DNA from: Desulfolutivibrio sulfodismutans DSM 3696
GTDB taxonomy: Bacteria; Desulfobacterota; Desulfovibrionia; Desulfovibrionales; Desulfovibrionaceae
Reading direction: 5' to 3'
Assembly: GCF_013376455.1 (NCBI RefSeq)
Contig: NZ_CP045504.1
Span: 2,253,001 to 2,317,000, forward strand
Length of the DNA: 64,000 nt
In this document: positions 1 through 64,000 of the stretch, piece by piece
How the letters are laid out: the number at the start of each line of letters is the position of its first letter
Position numbering within the stretch: the stretch's first letter is position 1
The notes under the pieces: model-generated
What the model saw: the letters and a program-made list of their open reading frames with translations, nothing else
Told to the model about the DNA's origin: nothing
Database searches by the model: none
Position numbers and translations under genes: made by a program

Positions 1-532
1 CGGTGATGCTGGAGGCATTCGGCTCGATGATCTTCGCGAGGTGCTCATTATGAACCGGAGCAGTAATGCTCAAACCAACCATCACCCTATTGCGATATTT
101 CGATATCAGGTCATAATCATACGCAATAGAAGCGCTCTTCGTGAGAATCCGTACGGAGCAGGTGCTCTTGGACAAAATCGTCGACAAAAGATGACGCCCA
201 AGATCGCGCCCCCTTGCCTCTGGAGCCCAGCAATCCGTTAGCGTGCTCATCATCACGACATCGTTACTATCAAGCTTCATGCTCTGGCGTTGAACACGCA
301 AATGTGTCCACAAGTCGACAATAGCCGTCCCGCTTTCAAGGGCAGCAAAAGAAGTGATCTTGTTCTCCTTGAAGAATCTATGCGTTCTTATCAGCGACGG
401 TGTTGAACAATACTTGCACGCATGACCGCAAATCAGTCCGCAATTTACAGCATGTGTGGCCAATTGCTTTTTTGCAAACTCATTCGAAAGAGTGATTCCG
501 ATGTTCCTTTGGCATGTTAAGACGTTACTCAT
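1..532 (-). CDS. SplB-like radical SAM protein, 3' end beyond window
   Basis: Partial gene read leftward and running off the left edge; about 177 residues are visible from the ATG at 532. Residues 35-42 read CGHACKYC, a CxxxCxxC radical SAM cluster motif, followed by SLIRTHRFF. Further on are MSTLTDCWAPEA, VRILTKS and VGLSITAP, the order seen in spore-photoproduct-lyase-like (COG1533) proteins and in the radical SAM 'mobile pair' proteins carried by mobile elements. Members use S-adenosylmethionine and a [4Fe-4S] cluster for radical chemistry; the substrate here is unknown. Family assignment rests on motif reading. It sits in the low-GC island, so acquisition by transfer is likely. Confidence 0.7.
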   Translation of the reverse strand, partial: MSNVLTCQRNIGITLSNEFAKKQLATHAVNCGLICGHACKYCSTPSLIRTHRFFKENKITSFAALESGTAIVDLWTHLRVQRQSMKLDSNDVVMMSTLTDCWAPEARGRDLGRHLLSTILSKSTCSVRILTKSASIAYDYDLISKYRNRVMVGLSITAPVHNEHLAKIIEPNASSIT

Positions 533-1004
533 TAGCACCCCCATTGATTATTGTTTCCTGACACTGGCCGACGCAATTGATCATTGCGACCAGATTTCAG
601 CACTCTAATGGGGTTATATCTTTATTGCTTTGCTCCGTTAGAACATCAGCGAGGGGTGAGGCCGATGACGTGCTCGGTGCCTGAATGAGTCTGAGGGAGC
701 GGACCAGGGGCAACCCTGACCTCGGAGACATTGGCGGAAACGAGTTACCATCAGCCCCCTGGAAATGAAGGGGCGGTGCGAAAAATACCGGGGTTTGACT
801 TTGTGCGTTCCCACACGAGGACAGGGCCGCGCAGGACATTCGGTGATCGCTCCCACCTTGGCTCAAATCGAAACGCGGCGAATTCATACCAATTCCAGAT
901 GAATTGCGTGCGATTCATCCCTGACCGACACGAGCCAGCCTCCCTAAATCATGTACGATTTATGCCAGATGATTCCTGACGGCGATTCTGATACGCTTGA
1001 GGGC
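533..1004. other. No gene seen
   Basis: Open frames here are short, have no ribosome-binding site and give low-complexity translations. Around 898-980 two related stretches built on CCAGATGA...ATTC.TCCCTGAC-like words recur, which may be a decayed repeat. No terminator or RNA gene could be recognised. Confidence 0.5.
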
Positions 1005-1175
1005 ATGGAATGGTTCATCATCGGCGGCGTGTTGGTCGCCATCGCCATCGGAGTTGTCATTTTCGGCGGCAAATCCAGGGGCGACGGATCAGTCCCTGGC
1101 CGATTCGATTTCGACAGCTACAAGGATCGCGAATTCTCTCAGCGAGGCTTACTCGACAAGGCGAAATGGCGGTGA
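1005..1175 (+). CDS. Small single-pass membrane protein
   Basis: A 56-residue frame with one clear transmembrane segment at residues 2-21 (FIIGGVLVAIAIGVVIFGG) followed by a charged cytoplasmic-type tail. The ATG at 1005 is preferred over the one at 951 because it places the membrane helix at the N terminus and follows a GAGG word; that signal is weak. It points right while its neighbours point left, so it is not in their operon. No family is recognised. It could be a chance frame, but the hydrophobic helix plus charged tail looks like a real small protein. Confidence 0.45.
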   Translation: MEWFIIGGVLVAIAIGVVIFGGKSRGDGSVPGRFDFDSYKDREFSQRGLLDKAKWR

Positions 1176-1372
1176 ATGATCAAGCCCTGTCAGATGTGAA
1201 CAACAGTGGCGGGACGGGAAGCCCAAGGTGACGAAGGGGGCAGGGTTGATTCCCGCCCCCCTGGTTCTCTTTCAGGCAGGGGCTACGTCTTCCCTTGGAC
1301 TGGGCTCAGGCAAGATGCCATCGGAGCAGGGGCGGCGTCTCGGTCATGTGTTGGAGCTACCCCTGGATCATG

Positions 1373-1600
1373 TCAGTGTTTCTTGAGAACACGCTCCAGG
1401 GTTTCCCGGAACTGCGCCGACAGGTTCAGCCCGATTTCCGAAGAGCTCCTGACAAGTGAGGCTCCTCCAAGGGCATCCGGGGCAACAGCCCCCATCAACT
1501 GAAAGAGCTTTTCGATAGGCCGGAAGTGCTCAATGAGCATATCCAACTGATCCAAGTGATCCTGGGCCTCCAGCCCCGTCTCTCCCTCCAGAGCGTTCAC
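1373..1600 (-). CDS. Small helical protein of the island, unknown function
   Basis: Read as a 75-residue protein from a GTG at 1600. That start is chosen because GGAGG lies four bases upstream and the GTGA overlaps the TGA stop of the preceding gene, a standard translational-coupling arrangement. A GTG further upstream (1618) would sit too deep inside the neighbour. The protein is predicted to be mostly alpha-helical (DHLDQLDMLIEHFRPIEKLF, then a C-terminal basic helix). No family is recognised. The overlap implies it is made together with the upstream DUF6573-like protein. Confidence 0.6.
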   Translation of the reverse strand: MNALEGETGLEAQDHLDQLDMLIEHFRPIEKLFQLMGAVAPDALGGASLVRSSSEIGLNLSAQFRETLERVLKKH

Positions 1601-1977
1601 AGGTCCTCCGGAAGACACAGAGTCAGGACAGGTTCGCCATGATCACCAGGGCCAACATGGAGAACGCACCGGACCTTTTCATGCTTCCCCGGCTTCATCA
1701 GAAACAGCACTTCGAAGTAGACGCGATCCTGCTGGAGCCCCTTCCGTGCTGAAAGAGCCGCAAGGCTCATCAAGTCGTGCAGGCGACCCTCCTGCGACTG
1801 CCCTTCGCCTTCCAGTCCAGGTGGAGGGGTGACGTAGCTGAACAGGTTGTCCCCGATGACAAAGGGCAGATTGAATCCGTAAGCTTTTGCCTCGGCGGTG
1901 ACGTCGATCAAAACCCCGTCCTCTATTGCCTGGGTTCGGGAATAACTGAAAATGATGGGCCAGGATTCGTCAGACAT
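1597..1977 (-). CDS. DUF6573-like protein
   Basis: A 126-residue protein with AAGGAA before the ATG. The opening pattern (IIFSYSRTQAIEDGVLIDVT followed by AKAYGF and a central hydrophilic loop) matches what I know of DUF6573-type proteins, which are common on plasmids and integrative elements and have no assigned function. The C-terminal half has a beta-rich pattern with YFEVLFLMKP and VLTLCLP. It overlaps the next gene by four bases. Its presence supports a mobile-element origin for this region. Family assignment is from memory of the N-terminal pattern only. Confidence 0.65.
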   Translation of the reverse strand: MSDESWPIIFSYSRTQAIEDGVLIDVTAEAKAYGFNLPFVIGDNLFSYVTPPPGLEGEGQSQEGRLHDLMSLAALSARKGLQQDRVYFEVLFLMKPGKHEKVRCVLHVGPGDHGEPVLTLCLPEDL

Positions 1978-2007
1978 GGCAGTTCCTTCGAGTTTTAGCT
2001 TGCGGGG

Positions 2008-2250
2008 TTACTGATAAGCCTTCAAGCAGAAGCACTTGAGCGACATCATGACCCTGTTGATCTTCTCTTCAGAGAAGTCATCGGCAAGGAGTGTGCGCAA
2101 ATCTGACAATGCAATGATGCTGACATCCGGCAAAGACGTTTTTATCGCCATGATGACTCGGTTGGTTGTTGTGGCAGAAAAATCCTCAGACAAAATAGTC
2201 CTTACGTCTGCGACTTGAACATTTCCAGCGTGCATAGAGTGCATAGCCAT
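2008..2250 (-). CDS. Small protein made of two tandem repeats
   Basis: An 80-residue protein with GAGGAAGG before the ATG. It contains two copies of a unit of about 33 residues: DVRTILSEDFS..TTNRVIMAIK and DLRTLLADDFSEEKINRVMMSLK. Each unit looks like a short helix-turn-helix-like bundle. The repetition at protein level argues that this is a true gene. No family is recognised. It lies 30 bases upstream of the DUF6573-like gene on the same strand and is probably cotranscribed with it. Confidence 0.6.
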   Translation of the reverse strand: MAMHSMHAGNVQVADVRTILSEDFSATTTNRVIMAIKTSLPDVSIIALSDLRTLLADDFSEEKINRVMMSLKCFCLKAYQ

Positions 2251-2349
2251 CCATCCTTCCTCATGTTGATGATTTTTGGGAAAGGAAGGGAGGGTAGCCT
2301 GGGGCAGGCGGGTCGGTCACGGGGGCGAGGACTGCCCCTGACTTTGCTC

Positions 2350-2374
2350 AAAAAAAGAGCAGCCGAGTGGCTGC
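2350..2374 (-). terminator. Rho-independent terminator
   Basis: On the minus strand a GCAGCC/GGCTGC stem with a four-base loop is followed by a run of seven T. It lies just downstream of the TGT-like gene that ends at 2406 and would end transcription of the AAA+/unknown/TGT-like gene set before the small genes to the left. Confidence 0.75.
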
Positions 2375-2405
2375 CCTTTCTTTCATCTCTAGGCCTTGAA
2401 AAATA

Positions 2406-3293
2406 CTAGAGGATCAACGGGTTTGCATTGTGAAGATCGGTGACAACATCTTCAATCTGCTTGTAGTAGAGCATTCCCAAAACGGCACGATTCCGCTGGC
2501 CATGGATGCCGATCAAATCTTGAATTTTATACCCAAATCTGTCTATATGCCTTTTAAAGCTGCACAGATCGTCGTAAATGTCATACCTCACCGTGCCATC
2601 CTTGTGGCCTTCAAGCTTATTCGGGAAGTACAACACGTCAGTTTTATTGAATTCATTCTTGCCCTCGTTCCAGTAACGGACAACCCCTGTCTTGGCGTCA
2701 TCGAGCCATGATTTTGAATCACATGAAGTCACAGGACATCCTGTGATTAATTCAAACTTTGTAATGCCAAACAAATGAATCTTTACATTGACATCATTCA
2801 GTCCAAACACTTGAGGAAAGAGCACCAGGGGATCTGCCTTGCCTTCCTGCTTTCCAATTGCGATCGAATCGCATCCGATACTCTGGTAGACTCGCGCCTC
2901 CAGCCCTGATTTCATGCTATGAATCACAGGGACAACGTTCAAGCCGATCTTCTTCAACTCAAGATAGTACAGTAGGTTTTTCATGAGGCCATGCGCATCG
3001 AAATCAGGGTCATAGCTAAACACAAGATCAAATAAACCATCATTGAGCCTCGCAAATTCTTTGTACTGTGCATAGAGCTGACTTTCCGTGAGCCCGAGGT
3101 TGGAGTTGTTCAAGCTAAATGCGCCACAGTCTAACGCTTTCTTGTTGACTATCGAGCTATATCTCTCGAAATAGCTGTGCATTCCTACGGGCATTCTTGC
3201 TCGAGTCAAAAGTATGTTAAACTTTTGTCCTGGGCAGCGAGCAACAAGTTCGTCCATTACCTCGTCCGTCGGTGAAGACAAATAGATGTCCAT
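2406..3293 (-). CDS. TGT/DpdA-like transglycosylase family protein
   Basis: A 295-residue protein. The ATG at 3293 is preferred to 3341 because GGAG lies seven bases upstream. Several motifs follow the order of the tRNA-guanine transglycosylase barrel: LDCGAF (residues 54-59, compare DSGGF), FSYDPDFD (92-99), IGCDSIAIG (139-147), HLFGIT (173-178) and TSCDSKSW (189-196), where the last Asp would match the catalytic nucleophile. Known relatives exchange guanine for a 7-deazaguanine in tRNA or, for DpdA, in DNA. No QueC/D/E-type or other dpd genes are visible. The exact substrate is unknown. The next upstream gene is 59 bases away on the same strand. Confidence 0.6.
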   Translation of the reverse strand: MDIYLSSPTDEVMDELVARCPGQKFNILLTRARMPVGMHSYFERYSSIVNKKALDCGAFSLNNSNLGLTESQLYAQYKEFARLNDGLFDLVFSYDPDFDAHGLMKNLLYYLELKKIGLNVVPVIHSMKSGLEARVYQSIGCDSIAIGKQEGKADPLVLFPQVFGLNDVNVKIHLFGITKFELITGCPVTSCDSKSWLDDAKTGVVRYWNEGKNEFNKTDVLYFPNKLEGHKDGTVRYDIYDDLCSFKRHIDRFGYKIQDLIGIHGQRNRAVLGMLYYKQIEDVVTDLHNANPLIL

Positions 3294-3352
3294 GATTTTC
3301 TCCGAAGCGGCCCCCCTGATTTGCAACCAGGGGAGCCACATTGATGTTTCAG

Positions 3353-4501
3353 TTAGGCCCTGGGAGAAAAAGCAACCTTCTCGAAGTCTTCCAACGCCGC
3401 GATCAATGCATCGTAGTTCTCACGGTTCACATTGTTGGCGCTGACCTTGCCACTCTTTATAGCTGCTGTGATAATCTGGCTCGTCGTGACGAAGGTGGAG
3501 TTGATGTCAGGGACTTTATGCTGATCTCCAGCACCCTTTTTCTTGCCAGGATTCGTGAGTGAAAAAACGCGGCTACCCGCGTTTTTGCTGATGCTCTCCA
3601 GATGGGCCACGGGATCAAGCCCCACCTTCTTCATCGCCTGCATTTCCTTGATGTCCGCCGCGTTAAGCTCGAACTTTTGCTCGTAGAAGGTACGAAGGGC
3701 AGGCATCGGGATAACCAGGCCCGCTTTCTTCAGCTTGAGGTCGCCGATAGCGAGGGCAGAAAGGATCGAATAGTCGCACTCGATTGCCTCGGACTTCGCC
3801 TGCACATACTCAAACACGGCCTCGAGCGGATCATCGTTGGCGCTGAACGGAGGATTTTCGGCGATGGGGCACAACTTTTTGAGCAGTGTCAGGCCTTTAT
3901 CGCAATGGTTTTCGACTTTGCGAATGCTGGCAAGCCGCATATTCTCCTGAAGAACCTTGATGCTCTTGCCGGGAAAGTGCTTCATCGCCGTGGGCAACCA
4001 TTCGCCATGAGCCATGGAGGCTTTTATGGTGTTGGCCATGCGGCCACAGATAAGAGCGCAAACCACTCGCACGACGTCGGCCTGGACCATGACAGGGTTG
4101 AAGACGTCGTTCCAAACCCGTGCCGTGATCTCCGCTTGATTGTCTGGCGATTTGTTGGACAGGATGCCGCAGAAGTCGTCGGCGAGCTTATTGAATTCCC
4201 TGACGCCCTCCTGCTTGGCTTCGCCGTCTTGACCCAGCAAGTCAAAGACGTAGCGCACACGCCGCGCCTGCTGAGTAGGGTCGATAGAGGGCGTTCCTAC
4301 GGCAATAGCGTTACGGGAAGACTGCGCCTCAACCTCACCGTCTGTAGCCGCCGTGTCGTCATCAATGGGGTGGACGACACTCGGGTCAGCAAAGGGGTCC
4401 AGTGCTGAGCTAGGCCAAGGATCCGTTTCTACGGTAGAATGCTGGGGGATTTCGGTGAGGGGCTGGCCAAGCGGCAGGCCCTCCAGCGTTGAGTTGGACA
4501 T
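3353..4501 (-). CDS. Unknown island protein, 382 aa
   Basis: The start at 4501 is chosen because GAGGAG precedes it by six bases; an ATG at 4546 has no such signal. The first 80 residues are Pro/Ser/Asp-rich and probably disordered. Residues 80-300 look helical, with LICGRMANTIKASMAHGEW and long amphipathic stretches. The C-terminal third is Lys-rich (NPGKKKGAG) and ends in another helical segment. No nuclease, helicase or methylase motif was found. It lies between an AAA+ protein and a TGT-like protein on the same strand and may be their partner. No family is recognised. Confidence 0.75.
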   Translation of the reverse strand: MSNSTLEGLPLGQPLTEIPQHSTVETDPWPSSALDPFADPSVVHPIDDDTAATDGEVEAQSSRNAIAVGTPSIDPTQQARRVRYVFDLLGQDGEAKQEGVREFNKLADDFCGILSNKSPDNQAEITARVWNDVFNPVMVQADVVRVVCALICGRMANTIKASMAHGEWLPTAMKHFPGKSIKVLQENMRLASIRKVENHCDKGLTLLKKLCPIAENPPFSANDDPLEAVFEYVQAKSEAIECDYSILSALAIGDLKLKKAGLVIPMPALRTFYEQKFELNAADIKEMQAMKKVGLDPVAHLESISKNAGSRVFSLTNPGKKKGAGDQHKVPDINSTFVTTSQIITAAIKSGKVSANNVNRENYDALIAALEDFEKVAFSPRA

Positions 4502-4644
4502 AAGGGCTCCTCTGGAGGAAGGTTGTTGCGTTTCCGTCCCCGCCACAGTGGCGAGTTTCGTTCGCGCCTACACTACCCCTTTCCAAAGGACGTGCCGCAG
4601 ACAGTGATCTTGTAACTATCTAATATTACGTTGCTTTATATTTC

Positions 4645-6342
4645 TCACTTCAGAATTGCCAGCCTTTTCCTAGGCGTATAATTTAGTTTTTTAAATTTAT
4701 CACTAAGTCCATTTTTATCAAGCACCTGCGACACTCGACCCTCCGTACGGCCAGCAATCTTCGCAATTTTCTTCTGATACCCATGGGCTGTCCCGAGAAC
4801 AGAGCACAGCGTTTCATAATAAAGGTCGCGCAATTCATTTAATGAAATATTTTCGATATGAATTTCCTCACCGTCAGCCTCCACTTCTTCTCCTAAATAG
4901 TGAGCCAAGAATTCATTTCCTCTGTAGCGCTTGCGCAGCGCATGCATATCAAGCAAATCATCGGTTTTAATATCCTTGATGCCTGTCAAAAATTTAGTAC
5001 ACTCAAGAACAACCTGCTTCATCTCATCAGTAAGAATGCTAAATATTTCTAGAGCTTGCGGGTCATCATCGTATACAAACTTGACAAAATTAACATAGTT
5101 GAACTTGCCTGGGGCATGTTTACTTGCACTTTCTACCGCCTCATTGCTAAGAACCACCTGTTCTATCCGCTCAGTTATTCTTTCTTTGCCAAATTTATTG
5201 CACACAACTGAACTTTTCAAATCCAACAAGTCGCTACTAGAGTTTATGTCCTGAGAAAACGCAAAACAAAATAACCCAAACCCGCCGTATAGTTTTTGAA
5301 ATATACTATTATCAACAAGCTTGATTCTTTCGCCTATCGACGATACTACATATTCAACAGTATTGTTCAGATCCTTTTCAACGGACCCGACTATCACTGA
5401 AGAAAAACTGTCAAGCCCCAATCGAAATTCATCTAGGACCGTCTCAATGCATTTAACATCAACGCCATTTTGTTTCAGCCTCAACGCCAGTTCACTTCCT
5501 TTGCCGAAGCAAAAAGAACCCTCTTCAGACCTCTGTCGAAACAATGCGCTGTATTGTTGGCGATGAAATGCCCTGACAGTAAACTCAAATTTGTCATCTT
5601 TTATGAATTTATTTCTTCTAGCATATTCAATATTTTCACGGATAGCATTGCATACAATCTCTACCTCTCTAACATTCCCTGGCCAATTATACCCGAACAG
5701 GGCCAGAACGACACCTCCTGTAAGCAACCCAAGTAGTTCTTTGTCAAAGTGTTGAATATAATATATAACATCATACCGGCGCTCATGAAGAGGAGAAACT
5801 GCAAAGGTCTCAAATCTGAACCAAAAATCTGGCCTAAATTTTCCCCGCGAAGCGTTAGATGTTGCGACAATTTGAGCATTGAGCCTCGTTTCTTTTGTGT
5901 CGCCAAGCGCAAAAAACACTCTTCTCTCTATCGCAACAAGAAGCTTTGCTTGAAGATTTTTTTCCATTTCTCCAAGCTCTTCTAATATTAAAACACCATC
6001 TCCAGCAATTTCTAGAATTCCCTTTTTATCTTTGACCGCCGTGCTAGACGCTCCTTTCTTATACCCAAAAAGTTCAGACTCCAATAGCGTTTCTGGTATT
6101 GCAGAACAGTTGATAGCGACAACCCTTTTCCCCGGATACTGCTTGAGATACTTGTGAACAAAGCACTCGGCAAACATGCTCTTACCAACGCCGGTTTCCC
6201 CGCGAATCAATAGACAGGAGTGCTCTCCAGCCTTTCTCTTGTTTATGATCGCGTCGCAGCGAATTTCAAATCGCGCCAGCGCTTCGACTAATCCTGGCGG
6301 CACAATCCAAGACCTTGGTTCCCACGAGTAGGTGCTATTCAT
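4645..6342 (-). CDS. bEBP-like AAA+ ATPase without GAFTGA loop
   Basis: A 565-residue protein with the AAA+ domain of sigma-54 activators at the very N terminus. Walker A is GETGVGKS (48-55); ESELFGYKKGA leads into GASSTA (97-102) where activators have GAFTGA; the Walker B region reads LILEELGE, with Glu in place of the usual Asp; FRPDFWFRF and WPGNVREV match the arginine-finger and sensor II regions. The loop that normally touches sigma-54 is therefore changed. Residues 230-530 match nothing I know, and the end looks like a helix-turn-helix (IAKIAGRTEGRVSQVL). The gene is AT-richer than the rest of the window. RtcR-like or defence-associated regulators are possible analogues. Confidence 0.7.
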   Translation of the reverse strand: MNSTYSWEPRSWIVPPGLVEALARFEIRCDAIINKRKAGEHSCLLIRGETGVGKSMFAECFVHKYLKQYPGKRVVAINCSAIPETLLESELFGYKKGASSTAVKDKKGILEIAGDGVLILEELGEMEKNLQAKLLVAIERRVFFALGDTKETRLNAQIVATSNASRGKFRPDFWFRFETFAVSPLHERRYDVIYYIQHFDKELLGLLTGGVVLALFGYNWPGNVREVEIVCNAIRENIEYARRNKFIKDDKFEFTVRAFHRQQYSALFRQRSEEGSFCFGKGSELALRLKQNGVDVKCIETVLDEFRLGLDSFSSVIVGSVEKDLNNTVEYVVSSIGERIKLVDNSIFQKLYGGFGLFCFAFSQDINSSSDLLDLKSSVVCNKFGKERITERIEQVVLSNEAVESASKHAPGKFNYVNFVKFVYDDDPQALEIFSILTDEMKQVVLECTKFLTGIKDIKTDDLLDMHALRKRYRGNEFLAHYLGEEVEADGEEIHIENISLNELRDLYYETLCSVLGTAHGYQKKIAKIAGRTEGRVSQVLDKNGLSDKFKKLNYTPRKRLAILK

Positions 6343-6784
6343 ATTTAACTCACTTTATTTTTTTAAACTTTTACGCTTGCACGAGGGATTGTCAACGACC
6401 CCGTCTCGTGTATGGGGAGCAAAGCTTGATTCGCCTGCAAAAACGCACATTCCCCCATACCTGCCCCCTCCTTGACGAGGGGCTTTCCCAGGCCCAAACC
6501 CAAAGGGGCCGCAGGGAAAATCCCAGGAAGGCCCCTTACCGCGCGAACCGGAGGGGCAAGGGGAGGTGACGGGAAGGGGGGACCGGGACAGCTCCAGAGG
6601 GTCAAGGGGGCCGGGTAAATTCCCGCAGCCATAGTGCTCACTCCGGCAGTTCCTGAATCAGGCCCTGCGTCAATGCTCATTCTAGAAGCCACGGAGACAT
6701 GGCCCATGGGGATGGTATCCACCCTCGAACTAGAATCTCAGAATTTTTCAGGTGATGCATCTGGATGTCCAGATGTCCAAATGG

Positions 6785-6803
6785 GGGGGCGACCTCTTGA
6801 AAA
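6785..6803. repeat. Imperfect direct repeat, copy 1, tRNA-like word
   Basis: GGGGGCGACCTCTTGAAAA. It matches 18 of 19 bases with the copy at 6892-6910. Its inner word CGACCTCTTGAA is identical to 7094-7105 in the anticodon arm of the neighbouring tRNA-Ala gene. Confidence 0.6.
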
Positions 6804-6891
6804 CCTCCCAAGGGGCATTGGGCTGGTTTCTAGGCCATCATCTTGGGAAGATTGGATAAAAATATTTGTCGACGGGAGTAAAAAAGGGGCA

Positions 6892-6925
6892 GGGGGCGAC
6901 CCCTTGAAAATTTTCAAGCGCCCCC
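6892..6925. repeat. Hairpin repeat, copy 2, resembling tRNA anticodon arm
   Basis: GGGGGCG and CGCCCCC flank a perfect 16-base palindrome CTTGAAAATTTTCAAG, with four unpaired bases on one side. The words CGACCCCTTGAA and TTCAAGCGC match 11/12 and 9/9 of the anticodon-arm bases of the tRNA-Ala at 7094-7119, with nearly the same spacing. On the minus strand the hairpin is followed at a short distance by a T6 run, so a terminator is an alternative reading. Confidence 0.55.
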
Positions 6926-7028
6926 ACCTGGGGATGATCAGGCTGGATTGATGGTGCGAAACATCGTGCTGCTCCGCCGGGGCCGCCAACAAAGAACGTT
7001 GGCGCAGTGTTGGCGGGGCCAAAACACT

Positions 7029-7058
7029 AAGGGGTTACCCATTTCTGGATAACCCCTT
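7029..7058 (-). terminator. Hairpin downstream of tRNA-Ala
   Basis: A perfect nine-base stem AAGGGGTTA/TAACCCCTT with a 12-base loop begins eight bases after the CCA end of the tRNA. On the minus strand it is followed by a short T-rich stretch (GTGTTTTGG). It probably ends the tRNA transcript. Confidence 0.65.
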
Positions 7059-7066
7059 GAAAAGTG

Positions 7067-7142
<76 letters not shown>

Positions 7143-7308
7143 GTGCGAGGAATGCCTTGTGCCACTCCTGCCGCCCGAAGTCAACACCCTGGCCCGAAAT
7201 GCCCGCAAAAAATCCTTCACCCGCCGCCACCCTTCCCATCACGCCCCGTTTTCAGTAGATTCCCCCCGCGTAACCCCGCGCCCTCGCCGCGCCCCACAAG
7301 GAGAACGC

Positions 7309-8307
7309 GTGCTCGTCCTGTTCCGCGCCATCGCCATCAAAACCCTCTGGGTCGCCGTGATCCTGCTCGGCATCACCGTCATCAGTTTCGGCGTCATTCA
7401 TCTGGCCCCGGGCTCGCCCACCGATCTCCAAACCACGCTCAACCCCTACGCCACGGCCGAAACCCGGCAGCGGCTGGAAAAAATCTACGGCCTGGACCGC
7501 CCCATCCACGTCCAATACCTGGACTGGCTCTCGCGCATGGTCCGCTTCGACTTCGGCCGCTCCCTTGGCGGCGACAACCGCCCCGTCTGGGACAAGATCA
7601 AGGAGCGTCTGCCCCTGACCATCGGCATGAACGTCATCTCGCTCATCCTCACCCTGGCCATCGCCATCCCCATCGGGGTCATCGCCGCCAACAGACAGGG
7701 CGGCCTCTTCGACCGGGCCACCACCGTACTGGTCTTTCTCGGCTTCGCCATGCCCGGATTCTGGCTGGCGCTTTTGCTCATGCTGGCCTTTGGCATCCAC
7801 TGGCCCATCCTGCCCATCTCCGGCATGACCTCGCTCGACTTCGCGCAGCTCAGCCCCCTGCAGAAGGCCCTCGACCTCCTGCGGCATCTGGCCATGCCCA
7901 TTTTCATCTACACCTTCGGCAGCCTGGCCGGCATGTCGCGGTTCATGCGCTCCTCCATGCTCGAGGTGCTGCGCCAGGACTACATCCTGACCGCGCGCGC
8001 CAAGGGCCTGCCCGAACGCGTGGTCATCTTCAAGCACGCCCTGCGAAACGCCCTTTTGCCGGTCATCACCATCCTGGGGCTGTCGCTTCCCGGCCTCATC
8101 GGCGGCTCGGTGATCATCGAATCCATCTACGCCCTGCCGGGCCTGGGCCAGCTTTTCTATCAGGCGGTCATGTCCCGGGACTATCCGCTGATCATGGGCA
8201 ATCTGGTGCTGGGGGCCATCCTGACCCTGGGCGGGAACCTCCTGGCCGATGTGGGCTACGCCCTGGCCGATCCCCGGGTGCGGGCCGGAGGCGACAGCGA
8301 TGACTAG
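7309..8307 (+). CDS. Peptide-type ABC transporter permease (DppB-like)
   Basis: A 332-residue inner-membrane protein of the BPD_transp_1 family. The GTG at 7309 is preferred over upstream starts because AAGGAG lies five bases before it and the protein then opens directly with the first membrane helix. About six helices are visible. The N-terminal APGSPTD and the cytoplasmic loop DYILTARAKGLPERVVIFKH, the EAA loop that docks the ATPase, are typical of DppB/OppB subunits. The partner permease follows after 96 bases, but no ATPase or binding-protein gene is next to them, so the substrate cannot be stated. Peptide or nickel are the usual cargoes. Confidence 0.88.
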   Translation: MLVLFRAIAIKTLWVAVILLGITVISFGVIHLAPGSPTDLQTTLNPYATAETRQRLEKIYGLDRPIHVQYLDWLSRMVRFDFGRSLGGDNRPVWDKIKERLPLTIGMNVISLILTLAIAIPIGVIAANRQGGLFDRATTVLVFLGFAMPGFWLALLLMLAFGIHWPILPISGMTSLDFAQLSPLQKALDLLRHLAMPIFIYTFGSLAGMSRFMRSSMLEVLRQDYILTARAKGLPERVVIFKHALRNALLPVITILGLSLPGLIGGSVIIESIYALPGLGQLFYQAVMSRDYPLIMGNLVLGAILTLGGNLLADVGYALADPRVRAGGDSDD

Positions 8308-8403
8308 CGCCGCCGCCCTCTTCCGGACGCCCCGCCCTGTGACGGCGCGCCCAAACGACGCGGCCTTCCCGGCCTTTTTCCCGGGCCGGGCCGGAGGGGC
8401 GTC

Positions 8404-9240
8404 ATGAGCGCCTCGCGGGCCCGTTTCTTCTGGTCCCGGTACGGCATGTTCCTGGCCGGGCTTTTGCTGGTTGGGGTCATGTCCCTGGGGGCGCTTTTCG
8501 CGCCGCTTCTCGCCGCCCACGACCCCACGCGCCTGGACGTGGACGCGATCCTGCAGCCGCCGAGCCTCACGCACCCCATGGGCACCGACGCCCTGGGCCG
8601 CGACGTGCTGGCCCGGATGCTCTACGGCGGCCGGGTGTCGCTGTGGGTGGGGTTCGTGGCCGTGGGCCTGTCCGTGGCCATCGGGCTGGCGCTGGGGCTG
8701 ATCTCGGGCTATTTCGGGGGGCTGGTGGACGAGGCCATCATGCGTGGCGTGGACGTGATGCTGTGCTTCCCGTCCTTTTTCCTGATTCTGGCGGTCATCG
8801 CCTTCCTTGAGCCGTCGCTTGTGAACATCATGGTGGTCATCGGCCTGACCTCCTGGATGGGCGTGGCCCGGCTGGTGCGGGCCGAGACGCTGACGCTGCG
8901 CAACCGGGAATTCGTCCTGGCGGCGCGCATGGCCGGGTCGGGCACGGCGCGCATTCTGTTTCATCACATCCTGCCCAACGCCCTGGCCCCGGTTTTGGTG
9001 TCCGCGACGCTCGGCGTGGCCGGGGCCATCCTGGTGGAGTCGTCCTTGAGCTTTCTGGGGCTTGGGGTGCAGCCGCCCACCCCGAGCTGGGGCAACATGC
9101 TCATGGAGGGCAAGGACGTGCTGGAGATCGCGCCCTGGCTGTCGATCTTCCCTGGGCTGGCCATCCTTTTCACCGTGCTCGGCTACAATCTTCTGGGCGA
9201 GAGCCTGCGGGACATCCTGGACCCCAGGCTCAGGCGATGA
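8404..9240 (+). CDS. Peptide-type ABC transporter permease (DppC-like)
   Basis: A 278-residue inner-membrane protein, the second permease of a dipeptide/oligopeptide/nickel-type importer. Residues 43-70 carry the DppC hallmark HPMGTDALGRDVLARMLYGG, and NREFVLAARMAGSG is the EAA loop. About six transmembrane helices are visible, ending in the usual LGDLRDILDPR-like tail (here ESLRDILDPRLRR). It forms an operon with the DppB-like gene; recN follows after 46 bases. No ATPase or periplasmic binding protein lies nearby, so the pair must use subunits encoded elsewhere. Confidence 0.9.
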   Translation: MSASRARFFWSRYGMFLAGLLLVGVMSLGALFAPLLAAHDPTRLDVDAILQPPSLTHPMGTDALGRDVLARMLYGGRVSLWVGFVAVGLSVAIGLALGLISGYFGGLVDEAIMRGVDVMLCFPSFFLILAVIAFLEPSLVNIMVVIGLTSWMGVARLVRAETLTLRNREFVLAARMAGSGTARILFHHILPNALAPVLVSATLGVAGAILVESSLSFLGLGVQPPTPSWGNMLMEGKDVLEIAPWLSIFPGLAILFTVLGYNLLGESLRDILDPRLRR

Positions 9241-9286
9241 CGCCCCCCGGGCAATCCCCTTTTTCGCCGAACAGGACGCAGGCATC

Positions 9287-10906
9287 ATGATCGAACTTCT
9301 GCGCATCAAGGATCTGGCGCTCATCGAGGACATGGAACTCGAATTCGCGCCGGGCCTAAACGCCCTCACCGGCGAGACCGGCGCGGGCAAATCCTTCATC
9401 GTCGGCGCGCTCAATTTCCTCACCGGCGAAAAGATGTCCGCCGACCTCGTGCGCCCGGGCGCGCTAAAGGCCGTGGTCGAGGCCCTGTTCTACCTGGGCG
9501 ACGACCAAGTCATCCTGCGCCGGGAACTGGCCGCCGACACCGGCCGCAGCCGCATCACCATCAACGACCGGCTGGCCTCCCAGGAATCCCTGCGCGACCT
9601 GCGCCCGAAACTGCTCATGCACGTGGGCCAGCATGGCCAGCAAAAGCTCCTCCAACCCGCCTTCCAGGCCGCCCTGCTGGACGCCTTCCTGGCTCCGGAC
9701 GCCGCCCATCTGCCCGCAGACAAGACCGACCTGCTGCACCGGCTGTCCCTGCTTTCCGGACGCATCGCGGACATCGAGAACCGGGTGCGCGACCTGGAGG
9801 CCAAGCGCGAATTCCTGGAATACCAGCGTATCGAGATCGGCCGGGTGGCCCCGGTGCGCGGCGAGGAAGACGAGCTTTTGGCCCGCAAGGCCGCCCTGGC
9901 CCATTCCAAAAAAGGCCGCGAATCCGTGGCCCGGGCCATGGACCTCCTGGCCTCGGAGGCCGGGATCGTGCGCCTTCTGGCCGATCTGGAACGCGAGATC
10001 GGGGCCGTGGCCGCCGCGTTCCCGGAATATGCCGCCGACCGCGAGACCGTGGCCGCCACGCGCCACACCCTGCGCGACATGGCCCAGCGCCTGCGCGCCA
10101 CGCCCCTGGCCGCCGCCCCGGACGACGATCCCGACGCCATCGAGGCCCGGCTGTTCGAGCTGGCGCAACTGCGGCGCAAGCTCAAAAAGCCCCTGGACGA
10201 GATCGTCACCTTAAGCGACGACATCGAACGCAACCTGAATTTCCTCGACGTCTGCGGCCTGGATCTGGCCGCCCTGCGCCGCGAGGAGCGGGCCTTGTGC
10301 GACTCCCTGTCCGCGACCCTCACGGCCCTGTCCGCGGCCCGAGGCGAGGCCGCCGAACGCCTGTCCGCGCGCCTCAAATCGGAACTCTCAGGCCTTGGGT
10401 TCGCCCCGCAACTGGACATCCTCTTCGAGTTCACCCCGGCCACGGTCTACGCCGCGCCGCATCTCTCCGCGCCGCTGACCGAGGACCGGGCCCGCATCCT
10501 GTGGAAGCCCAACCCCGGCCAGCCCGCCCAACCCCTGGACAAGATCGCCTCGGGCGGCGAGCTGTCACGGTTCCTCCTGGCCGTCACCAGCCTGCGCGCC
10601 GAGTCCGAACAGCCCACGCTGATCTTCGACGAGGTGGACGCGGGCATCGGCGGGCTGACGCTGGGCAGCGTGGCCGACCGGCTGGTGGCCCTGGCCCGGG
10701 AATCCCAGATCGTGCTCATCACCCACTGGCCGCAACTGGCCGCCAAGGCCGACCGCCATTTCCAGGTGCAAAAGGAGATCGAGGCCGACATCACTTCCAC
10801 CCGCTGCGCCTGCCTGGACCCCGCCCAGGTGGCCGACGAACTGGCCCGCATGGCCGGAGGCGGCGAAAAAGGCGCGGCCCTGGCCCGGCATCTGGTACGG
10901 GAATAG
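9287..10906 (+). CDS. recN: DNA repair ATPase RecN
   Basis: A 539-residue SMC-like protein acting in recombinational repair of double-strand breaks. The N terminus IKDLALIEDMELEF followed by the Walker A GETGAGKS (about residues 30-37) is the RecN pattern. The centre is a long helical coiled-coil region, and the C terminus carries the ABC signature ASGGELSRF and Walker B LIFDEVDAGIGG. Length is typical of the family (about 550). The start at 9287 places the first beta strand immediately after the Met. It follows the DppC-like gene by 46 bases and may be read through from it. Confidence 0.95.
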   Translation: MIELLRIKDLALIEDMELEFAPGLNALTGETGAGKSFIVGALNFLTGEKMSADLVRPGALKAVVEALFYLGDDQVILRRELAADTGRSRITINDRLASQESLRDLRPKLLMHVGQHGQQKLLQPAFQAALLDAFLAPDAAHLPADKTDLLHRLSLLSGRIADIENRVRDLEAKREFLEYQRIEIGRVAPVRGEEDELLARKAALAHSKKGRESVARAMDLLASEAGIVRLLADLEREIGAVAAAFPEYAADRETVAATRHTLRDMAQRLRATPLAAAPDDDPDAIEARLFELAQLRRKLKKPLDEIVTLSDDIERNLNFLDVCGLDLAALRREERALCDSLSATLTALSAARGEAAERLSARLKSELSGLGFAPQLDILFEFTPATVYAAPHLSAPLTEDRARILWKPNPGQPAQPLDKIASGGELSRFLLAVTSLRAESEQPTLIFDEVDAGIGGLTLGSVADRLVALARESQIVLITHWPQLAAKADRHFQVQKEIEADITSTRCACLDPAQVADELARMAGGGEKGAALARHLVRE

Positions 10907-10914
10907 CGCGGGAC

Positions 10915-10974
10915 GGGGAGGAGGCGTCGCCTCCTCCCCATACCCCTCCACCACCAGGGGGCAGCGCCCCCTGG
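10915..10974. repeat. Two GC-rich hairpins after recN
   Basis: A perfect 12-base inverted repeat GGGGAGGAGGCG/CGCCTCCTCCCC (10915-10939, one-base loop) and a second one, CCAGGGGGC/GCCCCCTGG (10954-10974, three-base loop). Neither is followed by a T run. They may act as a factor-dependent or bidirectional terminator between the convergent recN and CoA-transferase genes. The second word has the look of a dispersed intergenic repeat. Confidence 0.6.
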
Positions 10975-11045
10975 ACCCCACGTAAGCTTCGCGTTGCGTG
11001 CGGAAGAGTGGGCTGAAGCAATCGCTCGCCACGTTGTGGCGGGTT

Positions 11046-12353
11046 TTATAATATCCGCATCTGCTCTGCGCAGCGGATGAGATCCTCCCGAAAATCCGGA
11101 TGCGCCAGATCGATAATAGCCAGAGCCCGTTCCCCCTCTGACTTGTTTTTCACATTCACCAGTCCGTATTCCGTACACAGGTAATGCACGTCCATCCGCG
11201 GCGTGGTCACAGCCGCGTTCCTATCCAGAAACGGAACGACCCGGGAGACTTTTCCCGCCATCGCCGTGGAATAAAACGTCAAGATCGACTTGCCGTTCTT
11301 GGCGGCATAGGCGCCACGCACGAAGTCCAACTGCCCCCCGGTTCCACTGTACATCTTCCCTGAAAGGTATTCCGCGTTGCATTGGCCGGTCAGATCCACC
11401 TGGATGATGGAATTGACGGATACCATATTGTCGTTTTGGGCAATGATCTTTGGGTCCATGACGTAATCCGAGGGATAACTGGCCATACTCGGGTTGTCGT
11501 CCATGAAGGCGAAGGTGTCGTCGCCGCCGTAGGCCACGGAAAAGACATGCTTCCTCGGGTGCAGCGTCTTTTTCCGCCCGGTGATGACCCCCTTGACGAT
11601 GAGGTCTTTCATGCCTGGGCCGAACAGTTCCGAATGGATGCCAAGATCTTTATGGTTCTCCAGAAACGGGCAGATGGCGTTGGGGAGGGTTCCAATGCCG
11701 AGCTGCAACACGGCGTTGTCAGGAATGATTTCAGATATGAGCCGTCCGATGACGGCATCCTGTTCTTTCACTTCAGGCAGGGGCTGTTGCATGAGCGGAA
11801 CATGGTTTTCCACCACGGCGTCCACCTCGGAGATATGCGCCATGGAGCTCCCGAAAACGCGGGGCATGTTTTTGTTGACCTCGACAATGAGCGTCTTTGC
11901 AAGGGAGGCCGCCGTAGAGGTCAGGTCGTTGGCTGTCCCGAAACTAAAAAATCCCGCCTTGTCCATCGGCGAGACCGTGGTGACGCAGACATCGACCGTC
12001 ATGTTCTCGCGCAAAAATTTCGGAACCTGATGCAGATAGGACGGAATATACTGAACCAGTCCCACAGCGGCAAGCCTGCGGGCCGAGGGACCGAGAAACC
12101 ACGATCTGGCGAAAATGAAATCCTGTATATCCAGGGCCAGATAGGATTCTGCGGCATGCTGCTGCGGATTAAAAGAATAGATGAACACCTTTTGCAGATC
12201 CCCGGCCCTGGCCCTTTTTGCAATCGCATGCAGCAGGGCCGGAGGTTCGGCAAAGGTCACCCCATGAACGACATTGTCCCCTTCGCGGATGCGCTCAACG
12301 GCCTTCTCCGGAGATGTCAACTTGCGATGATATTCTTCAAGATATATGCTCAT
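11046..12353 (-). CDS. Acetyl-CoA hydrolase/4-hydroxybutyrate CoA-transferase family
   Basis: A 435-residue cytoplasmic CoA-transferase. The start at 12353 (MSIYLEEYHRKLTSPEKAV) matches the family's usual N terminus; an ATG 57 bases upstream is less likely. The family works through a glutamyl-CoA thioester; the expected Glu lies in GIHSELFGPGM. The second domain carries QCNAEYLSGKMYSGTGGQLD and the glycine-rich FVRGA segment typical of these enzymes. The likely reaction is transfer of CoA between acetyl-CoA and a carboxylic acid such as 4-hydroxybutyrate or butyrate; specificity cannot be read. It stands alone and converges on recN. Confidence 0.88.
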   Translation of the reverse strand: MSIYLEEYHRKLTSPEKAVERIREGDNVVHGVTFAEPPALLHAIAKRARAGDLQKVFIYSFNPQQHAAESYLALDIQDFIFARSWFLGPSARRLAAVGLVQYIPSYLHQVPKFLRENMTVDVCVTTVSPMDKAGFFSFGTANDLTSTAASLAKTLIVEVNKNMPRVFGSSMAHISEVDAVVENHVPLMQQPLPEVKEQDAVIGRLISEIIPDNAVLQLGIGTLPNAICPFLENHKDLGIHSELFGPGMKDLIVKGVITGRKKTLHPRKHVFSVAYGGDDTFAFMDDNPSMASYPSDYVMDPKIIAQNDNMVSVNSIIQVDLTGQCNAEYLSGKMYSGTGGQLDFVRGAYAAKNGKSILTFYSTAMAGKVSRVVPFLDRNAAVTTPRMDVHYLCTEYGLVNVKNKSEGERALAIIDLAHPDFREDLIRCAEQMRIL

Positions 12354-13054
12354 CGCACCATTCCCCTTCTCTACCCATTCTTTTTTACTACAATTTATTG
12401 CATTCAACATCCTTTGCTGCCTGTATTTTGATTAGTATGCACCATTTGCCTGGAAAAATATGTTCCGTCAAGAAAGATAGGAATCTTTCTTTGGCGATAT
12501 GATGAATTATGCATGAAAATTCCGCCTATTAACGATGTACTGCACAACTTCTGCATACGGCCTGTCGGCAGGAATCCTTCCTGATCCGCCCATCAGCCCC
12601 CCGGACGTGCCCCGGGCTGGACGCACCCCACGCACCTGGAGCGGGCCACCATTCGAAAGGAGAAAGAAGGCTCAGCCCCCGACCGGAAACCCCAGTTGAA
12701 ATTGCTCCGGAAAGCCGGAACAGGCAGGCAACTGAAGCCGCATTGGCGGCATTAAAACGAACATTCCATCGAGGAATGGCGTTGGCGCGTGGACAGAAAC
12801 GGAAGGATCCTCCGACGCCCGGGGCAGGGGCGCACTGGCGGTTCGGGAAAGGTATGGCTGTGATCTTTTTTTCAAGGAAAACCGGAAGGGGACTACGTGG
12901 ACGCGCCTACCGGCAAGACGCACGCCCCCTGTTCACCCGGCCCGTCGGCACAAACGGCCTATGGCGGCGTCCCTGGGCCCGTTTTGGCGTCGCGCCGGAA
13001 AAGCCGTGTAATACGAGGTCTTCGACTGCTGACGTGCGGGTCTCGTGTCGCGCC
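12354..13054. other. Intergenic region with one hairpin, no gene
   Basis: About 700 bases upstream of the CoA-transferase. A perfect AAGAAAGAT/ATCTTTCTT inverted repeat with a four-base loop lies at 12470-12491, 117 bases before the start codon, and could be an operator or part of the leader. Frames further right (12672-13060) have no ribosome-binding site and biased low-complexity translations, so I do not call a gene. Confidence 0.45.
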
Positions 13055-13084
13055 TCTTAAAAAATACGACAGCATTTTTTAAGA
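13055..13084. terminator. AT-rich bidirectional hairpin
   Basis: TCTTAAAAAAT and ATTTTTTAAGA form a perfect 11-base stem with an eight-base loop. It lies 61 bases downstream of the leftward lytic transglycosylase gene. The T tract is part of the stem, as in symmetric terminators. Confidence 0.6.
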
Positions 13085-13145
13085 AAAATACTTGCTTCAA
13101 ACAGTTATTTTCAAGTCCGCATATGCGTCTTTCGAGGACGCAACA

Positions 13146-15491
13146 CTAGTCCTCCTTGGGCAGGCGTTCGTAGAACATGGCGTTGGTCAGGACTTTGCGC
13201 ACGTAATCGCGCGTTTCCTCGTAGGGAATGAACTCCACGAACAGGTCCGGCTCCAGGTTCCCGATGCCCTGCATCCACACCGCCAGCTTTCCCGCCCCTG
13301 CATTGTAGCTGCACAGCGTATGTTCCGGGTTGCCGTACTGGGCGTGACGCATCTTGTAGTATTCTACGCCAAGCCGGATGTTGGTGGCCGGGTCCGTGAG
13401 CAATTTCGCGGAATAGGGCTTTATGCCGAGCCGCGCGGCCATGTTGGCCGCCGTCTGGGGCACAAGCTGCATGAGCCCCACGGCCCCGGCCGAGGACACC
13501 ACCTGGGCGTTGAAAAAACTTTCCTGGCGGATGAGCCCCAGGATCAGGTCTTCCGAGACGTCGGACCCGGCCAGGGCGGCCCGGATGGCGGCCGTGTGCC
13601 GCCGTGGATACAGCGCCGCCGCCAGGGGACCGAAGCGGGCCGGATCACCGCAGAGCAGGCAGTCCCCGAAGGTCCGCCTGGCCGTGGCCGTAGCCGGTCC
13701 CAGCCGGAAAAGCCGCGTGGCCAGCCGGATGTGGGCCAGGGCCAGTTCCGCGTCCGCCGGGGCCGACGCCGCCAGAAAGGCCAGATCCAATTCCGCCATC
13801 TCGGGCATTCCCGAGGCGTCCAGGACGGCGGCCCGCTCCTGCATGGCCTGAAGGCCGGGAGGGCGCGCCCCGGGAGACGTGGCCGGGGTCGCGCCCGGAC
13901 AGGAGGGGGAGGCGGGCGGCTGCGGCGCGGCCTGAGTCCCTTGCGGATACAAAAACGGCTGCACGCTCGCCGGGTTCACGCGGCCCGGGTTCGCCAGGGC
14001 TTGCAGTTGGGACGCGCTGCGCAGGCCGTAATAGGTGTTTTTGCACAGGGCCATGTTGCCCAGGTGGCAGGCGGCGGCCCCGTCGTCGTCGCCCACGGCG
14101 CCCCGGGTCCGGCCCAGCCAATAGCGCGCCCCCGGGGCCCAGTCCGATTTCGGATACTCGCGCAAATACTCCGAGAGCCGGGAGGTGGCGGCCTCCATCC
14201 GGCCCAGGGCGAAACACAGCACCCCGGAGAGGCCCCGGGCCTGTTCGGCCAGATCCCCGCCCTTGCCGAGCCCGGCCAGCACGTCGGCGGCGGCCAGGGC
14301 CTCGGCCAGCCGCCCCTGCTCGGTTAAAAGCAGCATCAAATGCCGGGTCGACACCTCGCGGGCCCGAACCTCCACGGCCGGATCGTCCACCAGCCCGCGC
14401 AGCAGCGTCTCCATAAGTCGGGCGCTCTCCGGATCGGTCTTGCGCCACAGGCACCGCGCTTCGTGGTAGGCCGCCCAGGGCGCGATGGGCGAGGACGGGA
14501 AACGCGCGCGCACGCCCCGGAACCGGGCCAGGGCCTCGTCCGTGCGGCGTTTGGCGAAATCGACCTTGCCCCGCAGATAGTCCAGGCGGGCGACGTCCTT
14601 TTCCCCGGGCGCCGAGGCCAGGCGGTCCAGGATGGGCCCCGCGGCGTCGGGACGCAGGGCGTCGATGGCCCGCTCGGCCTGGGCCAGGGCCACATGGGGC
14701 GCGTCGGGGTTCCAGTCGCTTCGGCCTGCGGCGAAAAGCTCCCGGGCCAGGGCCGAGGCGCTTTTGGCCTGCCCGGTCCAGGGCCGCGACAGGCACAGGC
14801 GCTGCAGGGCGTCCCGGGCCGCCGAAAAATCCCCCACGGCGGCTGCCGTGGCCCCCAGACGCACGAGCACCGTGGGCGTCAGGCTGTTTTCCGGCCCGGC
14901 CGCCAGCCATTTTTCGTAGAAGGTGCGGGCGACGGCGGCCCCCCCTGCCGCCTCATGGGCGTATCCAGCCAATAGCGCCGCGTCCCGGGCCAGAAATCCG
15001 GCCAGGGGATGGGCTGAGGCGGCTGCCAGGGCCGTGGCCGCCTCCTGAAACCGCCCGGCCCGCAAGAGGGAAACCCCCTGGACATAGGCGGCAAAGGGCG
15101 CGAACGCCTCGTTTTTGATCACGGCGGCGGGCAGGGCGGCCAGGAACTCCGGCGGCACGGCCAGGGTGGCGCTGCGCGGCATGTCCAGGGCGGCAGGCGT
15201 GCCCGGCAGGGACCAGGGGCCGCCTGGCAGGCCGTTTGAACGGCCCGGGGTGTCCTTTCCGGAGGCCGCGACGACAGCAGGCGCGGCCTGGGCATCCGCC
15301 CCGGCCGACATGTCCGGCCCGCCAGGGATATCCGATACGCCCGGTTCGCCAGGCGACGCCGCCACATCCGGGGCCGCAGGACCTGGGCCGGGCGTTTGGG
15401 CCAGGGCCGCCTGCGCCGTAAGCAGGCAGACCAGGCATATCCAGGCCGCAAGCAGGCGAAACAAGAAGAAACAACGTGCAGTACGTGGCAT
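13146..15491 (-). CDS. Periplasmic lytic transglycosylase with TPR-like solenoid
   Basis: A 781-residue exported protein. The start at 15491 is chosen because it opens with a signal peptide (basic MPRTAR, then a hydrophobic run ending AALAQ) and GGGAG precedes it; the open frame continues upstream without coding character. A Pro/Ala/Gly-rich linker follows, then a helical repeat solenoid, then an SLT domain near the C terminus with the catalytic Glu in LILGLIRQESFF, GAVGLMQLVP and SYNAGAGKLAVW. It should cleave the MurNAc-GlcNAc bond of peptidoglycan to form anhydro-muropeptides, like Slt70/MltC-type enzymes. It is monocistronic. Confidence 0.88.
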   Translation of the reverse strand: MPRTARCFFLFRLLAAWICLVCLLTAQAALAQTPGPGPAAPDVAASPGEPGVSDIPGGPDMSAGADAQAAPAVVAASGKDTPGRSNGLPGGPWSLPGTPAALDMPRSATLAVPPEFLAALPAAVIKNEAFAPFAAYVQGVSLLRAGRFQEAATALAAASAHPLAGFLARDAALLAGYAHEAAGGAAVARTFYEKWLAAGPENSLTPTVLVRLGATAAAVGDFSAARDALQRLCLSRPWTGQAKSASALARELFAAGRSDWNPDAPHVALAQAERAIDALRPDAAGPILDRLASAPGEKDVARLDYLRGKVDFAKRRTDEALARFRGVRARFPSSPIAPWAAYHEARCLWRKTDPESARLMETLLRGLVDDPAVEVRAREVSTRHLMLLLTEQGRLAEALAAADVLAGLGKGGDLAEQARGLSGVLCFALGRMEAATSRLSEYLREYPKSDWAPGARYWLGRTRGAVGDDDGAAACHLGNMALCKNTYYGLRSASQLQALANPGRVNPASVQPFLYPQGTQAAPQPPASPSCPGATPATSPGARPPGLQAMQERAAVLDASGMPEMAELDLAFLAASAPADAELALAHIRLATRLFRLGPATATARRTFGDCLLCGDPARFGPLAAALYPRRHTAAIRAALAGSDVSEDLILGLIRQESFFNAQVVSSAGAVGLMQLVPQTAANMAARLGIKPYSAKLLTDPATNIRLGVEYYKMRHAQYGNPEHTLCSYNAGAGKLAVWMQGIGNLEPDLFVEFIPYEETRDYVRKVLTNAMFYERLPKED

Positions 15492-16590
15492 GGTGGTCGC
15501 TCCCGGGGCCGTGGCCCCTGTGCCCCGCACGGTAGCCTGGATGCGTCCGAAATCAAAGCGCCCGGATGTACTGACGCACGGACGCATGCCGCTAACGGCG
15601 GCGCAGACGGCCCTGGAGGAGCACCCACCCTGTCGTGTCGGGCGGACCCTGGAATGGTCGGCATACCCATCCGTGCCCGACGTTTTCTCCTCCGGTACGC
15701 TGGCGGCAGGGCATTGAAAGACCGAAAGGAACCGAAAATTTCTCGACACCAGCCCCGTTCCTATCAGTTTTTTCGATAACACACCGTATTTCAAGGGAGC
15801 GGCCCGACATGGGCAAGGGATCAAACACCTGCCGAAGGCATGGTCCATTATTTCACAAGGCCATTGTTTTCATGTGGTTATCCACGCCTAGCGGGGATTT
15901 CGCAACCGGCCTGGGCCTTTTTTCATGAAGATGTGCGGCTGAACGCCCCCTTTTGTTTCCCTGAGGCGCACCCATCCTTCCCCAAAGTCAAAAAAATTGG
16001 CGACATTGTGGCGCAGGTGGCGTAATGGCGATGCGTAACCCACGGTGCGGGAAAAATCGCTGCATCCGCAAACGGTTGCCGTGACGGCGCACCCCGGTCG
16101 CCTGCTGCCGGGAAAGCACGGAGACGAGGTTGGGCGGATTTTCCAGCCTCAAGCGGCGATACGGATTGCGGACGATTGACGAAGGCGCGTAACTTCCCAA
16201 CTCAACACACAAAAATTTGCCCCCAGAGGCAGCTTGTGAAAAAAGAAACTTGGGAAAAAACTTGACACAAAGCCGCCTCAGTGGAAAACCACGGAGAATC
16301 CGGTTAGTCATCAGGTTCCCGAATAGATGGAACATTTTCGGGAAAGCAGTTTTGGGCACATAACCTTTTTTCCGCCGGGAGGCCGGGTTGCTTCACACGC
16401 ATGCAGGCGAGGGCGTCACCACGCCCCGAAAAGCCGGGGGCCGGGCCGAACGCGGAAGCGACTGTAGCTTCTGCGCCGCGCCTGCATCCCCCAGGCGTCC
16501 GGCACCTCTCTCCCCCCCTTCTTCTTCGGCCCACACACCGCGCCGTCCCGCCTCGGGAGCGGCAAAACCCACGGCACAAGGCGTCATGTC
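15492..16590. other. Long intergenic region before nuoJ, no gene
   Basis: About 1.1 kb between divergent genes. No frame shows a ribosome-binding site plus family-like translation. A single DnaA-box-like TTATCCACG is at 15878-15886, without companions. A TTGACA at about 16263 could be a -35 element for the nuo operon, but no convincing -10 follows at the right distance. Such a long leader may hold regulatory sites or a small RNA that I cannot recognise. Confidence 0.4.
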
Positions 16591-17106
16591 ATGAACATGG
16601 AACTTCTCGCACGGCTGGCCTTCGGTTTCTACGCGGCGGTCATCCTGGCCGGAGGGGCCCTGGCGGTCAGCTCCCCAAGCCTCATCCGGGCCATGGTCGG
16701 CCTGGTCACGGCCCTTTTCGGCGTGGCCGGAATGTATCTGCTTATGGACGCCGCCCTGGTGGCCCTCATGCAGATCCTCATCTACGTGGGCGCGGTCAGC
16801 GTGCTCATCTTTTTCGCCATCATGCTGGCCCAGGCCTCTCCCGACGGCGACGAGGCCGCCCCGGCCAGCCTGTGGGAATACGCCCGCTCGGGCCTGGTCT
16901 TCGTGGTCCCGGTGGGGGTTTTGGCCCTGACCGCCGTGCTCGTCCCCGTGGACAGCCTGCCCCTGCCCAAGCACATCGGTCCCGAGGCCCTGGGACAAGG
17001 GCTCCTTGGCCCGTATACCCTGGCCTTTGAACTCATTTCCGTGGTCCTTTTGGCGGCCATGGCCGGGGCCGTGCTCGTGGCCTTCGAACGGAGGAAGCCC
17101 AGATGA
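16591..17106 (+). CDS. nuoJ: Complex I subunit NuoJ
   Basis: A 171-residue membrane protein with five hydrophobic segments. The family hallmark is present in the third helix region, ALMQILIYVGAVSVLIFFAI, where NuoJ has its conserved YVGA and pi-bulge. The C terminus (FELISVVLLAAMAGAVLVA) is also typical. NuoJ links the quinone/NuoH module to the antiporter arm of complex I. It is the first gene of a seven-gene operon and overlaps nuoK by four bases (ATGA). The other half of complex I lies 30 kb away. Confidence 0.95.
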   Translation: MNMELLARLAFGFYAAVILAGGALAVSSPSLIRAMVGLVTALFGVAGMYLLMDAALVALMQILIYVGAVSVLIFFAIMLAQASPDGDEAAPASLWEYARSGLVFVVPVGVLALTAVLVPVDSLPLPKHIGPEALGQGLLGPYTLAFELISVVLLAAMAGAVLVAFERRKPR

Positions 17107-17411
17107 GTCCGCTGAGCTGGTATCAACTTGTGGCTGCCCTGCTTCTGGGCATCGGCCTTTACGGCGTGGTTTCCCGCAAAACCCTGATCGGCATGCTTAT
17201 CGGCGTGGAGCTGATGTTAAACGGCGCGGGCATGTCCATGGTCGCCTCCGCCCAGCTCACCCCCATGGACGGCGTCCTCGGCCAATTGGGCACGCTTTTC
17301 GTCATGGGGTTGGCCGCTGCCGAGGCCACCCTGGTTTTGGCCATTGTCCTGGTTGTTGCCCGCCGCTTCGGCAACGCCCGCTGCGACACCGTTTCCGAAC
17401 TTAAGGGATAA
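17103..17411 (+). CDS. nuoK: Complex I subunit NuoK
   Basis: A 102-residue protein with three transmembrane helices, the normal NuoK size. GMLIGVELMLNGAGMSM contains the conserved helix 2 glutamate, and AAAEATLVLAIVLVVARR the second conserved glutamate, both part of the proton path between NuoN and NuoJ. It overlaps nuoJ by four bases and is followed three bases later by the antiporter-type gene, so translation is probably coupled. Confidence 0.96.
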   Translation: MSPLSWYQLVAALLLGIGLYGVVSRKTLIGMLIGVELMLNGAGMSMVASAQLTPMDGVLGQLGTLFVMGLAAAEATLVLAIVLVVARRFGNARCDTVSELKG

Positions 17412-17414
17412 GAC

Positions 17415-18908
17415 ATGACAGCCCGACCGGAATTCACGGAAAGCGCCCTGCTCCTTGTGCCCCTGATCATCACGTTCCTTGCGCCGTTTGGCATCTGGCT
17501 GGCGCGCAAGAATGAAAACATGCGCGAGGGCGTGTCCTTCGTCGCCGGCGGCCTGACATTTCTGTCGGTGCTCCTGCTTGTCCCCGACGCCCTGTCCGGG
17601 GTGATCCGCACCTACACCGTGGCCGAGATCCTGCCCGGCATCTCCCTGCGATTCTGTGCCGACGGATTGGCGATGATTTTCGCCATCGTGTCCTCGTTTT
17701 TGTGGATCTTCGCCACCAGCTACAACGTCGGCTACATGCGAAGCCTCAAGGAACACGCCCAGACCCGCTATTATTTCTGTTTCGCCGTGGCCATCTTCGG
17801 CGCCCTGGGCGTGGCCACCTCGGCCAACATCTTCACCCTCTACCTGTTCTACGAAATCATCACCGTGTTCACCTATCCTCTGGTGGCCCATCACCAGGAT
17901 ACCGACGGCTACAACGGGGCCCGCAAGTACATCGTCTACCTCATGGGCTCCTCCAAGCTCTTTCTGCTGCCGGCCATGATCCTGACCTACGTCATCTGCG
18001 GCACCCTGGACTTCAACCTGACCGACATCCAAAACGGCATGTTCCCCAAGGACGCCAATCCGATCATGGTCTCGGTCACCTACTTCCTGTTCCTGTTCGG
18101 GCTGGCCAAGGCGGCTATCATGCCCCTGCATAACTGGCTGCCCTCGGCCATGGTCGCGCCCACGCCGGTCTCGGCCCTGCTGCATGCGGTGGCCGTGGTC
18201 AAGGCGGGCGTGTTCTCCGTGGCCCGGGTGATGCTCTCGGCCTTTGGCGTCAACCTCCTCGATTCCCTGGGCATCGGGCTGGTCACCGCCTACCTGGCCG
18301 CCTTCACCATCCTGGCCGCCTCCATCATCGCCCTGACCAAGGACGACCTCAAGGCCCGGCTGGCCTATTCCACGGTCAGCCAGCTTTCCTACGTCATCAT
18401 CGGCGTGGCCATGCTCACCCCCCTGGCCGTCCAGGGCGGGCTCATGCACATCGCCCACCACGCCTTCTCCAAGATCACCCTGTTTTTCGCGGCCGGGGCC
18501 ATCTACGTCGCCACGCATACCAAGAAAATCAGCCTCATGGGCGGCATGGGCCGACGCATGCCCTGGACCTTCGGGGCCTTTTCCGTGGCTGCCCTGTCCA
18601 TGATCGGCGTGCCGCCGGTGTGCGGTTTCGTCAGCAAATGGTATATGGCCAACGGCGCGCTGGAGATCGGCAGGCTGGGGCTTCTGGCCACCCTTCTGGC
18701 CAGCACCATCTTAAACGCCTCCTACTTTACGCCGGTCATCATCCGGGCCTTCCTGCGCAAACCCGCTGAAGGCGTCGATCTCTCTCATTACAAGGAAGCG
18801 CCCCTGGTCATGGTGGTGCCGCTGTGCCTGACGGCCGGAATCTCGGTCTTTCTGGGACTTTTCCCCGAGACCTTTCTGCAGTTCGCCAGGGCGTTTGGCC
18901 ACTTCTGA
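17415..18908 (+). CDS. Mrp-type antiporter-like subunit D (NuoL/M/N paralogue)
   Basis: A 497-residue polytopic protein of the Proton_antipo_M family with about 14 helices. Key charged helices are visible: LFYEIITVFTYPLV (the helix 5 glutamate), GLAKAAIMPLHNWLP (the helix 7 lysine region) and ALTKDDLKARLAYSTVSQLSY. The overall pattern is closer to the MrpD antiporter subunit of multisubunit Na+/H+ antiporters than to NuoL, M or N. It lies between nuoK and the NuoL-like gene, so it should be a fourth ion-translocating subunit of this complex. The next gene starts 86 bases downstream. Confidence 0.88.
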   Translation: MTARPEFTESALLLVPLIITFLAPFGIWLARKNENMREGVSFVAGGLTFLSVLLLVPDALSGVIRTYTVAEILPGISLRFCADGLAMIFAIVSSFLWIFATSYNVGYMRSLKEHAQTRYYFCFAVAIFGALGVATSANIFTLYLFYEIITVFTYPLVAHHQDTDGYNGARKYIVYLMGSSKLFLLPAMILTYVICGTLDFNLTDIQNGMFPKDANPIMVSVTYFLFLFGLAKAAIMPLHNWLPSAMVAPTPVSALLHAVAVVKAGVFSVARVMLSAFGVNLLDSLGIGLVTAYLAAFTILAASIIALTKDDLKARLAYSTVSQLSYVIIGVAMLTPLAVQGGLMHIAHHAFSKITLFFAAGAIYVATHTKKISLMGGMGRRMPWTFGAFSVAALSMIGVPPVCGFVSKWYMANGALEIGRLGLLATLLASTILNASYFTPVIIRAFLRKPAEGVDLSHYKEAPLVMVVPLCLTAGISVFLGLFPETFLQFARAFGHF

Positions 18909-18994
18909 TCGGACTGGATGCACAAGACGGCGAGTGGCGCGCGACCCTGAATTTTCGGGACAGGAAACGTAAACGTCGAAGCGGGGAGTGGGAC

Positions 18995-19255
18995 ATGAAA
19001 GAAAGCGAAACCCTGGGACGGCTGCTGGAGAAGGCCCAGGCGGCATCCGCAAGTTTTAGGCGGCTCATGTATGTGGCGCTCGCGGCCCTGGTGGTGCTCA
19101 ACCTGTTCATCGTCAGCCACCACCCGCACTTCCCCGGCGAGGAGATCCCCGGCTTTTGGGCCGCCTTCGGACTGATTTTCGCCGTGGTCATGTCCTTTGT
19201 CCTGAAAAAGATCATCTTCCCCTTCATCCACCGCACCGAGGAATCCTATGACTGA
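18995..19255 (+). CDS. Small two-helix membrane protein of nuo operon
   Basis: An 86-residue protein; GGGGAG precedes the ATG at 18995. Two hydrophobic segments (about residues 25-41 and 52-69) are separated by a His/Pro-rich loop, with charged ends. No family is recognised. It overlaps the following NuoL-like gene by eight bases, so its synthesis is coupled to it. It may be an accessory or assembly subunit specific to this type of complex I. Confidence 0.75.
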   Translation: MKESETLGRLLEKAQAASASFRRLMYVALAALVVLNLFIVSHHPHFPGEEIPGFWAAFGLIFAVVMSFVLKKIIFPFIHRTEESYD

Positions 19256-21041
19256 TGTCAGCTTCGTGCACCCAAGCCTGGCCTTCGTGGCCCTGGCCCT
19301 GGTCCTGCCGTGGCTTAAAGCCGAAAACCACGCGGCCTGGCGCTGGCTTCTGCTCCTGCCGCCCGTGGTGGCCATCGCCTCGGTGGTGTCGCTGACCCTG
19401 GGACCGGACGGCCCAAGGATGATCGAACCCATCCGTTACCTGGGGGTCAACCTCAAGTTCGGACGTATCGACGCCCTGTCCCTGGTGTTCGCCCACGTCT
19501 TCGCCATCCAGTCGCTGATCGGCATGCTCTACGCCCTGCACCTTCCCGAGCGCCGCCAGCACATCGCGGCCTCCCTGTACATCGCCGGGGCCTTCGGATG
19601 CGTGTTCGCCGGGGACTACCTGACGCTTTTCATCTTCTGGGAACTCATGAGCGTGGCCTCCACCTGCCTGGTCTGGTTCGGCGCCAACAACCGGGCCACC
19701 GCCGCAGGCTTTCGCTACTTTCTGTTCCACGTCCTGGGCGGGCTGCTGCTTCTGGGCGGACTGCTCATGCGCCACCAGGCCACTGGCTCCTTCGACTTCA
19801 TGCCGGTGTCGCCGGACGCCGCACGCTTCTACGACTGGCTGATCCTGGCCGGGTTCGCGGTTAACGCCGCCGTGGTGCCCCTGCACGCCTGGCTGCCCGA
19901 CGCCTATCCCGAATCCTCGGTCACGGGCGCGGTGTTCATGAGCGCGTTCACCACCAAGACGGCCGTCTACGTCCTGGCCCGGGCCTACGCCGGGTTCGAG
20001 ATCCTGGCCATCATGGGCGTGGTCATGTGCCTGTGGGGGGTCTTCTACGCGACCATCGAGAACAACGCCCGGCGCATCCTGTCCTACCACATCGTCTCCC
20101 AGGTGGGATACATGGTGGCGGGCATCGGCATCGGCACGGCCATGACCATCGACGGGGCCTGCGCCCACGCCTACGCCCACATCCTCTACAAGGGACTTTT
20201 GTTCATGGGCGCGGGCTGCCTGCTGTACTCCGCCGGTTCGGCCAAGCTGTCCGAACTCGGGGGTCTGGCCTCGCGGCTGCCCCTGGTCATGATCTGCTAC
20301 ATGGTCGGCGCGGTGAGCATCTCGGGCATGCCCCTTTTCAACGGCTTCGTGTCCAAAACCATGACCATCACCGGCGCGGCCGAGGCCCATCACACCTGGC
20401 TGGCCCTGGGAATGGAGATCGCGGCCGTGGGCACGTTCCTCTCCGTGGGCATCAAGCTCCCTTACTTCGCCTTCTGGTCCAAGCCTAAAAACGACATGCC
20501 TTTAAAGCCCATTCCCTGGAACATGTACCTGGGCATGAGCATCTCCGCCTTCCTGTGTCTGTTCACGGGCCTTTTCCCGCAAGCCCTGTATTCGCTTCTG
20601 CCCTACCCCACGGACTACGTGCCCTACACCCCCTGGCACGTGCTTCAGTCCTCGCTGCTCCTCGGGTTCACGGGCCTTGGTTTCTACTACATGCGCAACA
20701 TCCTGCATCCCAAGCCCGGGCGCAACCTGGACTTCGACGTGCTCTACCGGATCGTCGGCAGGCTTTTCTATGGGCTGGTGAGCGTGCCCCTGGCCTTCTT
20801 GGACGGGCTTTGGAACGACGTCTACGAGAAGGTGGGGCTGCGGGGGCTCTTGGAATCGGCCAAGGCCACCATTGTCTTCGACACCAAGGGCATCGACGGT
20901 GTGCTGGACGGTTCGGCGGGCGGCGTGCGTAACTTCGGCGGGGTGACCGGCAAGCTGCAAACCGGCCGCCTTCAGGACTACCTGACTGGCGTGGCGGCCC
21001 TGGGGCTGGCGATTTTCGCGCTGGTGTGGGCTTTGTGGTAG
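19248..21041 (+). CDS. NuoL-like antiporter subunit of complex I
   Basis: A 597-residue polytopic protein of the proton-translocating subunit family. The central domain shows FIFWELMSVASTCLVWFG (helix 5 Glu), NAAVVPLHAWLPDAYPESS (helix 7 region) and ENNARRILSYHIVSQVGYM. The C-terminal extension beyond helix 14 (TKGIDGVLDGSAGGVRNFG, then LQTGRLQDYL and a last membrane helix) is the feature that marks NuoL, where it forms the lateral helix. Length also suits NuoL (about 610). Databases may label it Na+/H+ antiporter subunit D. It precedes nuoM by 25 bases. Confidence 0.85.
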   Translation: MTDVSFVHPSLAFVALALVLPWLKAENHAAWRWLLLLPPVVAIASVVSLTLGPDGPRMIEPIRYLGVNLKFGRIDALSLVFAHVFAIQSLIGMLYALHLPERRQHIAASLYIAGAFGCVFAGDYLTLFIFWELMSVASTCLVWFGANNRATAAGFRYFLFHVLGGLLLLGGLLMRHQATGSFDFMPVSPDAARFYDWLILAGFAVNAAVVPLHAWLPDAYPESSVTGAVFMSAFTTKTAVYVLARAYAGFEILAIMGVVMCLWGVFYATIENNARRILSYHIVSQVGYMVAGIGIGTAMTIDGACAHAYAHILYKGLLFMGAGCLLYSAGSAKLSELGGLASRLPLVMICYMVGAVSISGMPLFNGFVSKTMTITGAAEAHHTWLALGMEIAAVGTFLSVGIKLPYFAFWSKPKNDMPLKPIPWNMYLGMSISAFLCLFTGLFPQALYSLLPYPTDYVPYTPWHVLQSSLLLGFTGLGFYYMRNILHPKPGRNLDFDVLYRIVGRLFYGLVSVPLAFLDGLWNDVYEKVGLRGLLESAKATIVFDTKGIDGVLDGSAGGVRNFGGVTGKLQTGRLQDYLTGVAALGLAIFALVWALW

Positions 21042-21066
21042 ACGGACCAAACGACGGGAGCGATTC

Positions 21067-22647
21067 ATGACGGACGCGGGATATCCGGTGATTTCGAGCC
21101 TCATCTTCCTGCCCCTTGCGGCGTCGGTGGCGCTCTTTTTCATCCGGCAGGACGGTTTCGTCCGGGGGTTCACCCTGGTGGTGGGCATCCTCGAATGCCT
21201 CTTGGCGCTGCCGCTTTTCGGCTACGTGCCAAACGGCGGCTATCAATTCGAGGAGACCGTGGCCTGGATTCCGGCCTGGGACATCACCTATCACCTGGCT
21301 GTGGACGGTCTGAGCCTGTTTATGGTCATGCTCACGGCCGTGCTCTTGCCGCTGTGCGTGCTGTGCTCCTGGACCTACATCGGCAAGCGGATCAAGGAGT
21401 TCCATTTCTGTCTGCTGCTGATGACCGCAGCCTGCGTCGGGGTGTTTACGGCCCTGGACTTCGTGCTCTTCTACGTCTTCTGGGAGGCCATGCTGGTCCC
21501 CATGTACCTGCTTATCGCGGTGTGGGGCGGGCCTGAAAGAAAATACGCCTCCATCAAGTTCTTCTTGTACACCCTGGCCGGCTCCACCCTGCTTTTGGCG
21601 GCCATCGTGGCCTTTCGCACCGTGGGCGGCACCTTTGACATCACGGTCCTGACCTCAAAGACCTTCTCCTTCGAGTTCCAGTTCTGGACGTTTTTGGCCA
21701 TGGCCCTGGCGTTCGCCGTGAAGGTGCCCATGTTCCCGCTGCACACCTGGCTCCCGGCGGCGCACGTCCAGGCCCCCAGCGCCGGTTCCGTCATCCTGGC
21801 CGCCGTGCTCCTGAAGATGGGCACCTACGGCTTTTTGCGGCTGTGCCTGCCTCTGGCTCCGGCCGCCAGCGTGTACTTCGCGCCCATGATGATCGCCGTT
21901 TCCATCGCCTCCATCCTCTACGGCGGCCTCATCGCCCTGGGACAAAAGGACATTAAGAAACTGGTGGCCTATTCCTCCGTGGCCCACATGGGGTTTGTCA
22001 CCCTGGGCATCTTCGTCCTCACCCAGCGCGGCGTGGAGGGGGCCATCCTCCAGATGCTCAACCACGGCATCACCACCGGGGCGCTGTTCATGCTCATCGG
22101 GCTCATCTACGAACGCAGCCACAGCCGGGAGATTGTGGACAATCAGGGGCTGGGCAAATTCATGCCCGCCTTCATGTTCTTCTGGGGCCTTTTCTCCCTG
22201 TCGTCTCTGGCCTTCCCCGGCACCAACAGCTTCGTAGGCGAGGTGCTGGTCCTGGCCGGAACCTTCGAGGTCAACAACTGGGCCGGTTTCCTGGCCATCC
22301 CCGGGGCCATGCTGGCCGCCGCCTACATGCTGCGGCTGATGCAGAAGGTGGCTTGGGGCGATCCCTCCTCGTACAAGAAAAAATGGGGCGACTTGAACGG
22401 CCGGGAATGGATTTACCTGATGCCCATGGCCTTTCTGGTCTTTTACATCGGTTTTGCCCCTGGTCCGGCCCTGCGTATGATCAGCCCGTCGATTACGACC
22501 GTGCTGACTACCGTTGAGCAGAAAAACCAGACCCTCGGCTTTCACAAGGATATGCCGCTGGCCGAGTGCATGCAGCTTGAACCGACCGCCCGTGTCGCTG
22601 ACGGCGCGGCCTCCCCAGTGTCCCTTCCCGGAAAGGAGCGCCTGTGA
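21067..22647 (+). CDS. nuoM: Complex I subunit NuoM
   Basis: A 526-residue polytopic protein. NuoM hallmarks include YVFWEAMLVPMYLLI, KYASIKFFLYTLAGS, AVKVPMFPLHTWLPAAH and KDIKKLVAYSSVAHMGFV; LAFPGTNSFVGE is also characteristic. About 14 helices are present. It carries a hydrophilic C-terminal tail of some 45 residues beyond the last helix, a little longer than usual. It pumps protons in the membrane arm. The GTG of nuoN overlaps its stop by four bases. Confidence 0.95.
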   Translation: MTDAGYPVISSLIFLPLAASVALFFIRQDGFVRGFTLVVGILECLLALPLFGYVPNGGYQFEETVAWIPAWDITYHLAVDGLSLFMVMLTAVLLPLCVLCSWTYIGKRIKEFHFCLLLMTAACVGVFTALDFVLFYVFWEAMLVPMYLLIAVWGGPERKYASIKFFLYTLAGSTLLLAAIVAFRTVGGTFDITVLTSKTFSFEFQFWTFLAMALAFAVKVPMFPLHTWLPAAHVQAPSAGSVILAAVLLKMGTYGFLRLCLPLAPAASVYFAPMMIAVSIASILYGGLIALGQKDIKKLVAYSSVAHMGFVTLGIFVLTQRGVEGAILQMLNHGITTGALFMLIGLIYERSHSREIVDNQGLGKFMPAFMFFWGLFSLSSLAFPGTNSFVGEVLVLAGTFEVNNWAGFLAIPGAMLAAAYMLRLMQKVAWGDPSSYKKKWGDLNGREWIYLMPMAFLVFYIGFAPGPALRMISPSITTVLTTVEQKNQTLGFHKDMPLAECMQLEPTARVADGAASPVSLPGKERL

Positions 22648-24059
22648 ACTTCGATCTCGTGATGCCCGAACTGTTCCAGCTTTTGGTGGTGGTCGCGCTT
22701 TTCGTGCAAAGCGTGGTCCGGGGGCGCGACGATACGGGCCCCCGCTGGCTCCCTGTGGTGGCGATCATCGGCGTGGTCGTGGCCGCTTCCAAGCTCGGCG
22801 CGCAGGGGGTGCTCTTCGAAGACGTCTACCGGGTGGACGCCCTGTCCCAGTTTTTCAAGGTGGCCATCAGCCTCGGGTTCTGCGTGACCGTGATCAACGC
22901 CCAGAACCAGCCCACCCTGGAGACCCAAAAGCGCACCGACTATTTCATGATGCTCAGCCTGTCCGCCTGGGGGCTCATGCTCCTGGCCTCGGCCGCCGAG
23001 CTCATCACCCTGTATCTGGCCCTGGAGTTGTCCTCCTACAGCCTGTACGCGCTGATCCCCCTGCGCGGCAACGACCGGCGCGCCTCCGAAGCGGCCATCA
23101 AGTACATCCTCTTCGGCGCGGTGGTCACAGCCGTGGCCCTTTACGGCCTGTCCTATATCATGGCCTCGCAGCACACCACCTACATCCAGGGGCTGATGGA
23201 AAAGACCTGGAGCATGGCTGAAAATCCCATGGCCGTGGTGGGGCTGACCCTGTTTTTGGGTGGATTTTTCTACAAACTGGCGCTTTTTCCCTTCCACTTC
23301 TGGTGTCCGGATGTCTACGAGGGAACCAGCAACGAGACAGCGGCCTATGTGGCCACGGTGCCCAAGCTGGGTGCGGTGGTGGTCTTGGTCCGGCTGTCTT
23401 CGGTTCTCTCCCCGGGGATGGAGGTGACCAACATCCTGGCCATCCTGGCCGCCCTGTCCATGACCATTGGAAATCTGACGGCCCTGGTGCAGAAGGATGT
23501 GAAGCGGCTTTTGGGCTATTCCAGCGTCTCCCACGCCGGGTACGTCATGCTGGGCCTGGTGTCGGGCACGGCCGCAGGATTGTCCGCAGCCACGTTCTAT
23601 GCCCTGGTCTATCTGCTGATGAACCTGACCTGCTTTTACGTCATCAGCCGCATTGCCGTAAACGGCGAGAACGTGACCTTAAACGGCCTCAACGGCCTGT
23701 ACAGGAAAAGCCCCGGCCTGGCCCTGGTCCTGGCTGTCTCGGCCTTTGCCCTGGTGGGCCTGCCGCCCACGGCCGGATTCGCCGGAAAACTGTTCCTTTT
23801 GGCCTCGGCCTGGGACCATGGCTACAACTGGCTGGTCATCGTGGCCGTCTTGAATACGGCCATCGCCATCTACTACTATCTGAACCTGGTGCGCCACGCC
23901 TACACCGAAGAATCCGACGCCGCCGCACCGGCCACGTCCATTTCATCCGGACAGGTGGCCATGGGCGGCATCCTGGCGGCCTGCGTGCTGCTGCTTGGCG
24001 TGCTTCCCGCGCCCATTTACGATCTGGCGCTCACGGCGGGCAAGGCGCTTCTGCCCTAG
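22644..24059 (+). CDS. nuoN: Complex I subunit NuoN
   Basis: A 471-residue polytopic protein, a normal NuoN length. It starts with GTG overlapping the nuoM stop (GTGA). Hallmarks: LYLALELSSYSLYALI (helix 5 Glu), KLALFPFHFWCPDVYEG (helix 7 Lys and the NuoN-specific PFH.W.PDVYEG), and QKDVKRLLGYSSVSHAGYVM. GLPPTAGFAGK is also typical. It is the last gene of the operon; a strong terminator begins 22 bases after the stop. Confidence 0.96.
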   Translation: MNFDLVMPELFQLLVVVALFVQSVVRGRDDTGPRWLPVVAIIGVVVAASKLGAQGVLFEDVYRVDALSQFFKVAISLGFCVTVINAQNQPTLETQKRTDYFMMLSLSAWGLMLLASAAELITLYLALELSSYSLYALIPLRGNDRRASEAAIKYILFGAVVTAVALYGLSYIMASQHTTYIQGLMEKTWSMAENPMAVVGLTLFLGGFFYKLALFPFHFWCPDVYEGTSNETAAYVATVPKLGAVVVLVRLSSVLSPGMEVTNILAILAALSMTIGNLTALVQKDVKRLLGYSSVSHAGYVMLGLVSGTAAGLSAATFYALVYLLMNLTCFYVISRIAVNGENVTLNGLNGLYRKSPGLALVLAVSAFALVGLPPTAGFAGKLFLLASAWDHGYNWLVIVAVLNTAIAIYYYLNLVRHAYTEESDAAAPATSISSGQVAMGGILAACVLLLGVLPAPIYDLALTAGKALLP

Positions 24060-24080
24060 CCCGCGCTCATCAAGCGTTCT

Positions 24081-24527
24081 CTACGCGCCCTTTTTGGCCT
24101 GACCGGTCAGAAAGGGCGCGTATTTTTTGTCCGCGTCAAGGATATGCCCCCGGTACCAATCGTGGATGAAATCCCGGATCTTGACCGCCGCCAGGGGACG
24201 CTTGGCCTCAAGATCCCGTTCGAAGGCCAGGACCGACCTGATGAACTCGTTATGAGCCCGTTTTTGCTCGTCGAGCCCGGGGAACGCGCATTCCTGCATG
24301 TGTCGCTCCTCGGTCCCAAAATGAAACAAGGCATACTCGCGCAGCCTCCCGACCAGATCGAGAACTGCCGCACGCTCGGCCGGATCGGTAATGGGATGAT
24401 AGGGATCGGCCAAGGCGGAGCCGAAATCGCCCAGCAGTTCAAAAAAACGGGCGTGCTGTCCATCGAGTTCCTCGTTTCCGACGCTCATGGAGGGCTCATA
24501 GCGGACAAGCGTCAATTTCAGGGCCAT
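24081..24527 (-). CDS. Bacteriohemerythrin
   Basis: A 148-residue protein with AAGGAG before the ATG at 24527. The di-iron ligands of the hemerythrin fold can all be placed: His in EELDGQH, His and Glu in FHFGTEERHM, His in QKRAHNEF, and His plus Asp in WYRGHILDADKKY. It should bind oxygen reversibly at a diiron site in the cytoplasm. In anaerobes such proteins sense, store or remove oxygen. The gene converges with the nuo operon, and its last codons contain that operon's terminator. Confidence 0.92.
   Translation of the reverse strand: MALKLTLVRYEPSMSVGNEELDGQHARFFELLGDFGSALADPYHPITDPAERAAVLDLVGRLREYALFHFGTEERHMQECAFPGLDEQKRAHNEFIRSVLAFERDLEAKRPLAAVKIRDFIHDWYRGHILDADKKYAPFLTGQAKKGA
24082..24128 (+). 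terminator. Rho-independent terminator of nuoJ-N operon
   Basis: A perfect 12-base stem TACGCGCCCTTT/AAAGGGCGCGTA followed by six T on the plus strand. It lies entirely within the 3' coding end of the convergent hemerythrin gene, so the same bases encode that protein's Lys-rich C-terminal residues. Confidence 0.88.
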
Positions 24528-24631
24528 CGGGAGCTCCTTGTTTTGCATACTCTACGCGAGAAATGGGCGTGGAATCAATCTTGCATTTTTAATTCTGCGT
24601 TCCAGAGCGTCAGAAAAACCACGGAATCCCC

Positions 24632-25501
24632 ATGCCTGCCACCGTACTTCTCACCCTGTGTCTTGCCCTTGGCGGCATTTCGACCCTGTGGGGCGCTACG
24701 CCCCTGGCCCATGCCCAGTTGCCGGACCCGATCACGGAGGAATCGTCGGCTGGAAACGACGCCTCCGCCACCCTGCGCTCTGCCGTCCGGGAGGATCTCT
24801 TCGCAACCGTTGGCCTGACCTGCGTTTTTGGTCCCGGCGTGGCCGAGGCCGATGCCCGGCGGCAATGCCTCCTGAAGGCCCGGACCCGTCTCGTGGCCAA
24901 GATGTCCGAGCGGGTGGCCGCCGCAGCCGCGTCTCTGGGACTGTCCCTGACGGATGAAGAAATTGCGGCCTACACCCTTGGGGTAGTGCGGATGGAGGCC
25001 GACCGGGAAGAAGTCGAGCCGGGTCCGGAGGGGCTGACCGTGCGCCTGGCCGGCCGGGGGGTGGCCGACATGGCCAATCTTGCCCAAAAACTTCCCTTTT
25101 ATGTCGCCAACGCCGATGTTCGCGCCTCCGCCGTGGCCCAGTACCGGGCGGCCAGGGCCGAGGCCGAGGCCGCCAGACGATCCGCAGGCGATCCGGCTCA
25201 GGAACAGGCCGGAAAGATTCGTCGCCAGATGCAGGATACCGCGCGTTTTGCAGAACGGCAGTTGCGCCTTGGTATGTCCCAGGCCGAGGTGCTGGGGCTG
25301 CTCGGGGAACCAAGTACGTCCCTCCAGGGAGCGCCCGACGAAAACTTCCTCTGCCTGGGCTATGGCGACGTGTGGGCTGTTTTTGAGAACGGGGAACTGG
25401 CCTGCCTGCGGACCCGTCTGGAATATCACCGCCGCCATGAATCCCAATGCCACTGCTCGGGCCGCCTGGCGACCATTCTGCTTGGCGTGGAGCCAAGATA
25501 A
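24632..25501 (+). CDS. Exported protein with BamE-like C-terminal segment
   Basis: A 289-residue protein with a signal peptide ending near ATPLAHAQ (about residue 29). The middle is helical and Ala/Glu-rich. Residues 210-260 contain LRLGMSQAEVLGLLGEPS, which resembles the SmpA/OmlA/BamE fold signature (G-M...eV...lG.P), then a short beta pattern (LGYGDVWAVFENGELA). Two Cys in the C-terminal CHCSG and two in the mature N-terminal part could form disulfides. Function is unknown. It is monocistronic and diverges from the hemerythrin gene. Confidence 0.7.
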   Translation: MPATVLLTLCLALGGISTLWGATPLAHAQLPDPITEESSAGNDASATLRSAVREDLFATVGLTCVFGPGVAEADARRQCLLKARTRLVAKMSERVAAAAASLGLSLTDEEIAAYTLGVVRMEADREEVEPGPEGLTVRLAGRGVADMANLAQKLPFYVANADVRASAVAQYRAARAEAEAARRSAGDPAQEQAGKIRRQMQDTARFAERQLRLGMSQAEVLGLLGEPSTSLQGAPDENFLCLGYGDVWAVFENGELACLRTRLEYHRRHESQCHCSGRLATILLGVEPR

Positions 25502-25677
25502 CCTTGGCGCTTCATGAACGACTTCCCCTGCCTGCCGTCACTCTTCGACCATATCACTGGCTCGCGACAATTCGCCCTTTGCCTGCTTGACAGAAACGCT
25601 TTTTGGGCTGTAGGTAGAAGGCCGTTCAACATCTTGTCTTTCTTGAATTTCCCTGCAACCTCCACGGGGAGGCCGCC

Positions 25678-26088
25678 ATGAGGGCGCTTATCGTCGATGA
25701 CGATTTCTATAGCAGGAGTTTTTTGGAATATATCATGCACCCGTATGCCTTTTGCGACGTGGCAGTAAACGGCGAAGAGGCGGTCATGGCCTTCCAGAAA
25801 GCCCTGGAGGAAAAGCGTCCCTTTTCCATTGTGTTCATGGACCTGCTCATGCCGGTCATTGACGGTCCCAAGGCTTTGCGCGAGATTCGCGAAATCGAGC
25901 GAGATTTCGGCGTGGACAAGGCCAGTCAGGCCCGGGTGATCATCACTTCGGTCCTTGAGGATGCCGAAGACACCCATAACGCCATGTACCTGGGCGAGGC
26001 CACGTCCTTTCTGCAAAAGCCCGTGGATGAAAAATCCGTCCTGTCCGAATTGCGCCGCCTGGGGCTGGTCACGGCCGAAGAGGTCTGA
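25678..26088 (+). CDS. Single-domain response regulator (CheY-like)
   Basis: A 136-residue receiver domain without an output domain; GGGGAGG precedes the ATG. The acidic pocket is in ALIVDDDFYSR, the phospho-acceptor Asp in FMDLLMPV, the conserved Thr/Ser position in IITSVL and the Lys in FLQKPVD. An insertion between beta 3 and beta 4 (IEDFGVDKASQA-like, here EIERDFGVDKASQ) resembles other deltaproteobacterial stand-alone receivers. It converges with the PEP-synthase-like gene and ends at a strong terminator. Its cognate kinase is not adjacent. Confidence 0.9.
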   Translation: MRALIVDDDFYSRSFLEYIMHPYAFCDVAVNGEEAVMAFQKALEEKRPFSIVFMDLLMPVIDGPKALREIREIERDFGVDKASQARVIITSVLEDAEDTHNAMYLGEATSFLQKPVDEKSVLSELRRLGLVTAEEV

Positions 26089-26124
26089 GACGCCCCCAGC
26101 GTCCAGTTGCTGCACGACACGCAG

Positions 26125-26150
26125 GCCCGGGGCATCCCGGGCTTTTTTTT
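26125..26150 (+). terminator. Rho-independent terminator
   Basis: GCCCGGG/CCCGGGC stem, four-base loop, then eight T. It ends the transcript of the stand-alone response regulator. Confidence 0.9.
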
Positions 26151-26172
26151 GCAATTGCGCGGCTATGGCGGT

Positions 26173-28806
26173 TTAGGCGGCGGAATCGGGGACAGGGCTG
26201 GTGGTTTCGGCCAAGACCCTGGCAATCTCCCCGTCGATACGCCTGCGGTAGGTCTCGACCAGCGGCCGGTTGTGCATGATCATATCCAATTGTCGGGTAT
26301 GCATGAGCAGATAGCCCACTATGCGCAGGGCCTCGTCCATCTCCTCGGGCGTGCCGCCGCTGCGTCTGGCGAATACCGAATCCTCGTTGATATCGATCAA
26401 GAAACCATGGTCCTCGAGAATGCCGGCCACGAACTCGGCCCGCAGGCGGCGGCGCATGAACTCGGCGGCTCCGCCCTTGAACTGGAAGCTGACGTAGTTT
26501 TCCTGCGGCCGGTTGTCCACCAGGGCCTCTACCGTACAGAAGTGGAATCCGAAGCGGGAACTCAGGCACATATAATGCCTTGAGATCATAAAAAAATTCC
26601 GTTCGCTGAAGGCCGATTGGCCCGATTCCTCAAGGTTCGGGTTGGACGCAGCCCGGACCAGGATGGACATGAAACCCTTGGCGTCCACCGGCGGCGGGCC
26701 CTGCCAGGGGATGGCCAAAAACCCGGTCCACAGGGCATGCACCGGGATGGAGGAAATCTCCTCCAGGGTCACAAACCGGCCCGGGATGTCATGGGCGAAC
26801 CCGTCATCAAGGTTGATGAACCACCATTTCATGGCCGTTTTTTTGTACCTGAGCTGTTTGGCCGCGCGCTTGGCAAAATGGAAATCCTGGCCGAAGTGGA
26901 ACATCTCGGTGACGGATTTCTCGTGGCAGAACCGGGTGATGTCATGCAGCGTGCGGCATTTTTCCGGACGAAAGCCCATGGCGTCGTTGGGATCCAGAAG
27001 ATACAGCGGCGTGATGTGGTCCATGACCCGGCGCAGGATGGCGTGCATGGGGGTCTGGCTCCCGGGGGCTTTGCGCGGCCGGGCGTAGGCCAAAACCTCA
27101 TCCACCCGGCCCCGGTACACGGCCAGGCCGTCGGCATCCACCGTGACCTCCATGCCGTTTGGCAGCGCCGCCAAGGCGCCGGGCACGGCCATGATCGCCG
27201 GAACCTGGAATTCCCGGGCCACGTTGGCCAGATGTCCGGCCGCGCCGCCCTTCTCGGTGACAATGGCCGCTGTTTTGTTGATGACCGAGGCCCAGCGCGG
27301 CGGGGCCTCCAGGCTGACCAGCACCGCCCCGGCCGGAAACTGCAACAGATCCGCCTCCCGGCGCACCACGAAAACCGGACCGCAGGCAACTCCCGGGCTG
27401 GCCGTGGCGCCGCCGCTGACGATCACGCCCTGGGTCGTACGTTTCGGAGGGGGGGCGCCGCCCTGGACCTCCATCTGGGTCAGGTGGCGACACTGCAAAA
27501 AAGAGAGCCGCCCCTGGGCATCCACGGCCCATTCGATATCCACGGGAGAGCCGTACATCTCCTCCAAGGTCACGGCCGCCTCGGCCAGGCGCAAGGCCGT
27601 GCCGTCGTCGATGCTCGGCTGGTCGCGCTTGTCCAGAAGCGTCTCCATGACGCACACGCCCTCGCCCTCGTGGCACACGAACACCCGGTCCTTGCTCCGG
27701 ATGCGCCGGTCGGACAAGGCCAGCCCGTCCTCCCGGGACACCACGAACTCGTCGCAGGCCACGGACCCGTCCACCACGGTCTTGGGCAGGCCCCAGGAAG
27801 AATGGACGAAAATGGAATCGTCCCGGATGTCCAGGGGATTGCGCGAATAGATGACCCCGCCGGCCGCAGCCCGGACCATGGCCATGCAGCCCACGCACAT
27901 GGCGATGTCTTCGTCAGGGATGCCCCTGTTCAGGCGGTAGGTCATGGCCTGCGGGCTGTATTTGCTGGCCACCACCTCTTTGTAGGACTCAAGCAGGTCA
28001 TCGGCGGCCACATTGAGCTTGGTGGCGAACTGCCCGGCGAAGGTCTGCCCGGCTGCGTCCTCGCCCAGGGCGCTGCTGCGCAGGGAGACGCATGCGCCCT
28101 CCCCGGCCTCGGCGCACAACGCGGCATAGGCCGCACGAATGGCCCCGGCCACATCGTCTGGAACCTCGGCCATGGCGATCAGGTTGCGGATGCGGGAACT
28201 CAGGGCCAGGAGGTTTTCCTGGTCGTCGGGTCCGGCGGATTGCAGGAGGCGGTTGATTTCGTCGCGCAGATCATTGTGGTCGATGAGGCGGCGGTAGGCC
28301 CGGGTGGTGATGACGAATCCCGGCGGCACGGGAAGCCCGGTGCGGCTCATGATCTCGCCGATTCCGGCCATCTTGCCGCCCACCTGGTCGGACATGTCCC
28401 GGTTGATGCGGGCAAGCGGCAGGGTCAGTTCCGTGGCCGACGGCGGGGACAGGTTGTCCAAAACAGTGGCCACCTGCCTCTGTATGTCCTTCATGCGGGG
28501 ATACAGGGCGGCGTATTTCCCCGGGGCGATGATGTTTAAATGCTCAATGATCTTATAGACGTTGACCGAAACGGCCGTGGAGTGGGAACGGATAAACGAC
28601 ATGCCGAAGGCGGAGCCGCCATGCAAGGCCTGCTCCATTTGGGACATGACCTCCAAGGCCTTCTTGTTGGCCGTGAGCAGGAGCTTGAAATGATGGTACC
28701 GCTTCTTGAACTCGGCCTGGATGTCCTCGTCGGAAAGCGCGGATGCCGTGTCGGCCTCCGGCTTGGTCAGCAGGCCCTGAAACAGGGTCTTGATCTTTTG
28801 GAACAC
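26173..28806 (-). CDS. PEP-synthase-like phosphotransferase, paralogue A
   Basis: An 877-residue protein from a GTG at 28806, chosen because GGAGG precedes it by a few bases; upstream sequence has no coding character. Residues 1-130 are helical. Residues 140-445 form a PPDK_N-type ATP-grasp domain: VGGKMAGIGEIM, GLPVPPGFVITT, VSLRSSALGED, AGGVIYSRNP and VDIEWAVDAQGRLSFLQCR. Residues 465-575 form the swivelling phospho-His domain; GGAAGHLANVAREFQVPA keeps the His (525) but lacks the usual TSHAAI. The last 300 residues are not the PEP/pyruvate barrel and match nothing I know. The protein may therefore phosphorylate a different acceptor. A paralogue is at 57527-60058. Confidence 0.85.
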   Translation of the reverse strand: MFQKIKTLFQGLLTKPEADTASALSDEDIQAEFKKRYHHFKLLLTANKKALEVMSQMEQALHGGSAFGMSFIRSHSTAVSVNVYKIIEHLNIIAPGKYAALYPRMKDIQRQVATVLDNLSPPSATELTLPLARINRDMSDQVGGKMAGIGEIMSRTGLPVPPGFVITTRAYRRLIDHNDLRDEINRLLQSAGPDDQENLLALSSRIRNLIAMAEVPDDVAGAIRAAYAALCAEAGEGACVSLRSSALGEDAAGQTFAGQFATKLNVAADDLLESYKEVVASKYSPQAMTYRLNRGIPDEDIAMCVGCMAMVRAAAGGVIYSRNPLDIRDDSIFVHSSWGLPKTVVDGSVACDEFVVSREDGLALSDRRIRSKDRVFVCHEGEGVCVMETLLDKRDQPSIDDGTALRLAEAAVTLEEMYGSPVDIEWAVDAQGRLSFLQCRHLTQMEVQGGAPPPKRTTQGVIVSGGATASPGVACGPVFVVRREADLLQFPAGAVLVSLEAPPRWASVINKTAAIVTEKGGAAGHLANVAREFQVPAIMAVPGALAALPNGMEVTVDADGLAVYRGRVDEVLAYARPRKAPGSQTPMHAILRRVMDHITPLYLLDPNDAMGFRPEKCRTLHDITRFCHEKSVTEMFHFGQDFHFAKRAAKQLRYKKTAMKWWFINLDDGFAHDIPGRFVTLEEISSIPVHALWTGFLAIPWQGPPPVDAKGFMSILVRAASNPNLEESGQSAFSERNFFMISRHYMCLSSRFGFHFCTVEALVDNRPQENYVSFQFKGGAAEFMRRRLRAEFVAGILEDHGFLIDINEDSVFARRSGGTPEEMDEALRIVGYLLMHTRQLDMIMHNRPLVETYRRRIDGEIARVLAETTSPVPDSAA

Positions 28807-29084
28807 CCGCCCCTCCGCATCGCAGCCCTGCTCGGCCGTCGACCTGACGGCGCGCCGTGGCCGCGCCGCAATCCGGGCTGGCAGGCCGCCTTGACTTTGT
28901 ACCTTTCCGGGACAAACAATGCAACGCCGGGTCTGCCGCCAATCCCGCCCGGTCGCACGGCCTGGCCATTGCAGCGGGTTGCGGCTTGCCTCCGGACGGC
29001 GGCGAGGATAGGGTACAGGACACGAAAAAACCCAGGACCGGCAACCTGAAAACACGACCCTCAAGGTGGTAGCGAGCGTCCATC

Positions 29085-29576
29085 ATGCGTACACGCGCAC
29101 CCAACAAAGAGCCGGGCGTAAGCACGGCACGGCTGGCGGATCTTTTCGACGGCACCAAGTGGGGCGAGGATTTCTCCCGCGAAGAAGTGGACATCATCGC
29201 CTCCCACCTGCACCTAGCGACCTTTTCCGACCGGGAAAACGTCTTTCGCGAAGGAGATCGGCAGGACTTCATGGCCTTTATCGTGTCCGGCATGGTGGAT
29301 ATCGTCAAGGAAAGCGGCGATGCCACCGAGTCGGTCGTCATCACCCTGCATCCCCGCACCCACCTGGGGGAGATGGCCTTTGTGGACGGGGAACCGCGCT
29401 CAGCCACGGCCCGGGCCAAGGGAGACGTGACCCTCCTGGTTTTGCCGAAAGAACAGTTTCAGGCCATTCTCAGGGACCATCCCGACGTCGGGGTGAAAAT
29501 GCTCATGAAGATCGCGCGGCTTTTGAGCCGCCGGTTGCGTCAAACAACGGGCCGTCTGGTGTGTGCGCCACTGTGA
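29085..29576 (+). CDS. Cyclic-nucleotide-binding domain protein
   Basis: A 163-residue protein containing one CAP_ED beta-roll: FSDRENVFREGDRQDFMAFI, then VDIVKESGDATESVVITLH, HLGEMAFVDGEPRSATARA (the phosphate-binding cassette, with Glu and Arg of the cNMP site conserved) and LLVLPKEQFQAIL. No DNA-binding helix-turn-helix follows, so it is not a Crp-type transcription factor by itself. It diverges from the PEP-synthase-like gene, with about 280 bases between the start codons, and is followed by a GGDEF gene, suggesting a shared signalling role. Confidence 0.88.
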   Translation: MRTRAPNKEPGVSTARLADLFDGTKWGEDFSREEVDIIASHLHLATFSDRENVFREGDRQDFMAFIVSGMVDIVKESGDATESVVITLHPRTHLGEMAFVDGEPRSATARAKGDVTLLVLPKEQFQAILRDHPDVGVKMLMKIARLLSRRLRQTTGRLVCAPL

Positions 29577-29694
29577 CGCAGCCGATCCTCAAACCGGCCC
29601 GTCTTGTCGGCCTCCGGCCAGGCCGCGCGAATCATCCCGCGCTCCGGCCGCCGGAACAGGGATGAGCGGGCGCCTGTCTCCAGGGAGCACACGG

Positions 29695-30759
29695 ATGAAC
29701 AACGACTCACCATCCTCCCGGGCGCCGTCGTTTTGCTCGGAGAACCTGTGCGGCACGCTGGAGCGTCTGGGCGTGCCCCGGGAATCCAAGTGGCGCGGCC
29801 TGATCCTCTACATGCGCAGCATCAAGGACTACGATTTTCTTGACGCCGAGCAAAAAGAACTCATCCAGAAGCTTGTGGTCAGCGTGCTGCGGGAAAAAGA
29901 TTTTTCCGAAACCAAATTCAAGGAGGTCGTGCGCCAAAACGAGCACATCCTGCACGACCCCTGGCGACGCAAGGTGGAGGCCAGCCTCAAGGAAGCGGCC
30001 AAACTGGTAGGCGAGATGTACCAGATCATGGGACGACGGCGCGGCGACGTGGAGGATCTGGAGGCGGCCACGGTTTCGGCCGTGGAAAGCGGCAAGGAGC
30101 TCGACGAGGTTCTGTCCGACATCCGCAAGGGATTCCACGACATGGTCGCGGACATGGAAAAGGATGTGGACACCCTGCAGGAGTTAAGCCTCACCGACCC
30201 CCTGACCGGCATCGGCAACCGCCGGGCCTTCGACCGGGCCGCCGTGGAGACCATGGAGGCGGCGGGCAGGCTGTGCGAACCCATGGCGCTGCTGATGATC
30301 GATATCGACCACTTCAAACAATTCAACGACGAACACGGCCATCGCATCGGCGACCAGGCCCTGGCCACGGTAGGATCGCTGCTCAAAGGCCTTTCCGAGG
30401 AGCATGAGGCGGGGCAAAACATCATTTCGGCCAGATACGGCGGCGAGGAATTCGCCGTGATCCTGTCCGGCTTTTCCAAGTCGCAGGCCGGAGATCTGGC
30501 CGAAATCATTCGGAGCAGGATCGGCCGCTACCACTTCGTGATCCGGGATCTGTCCGGGGAGGTGATCACGGCCGGCATCAAGATCGAAGTCAGCATCGGC
30601 GTGGCGGAACTGCTTCAGGATTGCGGCATGGCCGCCGATCTGGCCCACCTCGTGGAGGCGGCGGACAGGGCCCTGTATCAGGCCAAAAACCAGGGTCGCA
30701 ACCGGGTTTGCCTGTTCGATCCGTCCTGGGTCATGGATGGCGGGGGAAGGAAGGCGTAG
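29695..30759 (+). CDS. Diguanylate cyclase (GGDEF domain)
   Basis: A 354-residue cytoplasmic protein; AGGGAG precedes the ATG at 29695. Residues 1-160 are helical with no named domain. A GGDEF domain follows from about residue 160: LSLTDPLTGIGNRRAFD, LLMIDIDHFKQFND (metal-binding Asp) and the active-site loop RYGGEEFAV, so it should make cyclic di-GMP from two GTP. The RxxD inhibitory site expected just before the active loop is absent (the stretch reads AGQNIISARYGG). It lies 118 bases after the cyclic-nucleotide-binding gene on the same strand. Confidence 0.92.
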   Translation: MNNDSPSSRAPSFCSENLCGTLERLGVPRESKWRGLILYMRSIKDYDFLDAEQKELIQKLVVSVLREKDFSETKFKEVVRQNEHILHDPWRRKVEASLKEAAKLVGEMYQIMGRRRGDVEDLEAATVSAVESGKELDEVLSDIRKGFHDMVADMEKDVDTLQELSLTDPLTGIGNRRAFDRAAVETMEAAGRLCEPMALLMIDIDHFKQFNDEHGHRIGDQALATVGSLLKGLSEEHEAGQNIISARYGGEEFAVILSGFSKSQAGDLAEIIRSRIGRYHFVIRDLSGEVITAGIKIEVSIGVAELLQDCGMAADLAHLVEAADRALYQAKNQGRNRVCLFDPSWVMDGGGRKA

Positions 30760-30896
30760 ACGCCGGGCGAAACGTCTGCCCCAAACGATCCACCACATGC
30801 GGACGCCGTAGCGGATCGCACGGGCAATGCCCGGCGACATCCTTTCATATGACACGGCAACGCCCCGGCCCTGCCCGGTTGCAAGGCGGGCGTCCT

Positions 30897-31664
30897 TCAG
30901 GCCGCCCACACCTGATTAAGCAGGGTCGCCACTTCGGCCTTGCGGGTCTCGTAGAGCGTCGCGCACAGGGCGTCGAGCCTGTCCCTAATCTCGGAAAAGG
31001 GCGGCAGGTCCGGGATGTGCGGCAGGCCCAGATCGTCAAAGGAGATGGGCACGAAGGCCATATCCCGGTCGAGCTTCTGCGCGTCCCCCAGGGTGGCCCC
31101 GGCGATGTTCTCGCGCTGCACGCATTCGGGGTCCAGCCCCTTGGCGAACGACAACACGCACAGCGGCGACTGGCCGTCGTTGACCGCCCTGATCTCGAGG
31201 TTGACCGCCTCGCACATCTCCCGGACCTGCTCATAACCCGGAATGGCCCGTTTCTTGCGAATGTCCAGCGGATCGGGGGTGAAGGTTCCGTGATTGTAGT
31301 CGGCGGCGGCCTGGCGCACCATCTCGTAGAGTCTGGCGACGGTCTTTTTATAGCGCCCAAGGCCGGTCAAGGCCAGGGGACGGGGCATGGGACGCAGTTC
31401 ACTGACGTTTTTGCAATACCACAGGATCTCGGACGGGACCGTCCCAAGGGACGCAAACAGGCTTTTGGCCTCCTCGTCGCATAGGAGCAGCCGAAAAAGC
31501 GTATGCCATTTGACCAGGGTTTCCATGCCCACCCGGCGCACCCGGACCACCAGACGATAGAACTGGTCCAGCCGGTCCTCCAGGGCGCGGCGACGGCCAA
31601 AAAAATTCTCCGCCATCTCGGTCATGATCTCGGCGTGCAGATCGCCTTGCAGATCGGCGCTCAT
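30897..31664 (-). CDS. Conserved protein of unknown function, 255 aa
   Basis: A soluble, mostly helical protein; GGAG precedes the ATG. No catalytic motif stands out. An N-terminal bundle (residues 1-140, with DQFYRLVVRVRRVGMETLVK and YKKTVARLYEMVRQAAADYN) is followed by a more mixed domain with CVLSFAKGLDPECVQRENIAG. No family is recognised. It is the only gene of its transcript and diverges from the STAS gene. Coding statistics and a good ribosome-binding site support it as real. Confidence 0.75.
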   Translation of the reverse strand: MSADLQGDLHAEIMTEMAENFFGRRRALEDRLDQFYRLVVRVRRVGMETLVKWHTLFRLLLCDEEAKSLFASLGTVPSEILWYCKNVSELRPMPRPLALTGLGRYKKTVARLYEMVRQAAADYNHGTFTPDPLDIRKKRAIPGYEQVREMCEAVNLEIRAVNDGQSPLCVLSFAKGLDPECVQRENIAGATLGDAQKLDRDMAFVPISFDDLGLPHIPDLPPFSEIRDRLDALCATLYETRKAEVATLLNQVWAA

Positions 31665-31891
31665 AGGCCAACTCCAGAGTGGTTACAGCCTGTCCACCGT
31701 CAGGATTTTACGGGGGAACCCCGGGGATGGCAAGCCGACGTCCCCGACCGGCGAAGAACAGACGGCAAGCCCCGGAGCCTACCCCACGAAACCCGGTCGT
31801 ATCCTGCGCCCGCGACAGCCCGGCTTGCCTGTCCCGGGGCGGCGTGCTACCTTTGAACATCGAATACAAAAGACAAAGAGCCATATCCGAC

Positions 31892-32245
31892 ATGAAACTC
31901 ACCATCACCGAAAGAAACGGCGTCCTCGTGGTCGGCAGCCTCCCCGAAAAATTCGACTATACCGTGTGCAACGACGCCCTGCGCCACATCACCCCGGCCC
32001 TGGACGACGGCCCGAAAAAGCTGGTCATCAGCTTCATGGGCGTGAGCTTCCTTGACAGTTGCGGCATCGGGACGCTGATCACCCTGCGCAACCGGCTCAT
32101 GAAGGACAAAGGGGCCATGGCCCTGTGCGACATCGGCGAGCGTCTGGAAAACATCCTGAAAATCACCGATCTGCGCAAGGTCTTCGCCCTTTACGGCAAC
32201 ACGGACGAGGCCGTGGCCGACCTTTCGGACGCCAAAAGCGTCTGA
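31892..32245 (+). CDS. STAS-domain anti-sigma factor antagonist-like protein
   Basis: A 117-residue single STAS domain, like SpoIIAA/RsbV. The start at 31892 opens with the first beta strand (MKLTITERNGVLVVG). The phospho-acceptor Ser lies in the usual place, VSFLDSCGIGTLI, so it could be switched by a serine kinase/phosphatase pair. Such proteins bind anti-sigma factors or act in other partner-switching pathways. No RsbW- or PP2C-like gene is adjacent, so the partner is unknown. The ribosome-binding site is weak (AAAGAG). Confidence 0.88.
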   Translation: MKLTITERNGVLVVGSLPEKFDYTVCNDALRHITPALDDGPKKLVISFMGVSFLDSCGIGTLITLRNRLMKDKGAMALCDIGERLENILKITDLRKVFALYGNTDEAVADLSDAKSV

Positions 32246-32312
32246 TCCTTCGTAGCCCGCAAGCCGCCCCCTCTGCGCGACGGCCCGGCACGACGCACCT
32301 GGGACACCGCAC

Positions 32313-33044
32313 ATGCTCATACGCTATATCCCCCGCGCCACGGCGCCAGGGCAACGCCTGCGACGCTTCCTCCGGGCCATTCTCTATCTGCCCACCCGGG
32401 TGCGGCTTTTCCTGGACCCCGCCTATCCCTGGATCAACGCCGGGGCGGTGCGATTCCTGCGCGCCCGCCTCACCCCGCACATGCGCGGGCTGGAATTCGG
32501 CGCAGGCCGCAGCACCATCTATTTTTCCCGCCTCATGGACTCCCTGGTCAGCGTGGAGCACAATGAAAAATGGCGGCGCAAGGTGGCGGCCCTGCTGCAA
32601 CGGTTCCAGGCCGCCAACGTGACCCTGGCCTACATCCCTCCAGGGGAGGCCGCGCCGCGCCCGGACATGCGGCCGCCAATCTGGGGAAAAATAGGGATGA
32701 CGCCACGCCGACCCGAATTTGCCGACTATTTCGACCACATCCTGGCCTACCCCGACGAGCATTTCGATGTGGTGCTGGTGGACGGCCGGGCCCGGGTGGA
32801 ATGCGCCTTAAACGCCATGGACAAGATCGCGCCCGGGGGATTTCTGGTTCTCGACAACAGCGAATGGGAAAAATACGACCCGGTCTTTGCGGCCTTTATG
32901 GACTGGCAGCGCCACGATTTTGAAAACGGCGTCTGGCGCACCACCATCTTTTGCAAACCGCTGCGCGGCATCCCGTACCCGCCATCCTGCCCGGCCGCCA
33001 TCCCCGTCCCGCACGCCGCCCCGGCCAAGCGCGGCGCGCCATGA
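32313..33044 (+). CDS. Class I methyltransferase-like protein
   Basis: A 243-residue protein. GLEFGAGRSTIYFS is motif I for S-adenosylmethionine binding, VSVEHNEKW the acidic loop after beta 2, and FDVVLVDGRARVECALNAMD with PGGFLVLDNSEW the beta 4/beta 5 region, as in FkbM-like or O-methyltransferase-like folds. An N-terminal hydrophobic/basic segment may associate with membrane. The substrate is unknown. Its stop overlaps the start of the FemAB-like gene by four bases (ATGA), so the two are coupled and may act on the same envelope or lipid target. Confidence 0.8.
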   Translation: MLIRYIPRATAPGQRLRRFLRAILYLPTRVRLFLDPAYPWINAGAVRFLRARLTPHMRGLEFGAGRSTIYFSRLMDSLVSVEHNEKWRRKVAALLQRFQAANVTLAYIPPGEAAPRPDMRPPIWGKIGMTPRRPEFADYFDHILAYPDEHFDVVLVDGRARVECALNAMDKIAPGGFLVLDNSEWEKYDPVFAAFMDWQRHDFENGVWRTTIFCKPLRGIPYPPSCPAAIPVPHAAPAKRGAP

Positions 33045-34225
33045 GCACACCCGAAACCCGCGCCACCTACGCCGTGTCCTTTTGCAAGGCCATGGCCGAC
33101 ATCGACCGGGACGAATGGAACGCCCTGGCCCTGCCAGCGGCAACGCCCTTTCTGGAATGGGAATGGCTGAACCTGCTGGAGACCTCGGGCAGCGTGTCCA
33201 TGCGCACGGGCTGGTATCCCGTGCATGTCCTGGTTCGCGACGCCGAGCGCCTGGTGGCCTGCGCCCCCATGTACGTCAAGGGCCACGGCGAAGGGGAATT
33301 CGTCTTCGACCACCTGTGGGCCGAGGTATCCCGGCGCATGGGCATCCCCTACTACCCCAAGCTCCTGGGAGCCTCGCCGTTCACCCCGGCCACGGGATAC
33401 CGCTTCCTCATGGCCCCGGACCAGGATGAACGCCGCCTGTGCCTGGTCATCATGGAGGCCCTGGAAAAACTCTGCGCCGCCAACGCCCTCTCGGGCATCT
33501 CGTTTCTTTTCGTCGATCCCCGTTTCGCCGCCATCCTGCGCGACCTGGGGATGCGCTCCTGGCTGCATCAGGGCTACATCTGGGACAATCCCGGCTACCG
33601 AAGCCTGGACGACTACCTGGCCCGCTTCGGCAGCCTGGCCCGCAAAAACGTCAAGCGCGAACGCCGCCGCCTGCGCGACCAGGGCATCCAGGTCCGGCTG
33701 TATGCGGCCCCGGACATCCCTGAACGGCTTTTTGCCGACATGCACCGCTTCTATGCGGCCACCAACGACAAGTTCGGGGACTACGGCTGCCGCTACCTGA
33801 CCGAGGAATTCTTCGACGCCCTGCCCGGGCTACCCCGGAACCGGGTGGCCTTCGTAGCCGCCTACCAGGACGAAAATCCCGACCCCATGGCCATGGCCAT
33901 GCTCATCCGCAAAGGCGACCGCTTAAACGGCCGCTATTGGGGGGCGACGCGCCATGTGGACTATCTGCATTTCGAGCTGTGCTACTACACCCCCATCGCC
34001 TGGGCCATCGAACAGGGCATCAGGCTCTACGACCCGGGCATGGGCGGCGAACACAAGGCCCGCCGGGGCTTCGTGTCCATCCCCACGGTCAGCCTGCACC
34101 GCTTCCGCGACCCGCGCTTCGAGCATGTCTTTCTGGGAAACCTGCCGGAGATCAATTCACTGGAACGGGACTACATCAACGAATTAAACGCCCTGCTGCC
34201 CTTTAAGCGCGGCCCCGGGCCTTGA
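33041..34225 (+). CDS. FemAB/GNAT-like acyltransferase (PF04339-type)
   Basis: A 394-residue protein with two GNAT-like halves. FLEWEWLNLLETSGS near the N terminus and the C-terminal YDPGMGGEHKARRGFVSIPT are hallmarks of the 'peptidoglycan biosynthesis/recognition' FemAB-like family. RKNVKRERRRLRDQGI in the middle also fits. Family members are proposed to transfer acyl or aminoacyl groups, but the reaction is not established. The start at 33041 overlaps the methyltransferase gene by four bases. Its 3' end overlaps the convergent antitoxin gene by 23 bases. Confidence 0.85.
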   Translation: MSTPETRATYAVSFCKAMADIDRDEWNALALPAATPFLEWEWLNLLETSGSVSMRTGWYPVHVLVRDAERLVACAPMYVKGHGEGEFVFDHLWAEVSRRMGIPYYPKLLGASPFTPATGYRFLMAPDQDERRLCLVIMEALEKLCAANALSGISFLFVDPRFAAILRDLGMRSWLHQGYIWDNPGYRSLDDYLARFGSLARKNVKRERRRLRDQGIQVRLYAAPDIPERLFADMHRFYAATNDKFGDYGCRYLTEEFFDALPGLPRNRVAFVAAYQDENPDPMAMAMLIRKGDRLNGRYWGATRHVDYLHFELCYYTPIAWAIEQGIRLYDPGMGGEHKARRGFVSIPTVSLHRFRDPRFEHVFLGNLPEINSLERDYINELNALLPFKRGPGP

Positions 34226-34436
34226 CCGCCGCCATGTCCAGGGGCGTCGCCACACCGCTGGCAAGTCCCTTTTGAATCTCCGCCTTGAGCGCCTCATGCC
34301 GTAGAATTTGGACGCGATCACGTTCCTCGAGAAGACGCAACGCCTCGCGCATGACCTCGCTGGCGGAGCCATACCTTCCGCTCTCCACCTTGCTTTTGAC
34401 CAATTCTTCCAGTTGCGGCGTCAGGGATACGTTCAT
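34203..34436 (-). CDS. ParD-type antitoxin, no toxin beside it
   Basis: A 77-residue ribbon-helix-helix protein; AAGGAG precedes the ATG at 34436. MNVSLTPQLEELVKSKVESG followed by RYGSASEVMREALRLLEE is the classic ParD/CopG pattern: the N-terminal strand would bind DNA and the C-terminal part would hold a ParE toxin. The last residues overlap the 3' end of the FemAB-like gene. Nothing resembling ParE or RelE is found on either side, where the toxin gene should directly follow. It may be a remnant of a toxin-antitoxin module or serve a partner elsewhere. Confidence 0.85.
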   Translation of the reverse strand: MNVSLTPQLEELVKSKVESGRYGSASEVMREALRLLEERDRVQILRHEALKAEIQKGLASGVATPLDMAAVKARGRA

Positions 34437-34558
34437 GCGTGCGACTCCTTCATGATCTTTCGCTTCACTTGCCTTCCCGCAATAACAGACTTTGTCATTT
34501 CCTGACATCATCCGGCAAAAAAAACAACTGGCCATCCCTCCGCCCCTTCCCTTTCCGG

Positions 34559-34593
34559 GCGTCAGCCCCGGCGCGCCGCGCCGGGGCTGACGC
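34559..34593. repeat. Perfect 16-bp inverted repeat
   Basis: GCGTCAGCCCCGGCGC and its exact complement with a three-base loop. It lies between the ParD-type gene and the rubrerythrin terminator region. The very GC-rich perfect stem is like dispersed intergenic repeats. Confidence 0.7.
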
Positions 34594-34611
34594 CCGAAAT
34601 CAGGGGGGTCC

Positions 34612-34632
34612 GGGGGGAAATGATTTCCCCCC
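34612..34632. repeat. Perfect 10-bp inverted repeat
   Basis: GGGGGGAAAT and ATTTCCCCCC around a single base. It is part of a run of three hairpins between 34559 and 34673. Confidence 0.65.
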
Positions 34633-34648
34633 GGGCGGGGAGGGGTTC

Positions 34649-34673
34649 GGGGAGGGGCGAAAGGCCCCTCCCC
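34649..34673 (-). terminator. GC-rich hairpin downstream of rubrerythrin
   Basis: GGGGAGGGGC/GCCCCTCCCC with a five-base loop, starting nine bases after the rubrerythrin stop. No T run follows on the minus strand, so it is terminator-like rather than a textbook intrinsic terminator. Confidence 0.55.
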
Positions 34674-34681
34674 GACCGGTC

Positions 34682-35257
34682 TTACCAGTTGGTGGCCAGC
34701 AGTTCGAAGTAGGCGCGGGGGTGGTCGCAGGCCGGACACTTGTCCAGGGCCTGGGTTCCTTCGTGGATGAAGCCGCAGTTGCGGCAGCGCCACACGGCCT
34801 TTTCGGGGCGCTTGAAGACCCGGTCGGCCTCAATGTTTCCGGCCAGCTCCAGATAGCGGCGCTCATGGAAGCGTTCGGCCACGGCGATGGACTCGAACAC
34901 CGAGGCCAGAAGGCCATACCCCTCGTCCCGGGCGATCTTGGCGAAGTCCGGATACATGATGGTCTGCTCGTAGTGCTCGCCCTCGGCGGCGGCCTTCAGG
35001 TTGTCCACGGTGCAGCCGATGACCCCGGCCGGAAAGGCGGCGGTGATCGAAAGCTCCCCGCCCTCCAGGAACTTGAACAGCCGCTTGGCGTGTTCCTTTT
35101 CCTGGTCGGCGGTCTCGGTGAAGATGAACGAGATCTGCTCGAAGCCCTCTTTCTTGGCCACGCTGGCGAAGTAGGTGTAGCGGTTGCGGGCCTGGGACTC
35201 CCCGGAAAACGCGGTAAGCAGATTTTTTTCGGTTTGCGAACCCTTGACGGATTTCAT
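34682..35257 (-). CDS. rbr: Rubrerythrin
   Basis: A 191-residue protein, the normal length. The start at 35257 follows AGGAG. The N-terminal diiron four-helix domain shows GESQARNRY, ADQEKEHAKRLF and SVFESIAVAERFHERRY, containing the carboxylate and His ligands. The C-terminal rubredoxin-type site is CRNCGFIHEG followed by CPACDHP. It reduces hydrogen peroxide to water with electrons from rubredoxin or a similar donor in the cytoplasm. The peroxiredoxin and thioredoxin-fold genes just upstream on the same strand make an oxidative-stress cluster. Confidence 0.97.
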   Translation of the reverse strand: MKSVKGSQTEKNLLTAFSGESQARNRYTYFASVAKKEGFEQISFIFTETADQEKEHAKRLFKFLEGGELSITAAFPAGVIGCTVDNLKAAAEGEHYEQTIMYPDFAKIARDEGYGLLASVFESIAVAERFHERRYLELAGNIEADRVFKRPEKAVWRCRNCGFIHEGTQALDKCPACDHPRAYFELLATNW

Positions 35258-35366
35258 GGCGTCTCCTGTGGCGGTTTTTGGATCACTGGACGGCACGGCC
35301 GGGCATATGGCGACGAAGATACCCCTTCGTCGTACCGTTTGCCAACTGGCTCATCCTGATGGAATT

Positions 35367-36023
35367 TCAGTCCTTGACGCCGCGCAGGGCGGTGATCAAC
35401 GCCCCCAGGTCCGGGCGGGCGTTGATGTCGTGGACGTCAATGTAGCGGATGACGCCTTTTTCATCGACAATAAAAAGCGCCCGCTCGGCCACTCCCTCGG
35501 GCCGCAGAATGCCGAGCCTGCCGGACAGGGCCCCATGCGGCCAGAAATCCGAGGCCACGGGGAACCACAGGCCCCCCATCTGGGTCACCCAGGCGTGCAG
35601 GGACGGCACGTTGTCCACGCTTACGCCCACGAGTTCGGCGTTTTCGGCGGCGAAAAGCTCCCGGGCGATGTTGTAGCCCGGCCACTGCCCGGAACACACC
35701 GGGGTCCAGGCCGCCGGGACAAACGACAGCACCAGCTTTTTTTTGCCCACGAAGTCGGTCCGGCGCACCCGGCCGCCGTCGATGGTCGGCAGATCGAAGT
35801 CCGGCATGGGATCGCCGACCTTGACCGCCAGGACGCTGTCCACGGCTTTGAGCGGTTCAGACGCCTGAAAAAGGCTGTCCGTAAAGGCCGGGGCCTCTTC
35901 GGCCCGCACGGCCGGGGAAAAACCGACCACGACCAGCAGCGGCAGCGCCGTCAGGAGGATCCGGTACAGCGGGGCACGGCGACGTGACGCCAGACGCGTC
36001 ATCCAGGGCTGGGCTTGGTTCAT
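35367..36023 (-). CDS. Membrane-anchored or exported peroxiredoxin
   Basis: A 218-residue protein with a signal peptide or anchor (basic start, hydrophobic ILLTALPLLVVVGFS, then AVRAEE). The AhpC/TSA domain begins near residue 68 (VKVGDPMPDFDLP). The peroxidatic Cys is in AAWTPVCSGQWPG, preceded by the conserved Thr. No other Cys is present, so it would be a one-Cys enzyme needing an outside thiol donor. The gene for a CPHC thioredoxin-fold protein lies 18 bases upstream on the same strand and is a natural candidate donor. It should reduce peroxides in the periplasm. Confidence 0.88.
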   Translation of the reverse strand: MNQAQPWMTRLASRRRAPLYRILLTALPLLVVVGFSPAVRAEEAPAFTDSLFQASEPLKAVDSVLAVKVGDPMPDFDLPTIDGGRVRRTDFVGKKKLVLSFVPAAWTPVCSGQWPGYNIARELFAAENAELVGVSVDNVPSLHAWVTQMGGLWFPVASDFWPHGALSGRLGILRPEGVAERALFIVDEKGVIRYIDVHDINARPDLGALITALRGVKD

Positions 36024-36041
36024 GTGATTTTTCTCACAAGA

Positions 36042-36629
36042 TTATGGTGCGTCCGCCAGGACGTCTGCGGCGAAGGATTCGGGGGAATCCATGCGCCCCA
36101 GGCGGCTTCCTACTACCGTATATGCCGTTTCCCCGGGCTTTCGGGCAAGCACGTAGAAATACGGCGTGCCCACCTTGCCGCAGGCGTCGTGGACCGTAAA
36201 ATTCTGATCCGCCGCCAACGGGAAGCGGATGTCGAACTTGGCCCGGAAAAGCTCCACCTCCATGGCCGAGTTGCCCGCGCCGATGCCCAGCATCTTGACC
36301 CTGTCGGCATGGCCGCCGCTGGCCAGCAGGCCGTACAGGTCATTTAAGACCGGGGCCTCCCGCTGGCAATGCGGGCAGTACATGCTGAAAATCTCCAGGA
36401 TGACCACCGGCGCGCTCACATCGGCCAGCCGCACGGGCCCGCTTTTTTTTGCGATGCCCAGATAGGCCCGGTGCTCCGGGGAAAGATCCGCCCCCAATGA
36501 CACATCCGGGAAGGCCGCCCCCACGGGCAACGGTTCCGATCCGGCCGCCTCCGAGGCCCCGCCCGCCCAGGCCGGAGCGGACCACAGGGCCAGCGCCGCC
36601 AGCACAAGCGCCCATATCGCCTTTTTCAT
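36042..36629 (-). CDS. TlpA-like periplasmic thioredoxin-fold protein
   Basis: A 195-residue exported protein; GGGAGG precedes the ATG at 36629. A signal peptide ends at SAPAWAGG. The thioredoxin fold carries EIFSMYCPHCQREAP, a CPHC active site like that of DsbA, and the cis-Pro in KVGTPYFYVLA. A further Cys lies before the cis-Pro loop (HDACGKVGTP). It probably reduces or exchanges disulfides in the periplasm. It is followed after 18 bases by the one-Cys peroxiredoxin, with which it probably works. Confidence 0.87.
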   Translation of the reverse strand: MKKAIWALVLAALALWSAPAWAGGASEAAGSEPLPVGAAFPDVSLGADLSPEHRAYLGIAKKSGPVRLADVSAPVVILEIFSMYCPHCQREAPVLNDLYGLLASGGHADRVKMLGIGAGNSAMEVELFRAKFDIRFPLAADQNFTVHDACGKVGTPYFYVLARKPGETAYTVVGSRLGRMDSPESFAADVLADAP

Positions 36630-36729
36630 GCACATCCTCCCTGTCTGCATTCCCAGCCGGGATCGGCTGAAGTGAACAGATAAGCATGCCTCAGGGGGTG
36701 GTCCACATTCCCTGGCAAATTCCTATGCA

Positions 36730-37902
36730 TCACCCGTCCCGCATGGCCCGGGCAAAGGCCTGCTCCAGATCCGCCATGAGGTCGGCGGCGTCCTCAATGC
36801 CCGTGGAAAAGCGGATCAGGGTGTCGGAGATGCCCTGCCTGCGGCGTTCGTCCGGGGGCATCTTGGCGTGGGAGGTTTCGCAGGGGAAGCAGATGAGCGA
36901 CTCCACGCCGCCAAGGCTCACGGCCTCAAGGATCAGTTCCAGGCTGGCCACGGCCTTTCTGGCCCGCTTTGGCGAGCAGTCCAGCTCAAAGGACAGCATG
37001 CCCCCGAAACCACGCATCTGGCGGGCCGCGACGGCATGGCCGGGATGGTCCGGCAGGCCGGGATAAAACACCCGGGACACCAGCCGGTGGCCGGACAGAA
37101 AGTCGGCCAGGGCCATGGCGCTTGCGTTGTGTCGGGCCATGCGCAGGGCCAGGGTCTTCATGCCGCGCTCAAGGAGGAAGCAGTCGTAGACGTTGAGCGT
37201 GACGCCGTAATCCACGGCCCGCTCCCGGACCTTGTCCATGAGCGCCCGGCTGCCGACCACGGCCCCGCAGTTGAGGTCGCTATGGCCGTTTAAGTATTTC
37301 GTGCCGCTGTGCACCACCAGATCGAAGCCCAGGGCCAGGGGATTCTGGTTGATGGGCGAGGCGAAGGTGTTGTCCGCGATGCTCACCAGCCCGCGCCGCC
37401 GGGCCAGGTCCGCCACGGCGGCCAGGTCCACCACGTGAAAAAGGGGATTGGAGGGCGTCTCCACATAGACGGCCCGGGTGTTGGCCTGCACGGCGGCCTC
37501 CAGGGAGGCTGCATCGGCGTTCGCCACCAGGGTATATTCGATGCCCAGGCGCGGCAGTTCCACGGACAGGAAATGGTGGGTGCCGCCATAGAGGTCAGCC
37601 TGGAAGACCACATGATCCCCGGCGGCCAGGACGGCCAAAAGGGCCACGGCCTCGGCGGCCATGCCCGAGGCCGCCACCAACCCGGCCTGGGCCCCTTCCA
37701 GGGCGGCGATCTTTTCTGCCGGGGCGTCCTGGGTGGGGATGTTGTTGTAGCGCGGATACCGGTAGGCGGCCGTGCCGCCCACGTCGGCCCGCATGTAGGC
37801 CGAGGCGGTGTGAATGGGCGTGGTCACCCCGCCCACGATCCGGTCCAATTTTTCTCCGGCCCTGGCGCACAGGGTGTCCGGATGCAGCATGGCGCGGCCC
37901 AT
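36730..37902 (-). CDS. Cys/Met metabolism PLP enzyme (cystathionine synthase/lyase family)
   Basis: A 390-residue fold-type I PLP enzyme. AAGGAGG lies just before the ATG at 37902. TPIHTASAY and the YPRYNNIPTQDA segment are family landmarks; the PLP Lys is in VHSGTKYLNGHSD; YVETPSNPLFHVVDLAAV and SIADNTFASP also fit. The group includes cystathionine gamma-synthase, cystathionine beta- and gamma-lyase and O-acylhomoserine sulfhydrylase; sequence alone does not separate them. It stands alone, convergent with the following region. Confidence 0.92.
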   Translation of the reverse strand: MGRAMLHPDTLCARAGEKLDRIVGGVTTPIHTASAYMRADVGGTAAYRYPRYNNIPTQDAPAEKIAALEGAQAGLVAASGMAAEAVALLAVLAAGDHVVFQADLYGGTHHFLSVELPRLGIEYTLVANADAASLEAAVQANTRAVYVETPSNPLFHVVDLAAVADLARRRGLVSIADNTFASPINQNPLALGFDLVVHSGTKYLNGHSDLNCGAVVGSRALMDKVRERAVDYGVTLNVYDCFLLERGMKTLALRMARHNASAMALADFLSGHRLVSRVFYPGLPDHPGHAVAARQMRGFGGMLSFELDCSPKRARKAVASLELILEAVSLGGVESLICFPCETSHAKMPPDERRRQGISDTLIRFSTGIEDAADLMADLEQAFARAMRDG

Positions 37903-38064
37903 GACTCCTCCTTGTGAAACGGGTTGCATGGCAGTGTAGCGTTGCGGGCCGCGAAAGTCATGATCCTCTTTTGACGCCGGGGCGCAGGAAGGATACATAC
38001 CACGGCGGAAAAAAAGGGGGAGGGCGCTGTCTGCGCGGCCGCCGCCCCGCAGGGAGAGTCCGGC

Positions 38065-38466
38065 ATGCTCTTGTGGCGAACACTGACGGAAAAATCCTTA
38101 TCGCCAAAGCTTGTGGGAAAAATGCGCCGCTACCGCCTGACCCGGGGGGAAGGCGTCCTGTCGTTTCAGGGGGAGCTTCTGGCCTATCACCGGCATGCCG
38201 ACGAGGAGGACGCCCCGGACTATCCCGGGGTGAGCCACCTGATCACCCTGGCCCTTTTCCGCACCAAAAAAGGCCGCTTCGTGGTCTATTACATCGTGGA
38301 ATATCCCGACAACGAACATCTCTCCGGCCAGCACCAATACGTGACCCATCTGCCGGAATTCGGGGATGTGACCCGCTTCGTGGCCGCCATGGCCTATATC
38401 AACGTGGCGCCGTTCCGCACCAAGGTCATTTCCGAGGCGACGGCCCGGCTTTCTCCTTCGGCGTGA
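38065..38466 (+). CDS. Conserved protein of unknown function, 133 aa
   Basis: A soluble alpha/beta protein; GGGAGAG precedes the ATG. No motif indicates a catalytic role. Recognisable features are SHLITLALFRTKKGRFVVYY and the acidic YHRHADEEDAPDYPG. No family is recognised. Its last 41 bases overlap the 3' end of the convergent lytic transglycosylase gene. Confidence 0.75.
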   Translation: MLLWRTLTEKSLSPKLVGKMRRYRLTRGEGVLSFQGELLAYHRHADEEDAPDYPGVSHLITLALFRTKKGRFVVYYIVEYPDNEHLSGQHQYVTHLPEFGDVTRFVAAMAYINVAPFRTKVISEATARLSPSA

Positions 38467-39262
38467 CCGGCGGGGAGTTTTTTTTCGCCTCCGCAGCCAC
38501 GGCCAAGGCCTCGCGCACCATGGCCTGACGGGCCAGAATCCGCTCCACATAGGCCACGGTCTCGGGAATGGCAGGCACCCCGCCGCTGCGGGCCACCACC
38601 TCGGGCCCGGCGTTGTAGGCGGCCAGGGCCAGGTGCGTTTCCTTAAAGCGGTCGAGCATCAGGCGCAAAAACCGGGCCCCGGCGGCGATGCTTTTTTCCG
38701 GATCAAAGGGATCGCTCACGCCCATGGTGGCCTGGGTGTCGGGCATCAGTTGCATGAGCCCCTGAGCGCCTTTCGGGGAAACGGCCCCGCTGTGGAAGCC
38801 CGATTCCTGTTCGGCCACGGCGTAGAGAAGCTCCACGGGGACGTTGTGCTGTTTGCCGTAGCGCGTGATCAGTTCGATAATCGGCCCGGTGGTGACCACA
38901 GGGCCGAAGGCCATGCTCCGCCCGGATCCCGCAAAGGGGACGGCCCCGAAGGGTTTGACCGCCCCGGCGATCCAGTCCGTGCGTTTCTCCTTGGCCGCGC
39001 CGCCCTTTTGCCTGATGCGTTTTTTTATCTCCGCAAAGCCCAGTTTGGGATCGGCCGGCCCCTCGAAGAGCAAGACATGGCGTTCGCTGGCCTTGGTCTC
39101 GGACAGTTGCACGATGCCGTATTCGTCCTCGTAGCCGTACAGGGTATAGGCCAGGGCCGCCCCGGTCGGCAGGCACAGGACGGCCAGGGCCGCCAGCGCG
39201 AGGGGCACGGCGGGCCATAAGCCCGGGCGGCGGGAGGGGAACGGCGGGGGGGAAGCAGTCAT
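38426..39262 (-). CDS. Exported lytic transglycosylase (SLT domain)
   Basis: A 278-residue protein; GGGAGG precedes the ATG at 39262. A signal peptide ends near ALAYTL. Residues 30-60 (YEDEYGIVQLSET) look like a DUF4124-type segment. The SLT domain (about 130-245) has the catalytic Glu in YAVAEQESGFHSGAVS, followed by GAQGLMQLMPDTQ and AYNAGPEVVAR. It should cleave peptidoglycan in the periplasm. It lies downstream of the FmdE-like gene but is separated from it by a GC-rich hairpin. Confidence 0.9.
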   Translation of the reverse strand: MTASPPPFPSRRPGLWPAVPLALAALAVLCLPTGAALAYTLYGYEDEYGIVQLSETKASERHVLLFEGPADPKLGFAEIKKRIRQKGGAAKEKRTDWIAGAVKPFGAVPFAGSGRSMAFGPVVTTGPIIELITRYGKQHNVPVELLYAVAEQESGFHSGAVSPKGAQGLMQLMPDTQATMGVSDPFDPEKSIAAGARFLRLMLDRFKETHLALAAYNAGPEVVARSGGVPAIPETVAYVERILARQAMVREALAVAAEAKKNSPPVTPKEKAGPSPRK

Positions 39263-39299
39263 GGCGCCTCCCGTAAGCATGAGGATCACGGGGCAGGCC

Positions 39300-39334
39300 G
39301 CAGTCGGCCGGACGCCGGAGCGTCGGCCGACCGC
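39300..39334. terminator. GC-rich hairpin between FmdE-like and SLT genes
   Basis: A stem of about 15 pairs (GCAGTCGGCCGGACGC against GCGTCGGCCGACCGC) with one bulge, one mismatch and a four-base loop. There is no T run. It may attenuate or end the FmdE-like transcript. Confidence 0.45.
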
Positions 39335-39377
39335 AGCCCGAAAGGGTGTCTGGGCAAACCGGTCTTTTTCGTCCCGC

Positions 39378-41015
39378 CTATTTCCCGAAGGGACACTTGG
39401 GGAACGTGCAGGTCTTGCATGTCAGGCAAAAGCCGCCCTCGGCCATGTCGGCCAGATCCGACCGGGTGATGTCCAGCCCGGCCAGGAGCCGGGGCAGGAG
39501 CAAATCCAGGGCCGTGACCTGATAGTACAGGGCGCAGGCCGGAACGCCAAGCACCCTGGCCTGGCCCATGCGGCCGATAAGCGTCATGGCCCCGGGCAAA
39601 ACCGGCGCGCCGTACAGGGCGTCGGTCAGCCCGGCCTTGAAAAGCCCCTTGCGGGTCACGTCGTCGGGGTCTACGGAAAGCCCGGCCGTGGTCACCAAAA
39701 GCCTGGCCCCGTCGGCCACCAGATCGGCCGCCGCCCGGGCGATGGCCTCCATATCGTCGGGAACCACGGCCGTTCCCGAGACCTCGCAGCCGAACTTCTC
39801 CACCTTGCTCTTGACGATGGGAATGAACTTGTCCTGGACAAGCCCCTTGAAGACCTCGGTGCCGGTCACCAGGATGCCCGTGGGCAGGGGCTTTATGGGG
39901 GCGATGGAAAAAAGCGGGCCGTCTTCCAAAACGGCCATGGCCCGATCGAACCGGGTGCGGGCCAGATAGAGGGGGATGGCCCGGCAGGCCGCAAAGCGCT
40001 TGCCGCCCTCCACGGGCAGAAAGCCCTGGCGCGAGGCGCACATGACGTCCTCCACCAAGTTGAAGGCCCTGAGTTTCTTGCGGTCAAGGAGCAAGAGCCC
40101 TTCCTTCTCGGCCCGGAAATTGATTTTCCCCTCCTTGGGCGGCTCCTCGAAGGTCACGCCCTCCCCGGCCATGGCCCGGGCAAAGGCCAGTGCGGCCTCG
40201 TTCTCATGGATCCAGGAAAGCCCCGGGTCCACGTCGTCCATGACGAACACCCGCTCCCGGCCCATGGTGTGCAAGCGGCATACGTCGCCCGCCGTCAAAA
40301 GCTGCCCGGCCAGATACGCCGGATCCTTGCTCTCGCCAGGGACGACCCGGGTCATGTCGTGCAGGGCGCGGCGTCCCACGGCCTGGGCCGTGGGAATGGC
40401 CCGCAGGCCTGGTTCCGCCGGGGGCGTCATGTCCATGTCCGTTCCGGCATCGGTCAGGTAGGGATGCTCGCCGGAGCAGCCCCGGCACATGCCGCCGTCC
40501 GCCGCCGGATAGGCCTCGCCGCACAGGGGGCACACGGCGATGGCCCCCATGCCGCCCTTTTTGAGGAACGACTCGGACACCGTGACCGGGGCTATGCCGC
40601 ACAGGCTGGGGCCCGCCCGGCGAATCTCGTCCACCAGCCGCTCCCGGTTCTGTTCCCGCTTGGGCCTTAGCTTGAGAAACCAGGCCCGTATCTCCGGCCA
40701 CATGGAGAGCTTGGCCGTGTCAATCCACACCCGAACCCCCTCGCCGGTGTACTTGTCGTACAGGGCCAGGGCGTAGCGGCCCAGATTGACGGACTTCATC
40801 CAGCCGTTGCCGAAGCTGCACAGGGTCAAAAGCTGTATGGCGTCGGGGAGACACTTGGGGGTCTCCACCACGGCATCGAAGATGGTCCCTTCCGGCAGGG
40901 CGCTTTTGGCCAGCTCCACCATGTACCCCCCGATCAGGAGCCCAGGGGCCGGGTTGCCGTGAAAGGCCGCCGCCATGATGACGTATTCGTCGAAGGTATA
41001 TTTCCCGATGTTCAT
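39378..41015 (-). CDS. FmdE / molybdopterin-binding fusion protein
   Basis: A 545-residue protein; AGGAGG precedes the ATG at 41015. The N-terminal part is FmdE-like: AAFHGNPAPGLLIGGYMV, then PKCLPDAIQLLTLCSFGNG with conserved Cys and YALALYDKYTG. Zinc-binding-type Cys pairs follow (CPLCGEAYPA, MCRGCSGEHP). Residues from about 330 on resemble a MoeA/MogA-type molybdopterin-binding domain: LPTGILVTGTEVFKG, FGCEVSGTAVVPDD and LLVTTAGLSVDPDDVT. The C terminus ends in more Cys (CLTCKTCTFPKCPFG). It probably handles molybdenum/tungsten cofactor or a metal for a formate-type enzyme; the role is inferred. Confidence 0.85.
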   Translation of the reverse strand: MNIGKYTFDEYVIMAAAFHGNPAPGLLIGGYMVELAKSALPEGTIFDAVVETPKCLPDAIQLLTLCSFGNGWMKSVNLGRYALALYDKYTGEGVRVWIDTAKLSMWPEIRAWFLKLRPKREQNRERLVDEIRRAGPSLCGIAPVTVSESFLKKGGMGAIAVCPLCGEAYPAADGGMCRGCSGEHPYLTDAGTDMDMTPPAEPGLRAIPTAQAVGRRALHDMTRVVPGESKDPAYLAGQLLTAGDVCRLHTMGRERVFVMDDVDPGLSWIHENEAALAFARAMAGEGVTFEEPPKEGKINFRAEKEGLLLLDRKKLRAFNLVEDVMCASRQGFLPVEGGKRFAACRAIPLYLARTRFDRAMAVLEDGPLFSIAPIKPLPTGILVTGTEVFKGLVQDKFIPIVKSKVEKFGCEVSGTAVVPDDMEAIARAAADLVADGARLLVTTAGLSVDPDDVTRKGLFKAGLTDALYGAPVLPGAMTLIGRMGQARVLGVPACALYYQVTALDLLLPRLLAGLDITRSDLADMAEGGFCLTCKTCTFPKCPFGK

Positions 41016-41075
41016 GCGAACGCCTCCTGTGTTCAAAATGTCATAACGGGTTTCCCCCTTTGGCCCAACTTCGGG

Positions 41076-41113
41076 AAAAAGAAAAGGGGCGGAGAAAAAA
41101 ATGTCCCCGCCCC
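41076..41113 (-). terminator. Terminator downstream of chemoreceptor gene
   Basis: GGGGCGG/CCGCCCC stem with a T-rich 14-base loop, followed on the minus strand by TTTTCTTTTT. It lies 42 bases after the chemoreceptor stop codon. Confidence 0.75.
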
Positions 41114-41154
41114 AGGCCGTATCGCCCGGGACGGGAACAGAATGACGGAGGTCG

Positions 41155-43569
41155 CTAGACGTCCGAGGCGATACGTCCGAGCTTCTCGGCCATTTCCGAA
41201 AGCCCGGCGATGGCCTGGACGGAATGGGTCATGCCCTCGGCCGTATCCGAGGAAATGCGGTCCACGTCGCCAATGGCCTTGGTGATCTCGTCGCTGGCCG
41301 CAGACTGCTCCTCGGCGGCGGCGGCGATGGTCTGCACCTGATCGGAGGAGTCGCCCACCAACCCCGCGATTTCGTCCAACACCTTGCCGGAATCGCTGGA
41401 CAGGGCCGTGGCCCGCTCCACGGCCGTGGCCGCGCTCTGGGTCAGATCCATGCTCTTTTTGGTCTCGGCCTGGATAGCGGCCACCACCTTGCCCACCTCG
41501 CCCGTGGCGTTCATGGTCTTTTCCGCCAGCTTGCGAACCTCGTCGGCCACCACGGCGAAGCCCCGACCGGCATCCCCGGCCCGGGCGGCCTCGATGGCGG
41601 CATTGAGCGCCAGAAGGTTGGTCTGGTCGGCGATGTCCGAGATCACGTTCATGATCTGGCCCACGTCCATGGCCCGCTTGCCAAGCCCTTCCATGCCGTC
41701 GCGCAGGGAGAAGGTCAGGCCCTGCACCTCGCCGATGGCGGTGACGGCCTGGCGCACCACGCTGACGCCCTTTTCGGCCCGGTCCCTGGCCTGTCCGGCC
41801 AGCTCGGCTGCCCGTCCCGCGTTTTTGGCCACCTCAAGCACGGCGGAATTCATCTGGTCCATGGCCGTGACCACCTCGGACATGCGCGAACGCTGGACCT
41901 CGGCCCCCTGGCGGACCTCCTCGGACTGCCTGGAAAGTTCGCCGAGGGAACCGGCCACCCCGGCGGCCACGTCGGTCAGTTCGGCGTTGATGCCCTGGAT
42001 GCGTTCGAGGTTTCCGGCCAGTTCCTCCTCCTTGCGCACCACGGCGGTCATGTCCTGGGCCAGTTCCAGATACCCGAGGGGATTGCCGTTGCAGTCGCGC
42101 ATGGACTGGACCAGGGGCCTGATGACCATGCGTTCGCCATGGCGCGTACTCTCCACATAAATGTCGGGATCGACCCGGCGCCCCTCGGCGGCGCAGCGCA
42201 CCGGGCAGTCCGGCGTGCCGCAGACCCTCGTCTTGAAGACATCGCCGCAAAACGTTCCTTTCAATTCTTCCGGCGTCTTCCCGGCTGTATCGGCCATGGC
42301 CAGGTTGGCGAAGATGATGCGGTTTTTCTCGTCGGCCACGAACAGCGGGTCGGGCATGGCGTTTAAGACCGCATCACTTAAGCACATGATCTCCGAGAGC
42401 TTGAAGGTGAGCTTGTTGAACCAACAGGCCAGTTGTCCCATCTCGTCCTGGCGCGACTCATCGAGCCGGTCCCGGAGATCGGCCCGGTCCTCGGTGATGT
42501 CCTTGATCTTGGCGATCATGGTCTCGATGGGCAGGGCCACGTTTTTCACGAAGACCAGATGTACGGCCCCGGACGAGGCGGCCAGAAGGACCGCCAGAAG
42601 GCCCAGGAACACGTAGAGCACGGTTTGGATGGCCGCCGATTCCTTGGCCGTTGAAAAAGAGAACACCAGGATGCCGGTCTGGTTGCCCTTGTAGTCATTG
42701 ACGGGCATGGCCGCCACAACCTTGTCGCCCTGCTGCGCCATGACCGTGCCGGTCTTGGCCTTTTCCAGAAAATCCGCCTTGATCCACTTGGTGAGGGCCT
42801 CGCTCTTGGCCCCGGTGATCTGCACGAAACGGCCGTCCAGGACGGGATTTTTGGCCGGATCGCGCAAGGCCCCGGTGATCTTGAGGAACTCCGAGTTCAT
42901 ATACAGGGCCATGTCCTGGCCCTCGCCGGCCACCTTGGCCAGGACCGGGGCGAATTCGCTTAAGACCTCGACCGATCCCAGGTGCTTGCCATCCGGCGAA
43001 ACCACCGGCGCGATGCCCCGGAACACGAAGCCACCCTCGCCCAGTTCGATGCCCATGACCGGCTTGCCCGTGCGATTGACCTCCATGACCGTGGGCCGAA
43101 ACGAGGAAATGTCGTCGGAGATGTCCAGGCCCTTGCCGTCGCGGGTGACCTGCTTGTCGCGCCACACCCGCACCAGGCTGCGGCCGCTGGGCAGATGGTA
43201 ATGGAGTTGGAACTTGCGGCCGCCCATGGCCTGGGCAAATCCCTTGATGAACGGCGTCAGCGCCGCCCGCAGATCCTCCCTGGCCTTCTGGGCCATGGGA
43301 TCTTTTTCCGCGTGGATGTCCCCCGTGTGGGCGGTTTCAAAGGCCGAAACCACCACGGGCAGCCGCGAGAACAAGGCCGCCTGCTCCAGGGTCATGCGCG
43401 AGGCCGTGTCGATGGCGTTGTCCACCTCGCGGGTCTTGTTCTGGACGATCTGCGAGACGAAGTCCCGCTCCAGGCCGTCCAACTGAAAATACATGACGAC
43501 AAGGCTGACGCCGCCAAGCAACAAAAACGCAGCAGCGATGGGAAGAAACATCTTTCTGCGTATGCCCAT
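41155..43569 (-). CDS. Methyl-accepting chemotaxis protein with CACHE and PAS
   Basis: An 804-residue inner-membrane receptor; GGAGGG precedes the ATG. Transmembrane helix 1 is at about 9-28, a large periplasmic CACHE-type sensor runs to about 310, transmembrane helix 2 covers about 314-340, then HAMP, a PAS domain ([20 protein letters not shown]) and the signalling domain with the tip [20 protein letters not shown]. The PAS contains a Cys-rich loop ([20 protein letters not shown]) that might bind a metal or cofactor. The receptor should steer chemotaxis through CheA/CheW encoded elsewhere. The ligand is unknown. Confidence 0.93.
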
Positions 43570-43945
43570 GGTCCCTCCATGACGGCCGCGTGGCGAATGC
43601 GACCATCGTAAATCATATCAGTTTAGGAGAAAATCAGACCGCGAAAAGAGGGCAAGGCTGGCCGAAGGGGAAAACCGGCTTGGCCCGCGCCGGAACGGTG
43701 AAACAGGAAACGCCACATAAACGGATCGCCTCCTGTCGGGCCGGACTCCGGGGAACAGGTCGCGCTCTCTATCATCACGCCGCCGGGACAACCAATCGCC
43801 ACATGGTTGCGTCCGGCGATATACCCCGAAGGGGTAGCGTTTCCTCGAAATTCGGACAAGCGCTTTTCGAGGCGAACAGTGTATCCATTTTTATTTACGG
43901 AGAGATGCAGCGTGTGCTGGCCGCACCGGTTTCCTGAAATTTTAC
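43570..43945. other. Intergenic region, no gene seen
   Basis: The promoter of the chemoreceptor gene should lie here, but no clear -35/-10 pair was found. Short frames in both directions lack ribosome-binding sites. Confidence 0.45.
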
Positions 43946-43978
43946 CAAAAAGGGGCGTCGCCGCAATGGCGCCGCCCC
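43946..43978 (-). terminator. Terminator of molybdopterin oxidoreductase gene
   Basis: On the minus strand GGGGCGGCGCC and GGCGACGCCCC pair with one mismatch around a five-base loop, followed by TTTTT. It is 25 bases after the stop codon. Confidence 0.8.
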
Positions 43979-44002
43979 TGGTTCCGTTTATTCCTGCCCA
44001 CG

Positions 44003-46093
44003 TCAGGAGGCCGTGCGGATCTCCACGAAGTGCTCCTGCATGGCGACGGCGCCGCCGCCCTTGTCCCACTTGCGGATGCCCTGGGTCATGAGCTCGTTGT
44101 CGGCCACACCCTTGCCCCGGGCCCGGCTCTCCACCGGCAGGGTGTGCCCGAAGCCATGCACCATGAACACCGCCTCGGGATGTATGAACGGGGTGACGAA
44201 GGCCTTGATGCGGCCGCTATAGTTGGCGGTGGCCACCTCTACATATTGTCCGTCCGCGATGCCCAGCTTTTCGGCCACGGCGGCATTGATCCACACCAGA
44301 TTCTCGGACATCTGGGAATTGAGCAGGGGGTTGTTGACCGTGTGTCCCTGGGTATGCACCCCGCACCGGCCGAAGGTGATGCGGAACTTGCCCTCCGGGG
44401 GCCGCTCGGGGGAAACGTAGGGGGCTAGCGACGGCACGCCGTCCTTTTCCAGCTTGGCGCACACCATCTCGATCTTGCCCGAGGGGGTCTTGAACGTCTT
44501 TTCATCGGGTTCGCGGCAAAGCGCCCCGGCCCCCAGGGTCACCATGCCCGTCTTCTCGAAGTCTTCAATGGTGTAGCCGGTGCCGTCGAGCTGATATTTC
44601 CAGATGTCCTCAATGGAGTCGAAGGCCAGCTTGTCCAGGCCCATCTTCTTAGCCAGGCCGCAATAGATCTCCCATTCGGCCTTGGTGTCGAAACGGGGTT
44701 CCACGGTGCGTTTGCGGACGAAGAAAAACGGGTTGCCGCCCTTTTTGGTGGCGATGGTGCTCTCACGCTCAAGATACGGCGACAGCGGCAACACCACGTC
44801 GGCGTGCCAGGCCGTGTCCGACCAGGAAAAGGTCACCGCCACCAGCAGATCCAGCTTCTCCCACAGGGACTTGACGTCCTTGGGGTCCGGGAAGGCCATG
44901 AGCGGATCGTGCCGGTGGGCGATGTAGGCCTTGATCGGATAGGGCTTGCCCGTGGCGATGGCCTCGTAGGCCAGATTGACCAGGCCGGGACCGGCTTCGA
45001 AGTGGGAACGCTCCTGCATCCAGCCCGCCCCGTCCACACGCTGCTCCTCGGGCTTGGGATAGATGGCCATGAGATCCTTGATACCCTTTTTACCCACGTC
45101 TCCCGGGCCGTTGGCCAGGGGCAGGCCGCCCTTGGCCCCTATGGCGCCCAGGAGGGCGTTGATGATATAGGCGGTGCGGCTCATGTAGAACGAGTCGGAA
45201 TAGCGGGCGGTCATCCAGCCCGGATGCCAGATCACCGAGGGCGCGGCCTCCGAGAGTTGCACGGCCAGCTTTTCGATGGACGCCGCCGGGACGCCGGTTT
45301 CGGCCTCGGCCCAGGCTGGCGTATAGGGGGCGATGAAGGTGGCCAGGGTCTCAAAATCATGGAACCATTTCTCCACGAATTCCTTGTCGTACAGCCCCTT
45401 GGTCACCAATTCATGGATCACGGCGAGGTTGAAGGCATAGTCCGTGCCCGGCCGGATGAGGAAAAAGTTGTCGGCCTTGGCGGCGGTCACCGAGGCGCGC
45501 ACGTCGATACAGGTGATCTTGCAGCCGGTGGCCTTGGCGTCGAGCAGGTCGTTGACCTCCTTGACATTGATGGCCTCAAAAATATTGCGGGTCTGCAAAA
45601 CGACATGCTTGGCGTTTTTCAGGTCATAGCTCACAGTCTTGCGCCCGAAGCCGAAGACCGACAGGGCGGCGTGCTGCACGTTGCGGGCGCAGGCCGAATC
45701 GTGATTGCAGTAGTTGGGCGTGCCCAGGCCGCGCAAAAAAGCCCGGTAGATTTCCCGGAAAGGGCCTCCCCGATCCGAGAGCAGGATGGACTTGGCGCCG
45801 TATTCCGCCTTGATCTTGGAAAGCTTCTCCGCCACGTAGGTCAGGGCTTCGTCCCAGGTGGCCCGGCGCCATTTGCCCTCGCCGCGCTCCCCGGTGCGAA
45901 TCATGGGAAATTGTGGCCGCTCGTCATCGTTCACCAGGGCCATGCCCGCCGCACCCCGGGCGCACAGCGATCCCTTGATGCCGCCAGCGTGGGGGTTGCC
46001 GTGGATGGTCAGAAGATTGCCATCCTCCACCACGCTCATCATCGGACAGCGTACCGTACACATGCCGCATATTCCATAGACAGATTTTTTCAT
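44003..46093 (-). CDS. Cytoplasmic molybdopterin oxidoreductase (DMSO reductase family)
   Basis: A 696-residue catalytic subunit; GGGGGAG precedes the ATG at 46093. The N terminus MKKSVYGICGMCTVRCP plus GSLCARG forms a CxxCxxxC...C [4Fe-4S] site. NHDSACARN probably supplies a Cys ligand to Mo or W, as in PhsA/PsrA-type enzymes. GPGDVGKKG, SWSDTAWHADVVLP and HTQGHTVNNPLL are cofactor-binding segments. There is no Tat or Sec signal, so it is cytoplasmic, unlike periplasmic thiosulfate or polysulfide reductases. No electron-transfer subunit follows it; a four-cluster ferredoxin-like protein ends the divergent nuo operon. Substrate is unknown. Confidence 0.85.
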   Translation of the reverse strand: MKKSVYGICGMCTVRCPMMSVVEDGNLLTIHGNPHAGGIKGSLCARGAAGMALVNDDERPQFPMIRTGERGEGKWRRATWDEALTYVAEKLSKIKAEYGAKSILLSDRGGPFREIYRAFLRGLGTPNYCNHDSACARNVQHAALSVFGFGRKTVSYDLKNAKHVVLQTRNIFEAINVKEVNDLLDAKATGCKITCIDVRASVTAAKADNFFLIRPGTDYAFNLAVIHELVTKGLYDKEFVEKWFHDFETLATFIAPYTPAWAEAETGVPAASIEKLAVQLSEAAPSVIWHPGWMTARYSDSFYMSRTAYIINALLGAIGAKGGLPLANGPGDVGKKGIKDLMAIYPKPEEQRVDGAGWMQERSHFEAGPGLVNLAYEAIATGKPYPIKAYIAHRHDPLMAFPDPKDVKSLWEKLDLLVAVTFSWSDTAWHADVVLPLSPYLERESTIATKKGGNPFFFVRKRTVEPRFDTKAEWEIYCGLAKKMGLDKLAFDSIEDIWKYQLDGTGYTIEDFEKTGMVTLGAGALCREPDEKTFKTPSGKIEMVCAKLEKDGVPSLAPYVSPERPPEGKFRITFGRCGVHTQGHTVNNPLLNSQMSENLVWINAAVAEKLGIADGQYVEVATANYSGRIKAFVTPFIHPEAVFMVHGFGHTLPVESRARGKGVADNELMTQGIRKWDKGGGAVAMQEHFVEIRTAS

Positions 46094-46395
46094 GGCTCCC
46101 CCTGGGATAGATGCTCGTATGTCCGCCTGACATTTCGGACGGTAAGCTACCACAGCGGACACCACTGGCAAGAAAAAAGTGTTGTGAAAAAATGAACAAT
46201 GCAGCAAGGACGCGCTTTTCCAGCCACCAAAACACATGTGAACGAAAAAACTTGTGACCCTCCCTTGACTTTCCCCTGGAAAGGGGCTTTGTAATCGACC
46301 ATAATAAGTGTCCGGACAGAGACTTACGCGTTTTGACGTCAAACCGTCATACCCCTACGGGCCGCGCGGCCCGAGGCGAGACACGGGAGGACCAG
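46094..46395. promoter_or_regulatory. Divergent promoter region of molybdopterin gene and nuoA
   Basis: A 302-base region between two outward-facing genes. It is AT-richer than its surroundings. A TTGACT at about 46266 followed 17 bases later by TTTGTA could be a nuoA promoter; the spacer holds a small CCCCT/AGGGG inverted repeat. Promoters for the leftward gene are not obvious. Confidence 0.4.
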
Positions 46396-46788
46396 ATGGT
46401 TTTCACCTGGCTGCAGGCGGCGCTTCTCATTTTCATTGCTGCTGGGCTGGCCTTCGCCGCAGGCCCCCTTCTGGGTTCCATCCTCCTGGCTCCCAAGGCT
46501 GTCGGCGGGGCCATAGGCGAGCCCTTCGAGTGCGGCATTCCCACCCACGGCAGTTCCCTGACCCGGTTCGGCATCAACTATTATTTCTACGCCATCGTGT
46601 TTTTGGCCTTCGAGGTGGACATTTTGTACCTGTTCCCCGTGGCCACCTGGTTCAATCATTCGGTCGGCTTCGCCCCGGTGTGGAAGATTTTGGTCTTCCT
46701 TGGCGTCCTGGGCCTGGCCGTCGTCTATTTCCAGCGCAAGGGAGTGTTCGAATGGCCCCGCAGGATCCAAATCTCGCCCCGTCCGTAA
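46396..46788 (+). CDS. nuoA: Complex I subunit NuoA
   Basis: A 130-residue membrane protein with three helices. GGGAGG precedes the ATG at 46396. The conserved loop and second helix are present: [15 protein letters not shown], then [20 protein letters not shown] with the Glu/Asp pair. It sits next to the quinone cavity. It is the first gene of nuoABCDHI, and nuoB begins inside its last 37 bases. Confidence 0.96.
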
Positions 46789-47321
46789 GCGGCATCGCAC
46801 CAGCGGCCACCGGCGTCGAGCCGGCGCTGGTGAACATGTCCCCGGTGCAACGCATCGTGGATGTGTGTCGGGCCATGTCCATCTGGCCCATGACTTTCGG
46901 CCTGGCCTGCTGCGCCATCGAAATGATGGCCGTGGGCATGGCCCGCTTTGACATCGCCCGTTTCGGGGCCGAGGTGTTTCGCCCATCGCCGCGCCAGTCG
47001 GATCTGATGATCGTGGCCGGCACGGTAAACCGCAAGATGGCCCCGGCCGTGGTGCGGCTTTACGAGCAGATGCCCGCTCCCAAATGGGTCATGGCCCTCG
47101 GGAACTGCGCCATTTCGGGCGGCCCCTTCAAGTGTCCGGGACAGTACGCCGTGGTCGAGGGCGTGGACAACCTCATCCCTGTTGACGTCTACGTGCCCGG
47201 ATGTCCGCCCCGGCCCGAGGCCCTGCTCGAAGGACTCTTCCAAATCCAGCACAAAATCACCGGCCGTCGGTGGTGGCCCGTTCCCAAGGGCATGCCCCTC
47301 GGCAAGGCGGAGGTCGCATGA
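46752..47321 (+). CDS. nuoB: Complex I subunit NuoB
   Basis: A 189-residue peripheral subunit carrying cluster N2. The adjacent Cys pair [11 protein letters not shown], the third Cys in [12 protein letters not shown] and the fourth in [11 protein letters not shown] are all present. The start at 46752 overlaps nuoA by 37 bases and has AGGGAG upstream; it yields a short 25-residue extension before the conserved core. NuoB passes electrons to quinone in concert with NuoD. Confidence 0.96.
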
Positions 47322-47857
47322 TCCCCGCATGGATATCCCAAATCGGCGCCAGTTGCGTGGTTCCCCTGGACCACGCCCGCACCGGGCAGATCGCCAGCCT
47401 GCTGGTTGACCGGGAAAAGATCGAGGACGCCTGTCAGGTGTTGTGGGATCAGGGCTATCATATCGAAAGCCTGGCCGCCTGCGACGTGCTGGAGGGGTTT
47501 GTGGTCCGGTATCACTTCGACCACTGGACCGAACCCGGCCGCCTGACCCTGCGGGTCAGCGTGCCCCGGGACGACGCGCGCATCCCCACCGTGTCCAAGA
47601 TCTTCCCCGGAGCGGATTGGCACGAACGGGAGTGTCACGACTTCCACGGCGTGGTCTTTACCGGCCATCCCAACCTGCACGCCCTGCTTCTGCCCGACGA
47701 CGGCACGCCGCCGCCGCTGGTCAAGTCCGAAAAGGCCCGCAAGAGCCGCACGGACGTTCTTCCTCTGGAATATCTCGTGGACTGCGCCCCCACCGCCGAG
47801 GGACAGGACGCCGCCAAACCCGCTTCCGGCGATGCCGGGGCACAGGCCAAGGGGTAG
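47318..47857 (+). CDS. nuoC: Complex I subunit NuoC
   Basis: A 179-residue peripheral subunit of the 30-kDa family. The signature region is [23 protein letters not shown] (here listed in part: [12 protein letters not shown]), followed by the LLLPDD segment. The C terminus after residue 150 is Ala/Lys-rich and not conserved. The ATG overlaps the nuoB stop by four bases. It is a separate gene, not the NuoCD fusion of Escherichia coli. Confidence 0.93.
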
Positions 47858-47862
47858 CCGCC

Positions 47863-49050
47863 ATGCGCGATCACACTGCGGCTGCCGCCGCATCCAAGCC
47901 CCCCGTGGACACCTCTTTGTGGGGCGATTCCTACGCCGCCAGATTTGAACCCGATCCCTCCGGGGAACGGATGATCGTCAACATGGGCCCCCAACACCCC
48001 TCCACACACGGGGTTTTGCGGGTCTTGCTGGAGCTTGACGGCGAATACATCGTCCGCGCCGAGCCCGTGCTCGGCTACATCCACCGCATGCACGAATGGA
48101 TGGCCGAAAATCGGACCTACGCCCAGTTCATCCCGAACATGGGCCGGGTGGACTATCTGCACGCCCTGGCCTGGAACTGGGCCTATGTGGGCGCGGTGGA
48201 ACGGCTGGCGGGCATGGAAGTGCCCGAACGGGCCGAGTACATCCGGGTCATCACCTGCGAACTGAACCGGATCAGCTCCCACCTGTTGTGGTGGGGGGCC
48301 TATCTGCTCGATCTCGGGGCCTTTACCCCCATCATGTACGCCTTCGACGACCGGGAACGCATCTTGGACATCCTCCAGATGGTCACGGGATCGCGACTGA
48401 CCTATTCGTCGTTCACCTTCGGCGGGGTGTCCATGGATCTGCCGCCGGAATTTATTCCCAAGACCCGGGAATTCATCGCCACCCTGCGCGGCAGGCTGCC
48501 CATGTTCAGGGATCTGGTCACGGACAACGGCATTTTGCTCGGCCGCTGCGAGGGCATCGGCATCCTTGATCTGGACACCGCGCGCCGCTACGGGGCCACG
48601 GGGCCCTGCCTGCGCGGCTCCGGACAGCCTTACGACGTGCGCCGGGCCGAGCCGTATTCCATCTATGACCGTTTCGACTACCGCATTCCCACGGAAACCG
48701 CCTGCGACGCCATGGCCCGGTACTTCGTGCGCTTGTCCGAGATCGACGAGAGCCTATCCATCGTGGAGCAGGCCCTGGACAGCATCCCCGACGGCCCCAT
48801 TCAGGGCAAGGGTCCGCGCAAGATCCGGCCGCCCAAGGGCGAGGCCTGCTTCGCCGTGGAGGGCGCCCGGGGGAAAATCATGGTCATGGTGCAAAGCGAC
48901 GGAGGCCCCAATCCGTACCGGGTCAAGCTGCGCGCCCCAGGCTTCTCCAACCTGAGCCTTTTCGCCGAGTTGGCCCAGGGAACGCTTTTGTCCGACGCCG
49001 TGTCCATCCTGGGCAGCCTTGACCTCGTCATCCCGGAGATCGACCGATGA
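47863..49050 (+). CDS. nuoD: Complex I subunit NuoD
   Basis: A 395-residue peripheral subunit of the 49-kDa family, related to hydrogenase large subunits. NMGPQHPSTHGVLR near residue 42 is the family signature and contains the quinone-site His. YIHRMHEWMAENRTY and DVRRAEPYSIYDRFDY are also conserved. The hydrogenase metal-binding Cys are absent, as expected for complex I. AAGGGG precedes the ATG at 47863; nuoH overlaps by four bases. Confidence 0.96.
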   Translation: MRDHTAAAAASKPPVDTSLWGDSYAARFEPDPSGERMIVNMGPQHPSTHGVLRVLLELDGEYIVRAEPVLGYIHRMHEWMAENRTYAQFIPNMGRVDYLHALAWNWAYVGAVERLAGMEVPERAEYIRVITCELNRISSHLLWWGAYLLDLGAFTPIMYAFDDRERILDILQMVTGSRLTYSSFTFGGVSMDLPPEFIPKTREFIATLRGRLPMFRDLVTDNGILLGRCEGIGILDLDTARRYGATGPCLRGSGQPYDVRRAEPYSIYDRFDYRIPTETACDAMARYFVRLSEIDESLSIVEQALDSIPDGPIQGKGPRKIRPPKGEACFAVEGARGKIMVMVQSDGGPNPYRVKLRAPGFSNLSLFAELAQGTLLSDAVSILGSLDLVIPEIDR

Positions 49051-50030
49051 GCATGACCCTAAGCCTCGCCGATCCGTTGGTGCGCCTCATTTTGGCCCTG
49101 GTCGGCATTTTCGCCTTCGTGGCCCTTAACGGGCTTGTCCTGGTGTATGTCGAACGCAAGGTGGCCGGCTTCTGCCAGCGCCGCCCCGGACCTCTGCACG
49201 TCGGGCCCCAGGGGCTCATCCAACCCATTGTGGACGCCCTCAAGCTGGTGGGCAAGCAGCTCCTGACGCCCCCCAAAGGCGACCGCGTGCTGTTCTGGGC
49301 CGCCCCGCTTCTGGCCTTTCTGCCCGTGGCCCTGTGCTTTTTGCCGCTGCCCTTCGACGCCAGCCTGAAGGCCATCGAATTGAATCTCGGACTGGTGCTG
49401 ATCCTGGCCTTTTCCGGGGTCAACGTCATCGCCCTGTGTCTGGCCGGATGGGGTTCGGGCAACAAGTGGGGCATCCTGGGCGCGGCCCGGGCCGTGGCCC
49501 AGTCCGTGGCCTACGAGGTGCCGCTTTTGTTGTCGGTCCTGGCCGTGGCCTTCATGTCCGGCTCCCTGGATCTGTTCGTCGTGACCGAGTCACAGGGCGC
49601 CTGGCCCTGGCAATGGTACGCCTTGAAAAACCCCTTGGCCTTCCTCATTTTCATCGTCTGCGCCGTGGCCGAGACCAACCGCGCCCCCTTCGATCTTCCC
49701 GAGGCCGAATCGGAACTGACGGCCGGGTTTCATACGGAATATTCCGGCATGGGTTTCGGTCTGTTCTTTTTGGCCGAATACGCCAATATGATCGTGGTCA
49801 GCGGCGTGGCCGCCGCCCTGTTTCTGGGCGGCTACCAGGGCCCGGTGGCCTCCGGGATCTGGTGGTTTCTGGCCAAGCTGTACGCCATCCTGCTGTTGAT
49901 CATCTGGTTGCGTTGGACCTATCCCCGGGTCCGCTTCGACCAGCTCCTCAATTTAAGCTGGAAGCGGCTCACCCCCGTCGCCCTTCTTGTCTTGGCTGGC
50001 ACGGCTATTGCCGTTCGCCTGGGAGGATAG
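49047..50030 (+). CDS. nuoH: Complex I subunit NuoH
   Basis: A 327-residue membrane protein with about eight helices. LVYVERKVAGFCQRRPGP and the quinone-site loop AETNRAPFDLPEAESELTAG are diagnostic; EYANM and RWTYPRVRFDQL follow. It anchors the peripheral arm and forms the quinone tunnel. It is separated from nuoI by three bases. Confidence 0.97.
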   Translation: MSMTLSLADPLVRLILALVGIFAFVALNGLVLVYVERKVAGFCQRRPGPLHVGPQGLIQPIVDALKLVGKQLLTPPKGDRVLFWAAPLLAFLPVALCFLPLPFDASLKAIELNLGLVLILAFSGVNVIALCLAGWGSGNKWGILGAARAVAQSVAYEVPLLLSVLAVAFMSGSLDLFVVTESQGAWPWQWYALKNPLAFLIFIVCAVAETNRAPFDLPEAESELTAGFHTEYSGMGFGLFFLAEYANMIVVSGVAAALFLGGYQGPVASGIWWFLAKLYAILLLIIWLRWTYPRVRFDQLLNLSWKRLTPVALLVLAGTAIAVRLGG

Positions 50031-50033
50031 TCC

Positions 50034-50636
50034 ATGAGCGTTTCGAATTCCTTCAAAGATGCCTGGAACTACGCCAAAAGTCTGTTGATTGGGCTTGGCG
50101 TGACCGGAAAAAATTTCGTCAAACCGACCATCACGGTGGTCTATCCCTGGCAGCAGGTGGACAACCTGTCCACATTCAGGGGCCATGTGGAGCTGATCCC
50201 CAAGGACGACGACCTTTTCACTCCGCGTTGTGTTGCCTGCGGAGCCTGTGCGGACGCCTGCCCGTCGCACTGCCTGACCGTGGTCGCCCCGCCCAAAACA
50301 CCCAAGCCCAAAGCCGATGCCCCGGCTGCGGCGCTGGTCGAAGGGCGGGTCATTCCCAAAACCGAAAAAGCCGCAGCCCCGGAAAAATCTCGCGCCCCGG
50401 TGCAGTTTTTCCTGGACTATTCGCTGTGCAGCCTGTGCGGTCAATGTGAACGCGTCTGCCCTGCGAAATCCCTGCGGTTTTCGAACAATGTCTACCTCAC
50501 CGGCTCCAGCCGCGAGGATTTCAAGATCGACCTCCTGGCCAGGATGAAAAGCCAGGCTGCCGGGCAGTCAGCCCCGTCGCGTCCGAAATCTCCCGCAACC
50601 GCGCCGGTTTCTGAAAAAGAAAAGGAGCCCGCATGA
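50034..50636 (+). CDS. nuoI: Complex I ferredoxin-like subunit NuoI
   Basis: A 200-residue peripheral subunit with two [4Fe-4S] motifs, CVACGACADACPSHC and CSLCGQCERVCPAKS, for clusters N6a and N6b. The segment between them is longer than in typical NuoI and rich in Pro, Lys and Ala (about residues 85-120). With no NuoE, F or G gene present, this subunit is a likely entry point for electrons from ferredoxin or another donor. Its stop overlaps the next gene by four bases. Confidence 0.93.
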   Translation: MSVSNSFKDAWNYAKSLLIGLGVTGKNFVKPTITVVYPWQQVDNLSTFRGHVELIPKDDDLFTPRCVACGACADACPSHCLTVVAPPKTPKPKADAPAAALVEGRVIPKTEKAAAPEKSRAPVQFFLDYSLCSLCGQCERVCPAKSLRFSNNVYLTGSSREDFKIDLLARMKSQAAGQSAPSRPKSPATAPVSEKEKEPA

Positions 50637-51139
50637 GCAAATATCTGATCATGCTCGACCAAAATCGCTGTATCTCCTGTCACGCCTGTGAGGTACACTG
50701 TCAGATGAAAAACCGTGTCCCGGCGGATGCCCGGCTGGGCAAGCTGATCACGGTGGGGCCCGTCTCCCATGAAGGCAAGCCGCGCATGCTCAACCTGTTC
50801 ATGCCCTGCTTCCAGTGCGAGCGTCCCTGGTGCGTCACCGCCTGTCCCACCGGGGCCATGACCCGCCGGGAGAGCGACGGCATCGTCTACGTTCAGGAAG
50901 ACCTCTGCGTGGGCTGCAAGGCCTGCATCAAGGCCTGCCCCTGGCAGGTGCCGCAGTGGAACGACTACACCGGACGGGTGATGAAATGCGACTATTGCCG
51001 CGACCGCATTGATGTCGGGGAAAAACCCGCCTGCGTCGCGGGTTGCACGTCGCACGCCCTGTCCTTTGTTCGACCCAACGAGGCCTCGGCCCATACTCGC
51101 GAAGATTACGCCCGGCGCATCCTGTTGCGCCATCCCTAG
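50633..51139 (+). CDS. Four-cluster ferredoxin-like subunit (PhsB/HycB type)
   Basis: A 168-residue iron-sulfur protein with sixteen Cys in four groups: CISCHACEVHC, CFQCERPWCVTACP, CVGCKACIKACP and CDYC plus CVAGC. This is the four-[4Fe-4S] arrangement of DmsB, PhsB and HycB subunits, which carry electrons between a molybdopterin enzyme and a membrane partner. It is translationally coupled to nuoI (ATGA overlap). No signal peptide, so it is cytoplasmic. The molybdopterin enzyme that diverges from the same operon is the obvious candidate partner. Confidence 0.92.
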   Translation: MSKYLIMLDQNRCISCHACEVHCQMKNRVPADARLGKLITVGPVSHEGKPRMLNLFMPCFQCERPWCVTACPTGAMTRRESDGIVYVQEDLCVGCKACIKACPWQVPQWNDYTGRVMKCDYCRDRIDVGEKPACVAGCTSHALSFVRPNEASAHTREDYARRILLRHP

Positions 51140-51150
51140 CTCGCTTTGTC

Positions 51151-51193
51151 AGCCGGAGAGGGGCCCCGGACACGTGTCTGCGGCCCCTCGGCT
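51151..51193. terminator. GC-rich hairpin after nuoABCDHI
   Basis: AGGGGCC/GGCCCCT stem extended by AGCCG/CGGCT with a short bulge, and an inner palindrome GACACGTGTC in the loop. It starts 12 bases after the last stop codon. There is no T run. Confidence 0.55.
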
Positions 51194-51933
51194 CCTGCAC
51201 ATTTCCTCGGCTATTCGCCCGTCCTCCAGGGCAGATGCCCCATTGGGACCGGGTTGCTTTCGGATCGACATCTCAGCCCTGCTCCCGGGGCATGCCGCCT
51301 GATGTGGCGCAAGCCCGCTTTTTTTACGCTGGAGCATGGCGCCTTTCCGTGTTGAACGGTATACGTGATAAATTTCACATAGCAGCTCCCCGTTTCTCTT
51401 GAAAACAAGGTGCTTTCACCAGTATCTCTTGAGAAAAAAAGAACTTGAAAACACTCTTGACAGTTTCCCCCACCCGATGCTTTATGGGGAAACTTCAGAG
51501 GTTGCGTCTGCATGCAACGTGCGTTGCATTGCAGAGCGTCAACAGGGCGATCCCCGCTTCCCGCGCCATGCAAAAGGCGCAAGTGCGGAGGAATTGGCCC
51601 ACGGAGTCGTCTGAAAAGGTTTGACCACCACTTTTCAGGCGGATATCCCACGGAATGAGGCTTTCGTCTTGGAATGGACCGGAATCAGGCGCGACGCGGC
51701 GGGGAATCCGCGTTGCGTGGCATTTCGGGACTCCCCTGGGAAAGAATTCCGTGGCGTCGCCGGGCAGGGCAGGGCCTGGCGGCATGGGCGAGACACCGGC
51801 GCCTGATGGATTGCGATGCGGGTCTGCCGGGCAGGCAGGGCAACCCGGGCTGTTTCGTCGGCCGGGACCGGTTCCCGGAGGCGTGGGCGGAGAAAACCGA
51901 GAACGGATGAACGTGCAAGCAAGGAGGAGTGAC
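51194..51933 (+). promoter_or_regulatory. Long leader upstream of TauE-type exporter
   Basis: About 740 bases with no convincing gene. A TTGACA at about 51457 with TTTATG 18 bases on is a possible promoter. At 51512-51529 is a perfect operator-like palindrome ATGCAACG-TG-CGTTGCAT, with further GTTGC/GCAAC half-sites next to it. The word CTCTTGA occurs three times between about 51398 and 51460. Downstream an imperfect stem CGCGACGCGG/CCGCGTTGCG could form in the leader RNA. Confidence 0.45.
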
Positions 51934-53085
51934 GTGCGCAATTCCAGAAACATTTTTTTGGTACTTGGCGTCATGGCTGCGGTCATGTGCCTGTGGCTGG
52001 AGCCGGCCTGGGCTGACAAGCTGTCCGACGCCATCGCCAAGGCCCCCCAGGGCACGGAGGCGGGGCAGATCGATCCCAGCAAACCCACCGGCTTCCTGGG
52101 CATCGCCGGCGCGCCCCAGGTGAACATGATCCTGGCCTTCGTGTGGGCCGTGTGGGTCGGCTGGATTTTCTCCACCGTGGGCGCCTTCGGCGGCGTCATG
52201 GCCGGTGTGGGCCACATCTCCGTGTTCGGTTTCGGCAACTACGCCAAAGGCTTCAAAACGACGGCCCCCGAACTGAACAAGTTGGTCACGGACTCCATCC
52301 GGACCTCCAACCAGTGGTTGGTGGGGCTTTCGGCGCTCATCTCCTCCTGGAACTACTACCGCATGGGCCGTCTGGTGCTGCCCCTGGCCGTCGCCCTGGG
52401 CGTTGGCTCAATCCTGGGAAGCTGGGGCTCCGTCCAACTGACGGCGGGCAAGGTGTCCTTCTCCTCCTACCAGGGTTACTTCGGCTTGTTCGTCCTGGTT
52501 CTGGGCTGTTACCTGTTCTATGAAACCACCCCGGCGGGGCAGGCTGGCAAGCAGAAGACCAAGGCTGCGGTCAAGGCCTTCGAAGAAACCGTCAAAAAAC
52601 AGAAATCCGGCGAGAAGGTGGATATCAAGTCCCTGGGCGTGAAGACCACCTCGTTTAGCCTGACCAAGGTGAGCTTCACCTTCTACGGCGTGGAATTCTC
52701 CTTCAATCCCATCATCCCGCTTTTGGGCGGCATCGTCATCTCCGCCGTGGCTGCCTTTTTGGGCGTCGGCGGCGGCTTCATCCTGGTGCCCTTCCTGACC
52801 AGCGTGGCCGGCCTGCCCATGTACCTGGCCGCCGGCACCTCGGCCCTGGCCGTGTTGGTGTCCATGATCACCTCCATCTCCTCCTTCATGGGTGGCGGCA
52901 CGCCCATTGACTGGACCCTGATCGGCCTGGAGCTGGTGGGCATCGTGGTCGGATCGGTCGTCGGTCCCAAGACCTCCAAGTACATCCCCGACATCTGGCT
53001 GAAGCGCCTGTTCATCGTCCTGGCCCTGTACGTGGGCATCGACTATCTGCTGCGCGGCTTCTTCAACATCAAGATGTTCGGCTAA
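51934..53085 (+). CDS. TauE/SafE-family sulfite/organosulfonate exporter
   Basis: A 383-residue membrane protein. The GTG at 51934 is chosen because AAGGAGG lies seven bases upstream; an ATG at 51907 lacks this. The N-terminal hydrophobic segment ends in EPAWADK and may be cleaved or be the first helix. Two TSUP repeats can be seen: STVGAFGGVMAGVGHISVFG and AAFLGVGGGFILVPFL, separated by a cytoplasmic Lys/Glu-rich loop (KQKTKAAVKAFEETVKKQ). It should export sulfite, sulfonate or a related anion, which fits a sulfate reducer. The gene is followed by a strong terminator. Confidence 0.88.
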   Translation: MRNSRNIFLVLGVMAAVMCLWLEPAWADKLSDAIAKAPQGTEAGQIDPSKPTGFLGIAGAPQVNMILAFVWAVWVGWIFSTVGAFGGVMAGVGHISVFGFGNYAKGFKTTAPELNKLVTDSIRTSNQWLVGLSALISSWNYYRMGRLVLPLAVALGVGSILGSWGSVQLTAGKVSFSSYQGYFGLFVLVLGCYLFYETTPAGQAGKQKTKAAVKAFEETVKKQKSGEKVDIKSLGVKTTSFSLTKVSFTFYGVEFSFNPIIPLLGGIVISAVAAFLGVGGGFILVPFLTSVAGLPMYLAAGTSALAVLVSMITSISSFMGGGTPIDWTLIGLELVGIVVGSVVGPKTSKYIPDIWLKRLFIVLALYVGIDYLLRGFFNIKMFG

Positions 53086-53103
53086 CATGCAACGTCCTGT
53101 GCT

Positions 53104-53133
53104 CGCGGCCCCGGAACCCTTCCCGGGGCCGCG
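53104..53133 (+). terminator. First hairpin after TauE gene
   Basis: An 11-base perfect stem CGCGGCCCCGG/CCGGGGCCGCG with an eight-base loop. It precedes a stronger terminator by ten bases. Confidence 0.55.
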
Positions 53134-53142
53134 TCACGCCCT

Positions 53143-53182
53143 GGCCGACGACGACACACCCTTCGTCGTCGGCCTTTTTTTC
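53143..53182 (+). terminator. Rho-independent terminator of TauE gene
   Basis: A perfect 12-base stem GGCCGACGACGA/TCGTCGTCGGCC with an eight-base loop, followed by eight T. Confidence 0.93.
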
Positions 53183-53259
53183 GCCGCCATTCGCACTTTT
53201 CTCGACGTGGGCCCTGTGCTAATCTGCATGGAAAGGCCATCCGCCTTCCTGGAGCCGAC

Positions 53260-53898
53260 ATGGAATATTTGTCTCACGCCTCTCACCTGATCGACGCCTT
53301 CCTCATCTTTTTCTTCCGCATTCCGGACAGCGCGGCTGTCGGTTTTTATGTCGGTTGCGCCTGTCTGGCCGCCATGGTCGTGTTTGTGGGCGACATCAGC
53401 CAGGCCCTGGCCCACAGGTTCAATCTTTCCCATTTTCAGTCGCAGACCCGGGACATGGTGCATCTGCACAACCTGTCCATCAAGGCCCTGCGCCAGGGCG
53501 ACAAGGAAAACTACAAGGCCGCCAACAAACTGGCCAACGACACCTTCGGCAAGTCCTTTTTCACGCGGGCGGCCCTTTTCACCGTGTCCATCTGGCCCCT
53601 GCCCTTCGCCATGGGCTGGCTGGCCGAGCGTTTCCAGGGGGTAGACATCCCCCTGCCCCTGCTGGAAAAGACCGTCGGCTATAACGCCGTGTTTTTGCCC
53701 GTCTACATCCTGACGCGCATCGCCTATTCGCGAATCAAACCGAAAATCGGATTCCTGCGCCGTCTGGACCCGGCCCTGGGCCCTCCCCCGGAGGATCAGG
53801 AGGAACCCATTCCCTGGCTTGATGTGATCAATGAGGCCATGCCGCCCAAAAAAAAGGGCAGGAAAAAAACGGCGGATGTTTCACCCGACGCGGGGTAA
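53260..53898 (+). CDS. Membrane protein of unknown function, 212 aa
   Basis: Three hydrophobic segments are visible (about residues 8-42, 100-120 and 138-152). Between the first and second lies an amphipathic helical hairpin, QSQTRDMVHLHNLSIKALRQ and GDKENYKAANKLANDTFGKS. This layout, a helix, a cytosolic coiled hairpin and then further helices, recalls DUF106/Oxa1-type insertases, but the match is not firm. The tail is Lys-rich (KKKGRKK). It stands between the TauE terminator and the PhnD-kinase operon and is probably its own transcript. Confidence 0.7.
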   Translation: MEYLSHASHLIDAFLIFFFRIPDSAAVGFYVGCACLAAMVVFVGDISQALAHRFNLSHFQSQTRDMVHLHNLSIKALRQGDKENYKAANKLANDTFGKSFFTRAALFTVSIWPLPFAMGWLAERFQGVDIPLPLLEKTVGYNAVFLPVYILTRIAYSRIKPKIGFLRRLDPALGPPPEDQEEPIPWLDVINEAMPPKKKGRKKTADVSPDAG

Positions 53899-54132
53899 AA
53901 AAACGACTCAAAACCCGGCAAGAACGTCAAGAGGGTTACCCGGCAAGGACTTGAAAAAAACGGCATCCGAAGCGGCCGCGCGCTTCACGCAACCCTGGAA
54001 CTGCGACGTCGCGCCTGCCCGCAGCGTTCACCCTGGACGCTTCGCGGGACACCTGGGGGACGGCCTCCCTGCCGGACTATCGGGCAATTTGCCCGATCCC
54101 GATGATCCCGGCCAAATGCCGCTGGAGCGCCC

Positions 54133-55065
54133 ATGCGCCGCCTGAGCCTTTTATTAGTCGTGATTCTGGCCCTTGCGGGCTTTGGCTGCAGCGAGGAAGA
54201 ACCCGCCTTTACGGTGAATCTGGGCAGGCGCGTGGAGACCTCCGTGTCCGTGCCCAAGCGGGCCGTGACCTACGCCTATCTGCCCCAATACGCCCACACC
54301 GTCTCCTACGAACGCCACCGCCTGCTGGTGGAATATTTGCAAAAGGCCACAGGCCTGCCCATCCGCCAGATATTCCCCGACACCTTCGACGAGCACGTCA
54401 AGATGGTGGAGCGCGGCGAAATCGACATCTCCTTCTCCAATCCCTTCGTGTACATCCGCATGGCCGCCACCGGGGCCAGGGCCTTTGCCCGGATCATCGA
54501 GCCCTCAGGGGCTCCCGAATTTTACAGCCAGATCATCGTGCGCAAGGAGAACCGCAACATCGAAAAAATCACGGACTGTCGCGGCAAACGCTGGCTGGCT
54601 GTGGACCCCTCCTCGGCGGGAGGGTATCTCTATGCCCTGGGGGAATTTCTCGACAACGGCATCCGCCGTGAGGACTTCGGCGAAATCGCCTTTGCCCCCG
54701 GTCCCGGCGGCAAGCAGGAGAAGGTGGTCATGGCCGTCTACGCCGGGGCCTACGACATCGGTTCCGTGCGCGACGGGGCCCTGTCCCTGCTCAAGGACAA
54801 GATCGACCTGTCCCAGATCCGCATCCTGGCCGAATCCAAACGCTACCCGGGTTGGGTGTACGCCCACCGGCCGGGACTTGATCCGGAAGTGGTGAACAAG
54901 ATCTCCCGGGCCATGTTCGCCCTGTCCATGGAACGCCCGGACGATGCGATCATCCTGCGCACGGCAGGCATGCGAGGCATCATTCCGGCCGTTGACGCCG
55001 ACTATGCCCCCGTGCGGGAACTGGCCACGAAACTCGGCCTGGAAGCCCTGGAGGCCATCCGGTAG
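54133..55065 (+). CDS. PhnD-like periplasmic binding lipoprotein
   Basis: A 310-residue protein with a lipoprotein signal (VVILALAGFGCSEE; lipidated Cys at about 19). The domain is PhnD/type 2 periplasmic binding: YAYLPQYAHTVSYERHRLL, then DEHVKMVERGEIDISFSNPFVYI and WLAVDPSSAGGYLYA. Such proteins bind phosphonate, phosphite or phosphate, or serve as sensor partners. No transporter ATPase or permease is adjacent. Its stop codon shares a base with the GTG of the sensor kinase gene, so the most likely role is ligand presentation to that kinase. Confidence 0.87.
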   Translation: MRRLSLLLVVILALAGFGCSEEEPAFTVNLGRRVETSVSVPKRAVTYAYLPQYAHTVSYERHRLLVEYLQKATGLPIRQIFPDTFDEHVKMVERGEIDISFSNPFVYIRMAATGARAFARIIEPSGAPEFYSQIIVRKENRNIEKITDCRGKRWLAVDPSSAGGYLYALGEFLDNGIRREDFGEIAFAPGPGGKQEKVVMAVYAGAYDIGSVRDGALSLLKDKIDLSQIRILAESKRYPGWVYAHRPGLDPEVVNKISRAMFALSMERPDDAIILRTAGMRGIIPAVDADYAPVRELATKLGLEALEAIR

Positions 55066-57140
55066 TGCGCGTCCTGGACAAGCTCAAATTCAGCACCAAG
55101 ATCAATCTGGGCTCGCTGTTGATCGTGACCCTGATCGCCCTGCCCCTGGCCTTCGTGGTCAGCCGCATGGCCGCTGACGCGCTGATCGACGAGACGAAAA
55201 AACGTGGGCTTGTCATCTCCGAGAACCTGGCCTCCCGGGCCGCCGACTCCATGCTGGCCATGGATCTGTTGCGCCTGAAGAACATGGTGGACGAATACAA
55301 GGGCGTGCAGGACATCGTCTACGCCTTCATCACCGACCGCGACGGCAACGTCATGGTCCACACCTTCGTCCAGGGCTTTCCCGTGGAGCTCCTGGCCGCC
55401 AACGAGGCCGACGACGCCACCACGTCCAACGTCCGCCTGATTTTTACCGGACGGGACTACATCTACGACTTCGCCGCCCCCATCATGATCGTGGGGGCCC
55501 GCTTCGGCACCGCCCGGGTGGGCCTGTCGCGCACCCAGACCCAGAACTCCGTCAATCGCCTGGTGTTTTTCATCTTCACCCTCTCGGGCGCGGCCCTGGT
55601 CCCGGCCATCCTGTTCAGTTCCCTGTTCGCCCGGCAGGTCACCCGGCGCATCGGACTTTTGCGGGAACATGCCGAGGAGGTGGTCAAGGGCAACCTGGAC
55701 ATGCGCACCGGCCCCGTCGTGGCTGCAAACTGCTGGGAGATCATGAACTGCGATCTGACCCACTGTCCGGCCTACGGCGACACCCGCAGGCGGTGCTGGT
55801 ACCTGGCTGGGACGTTGTGCCCCGATTGCACCGACCCCGAGGACGGGGACAAGGAGGAGTCGTGCAAGAACTGCCCGGTCTACAACCGCAACAAGGGCGA
55901 CGAGATCCAGGATCTGGCCGAAACCTTCGACGTCATGGCCTTAAGCCTCAAGACCCACCTGGAGGAACTCAAGCAGGCCGAGGGCGTGCTCACCCGCCAG
56001 GAACAACTGTTGCGCACCATCCTGGACGCCACCCCCGATTACGTGTGCCTGATCGGGGACAATCTCAAATACCTGTCCGTGAACAAGGCCTTTGCCGACT
56101 ATGTGGGCCGCTCGGCCCACGACATCGAGGGGCTTTCGGAGTTTGACCTGTTTCCCGAGGCCGAGGCCAAGATCACGCGTGAGGAGGATCTGCGCGTGGT
56201 GCGCACGGGCCTGCCCTTTGACCGCGAAAAACGCGCCCGGCGAGGCCAGCGGGACATGTGGCTGCATGTCGTGCGGGCCCCGGTCTTCGACAAGGACGGG
56301 CGGGTCATGGGGCTCTTGCGCACGGCCCGGGACGTAAGCCAGCTCAAGCTCTTCCAGGAACAGCTCATCCAGTCCCAAAAGATGGAATCCGTGGGCAAGC
56401 TGGCCGGGGGCGTGGCCCATGAAATCAACACCCCCTTGGGCGTGATTTTGGGATATGCCCAGCTCCTCCAGGAGGAAGTGGACAAAGACAGCCAGATATA
56501 TGAAGATTTAAAAATCATGGAAAAGCAGGCCAAGGTCTGCCGGAAAATCGTGGCCGATCTCCTGGGGTTTTCCCGGCAGACGGACAGCGCCAAGTTGGAG
56601 ATGTGTTTCAACAACTCGCTGATGGAGGCCATCAGCCTGGTGCGGCACACCTTCGGACTGGACAAGGTCTACATCATGACCGATCTGGATGAACGCATGC
56701 CCATCATCTACGGCGATCCGGAGAAGCTCAAGCAGGTGTGGATCAACCTCCTGACCAACGCCCGCGACGCCATGATCGAGGGCGGCGGACTGCTTTTGGT
56801 GCGCTCCCGCCTGGATTCTCCGGCCCAGAAGGTGACGGCCTGGTTCGCGGACACGGGATCGGGCATCGACTCCGGCAATCTGCAAAAGATTTTCGATCCG
56901 TTTTTCACGACCAAGCCCGTGGGGCAGGGAACGGGCCTCGGGCTGTCCGTGTCCTTTGGCATCATCGAGGATCACGACGGCTCCATCACCGCCCAAAGCC
57001 CCGTGCCCAAGGGTTTTTTCAACCAGGACGCGGTGGAGGCCCCGGGACGCGGCCCGGGTACGGTCTTTGTCGTGGATCTTCCCCTGGATCATGCGGAAAC
57101 CCTGGAAGCTGACCACGCTTTGGACAAAGGAAGGAAGTAA
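55065..57140 (+). CDS. Membrane sensor histidine kinase
   Basis: A 691-residue protein that starts with GTG overlapping the previous stop. Order: transmembrane helix 1 (about 14-34), a CACHE-like periplasmic sensor, transmembrane helix 2 (about 165-190), HAMP, a Cys-rich segment ([16 protein letters not shown] ... [12 protein letters not shown] ... CKNCP; nine Cys at about 224-270), PAS (about 310-425), HisKA with the phospho-His in [13 protein letters not shown], and an ATPase domain with [18 protein letters not shown] and [11 protein letters not shown]. It should phosphorylate the receiver encoded next. The Cys-rich part resembles 'two-CW' segments and may bind metal or sense redox state. 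Confidence 0.93.
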
Positions 57141-57503
57141 ATGGCCAACATCATTGTCTTAGACGACGTCATCGATGCCGGAGTGCTCATCAAGCGCATC
57201 CTGGAACGAAAAGGGCACAGCGTCACGGTCTTCACGGAAGAGGAGGAGGCCCTGGCGCACATCGGCAAGAACAAGCCGGACATGGCCATCCTGGACATCA
57301 AGCTCAAAAAGATGACCGGCGTGGAGGTTTTGGAAGAAATTAAAAAACGGTCGCCCGCCACCCGGGTCATCATGCTCACGGGCTATCCCACCCTGGAGAC
57401 AGCCCGGGAATCGGTACGCCTGGGGGCCTGCGAATACTGCGTCAAACCCATCGACAAGGACGAACTGGAACGCAAGGTGACCGAGGCCTTGGAAAACACT
57501 TGA
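57141..57503 (+). CDS. Single-domain response regulator
   Basis: A 120-residue receiver domain beginning directly after the kinase stop codon. The phospho-acceptor is in MAILDIKLKKMTG; the acidic pair is in IIVLDDVIDA (one acid less than the usual DD-E set is not obvious); Thr is in IMLTGYPT and Lys in YCVKPIDKDEL. No output domain is attached, so it must act through protein contact, perhaps with the PEP-synthase-like protein that follows. Confidence 0.92.
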   Translation: MANIIVLDDVIDAGVLIKRILERKGHSVTVFTEEEEALAHIGKNKPDMAILDIKLKKMTGVEVLEEIKKRSPATRVIMLTGYPTLETARESVRLGACEYCVKPIDKDELERKVTEALENT

Positions 57504-57526
57504 ACCGGCAAACGGGAAGACGCGAC

Positions 57527-60058
57527 ATGTCCCTCACCCAGCTTTTCCGTCACTGGACCTACCAGATTTTTGCCCCGGGCATCCTGTTGCGTGAGAAATA
57601 CAACGCCTTCAAGGAACTCTTGCGCTACGACGACCTGTGCCTGGACATCATCGCCGAGATCGAGGACATCCACTACGGCAACGAGCATGCCGACTGGGCG
57701 CGCATCGTCTGGCTCTGCAAGCGGCTAAGCTCCGCCGTGGAGCATCTCACGGCCGAACTGACGCTTTTGTCCCCGGCCAAGTACGTGGATCTGCCCGAAT
57801 ACGCCCGAAAGATCGATTTCTACGTGCGCATGGCCCTGGACGTGCCCGTGCCCGACATGTCCCCCCCCTACCTCCTGAGCCTGGCCGAGGCCGCCGCACA
57901 CCCCGAGATGGTGGGCGGCAAGGCCGCCGCCCTGGGACGGCTCCACGCCGACGGCGGCATCCCGTGTCCGCCGGGCATCGTGGTCACGGCCGGGGCCTTC
58001 CGGTATATCCTGGAGGCTTCGGAACTGCGGCCCAAGCTCGACGCCAAACTGCGCAAGGTGATCCTCTCCAAACCCGACGAAATGGCCGGACTGGCCGCCG
58101 AGCTGCGCCAGATGATCCTGTCCATCCATGTCCCCGAGGACATCGCCGGGCCCCTGCGCCAGGCCGCCGAGGACATGGCCCGGGTCGGAAACGGGTTTTT
58201 GGCCGTGCGCAGTTCGGCCCTGGCCGAGGACGGACAGGCCTCCTTCGCCGGACAATACGAAAGCGTGCTGTCCGTCAAACCCGAAGAGGCGATTTCGGCC
58301 TACAAGGCGGTTTTGGCCTCCAAGTACGGCCCCCGGGCCCTGACCTACCGGGTCTTAAATGGCCTGTCCGACGAGGAAACCTCCATGGCCGTCCTGATCA
58401 TGCCCATGATCGACGCCAAGTCGGCCGGCGTGCTGTACACCCTGGACCCGGGCGGACGGGTGCAAGGCCGCGAGGTCATGGGCGTCTATGCCGCCAAGGG
58501 CCTGGGAACGGCCGTGGTGGACGGATGCATCATCCCCGAATCCGTGGTCATGACCAGGGGAAAACACCCCCGCGTCCTGACCCGCGATCCGGACCCCGAC
58601 GCAACGGACGCCCCGGAGACGGCCCTGCCGGACGAGGCCGCCGAGCGGCTGGCGGAGATCGGGCTGCGCCTGGAATCGCTCTTCGGCCGTCCCCAGGATG
58701 TGGAATGGGCCATGGACAGGGCCGCCGACCTCTTCATCCTGCAAAGCCGGGACGTCAATGCCGATGCGGAAGGCGCCCTCCCGGGCGAGGCCGACGCCGA
58801 GGAGGCCTTCGGGGCCTATGTGGACGATGGCCAGCCGGACAAGGACGCGGCGGGCGATCTCCCCGCCCCCCTTCTGACCGACGGCGGGCGGGTATCGAAC
58901 GGCGTGGTCGCTGGACGGGCCGTGCATGCCCAGACGGTCATCGAGGTCTCGGCGATTCCAGCCGGGGCGATTCTTCTGACTCCCACGCTTTCACCAGCCC
59001 TGGCCCGGCTGGCCGGAAGGGTGTCCGGGGTGGTCGCGGCGGCAGGCAGCCGGGCGGGGCATTTCGCCTCGGTGGCCAGGGAGTTCGGACTGCCCGTGGC
59101 GGTCTTTGGCCCGGAAATCTTCACGCACATCCCTGACGGCCAGGAGATCACCCTGGACGCCGACGCCGGGAAGGTGTTCCCCGGCCGGGTGGAAAGCCTG
59201 CTCGCGGCGGCGGCCGATCCTACCCCCAAAAAGGCCACCCCCCAGGGAAACCGCCTGGAAAAAATCATCCCCCTGGTCGCCAGGCTGACGCTGACCGACC
59301 CGGAATCCCCGGATTTCGCCCCGGCGAACATGCGCTCGATCCATGACATCGTGCGGTTTGCGCACGAAAAAAGCGTAGCCGAGATGTTCTCCCTGGTGGG
59401 ACGCGGCGGACGTGGGCTGGCCACCGCCAAACGCCTGAAAACGCCGCTTCCCTTCACCATGTACATCCTGGATCTGGGCGGCGGCCTTTTCGAGGGCATG
59501 GAAGGCGCCCCCACCGTCACCCCGGGGGAGATCAAGAGCGCGCCCATGTGGGCCATATGGTCCGGACTGACCTCGCCCCTGGCCTCCTGGGACGACGACG
59601 CCCAGTTCGCGGACTGGGAGGAGCTCGACCGCATAAGCGCCGGCATCTTCAGCGGCAAGTCCCGGCTCCTGGCCAGCTATGCAGTCATTTCCGCCAACTA
59701 CGCCCACCTCATGATCCGCTTCGGCTATCATTTCTCGGTGTTGGACACCGTGTGCGGGCCTGAAGACAAAAACAACTACATCAACTTCCGTTTCAAAGGC
59801 GGCGGCGGCGCCCTGGATCAACGCCTGTCGCGCATCGAGTTCCTCTCCCGGGTGCTCACCCACTTCAGTTTCACGGTGACCATCAAGGGAGACATGCTCG
59901 ATGCCCGAATGGCCCGGGAAAACGAGGTCATCATCCAGAAACGGCTGGCCATGCTCGGCTACCTCCTGGCCCGGACCAAGCTCATGGACATCACCATGTC
60001 CGAGGCCACGGACATGCGGGCGTTGGTGGACGACTTCCTGGACAAGACCGACCGGTAA
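57527..60058 (+). CDS. PEP-synthase-like phosphotransferase, paralogue B
   Basis: An 843-residue protein from the ATG at 57527 (GGGAAG upstream); a TTG at 57500 overlapping the receiver stop is an alternative. Residues 1-115 are helical. An ATP-grasp PPDK_N domain spans about 125-410 (MVGGKAAALGRL, GIPCPPGIVVTAGAF, AVRSSALAEDGQASFAGQY, KSAGVLYTLDPGG, DVEWAMD...LFILQSRD). The phospho-His domain spans about 455-575, with His 512 in GSRAGHFASVAREFGLP. The last 270 residues (for example GYHFSVLDTVCGPEDKNNYI) replace the PEP barrel and resemble those of paralogue A. Seven bases separate it from the phosphatase gene. It probably moves phosphate from ATP to an unknown acceptor. Confidence 0.85.
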   Translation: MSLTQLFRHWTYQIFAPGILLREKYNAFKELLRYDDLCLDIIAEIEDIHYGNEHADWARIVWLCKRLSSAVEHLTAELTLLSPAKYVDLPEYARKIDFYVRMALDVPVPDMSPPYLLSLAEAAAHPEMVGGKAAALGRLHADGGIPCPPGIVVTAGAFRYILEASELRPKLDAKLRKVILSKPDEMAGLAAELRQMILSIHVPEDIAGPLRQAAEDMARVGNGFLAVRSSALAEDGQASFAGQYESVLSVKPEEAISAYKAVLASKYGPRALTYRVLNGLSDEETSMAVLIMPMIDAKSAGVLYTLDPGGRVQGREVMGVYAAKGLGTAVVDGCIIPESVVMTRGKHPRVLTRDPDPDATDAPETALPDEAAERLAEIGLRLESLFGRPQDVEWAMDRAADLFILQSRDVNADAEGALPGEADAEEAFGAYVDDGQPDKDAAGDLPAPLLTDGGRVSNGVVAGRAVHAQTVIEVSAIPAGAILLTPTLSPALARLAGRVSGVVAAAGSRAGHFASVAREFGLPVAVFGPEIFTHIPDGQEITLDADAGKVFPGRVESLLAAAADPTPKKATPQGNRLEKIIPLVARLTLTDPESPDFAPANMRSIHDIVRFAHEKSVAEMFSLVGRGGRGLATAKRLKTPLPFTMYILDLGGGLFEGMEGAPTVTPGEIKSAPMWAIWSGLTSPLASWDDDAQFADWEELDRISAGIFSGKSRLLASYAVISANYAHLMIRFGYHFSVLDTVCGPEDKNNYINFRFKGGGGALDQRLSRIEFLSRVLTHFSFTVTIKGDMLDARMARENEVIIQKRLAMLGYLLARTKLMDITMSEATDMRALVDDFLDKTDR

Positions 60059-60064
60059 CGCCCC

Positions 60065-61153
60065 ATGACGCGCCCCCCCCATGCCTACGAACTGACGTTC
60101 GTCACGCCGCATCTGGCCGTGGGACATGCGCCCATGACCAGGGAACAAATGGATTCCCTCAAGGCCCAGGGCATCGGCGCCATCCTCAACCTGTGCGCCG
60201 AGTTCTGCGATCTGCACGAGATCGAGTCCAAGGCCGGGTTTGAGGTCTATTATCTGCCCATTCCCGACGAACAGGCCCCTCCCCTGGCGGAGTTGGAGAA
60301 GGCCCTGGCCTGGATCGACGAGGCCGTCTATCTGGGACGCAAGGTGCTCATCCACTGTCGGCACGGCATCGGCCGCACGGGCACGGTCTTAAACGCCTAT
60401 CTGCTGCGCCGGGGCATGGGCCACAGCCTGTCCGCCCGCATCCTGAAGCCTTTGCGCTCCAAACCCACCAATTTCGACCAGTGGTGGACCATCCGGAAAT
60501 ACGGCCGGGCCAGCGGGCGGCTGACCATCCGCGAACCCACCCTGGAATCCAAGCATCTGGTCGATCTGGGACCGTTTTTCTACGACTATGAGGGCCTGTG
60601 CGCCCTGGCCGAGGAATACGCCCCGGAGGGGGTGCGCTGCGGCCGGGAGCATGTCCGGTGTTGCGCCACACCGGTGAGCCTGACGTTTATCGAGGCCGTC
60701 TACATCAGCCACGCCCGAAACGTGACCATGGCCAGCCAAATGCGGCTGACCGTCATCGACCGGGCCGTGGAGGCGGCCAGGCGGGAACGCGAGGCGGCCG
60801 CCAGGGAAAAACCCACTGCGGAGGAAGGGGAGTTCTGTCTGTCCGATGTCGGGGCCGTATGCCCCCTGGTCGAGGACGGAAAATGCCTGCTTTTCGAATA
60901 CCGCCCCCTGCAATGCCGCACCTTCGAGATCGCCGCCGAGGCCAAGGCCACCTTGTGGGAGACCTTGGGACCGGCCGTGGAGACCCTCTCCCGGCAGGCC
61001 TATTTCGCCTTCACCTCGGAACTGGACGAGGAACCGCCGCGCTTCGGGCTGCCCGACGTGGTGTCGGGCCGCTACGTGCAGACCTTCTTCCACCGGCTCT
61101 TGAAAAAATCCCCGCCGCCTGCTCCTGGTCGCACAAAACGCTCCCCGGGTTGA
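60065..61153 (+). CDS. Dual-specificity phosphatase fused to YkgJ-like Cys domain
   Basis: A 362-residue protein in two parts. Residues 10-150 form a dual-specificity/tyrosine phosphatase domain; the P-loop is VLIHCRHGIGRTGT (catalytic Cys 98) and the upstream Asp candidate is in LPIPDEQAPP. Residues 185-330 look like a YkgJ-type zinc- or iron-chelating domain: CGREHVRCC, then CPLVEDGKCLLFEYRPLQCRTF. The phosphatase could oppose the PEP-synthase-like protein encoded seven bases upstream. The fusion is unusual to me. It ends the five-gene operon. Confidence 0.83.
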   Translation: MTRPPHAYELTFVTPHLAVGHAPMTREQMDSLKAQGIGAILNLCAEFCDLHEIESKAGFEVYYLPIPDEQAPPLAELEKALAWIDEAVYLGRKVLIHCRHGIGRTGTVLNAYLLRRGMGHSLSARILKPLRSKPTNFDQWWTIRKYGRASGRLTIREPTLESKHLVDLGPFFYDYEGLCALAEEYAPEGVRCGREHVRCCATPVSLTFIEAVYISHARNVTMASQMRLTVIDRAVEAARREREAAAREKPTAEEGEFCLSDVGAVCPLVEDGKCLLFEYRPLQCRTFEIAAEAKATLWETLGPAVETLSRQAYFAFTSELDEEPPRFGLPDVVSGRYVQTFFHRLLKKSPPPAPGRTKRSPG

Positions 61154-61238
61154 CCGCCTCGGCGCAATGGCCCTACACTGCTTCTTTGCCGCTGCCGGTC
61201 TGCACCCCGGGGCGGACACCCTACGAAAGGAGCATGGC

Positions 61239-61613
61239 ATGGCACAGGATTTCCGCACCCTTCTCACGGAACTCGAACGCCCGGAAGGCGACGACGAGCG
61301 CTGGTTCGGGGACATCCGCATCGGGGACTGGTTTTATCTGTCCGTCCAGGCCGGCCCGGATCAGGAAAGCATCCCCCGGACCACGGTCGGTCCCATGGAC
61401 TACTCGGCCTTCGAGGTCTCTCTGCAGACCGTGCATGGCGTCATTTCCTACGGCAAATGGGGGGTGTGGGAGCAGTTGTCCACGATGCCCTGGGCGAATC
61501 GGTTCCACAAGGAGACGCCCATGCTCATGGTGGCGGGCGAGTTGCCCGTGGCCGAGGTGCAACGGGTCTACGAGGATCTCTTGGAATTTGCGCGCACCCA
61601 TCCGCTGCCCTGA
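61239..61613 (+). CDS. Conserved protein of unknown function, 124 aa
   Basis: AAGGAG lies seven bases before the ATG at 61239. A soluble alpha/beta protein with aromatic-rich segments (RWFGDIRIGDWFYLS, ISYGKWGVWEQLSTMPW). No family is recognised. It starts 85 bases after the phosphatase gene on the same strand and may be the last gene of that operon or have its own promoter. Confidence 0.75.
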   Translation: MAQDFRTLLTELERPEGDDERWFGDIRIGDWFYLSVQAGPDQESIPRTTVGPMDYSAFEVSLQTVHGVISYGKWGVWEQLSTMPWANRFHKETPMLMVAGELPVAEVQRVYEDLLEFARTHPLP

Positions 61614-61664
61614 CCGATCCGGGGCGGGAGGCGCGAACCTTATCGCACACGGAGGATCATCCCC

Positions 61665-61952
61665 ATGCGCATGGTGCTTGCCGTTGCCTGTGCGGCCCTG
61701 TCCGTCGCCATCCTCTCCCCCCTCCCCGCCTCCCTGGTCCAGGCCCAGCCGGAGGCCCCGGCCCTGGTCCGGGAACGCTGCACAGCCTGCCATAACCTGG
61801 CCCGGGTGCGGGAGAGGATCGGCAAAAACAGCGAGAAAGACTGGGTCGATTACATCGGGCGCATGCAAAAGCGCGGCGCCCGGGTGGATGACGCGCAAAA
61901 GGCGGCCATGGCCGCCTATCTCTCCACCCTGGCCGCAGGCGACGCCCTGTGA
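61665..61952 (+). CDS. Small monoheme c-type cytochrome
   Basis: A 95-residue exported protein with a signal peptide ending at SLVQAQ. One heme-binding CTACH lies at about residues 39-43. A Met in YIGRMQKRG could be the distal ligand. Size and layout suggest a small periplasmic electron carrier. The stop overlaps the GTG of the following membrane protein by four bases, so the two probably form an electron-transfer pair. Confidence 0.85.
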   Translation: MRMVLAVACAALSVAILSPLPASLVQAQPEAPALVRERCTACHNLARVRERIGKNSEKDWVDYIGRMQKRGARVDDAQKAAMAAYLSTLAAGDAL

Positions 61953-62563
61953 GGCGCCTTCGCGCGGCGATCCTTTTTCTCGCGCCCGTGGGGCTGGCCT
62001 ATGCGGCCCTGGCCCTGGCCCTGCCCCTGGTCTTCGCCGGGGAGGACCGGGTGCGCTCCGTGGCCAACCTGGCGGCGCTTGCGACCCTGCCGTGCATCCC
62101 GCTGCTGTTTCTCCTGGGCGTGCGAAGCCCGCTGGCGGTCCAGGCCCTGGGCCTTCCCCGGGCCTTTCGGATCCACAAGGCCCTGGGGCTGGCCTTTCCG
62201 GCCCTGCTGACGCTCCACGCCGGGCTCCATGTGTACCGCTTCGCCAAAGCCATGGGACTTTCATATCCCCTGGCCGCCCTGGCCGTCCCCAACACCTGGG
62301 AGATGGTTTTGGGTAAGGCGGCCCTGGCGCTGTTTTTTGTGGCCTGGGGCGCGGCGTGGCTTGGAACCTCGGGACGCCTTCCCCGCCGCATCTGGCGGCC
62401 CGCGCATCTGGCGGCGTACCTTGCCGCGCCTGCGGCCTTTGTCCACGCCCTGTTCCGGGGGGAGGACATGACCCGGGGCTGGCTCTTTGCGGTCTGGGTC
62501 GTGGCCGCCGCCACATGGCTCATGGCCGTGGGCTGGCGGGCCATGCGCTCCCGGTCTGCCTGA
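61949..62563 (+). CDS. Ferric-reductase-like heme b membrane protein
   Basis: A 204-residue protein with about six helices, starting with GTG at 61949. His residues suited to heme b ligation occur in RIHKALGL, TLHAGLHVYRF and RPAHLAAYLAAPAAFVHAL, the pattern of the Ferric_reduct transmembrane domain (also in MsrQ). No flavin domain is attached. It likely passes electrons across the membrane to or from the monoheme cytochrome encoded upstream. Confidence 0.82.
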   Translation: MRRLRAAILFLAPVGLAYAALALALPLVFAGEDRVRSVANLAALATLPCIPLLFLLGVRSPLAVQALGLPRAFRIHKALGLAFPALLTLHAGLHVYRFAKAMGLSYPLAALAVPNTWEMVLGKAALALFFVAWGAAWLGTSGRLPRRIWRPAHLAAYLAAPAAFVHALFRGEDMTRGWLFAVWVVAAATWLMAVGWRAMRSRSA

Positions 62564-62630
62564 TGCCGCGTTCTCGAAAGACGGACAGGCGTATTTCCCG
62601 CACCCGGCGCCAGCCCGCCAAAGGCCTTTT

Positions 62631-62798
62631 TTAGGGCAAAAACTTCACTTTGATCTCAAGGCCCTCGATGATCAGCCCCACTTCCTCCAGGCGGTTGACC
62701 ATGTCCTGGCGCAGGCTGCGCTCCAGAAGATTGACGTCAAGGTCCGCCAGATCCGGGCCTTCCACGGTCGCATCGCCAATAATCTTAACCTCATACAT
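62631..62798 (-). CDS. Small conserved-looking protein, 55 aa
   Basis: GAGGGG precedes the ATG at 62798. The sequence is regular, with a beta strand (MYEVKIIGDATVEG), a helix (LADLDVNLLERSLRQDMVNRLEEVG) trimmed here, and a final strand (IIEGLEIKVKFLP). No family is recognised. It is convergent with the ferric-reductase-like gene and divergent from the DUF2628-like gene. Confidence 0.6.
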   Translation of the reverse strand: MYEVKIIGDATVEGPDLADLDVNLLERSLRQDMVNRLEEVGLIIEGLEIKVKFLP

Positions 62799-62945
62799 GC
62801 GATTTCCCCTCTTTTTTGCCTGGTTGCAGCGCATCCGGGAGGCGCGGGAAGGCTCGACCACGACGTGATCATCCCGTCCGCCCCGGGTTGTCCGGTTGCC
62901 TGTTTTATGACAGAGAGCAACAAAAAGCACAAAGGAAGGCATGCC

Positions 62946-63392
62946 ATGGATATCGTCACGGACAGCGAATATACGGCCTTTATCGGCCCGGAGGCGCACA
63001 AGTATCTCCCCAGATTCCGGATGTTCGACGACCTGGCCGGAAACTTCAAGGCCACCTGGAACTGGTCGGCGTTTTTTTTCACCTTCTGGTGGCTGTTGTA
63101 CCGCAAGCTGTATGCCTATGCCGCCCTGGTCTTTGTGCTGTCGTTCGTGCCGTACCTCAACTTCGCCGTCATGATCGCCTCTGGCGCGGTCGGGTATTTC
63201 CTGTGCTACCGCAAGGCCCGCACGGATATCGTCCGGCTCAAACAGGCCTTCCCCGGAATGGATGTCGCCATGCGCTGCGCCGAACTGGGCGGCGTGCATC
63301 GCTTCGTCATCTGGGTGGGCGTCCTGGTCTCCGTCCTGTGCATCCTGGCGGCCCTGACGCTGGGGGTTGTCGGGGCCATGCTGGGGGATTAG
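62946..63392 (+). CDS. DUF2628-like membrane protein
   Basis: A 148-residue protein with AAGGAAGG before the ATG at 62946. FKATWNWSAFFFTFWWLLYR is the family signature, with the long aromatic stretch entering the first helix; three hydrophobic segments follow. Function of the family is unknown. An intrinsic-terminator-like hairpin lies 33 bases after the stop. Confidence 0.82.
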   Translation: MDIVTDSEYTAFIGPEAHKYLPRFRMFDDLAGNFKATWNWSAFFFTFWWLLYRKLYAYAALVFVLSFVPYLNFAVMIASGAVGYFLCYRKARTDIVRLKQAFPGMDVAMRCAELGGVHRFVIWVGVLVSVLCILAALTLGVVGAMLGD

Positions 63393-63424
63393 CCTTTCAC
63401 CGCCTGTTCCCGCATCTTTGCATC

Positions 63425-63460
63425 AAAGGCCGCCCCACGCCTCCCCGGGGCGGCCTTTTC
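63425..63460 (+). terminator. Terminator after DUF2628-like gene
   Basis: A perfect 12-base stem AAAGGCCGCCCC/GGGGCGGCCTTT with a ten-base loop, then TCTCTT. The T tract is partly in the stem. Confidence 0.75.
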
Positions 63461-63663
63461 TCTTCGGATCGATTCTTGCTTCATTCACCTGTACCGGCGT
63501 GACGCCGCAGCCCCAATGCCGCCATATCCGGCCAGGGGAAACGGTTTGTGACCTGCTTTCGGGAAACGGACAGGGCTCACGGCGTGCTGGAATGACGTCG
63601 CATTGATGCTATTTCATAATTTCTGCACCCGCCCCGCCGAATGCGACGCCGGGCGGCCTGACG

Positions 63664-64000
63664 ATGAATGAGACCGACACCCAAGGATGCCCGAAAATGG
63701 ACAACGACATGGACAGGGCGGACATACGCGATGCGAGGACTTGCCGCTATCGGGTGCTTCTGGCCGAGGACTGTGAAAGCTCTCGGCTGGCCATGGAAAT
63801 GTGCCTACGCCATGCCGGATGCGAACCCCACGGGGCCCGCAACGGCCGCCAGGCCCTGGAATTTTTTGTTTCAAGCCCGTTCGACATGGTGCTCATGGAT
63901 CTGGAGATGCCGGACATGGACGGCCACGAGGTCACGGCCTGCATCCGGGCCATGGAACGCGAACGCCGTCTGCCGCCGACCCCGATCATCGCCCTGACCG
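63664..64000 (+). CDS. Receiver-domain protein, cut by window edge
   Basis: 112 residues are visible from the ATG at 63664; internal ATGs at 63697 and 63709 are alternative starts. A receiver domain begins at about residue 29 (YRVLLAEDCESSRLAMEMC), with the phospho-acceptor Asp in MVLMDLEMPDMDGHEV and the switch Thr in IIALT at the edge. This LMDLEMPDMDG form is typical of receivers attached to hybrid kinases or Hpt proteins, but the rest of the gene is outside the window. Confidence 0.85.
   Translation, partial: MNETDTQGCPKMDNDMDRADIRDARTCRYRVLLAEDCESSRLAMEMCLRHAGCEPHGARNGRQALEFFVSSPFDMVLMDLEMPDMDGHEVTACIRAMERERRLPPTPIIALT

Follow-up and report, generated by a model that had tools for sequence, protein, structure and literature searches.

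A seven-gene unit in the window, the 64,000-nt stretch of Desulfolutivibrio sulfodismutans DSM 3696 DNA analysed here, may encode an oxyanion-sensing two-component system with a post-translational output, in which a dikinase-like protein and a phosphatase would set the activity of a TauE/SafE-family permease. We derive this reading from synteny and from published mutants, and give it a probability of roughly 45%. It is supported by the genes themselves, their domains, conserved residues and synteny, by the absence of a PEP barrel from the dikinase-like protein, and by mutant phenotypes in the literature on relatives. Some of the same published data misfit a chain running from receiver to dikinase/phosphatase to TauE.

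A conserved unit larger than five genes

All five genes of the core lie on the + strand between positions 54133 and 61153, each present in the open reading frame list of the window. The intergenic gaps are −1, 0, 23 and 6 bases, confirming the tight packing (gaps of at most about 23 bases) reported in a preliminary description of this DNA. Its domain calls are also borne out by Pfam, with PF12974 in the first protein, kinase domains in the second, PF00072 in the third, PPDK_N and PEP-utilizers in the fourth and a dual-specificity phosphatase in the fifth. That description took the operon to comprise these five genes; they do belong together, and it overlooked a TauE/SafE permease and a small membrane protein just upstream, which make the unit larger. 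A permease and a second membrane protein within the unit point to control of anion uptake.

Conservation of the five-gene order, a check suggested in the preliminary description, was assessed in a set of 100 loci, consisting of the 20 top matches of one search and the best 80 of at least 542 confirmed matches of another. Many of the 100 are related to each other and, because they were drawn from best matches, the counts describe close relatives rather than the whole dikinase family. Among the 53 loci of close relatives whose flanks are long enough (L063, L132, L118 and L134 dropped as duplicates of L039, L049, L050 and L058), 13 keep the strict five-gene order, as do 15 of 20 one-per-genus Desulfovibrionaceae loci, all 20 chosen for carrying the phosphatase gene and with L143 apparently the same record as L061. 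Two further sets, A1 and A2, cover 18 of 20 loci (without L042, which is incomplete, and L055) and 14 of 20 (L044 had no match; L041, L047, L048, L049 and L055 were left out). The same order being found in relatives' loci, a strain-specific arrangement is rejected, and its recurrence is more than chance. Three blocks, PhnD–kinase–receiver, dikinase–phosphatase and TauE–small protein, co-occur in several orders and orientations in these loci.

The sensor pair and the stand-alone receiver

The first core gene (+ strand, 54133..55065; apparent DVU0249 counterpart) encodes a PhnD/PtxB-like binding lipoprotein (PF12974, 2e-58), whose matches in the PDB are PtxB (1.2e-14), ArrX (1.9e-8) and AioX (1.9e-6), and whose score against the NCBIfam TtrS model (1.3e-6) is far under the cut-off. 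The lipoprotein cysteine, C19, is shared by at least 95% of the 33 sequences aligned. The second (+ strand, 55065..57140; apparent DVU0248 counterpart) encodes a membrane histidine kinase with sCache, HAMP, a Cys-rich insert, PAS, HisKA and HATPase_c, in which H452 and cysteines 223, 229, 234, 244, 267 and 270 are conserved in at least 95% of 43 sequences. PhnD relatives include oxyanion sensors adjoining molybdenum enzymes, and the PhnD–kinase pair resembles the oxyanion sensors AioX/ArrX and TtrS/ThsS.

The receiver (+ strand, 57141..57503; apparent DVU0247 counterpart; PF00072, 1.2e-24) is a complete, stand-alone protein of 120 amino acids, with D8, D9, D52, T80 and K102 conserved in at least 95% of 60 sequences. 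Pfam finds the receiver domain only, with no DNA-binding or AAA+ output domain.

A dikinase-like protein without the PEP barrel

The fourth gene (+ strand, 57527..60058; apparent DVU0246 counterpart) encodes a dikinase-like phosphotransferase of 843 amino acids, made up of N-terminal helices, an ATP-grasp domain, a phospho-His domain at residues 478–548 after the ATP domain, and an extra domain at the C terminus (Pfam PPDK_N, 7.8e-67; PEP-utilizers, 5.1e-13). The ATP-grasp residues R228, E393, Q406 and R408 are invariant among 19 sequences, as expected of a nucleotide-binding domain. The catalytic-type histidine, H512, is invariant in the alignment and lines up with the TSHA histidine seen in solved structures of PEP synthases, as expected of a phospho-carrier.

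The C-terminal domain (+ strand, 59207..60055) carries a conserved HDxxRFxHE motif; across 91 sequences its H, D and H never vary, and its R and E hardly do. No Pfam family matches these 282 residues at E values up to 10, and in two models (mean pLDDT 81 and 80) the order of strands and helices lacks the alternating beta–alpha repeats of the PEP/pyruvate barrel. Pfam and both models thus agree with the earlier description of an ATP-grasp/phospho-His protein without that barrel, and a metabolic PEP synthase is rejected. Candidate named folds were too weak to adopt (best Foldseek E value, 4.8e-3; VIA, Z 5.5 and 4.4 Å over 143 residues). The modelled domain appears to lack a clear solved-fold match, and no barrel protein was among the structures listed; neither outcome by itself proves a new fold or the absence of a barrel.

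The genome holds six more dikinase paralogues, and the stretches viewed around them lack these partners, which counts against our reading. Many of the genomes compared carry several dikinase copies.

Pairing with a phosphatase

The last gene (+ strand, 60065..61153; apparent DVU0245 counterpart) encodes a dual-specificity phosphatase (PF22785, 8.6e-20; PF00782, 1.2e-13) with a CX5R P-loop, HCRHGIGRTG, in which C98 and R104 are invariant (15 sequences). Its Cys-rich C-terminal half, the YkgJ-like (CxxCxxCC) domain named in the preliminary description, scores 16.5 bits against a 23-bit Pfam cut-off, yet all 15 sequences compared keep C200, C266, C274 and C284. A phosphatase gene occurs anywhere within the locus in 48 of the 53 dikinase loci of the closest relatives, and immediately downstream of the dikinase, in the same orientation, in 51 of 57, a count that still includes L063, L132, L118 and L134. 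Across genomes, dsrA scores over cut-off in 25 of the 27 that have a strong phosphatase match (E < 1e-60), versus 143 of 297 overall (Fisher p = 4e-7, kinship ignored).

Upstream genes

The permease gene (+ strand, about 51907..53085; PF01925, 2e-25; apparent DVU0251 counterpart) was given its start by aligning relatives, its open reading frame opening at 51655. Only 13 of the 53 loci have a TauE of at least 50% identity in the vicinity of the dikinase, or 22 when distant TauE proteins are included, which argues against our reading. A terminator-like hairpin with a 12-bp stem and a T tail (+ strand, 53143..53174) separates it from the small-protein gene; this is a consensus match only, the pattern scan finding 15 such sites versus 9.5 ± 3.7 in shuffles. 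The small conserved membrane protein (+ strand, 53260..53898; apparent DVU0250 counterpart) has no Pfam match, one hydrophobic segment in a simple hydropathy scan, and invariant S73, K82, N89 and R124 in an 18-sequence alignment. It may be homologous to a 211-aa protein after the Desulfogranum TauE, with which hhalign pairs it at 58% probability (E 1e-4). TauE, small protein and dikinase occur together in L071, L075 and L080, where PhnD, kinase, receiver and phosphatase were not found.

Farther upstream, a PhsA/PsrA-like molybdopterin oxidoreductase (− strand, 44003..46342, translated from about 46093) is a probable neighbouring part. Its best PDB match is thiosulfate reductase 2vpw (8e-99), and against NCBIfam PhsA it scores 524.8 bits (3e-157), under the curated cut-off of 694 for PhsA thiosulfate reductase; no twin-arginine motif was seen by eye in the translation from about 46093. 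A DmsB/PhsB-like 4Fe–4S dicluster protein (+ strand, 50633..51139; Pfam Fer4_11, 1.9e-23; NCBIfam dmsB, 1.2e-37, under cut-off) is its probable partner. A DmsB-like ferredoxin adjoins TauE in L143, L146, L151, L153, L154 and others. A PhsA-like enzyme, of the window's type or the TorD-fused type, is present in 15 of 53 loci, which favours our reading, and missing in 38, which counts against it.

Relation to a published nitrate cluster

The order TauE, small protein, PhnD, kinase, receiver, dikinase, phosphatase is that of Table 3 in Korte et al. 2014 (PMC4001038), which describes a nitrate cluster of Desulfovibrio, DVU0251–DVU0245 in D. vulgaris Hildenborough (DvH) and Dde_0597–Dde_0605 in D. 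alaskensis G20; for the small protein there is no domain on which to base a comparison. From gene order and domains, the window genes look like the counterpart of this cluster, which is itself already known from publication. The preliminary description had proposed a candidate new system in which a lipoprotein drives a kinase, and a phosphotransferase and phosphatase set an output. The claim of novelty is lost to that publication; the conserved unit, the lipoprotein–kinase input pair, the stand-alone receiver and the barrel-less phosphotransferase with its phosphatase are retained.

In that paper, insertions in most cluster genes gave nitrate resistance, and the authors' guess was a leaky thiosulfate transporter. 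Isolated DvH mutants in TauE, small protein, receiver and dikinase grew equally with and without 100 mM nitrate, while the isolated phosphatase mutant was still inhibited by it; G20 mutants were said to be somewhat sick when given thiosulfate (from unpublished data that the paper quotes). Other observations fit less well. In G20 the phosphatase mutant, too, had a fitness gain, of 2.08, which counts against an opposing role of the phosphatase. The DvH small-protein gene had a pooled fitness of −5.82, at odds with its isolated mutant. The DvH kinase gene carries a pseudogene annotation, which weakens our reading, and preliminary growth data gave the kinase mutant little or no advantage; kinase input is therefore dispensable for nitrate sensitivity there. 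Finally, a rex mutant shows equal nitrate resistance, so indirect effects are possible. We found no later treatment settling the mechanism in the open-licence literature.

A proposed mechanism and its alternatives

In the reading that we favour, the periplasmic PhnD-type lipoprotein would bind an oxyanion (thiosulfate or a different sulfur oxyanion being most likely) and work with the membrane kinase, which would phosphorylate the stand-alone receiver. The receiver would then switch the dikinase-like protein, presumably by contact, and phosphate from ATP would pass through H512 to an acceptor bound by the C-terminal domain, from which the phosphatase encoded next door would remove it. As acceptor or effector, either the TauE permease itself or the small protein that partners it is the likely candidate. 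The chain would probably open anion import, for reduction by the PhsA-like enzyme where present. Nitrate may enter through the same permease, which would explain nitrate resistance on loss of permease, receiver or dikinase. The most specific version is a tentative possibility: the receiver would itself gate the ATP-to-histidine dikinase, which would use the C-terminal acceptor domain to phosphorylate a transporter in the membrane or that transporter's partner, with the dual-specificity phosphatase as the off switch. If true, it would be a bacterial relay, spread among sulfate reducers, that joins histidine–aspartate signalling with the chemistry of dikinases.

Unlikely, in our estimate, is that the dikinase phosphorylates a small molecule or polymer instead of a protein, the phosphatase recycling the product and the sensor pair merely switching the enzyme. 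PEP synthases, rifampin phosphotransferase and HpeI of Rhodococcus give the best alignments to its ATP-grasp and His domains, and the near-invariant C-terminal motif is what an active site might show. Rifampin phosphotransferase acts on a small molecule, HpeI on phenol-type substrates, and plant starch metabolism pairs a glucan dikinase with a dual-specificity phosphatase. Moreover, 11 of the 53 loci have no match to TauE, PhnD or receiver and all 11 have the phosphatase; with the scarcity of TauE, this indicates that the dikinase–phosphatase pair has other uses, and it weighs against the permease reading. Conversely, the published nitrate phenotype groups the dikinase with permease and receiver (PMC4001038). 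Our view of the flanks, where a shared metabolic gene might lie, took in parts of L134, L089 and L087 and a listing of L045 and L099.

We consider it improbable that the receiver acts mainly on transcription through a separate partner, with dikinase and phosphatase genes linked for metabolic reasons. In L134 the gene immediately after the phosphatase encodes a sigma-54 response regulator; regulators sharing at least 50% identity with it occur in 16 of 53 loci, among them L089, where the position is the same. AioXSR and ThsSR, to which this system is related, work by controlling transcription. Against a transcriptional output, the receiver directly precedes the dikinase in the window and in the 15 order-keeping Desulfovibrionaceae loci, and insertions in either gene gave the same phenotype (PMC4001038).

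Regulation of the PhsA-like oxidoreductase or its electron flow, with nitrate sensitivity arising from nitrate reduction rather than uptake control, is less probable still. This enzyme and the ferredoxin recur beside the unit in the window and some relatives, and chlorate is toxic to DvH by way of W/Mo cofactor genes and an aldehyde oxidoreductase (PMC10102598), but in PMC4001038 gross nitrate consumption went undetected in DvH wild type and rex strains, and Table 3, limited to genes whose mutants had high fitness, names no such enzyme.

The permease-control reading would give two-component signalling a non-transcriptional output and the large dikinase family a role. In oil fields, nitrate is added to hold back sulfate reducers. 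Mutations in the cluster let two model strains, DvH and G20, escape nitrate (PMC4001038). The synteny yields a testable model with named residues: oxyanion sensor, receiver, dikinase/phosphatase, TauE permease and sometimes a PhsA-like reductase.

Comparison with known systems

The closest likeness is to the nitrate cluster of PMC4001038, whose seven genes, as annotated, follow one another as they do here, and whose receiver gene has 360 bp versus 363 here with stop. The differences are an intact kinase in the window versus the annotated DvH pseudogene (the G20 kinase gene has no such annotation), an extra DUF169 gene in G20, a DvH TauE gene of 963 bp versus about 1179 here and a dikinase gene of 2235 versus 2532 (these lengths count against our reading), and the PhsA-like enzyme and ferredoxin beside the window unit, neither of them listed there.

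PEP synthase and pyruvate phosphate dikinase share the ATP-grasp and phospho-His domains with their conserved residues, whereas the window protein replaces the PEP/pyruvate barrel with another C-terminal domain and has an N-terminal helical region. Rifampin phosphotransferase and HpeI have an ATP-grasp domain of the same family and no PEP barrel, and the former also has the His domain. Its matching parts, however, lie at the chain ends (16–330 and 783–877 of 5hv1), with an acceptor domain between ATP and His domains that the window dikinase lacks, its His domain following the ATP domain and its extra domain coming last.

The literature drawn on also includes PMC5908839, PMC5408782, PMC7117923 and PMC3431258. 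The PtxB loop reads STSSH, versus DPSSAGGY in the window lipoprotein. In AioXSR and ArrXSR, as here, a PhnD/PtxB-like binding protein gene adjoins kinase and regulator genes beside a molybdenum enzyme; the response regulator there is DNA-binding, whereas the window receiver has neither a DNA-binding nor an AAA+ domain and is followed by dikinase and phosphatase genes. TtrSR and ThsSR, the latter adjoining a PhsAB reductase, share the PhnD-like sensing of sulfur oxyanions proposed for the window unit. Their sensing domain lies inside the kinase and their regulator binds DNA, whereas the window encodes a separate lipoprotein and a stand-alone receiver.

The core genes match a published nitrate cluster in order and domains

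The five genes share the forward strand in the order PhnD-like lipoprotein (54133–55065), histidine kinase (55065–57140), stand-alone receiver (57141–57503), dikinase (a PEP-synthase-like protein with ATP-grasp and phospho-histidine parts, 57527–60058) and phosphatase (60065–61153), with intergenic gaps of −1, 0, 23 and 6 bases. These coordinates are confirmed, and the domains in the preliminary description are borne out by Pfam: a PhnD-like protein, an sCache-HAMP-PAS-HisKA-HATPase kinase, a receiver, PPDK_N with PEP-utilizers domains, and a dual-specificity phosphatase. The claimed YkgJ-like half of the phosphatase scores below the Pfam cut-off, with C200, C266, C274 and C284 invariant and C192 nearly so in a 15-sequence alignment.

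The system had been called a candidate new one; judged by order and domains, it corresponds to the nitrate cluster DVU0251–DVU0245 of D. vulgaris (DvH) and Dde_0597–Dde_0605 of D. alaskensis (G20). In the study by Korte and colleagues (PMC4001038), this cluster runs TauE, hypothetical protein, PtxB/PhnD, kinase, receiver, PPDK_N protein and phosphatase. In open-licence literature, these locus tags led to that paper and a single passing mention of DVU0251, with nothing further found on the cluster.

The unit extends upstream to a TauE/SafE permease (51907–53085) and a small membrane protein (53260–53898), with a terminator-like hairpin, a pattern match only, between them (53143–53174). Beyond TauE on the upstream side are a 4Fe-4S dicluster protein (ferredoxin, 50633–51139) and, divergent from it and the core, a molybdopterin oxidoreductase (44003–46342), whose best solved relative is the thiosulfate reductase 2vpw (8e-99) and whose top NCBIfam model is PhsA (3e-157, yet below that model's cut-off). 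In the window these two are separated by nuo-type genes, identified by eye (46308–50636); in six loci around dikinase relatives (L059, L061, L065, L146, L153 and L154) the divergent oxidoreductase adjoins ferredoxin and TauE. Downstream, a 148-aa protein with no Pfam match (61167–61613) starts 13 bases past the phosphatase and has a counterpart at the equal position in L039, L040, L060, L062 and L066; next come a small cytochrome that weakly matches SorB (sulfite dehydrogenase) and a membrane protein resembling ferric reductases (61665–62563).

Conserved features of the sensor and enzymes

The PhnD protein conserves its lipoprotein cysteine and a loop, DPSSAGGY, in which D158, S161, A162, G163 and G164 are at least 95% conserved. 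This loop differs from the STSSH of PtxB, so the ligand is probably not phosphite. Among its relatives are the arsenic sensors ArrX and AioX, and published work implicates PhnD-like domains in the detection of tetrathionate and thiosulfate by TtrS and ThsS. In the kinase, H452 and the N and G boxes are kept, and between HAMP and PAS there is an insert with six conserved cysteines (residues ~223–272, window ~55731–55880) that matches no Pfam family of its own and is possibly a metal or redox site. D8, D9, D52, T80 and K102 are all retained in the receiver, which lacks an output domain.

The dikinase, whose start at 57527 agrees with its relatives' N-termini, keeps R228, S229, E234, D235, E393, Q406, R408 and H512, the last of which lines up with the PEP synthase histidine. 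In the phosphatase the CX5R loop is retained. The C-terminal ~270 dikinase residues match no Pfam family and are predicted to be alpha+beta (mean pLDDT 81 and 80 in two models), with no clear match in the PDB. Within them, all 19 aligned dikinase sequences share H606, D607, R610, H613 and E614, and both histidines and the aspartate are also invariant across 91 sequences including paralogues. A search with this domain matched in 107 of 297 phylum genomes.

Gene blocks move as units

We collected 100 loci around full-length close relatives of the dikinase (20 of the best matches and the best 80 of at least 542 others), leaving 96 after four repeats were dropped; the 53 with enough flank (6 kb upstream, 4 kb downstream) form the basis of neighbour counts. 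The five-gene order is not limited to one strain, being strict in 13 of the 53. The phosphatase occurs in 48, the receiver in 38, the kinase in 23, the PhnD protein in 22, TauE in 22 (at 50% or more in 13), a sigma-54 regulator in 16 and a PhsA-like oxidoreductase in 15. In a second sample, 20 Desulfovibrionaceae loci, one per genus, picked for carrying the phosphatase, the five genes are ordered on one strand in 15, interrupted in one and fewer in four; 11 of these loci carry TauE and five the oxidoreductase, which in one is cut by the locus end.

The genes travel in blocks. PhnD-kinase-receiver follows the dikinase-phosphatase pair on the opposite strand in L054, L081, L084, L101 and L105, whereas in L137 and L138 it follows on the pair's own strand. 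In L071, L075 and L080, the dikinase is the only one of the other genes to accompany TauE and the small protein. That the blocks meet again after rearrangement argues for a shared function. Strong matches to the phosphatase (E < 1e-60) come from 27 of 297 phylum genomes; dsrA exceeds its cut-off in 25 of these, against 143 of 297 overall, and the two without it are 67% and 62% complete.

Other neighbours include a sigma-54 response regulator directly 3′ of the phosphatase (L134:13574–16176 and L089:13547–14965; a polyphosphate kinase 2 gene is next in line in L134) and, in Desulfofustis glycolicus, a hybrid-cluster (prismane) protein gene directly 5′ of the pair (L087:8122–9753).

Published mutants and a proposed signal chain

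According to PMC4001038, isolated DvH mutants in 0246, 0247, 0250 and 0251 grow equally with and without 100 mM nitrate; loss of the receiver or dikinase mimics loss of the permease. The 0245 (phosphatase) mutant is still inhibited, and preliminary data show at most a slight advantage for the mutant in 0248, a kinase annotated as a pseudogene; an intact kinase appears to be dispensable in DvH. The kinase match falls in two pieces, possibly a broken gene of the kind annotated for DVU0248, in L149:6459–8093 (pieces overlapping) and L068:7730–9600. When DvH mutants were tested as a pool, 0250 and 0245 had strongly negative values, and in G20 fitness was positive for all listed genes, the phosphatase among them. 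The same source reports that a rex mutant behaves like the nitrate-cluster mutants, and its authors propose a leaky thiosulfate transporter.

Assuming that the genes are transcribed with TauE first, as they lie in the window, simple polarity would not let insertions in the later genes silence TauE. In DvH the phosphatase mutant has a differing phenotype, as expected of an opposing enzyme; in G20 it does not. Together, the likeness of the mutants, the polarity argument and the DvH phosphatase phenotype lead us to read the operon as sensor, switch and transporter: the sensor would act through the receiver on the phosphotransferase and phosphatase, and these on the transporter, with a putative ligand, a presumed receiver-dikinase contact and a putative phosphate acceptor.

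Alternatively, the dikinase may act on a small molecule or polymer whose product the phosphatase recycles. The pair occurs with no TauE, PhnD or receiver match in 11 of the 53 close-relative loci, and the genome holds six further dikinase paralogues (window 26173–29064, reverse strand; L139, L140 and L141, with three in a row in L140). The stretches examined showed no relative of the PhnD protein, the kinase or the phosphatase; the sole partner-type match is a receiver-bearing regulator (34%) some kilobases from the run in L140. Both observations show wider uses of the enzyme family and keep the small-molecule alternative in play.

The cluster is an already known one with a sensor pair of a known kind, and its parts belong to known families, save the dikinase C-terminal domain and the small protein. 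What is unusual is the arrangement: beside a permease, a stand-alone receiver adjoins a phosphatase and a dikinase bearing that unassigned C-terminal domain.
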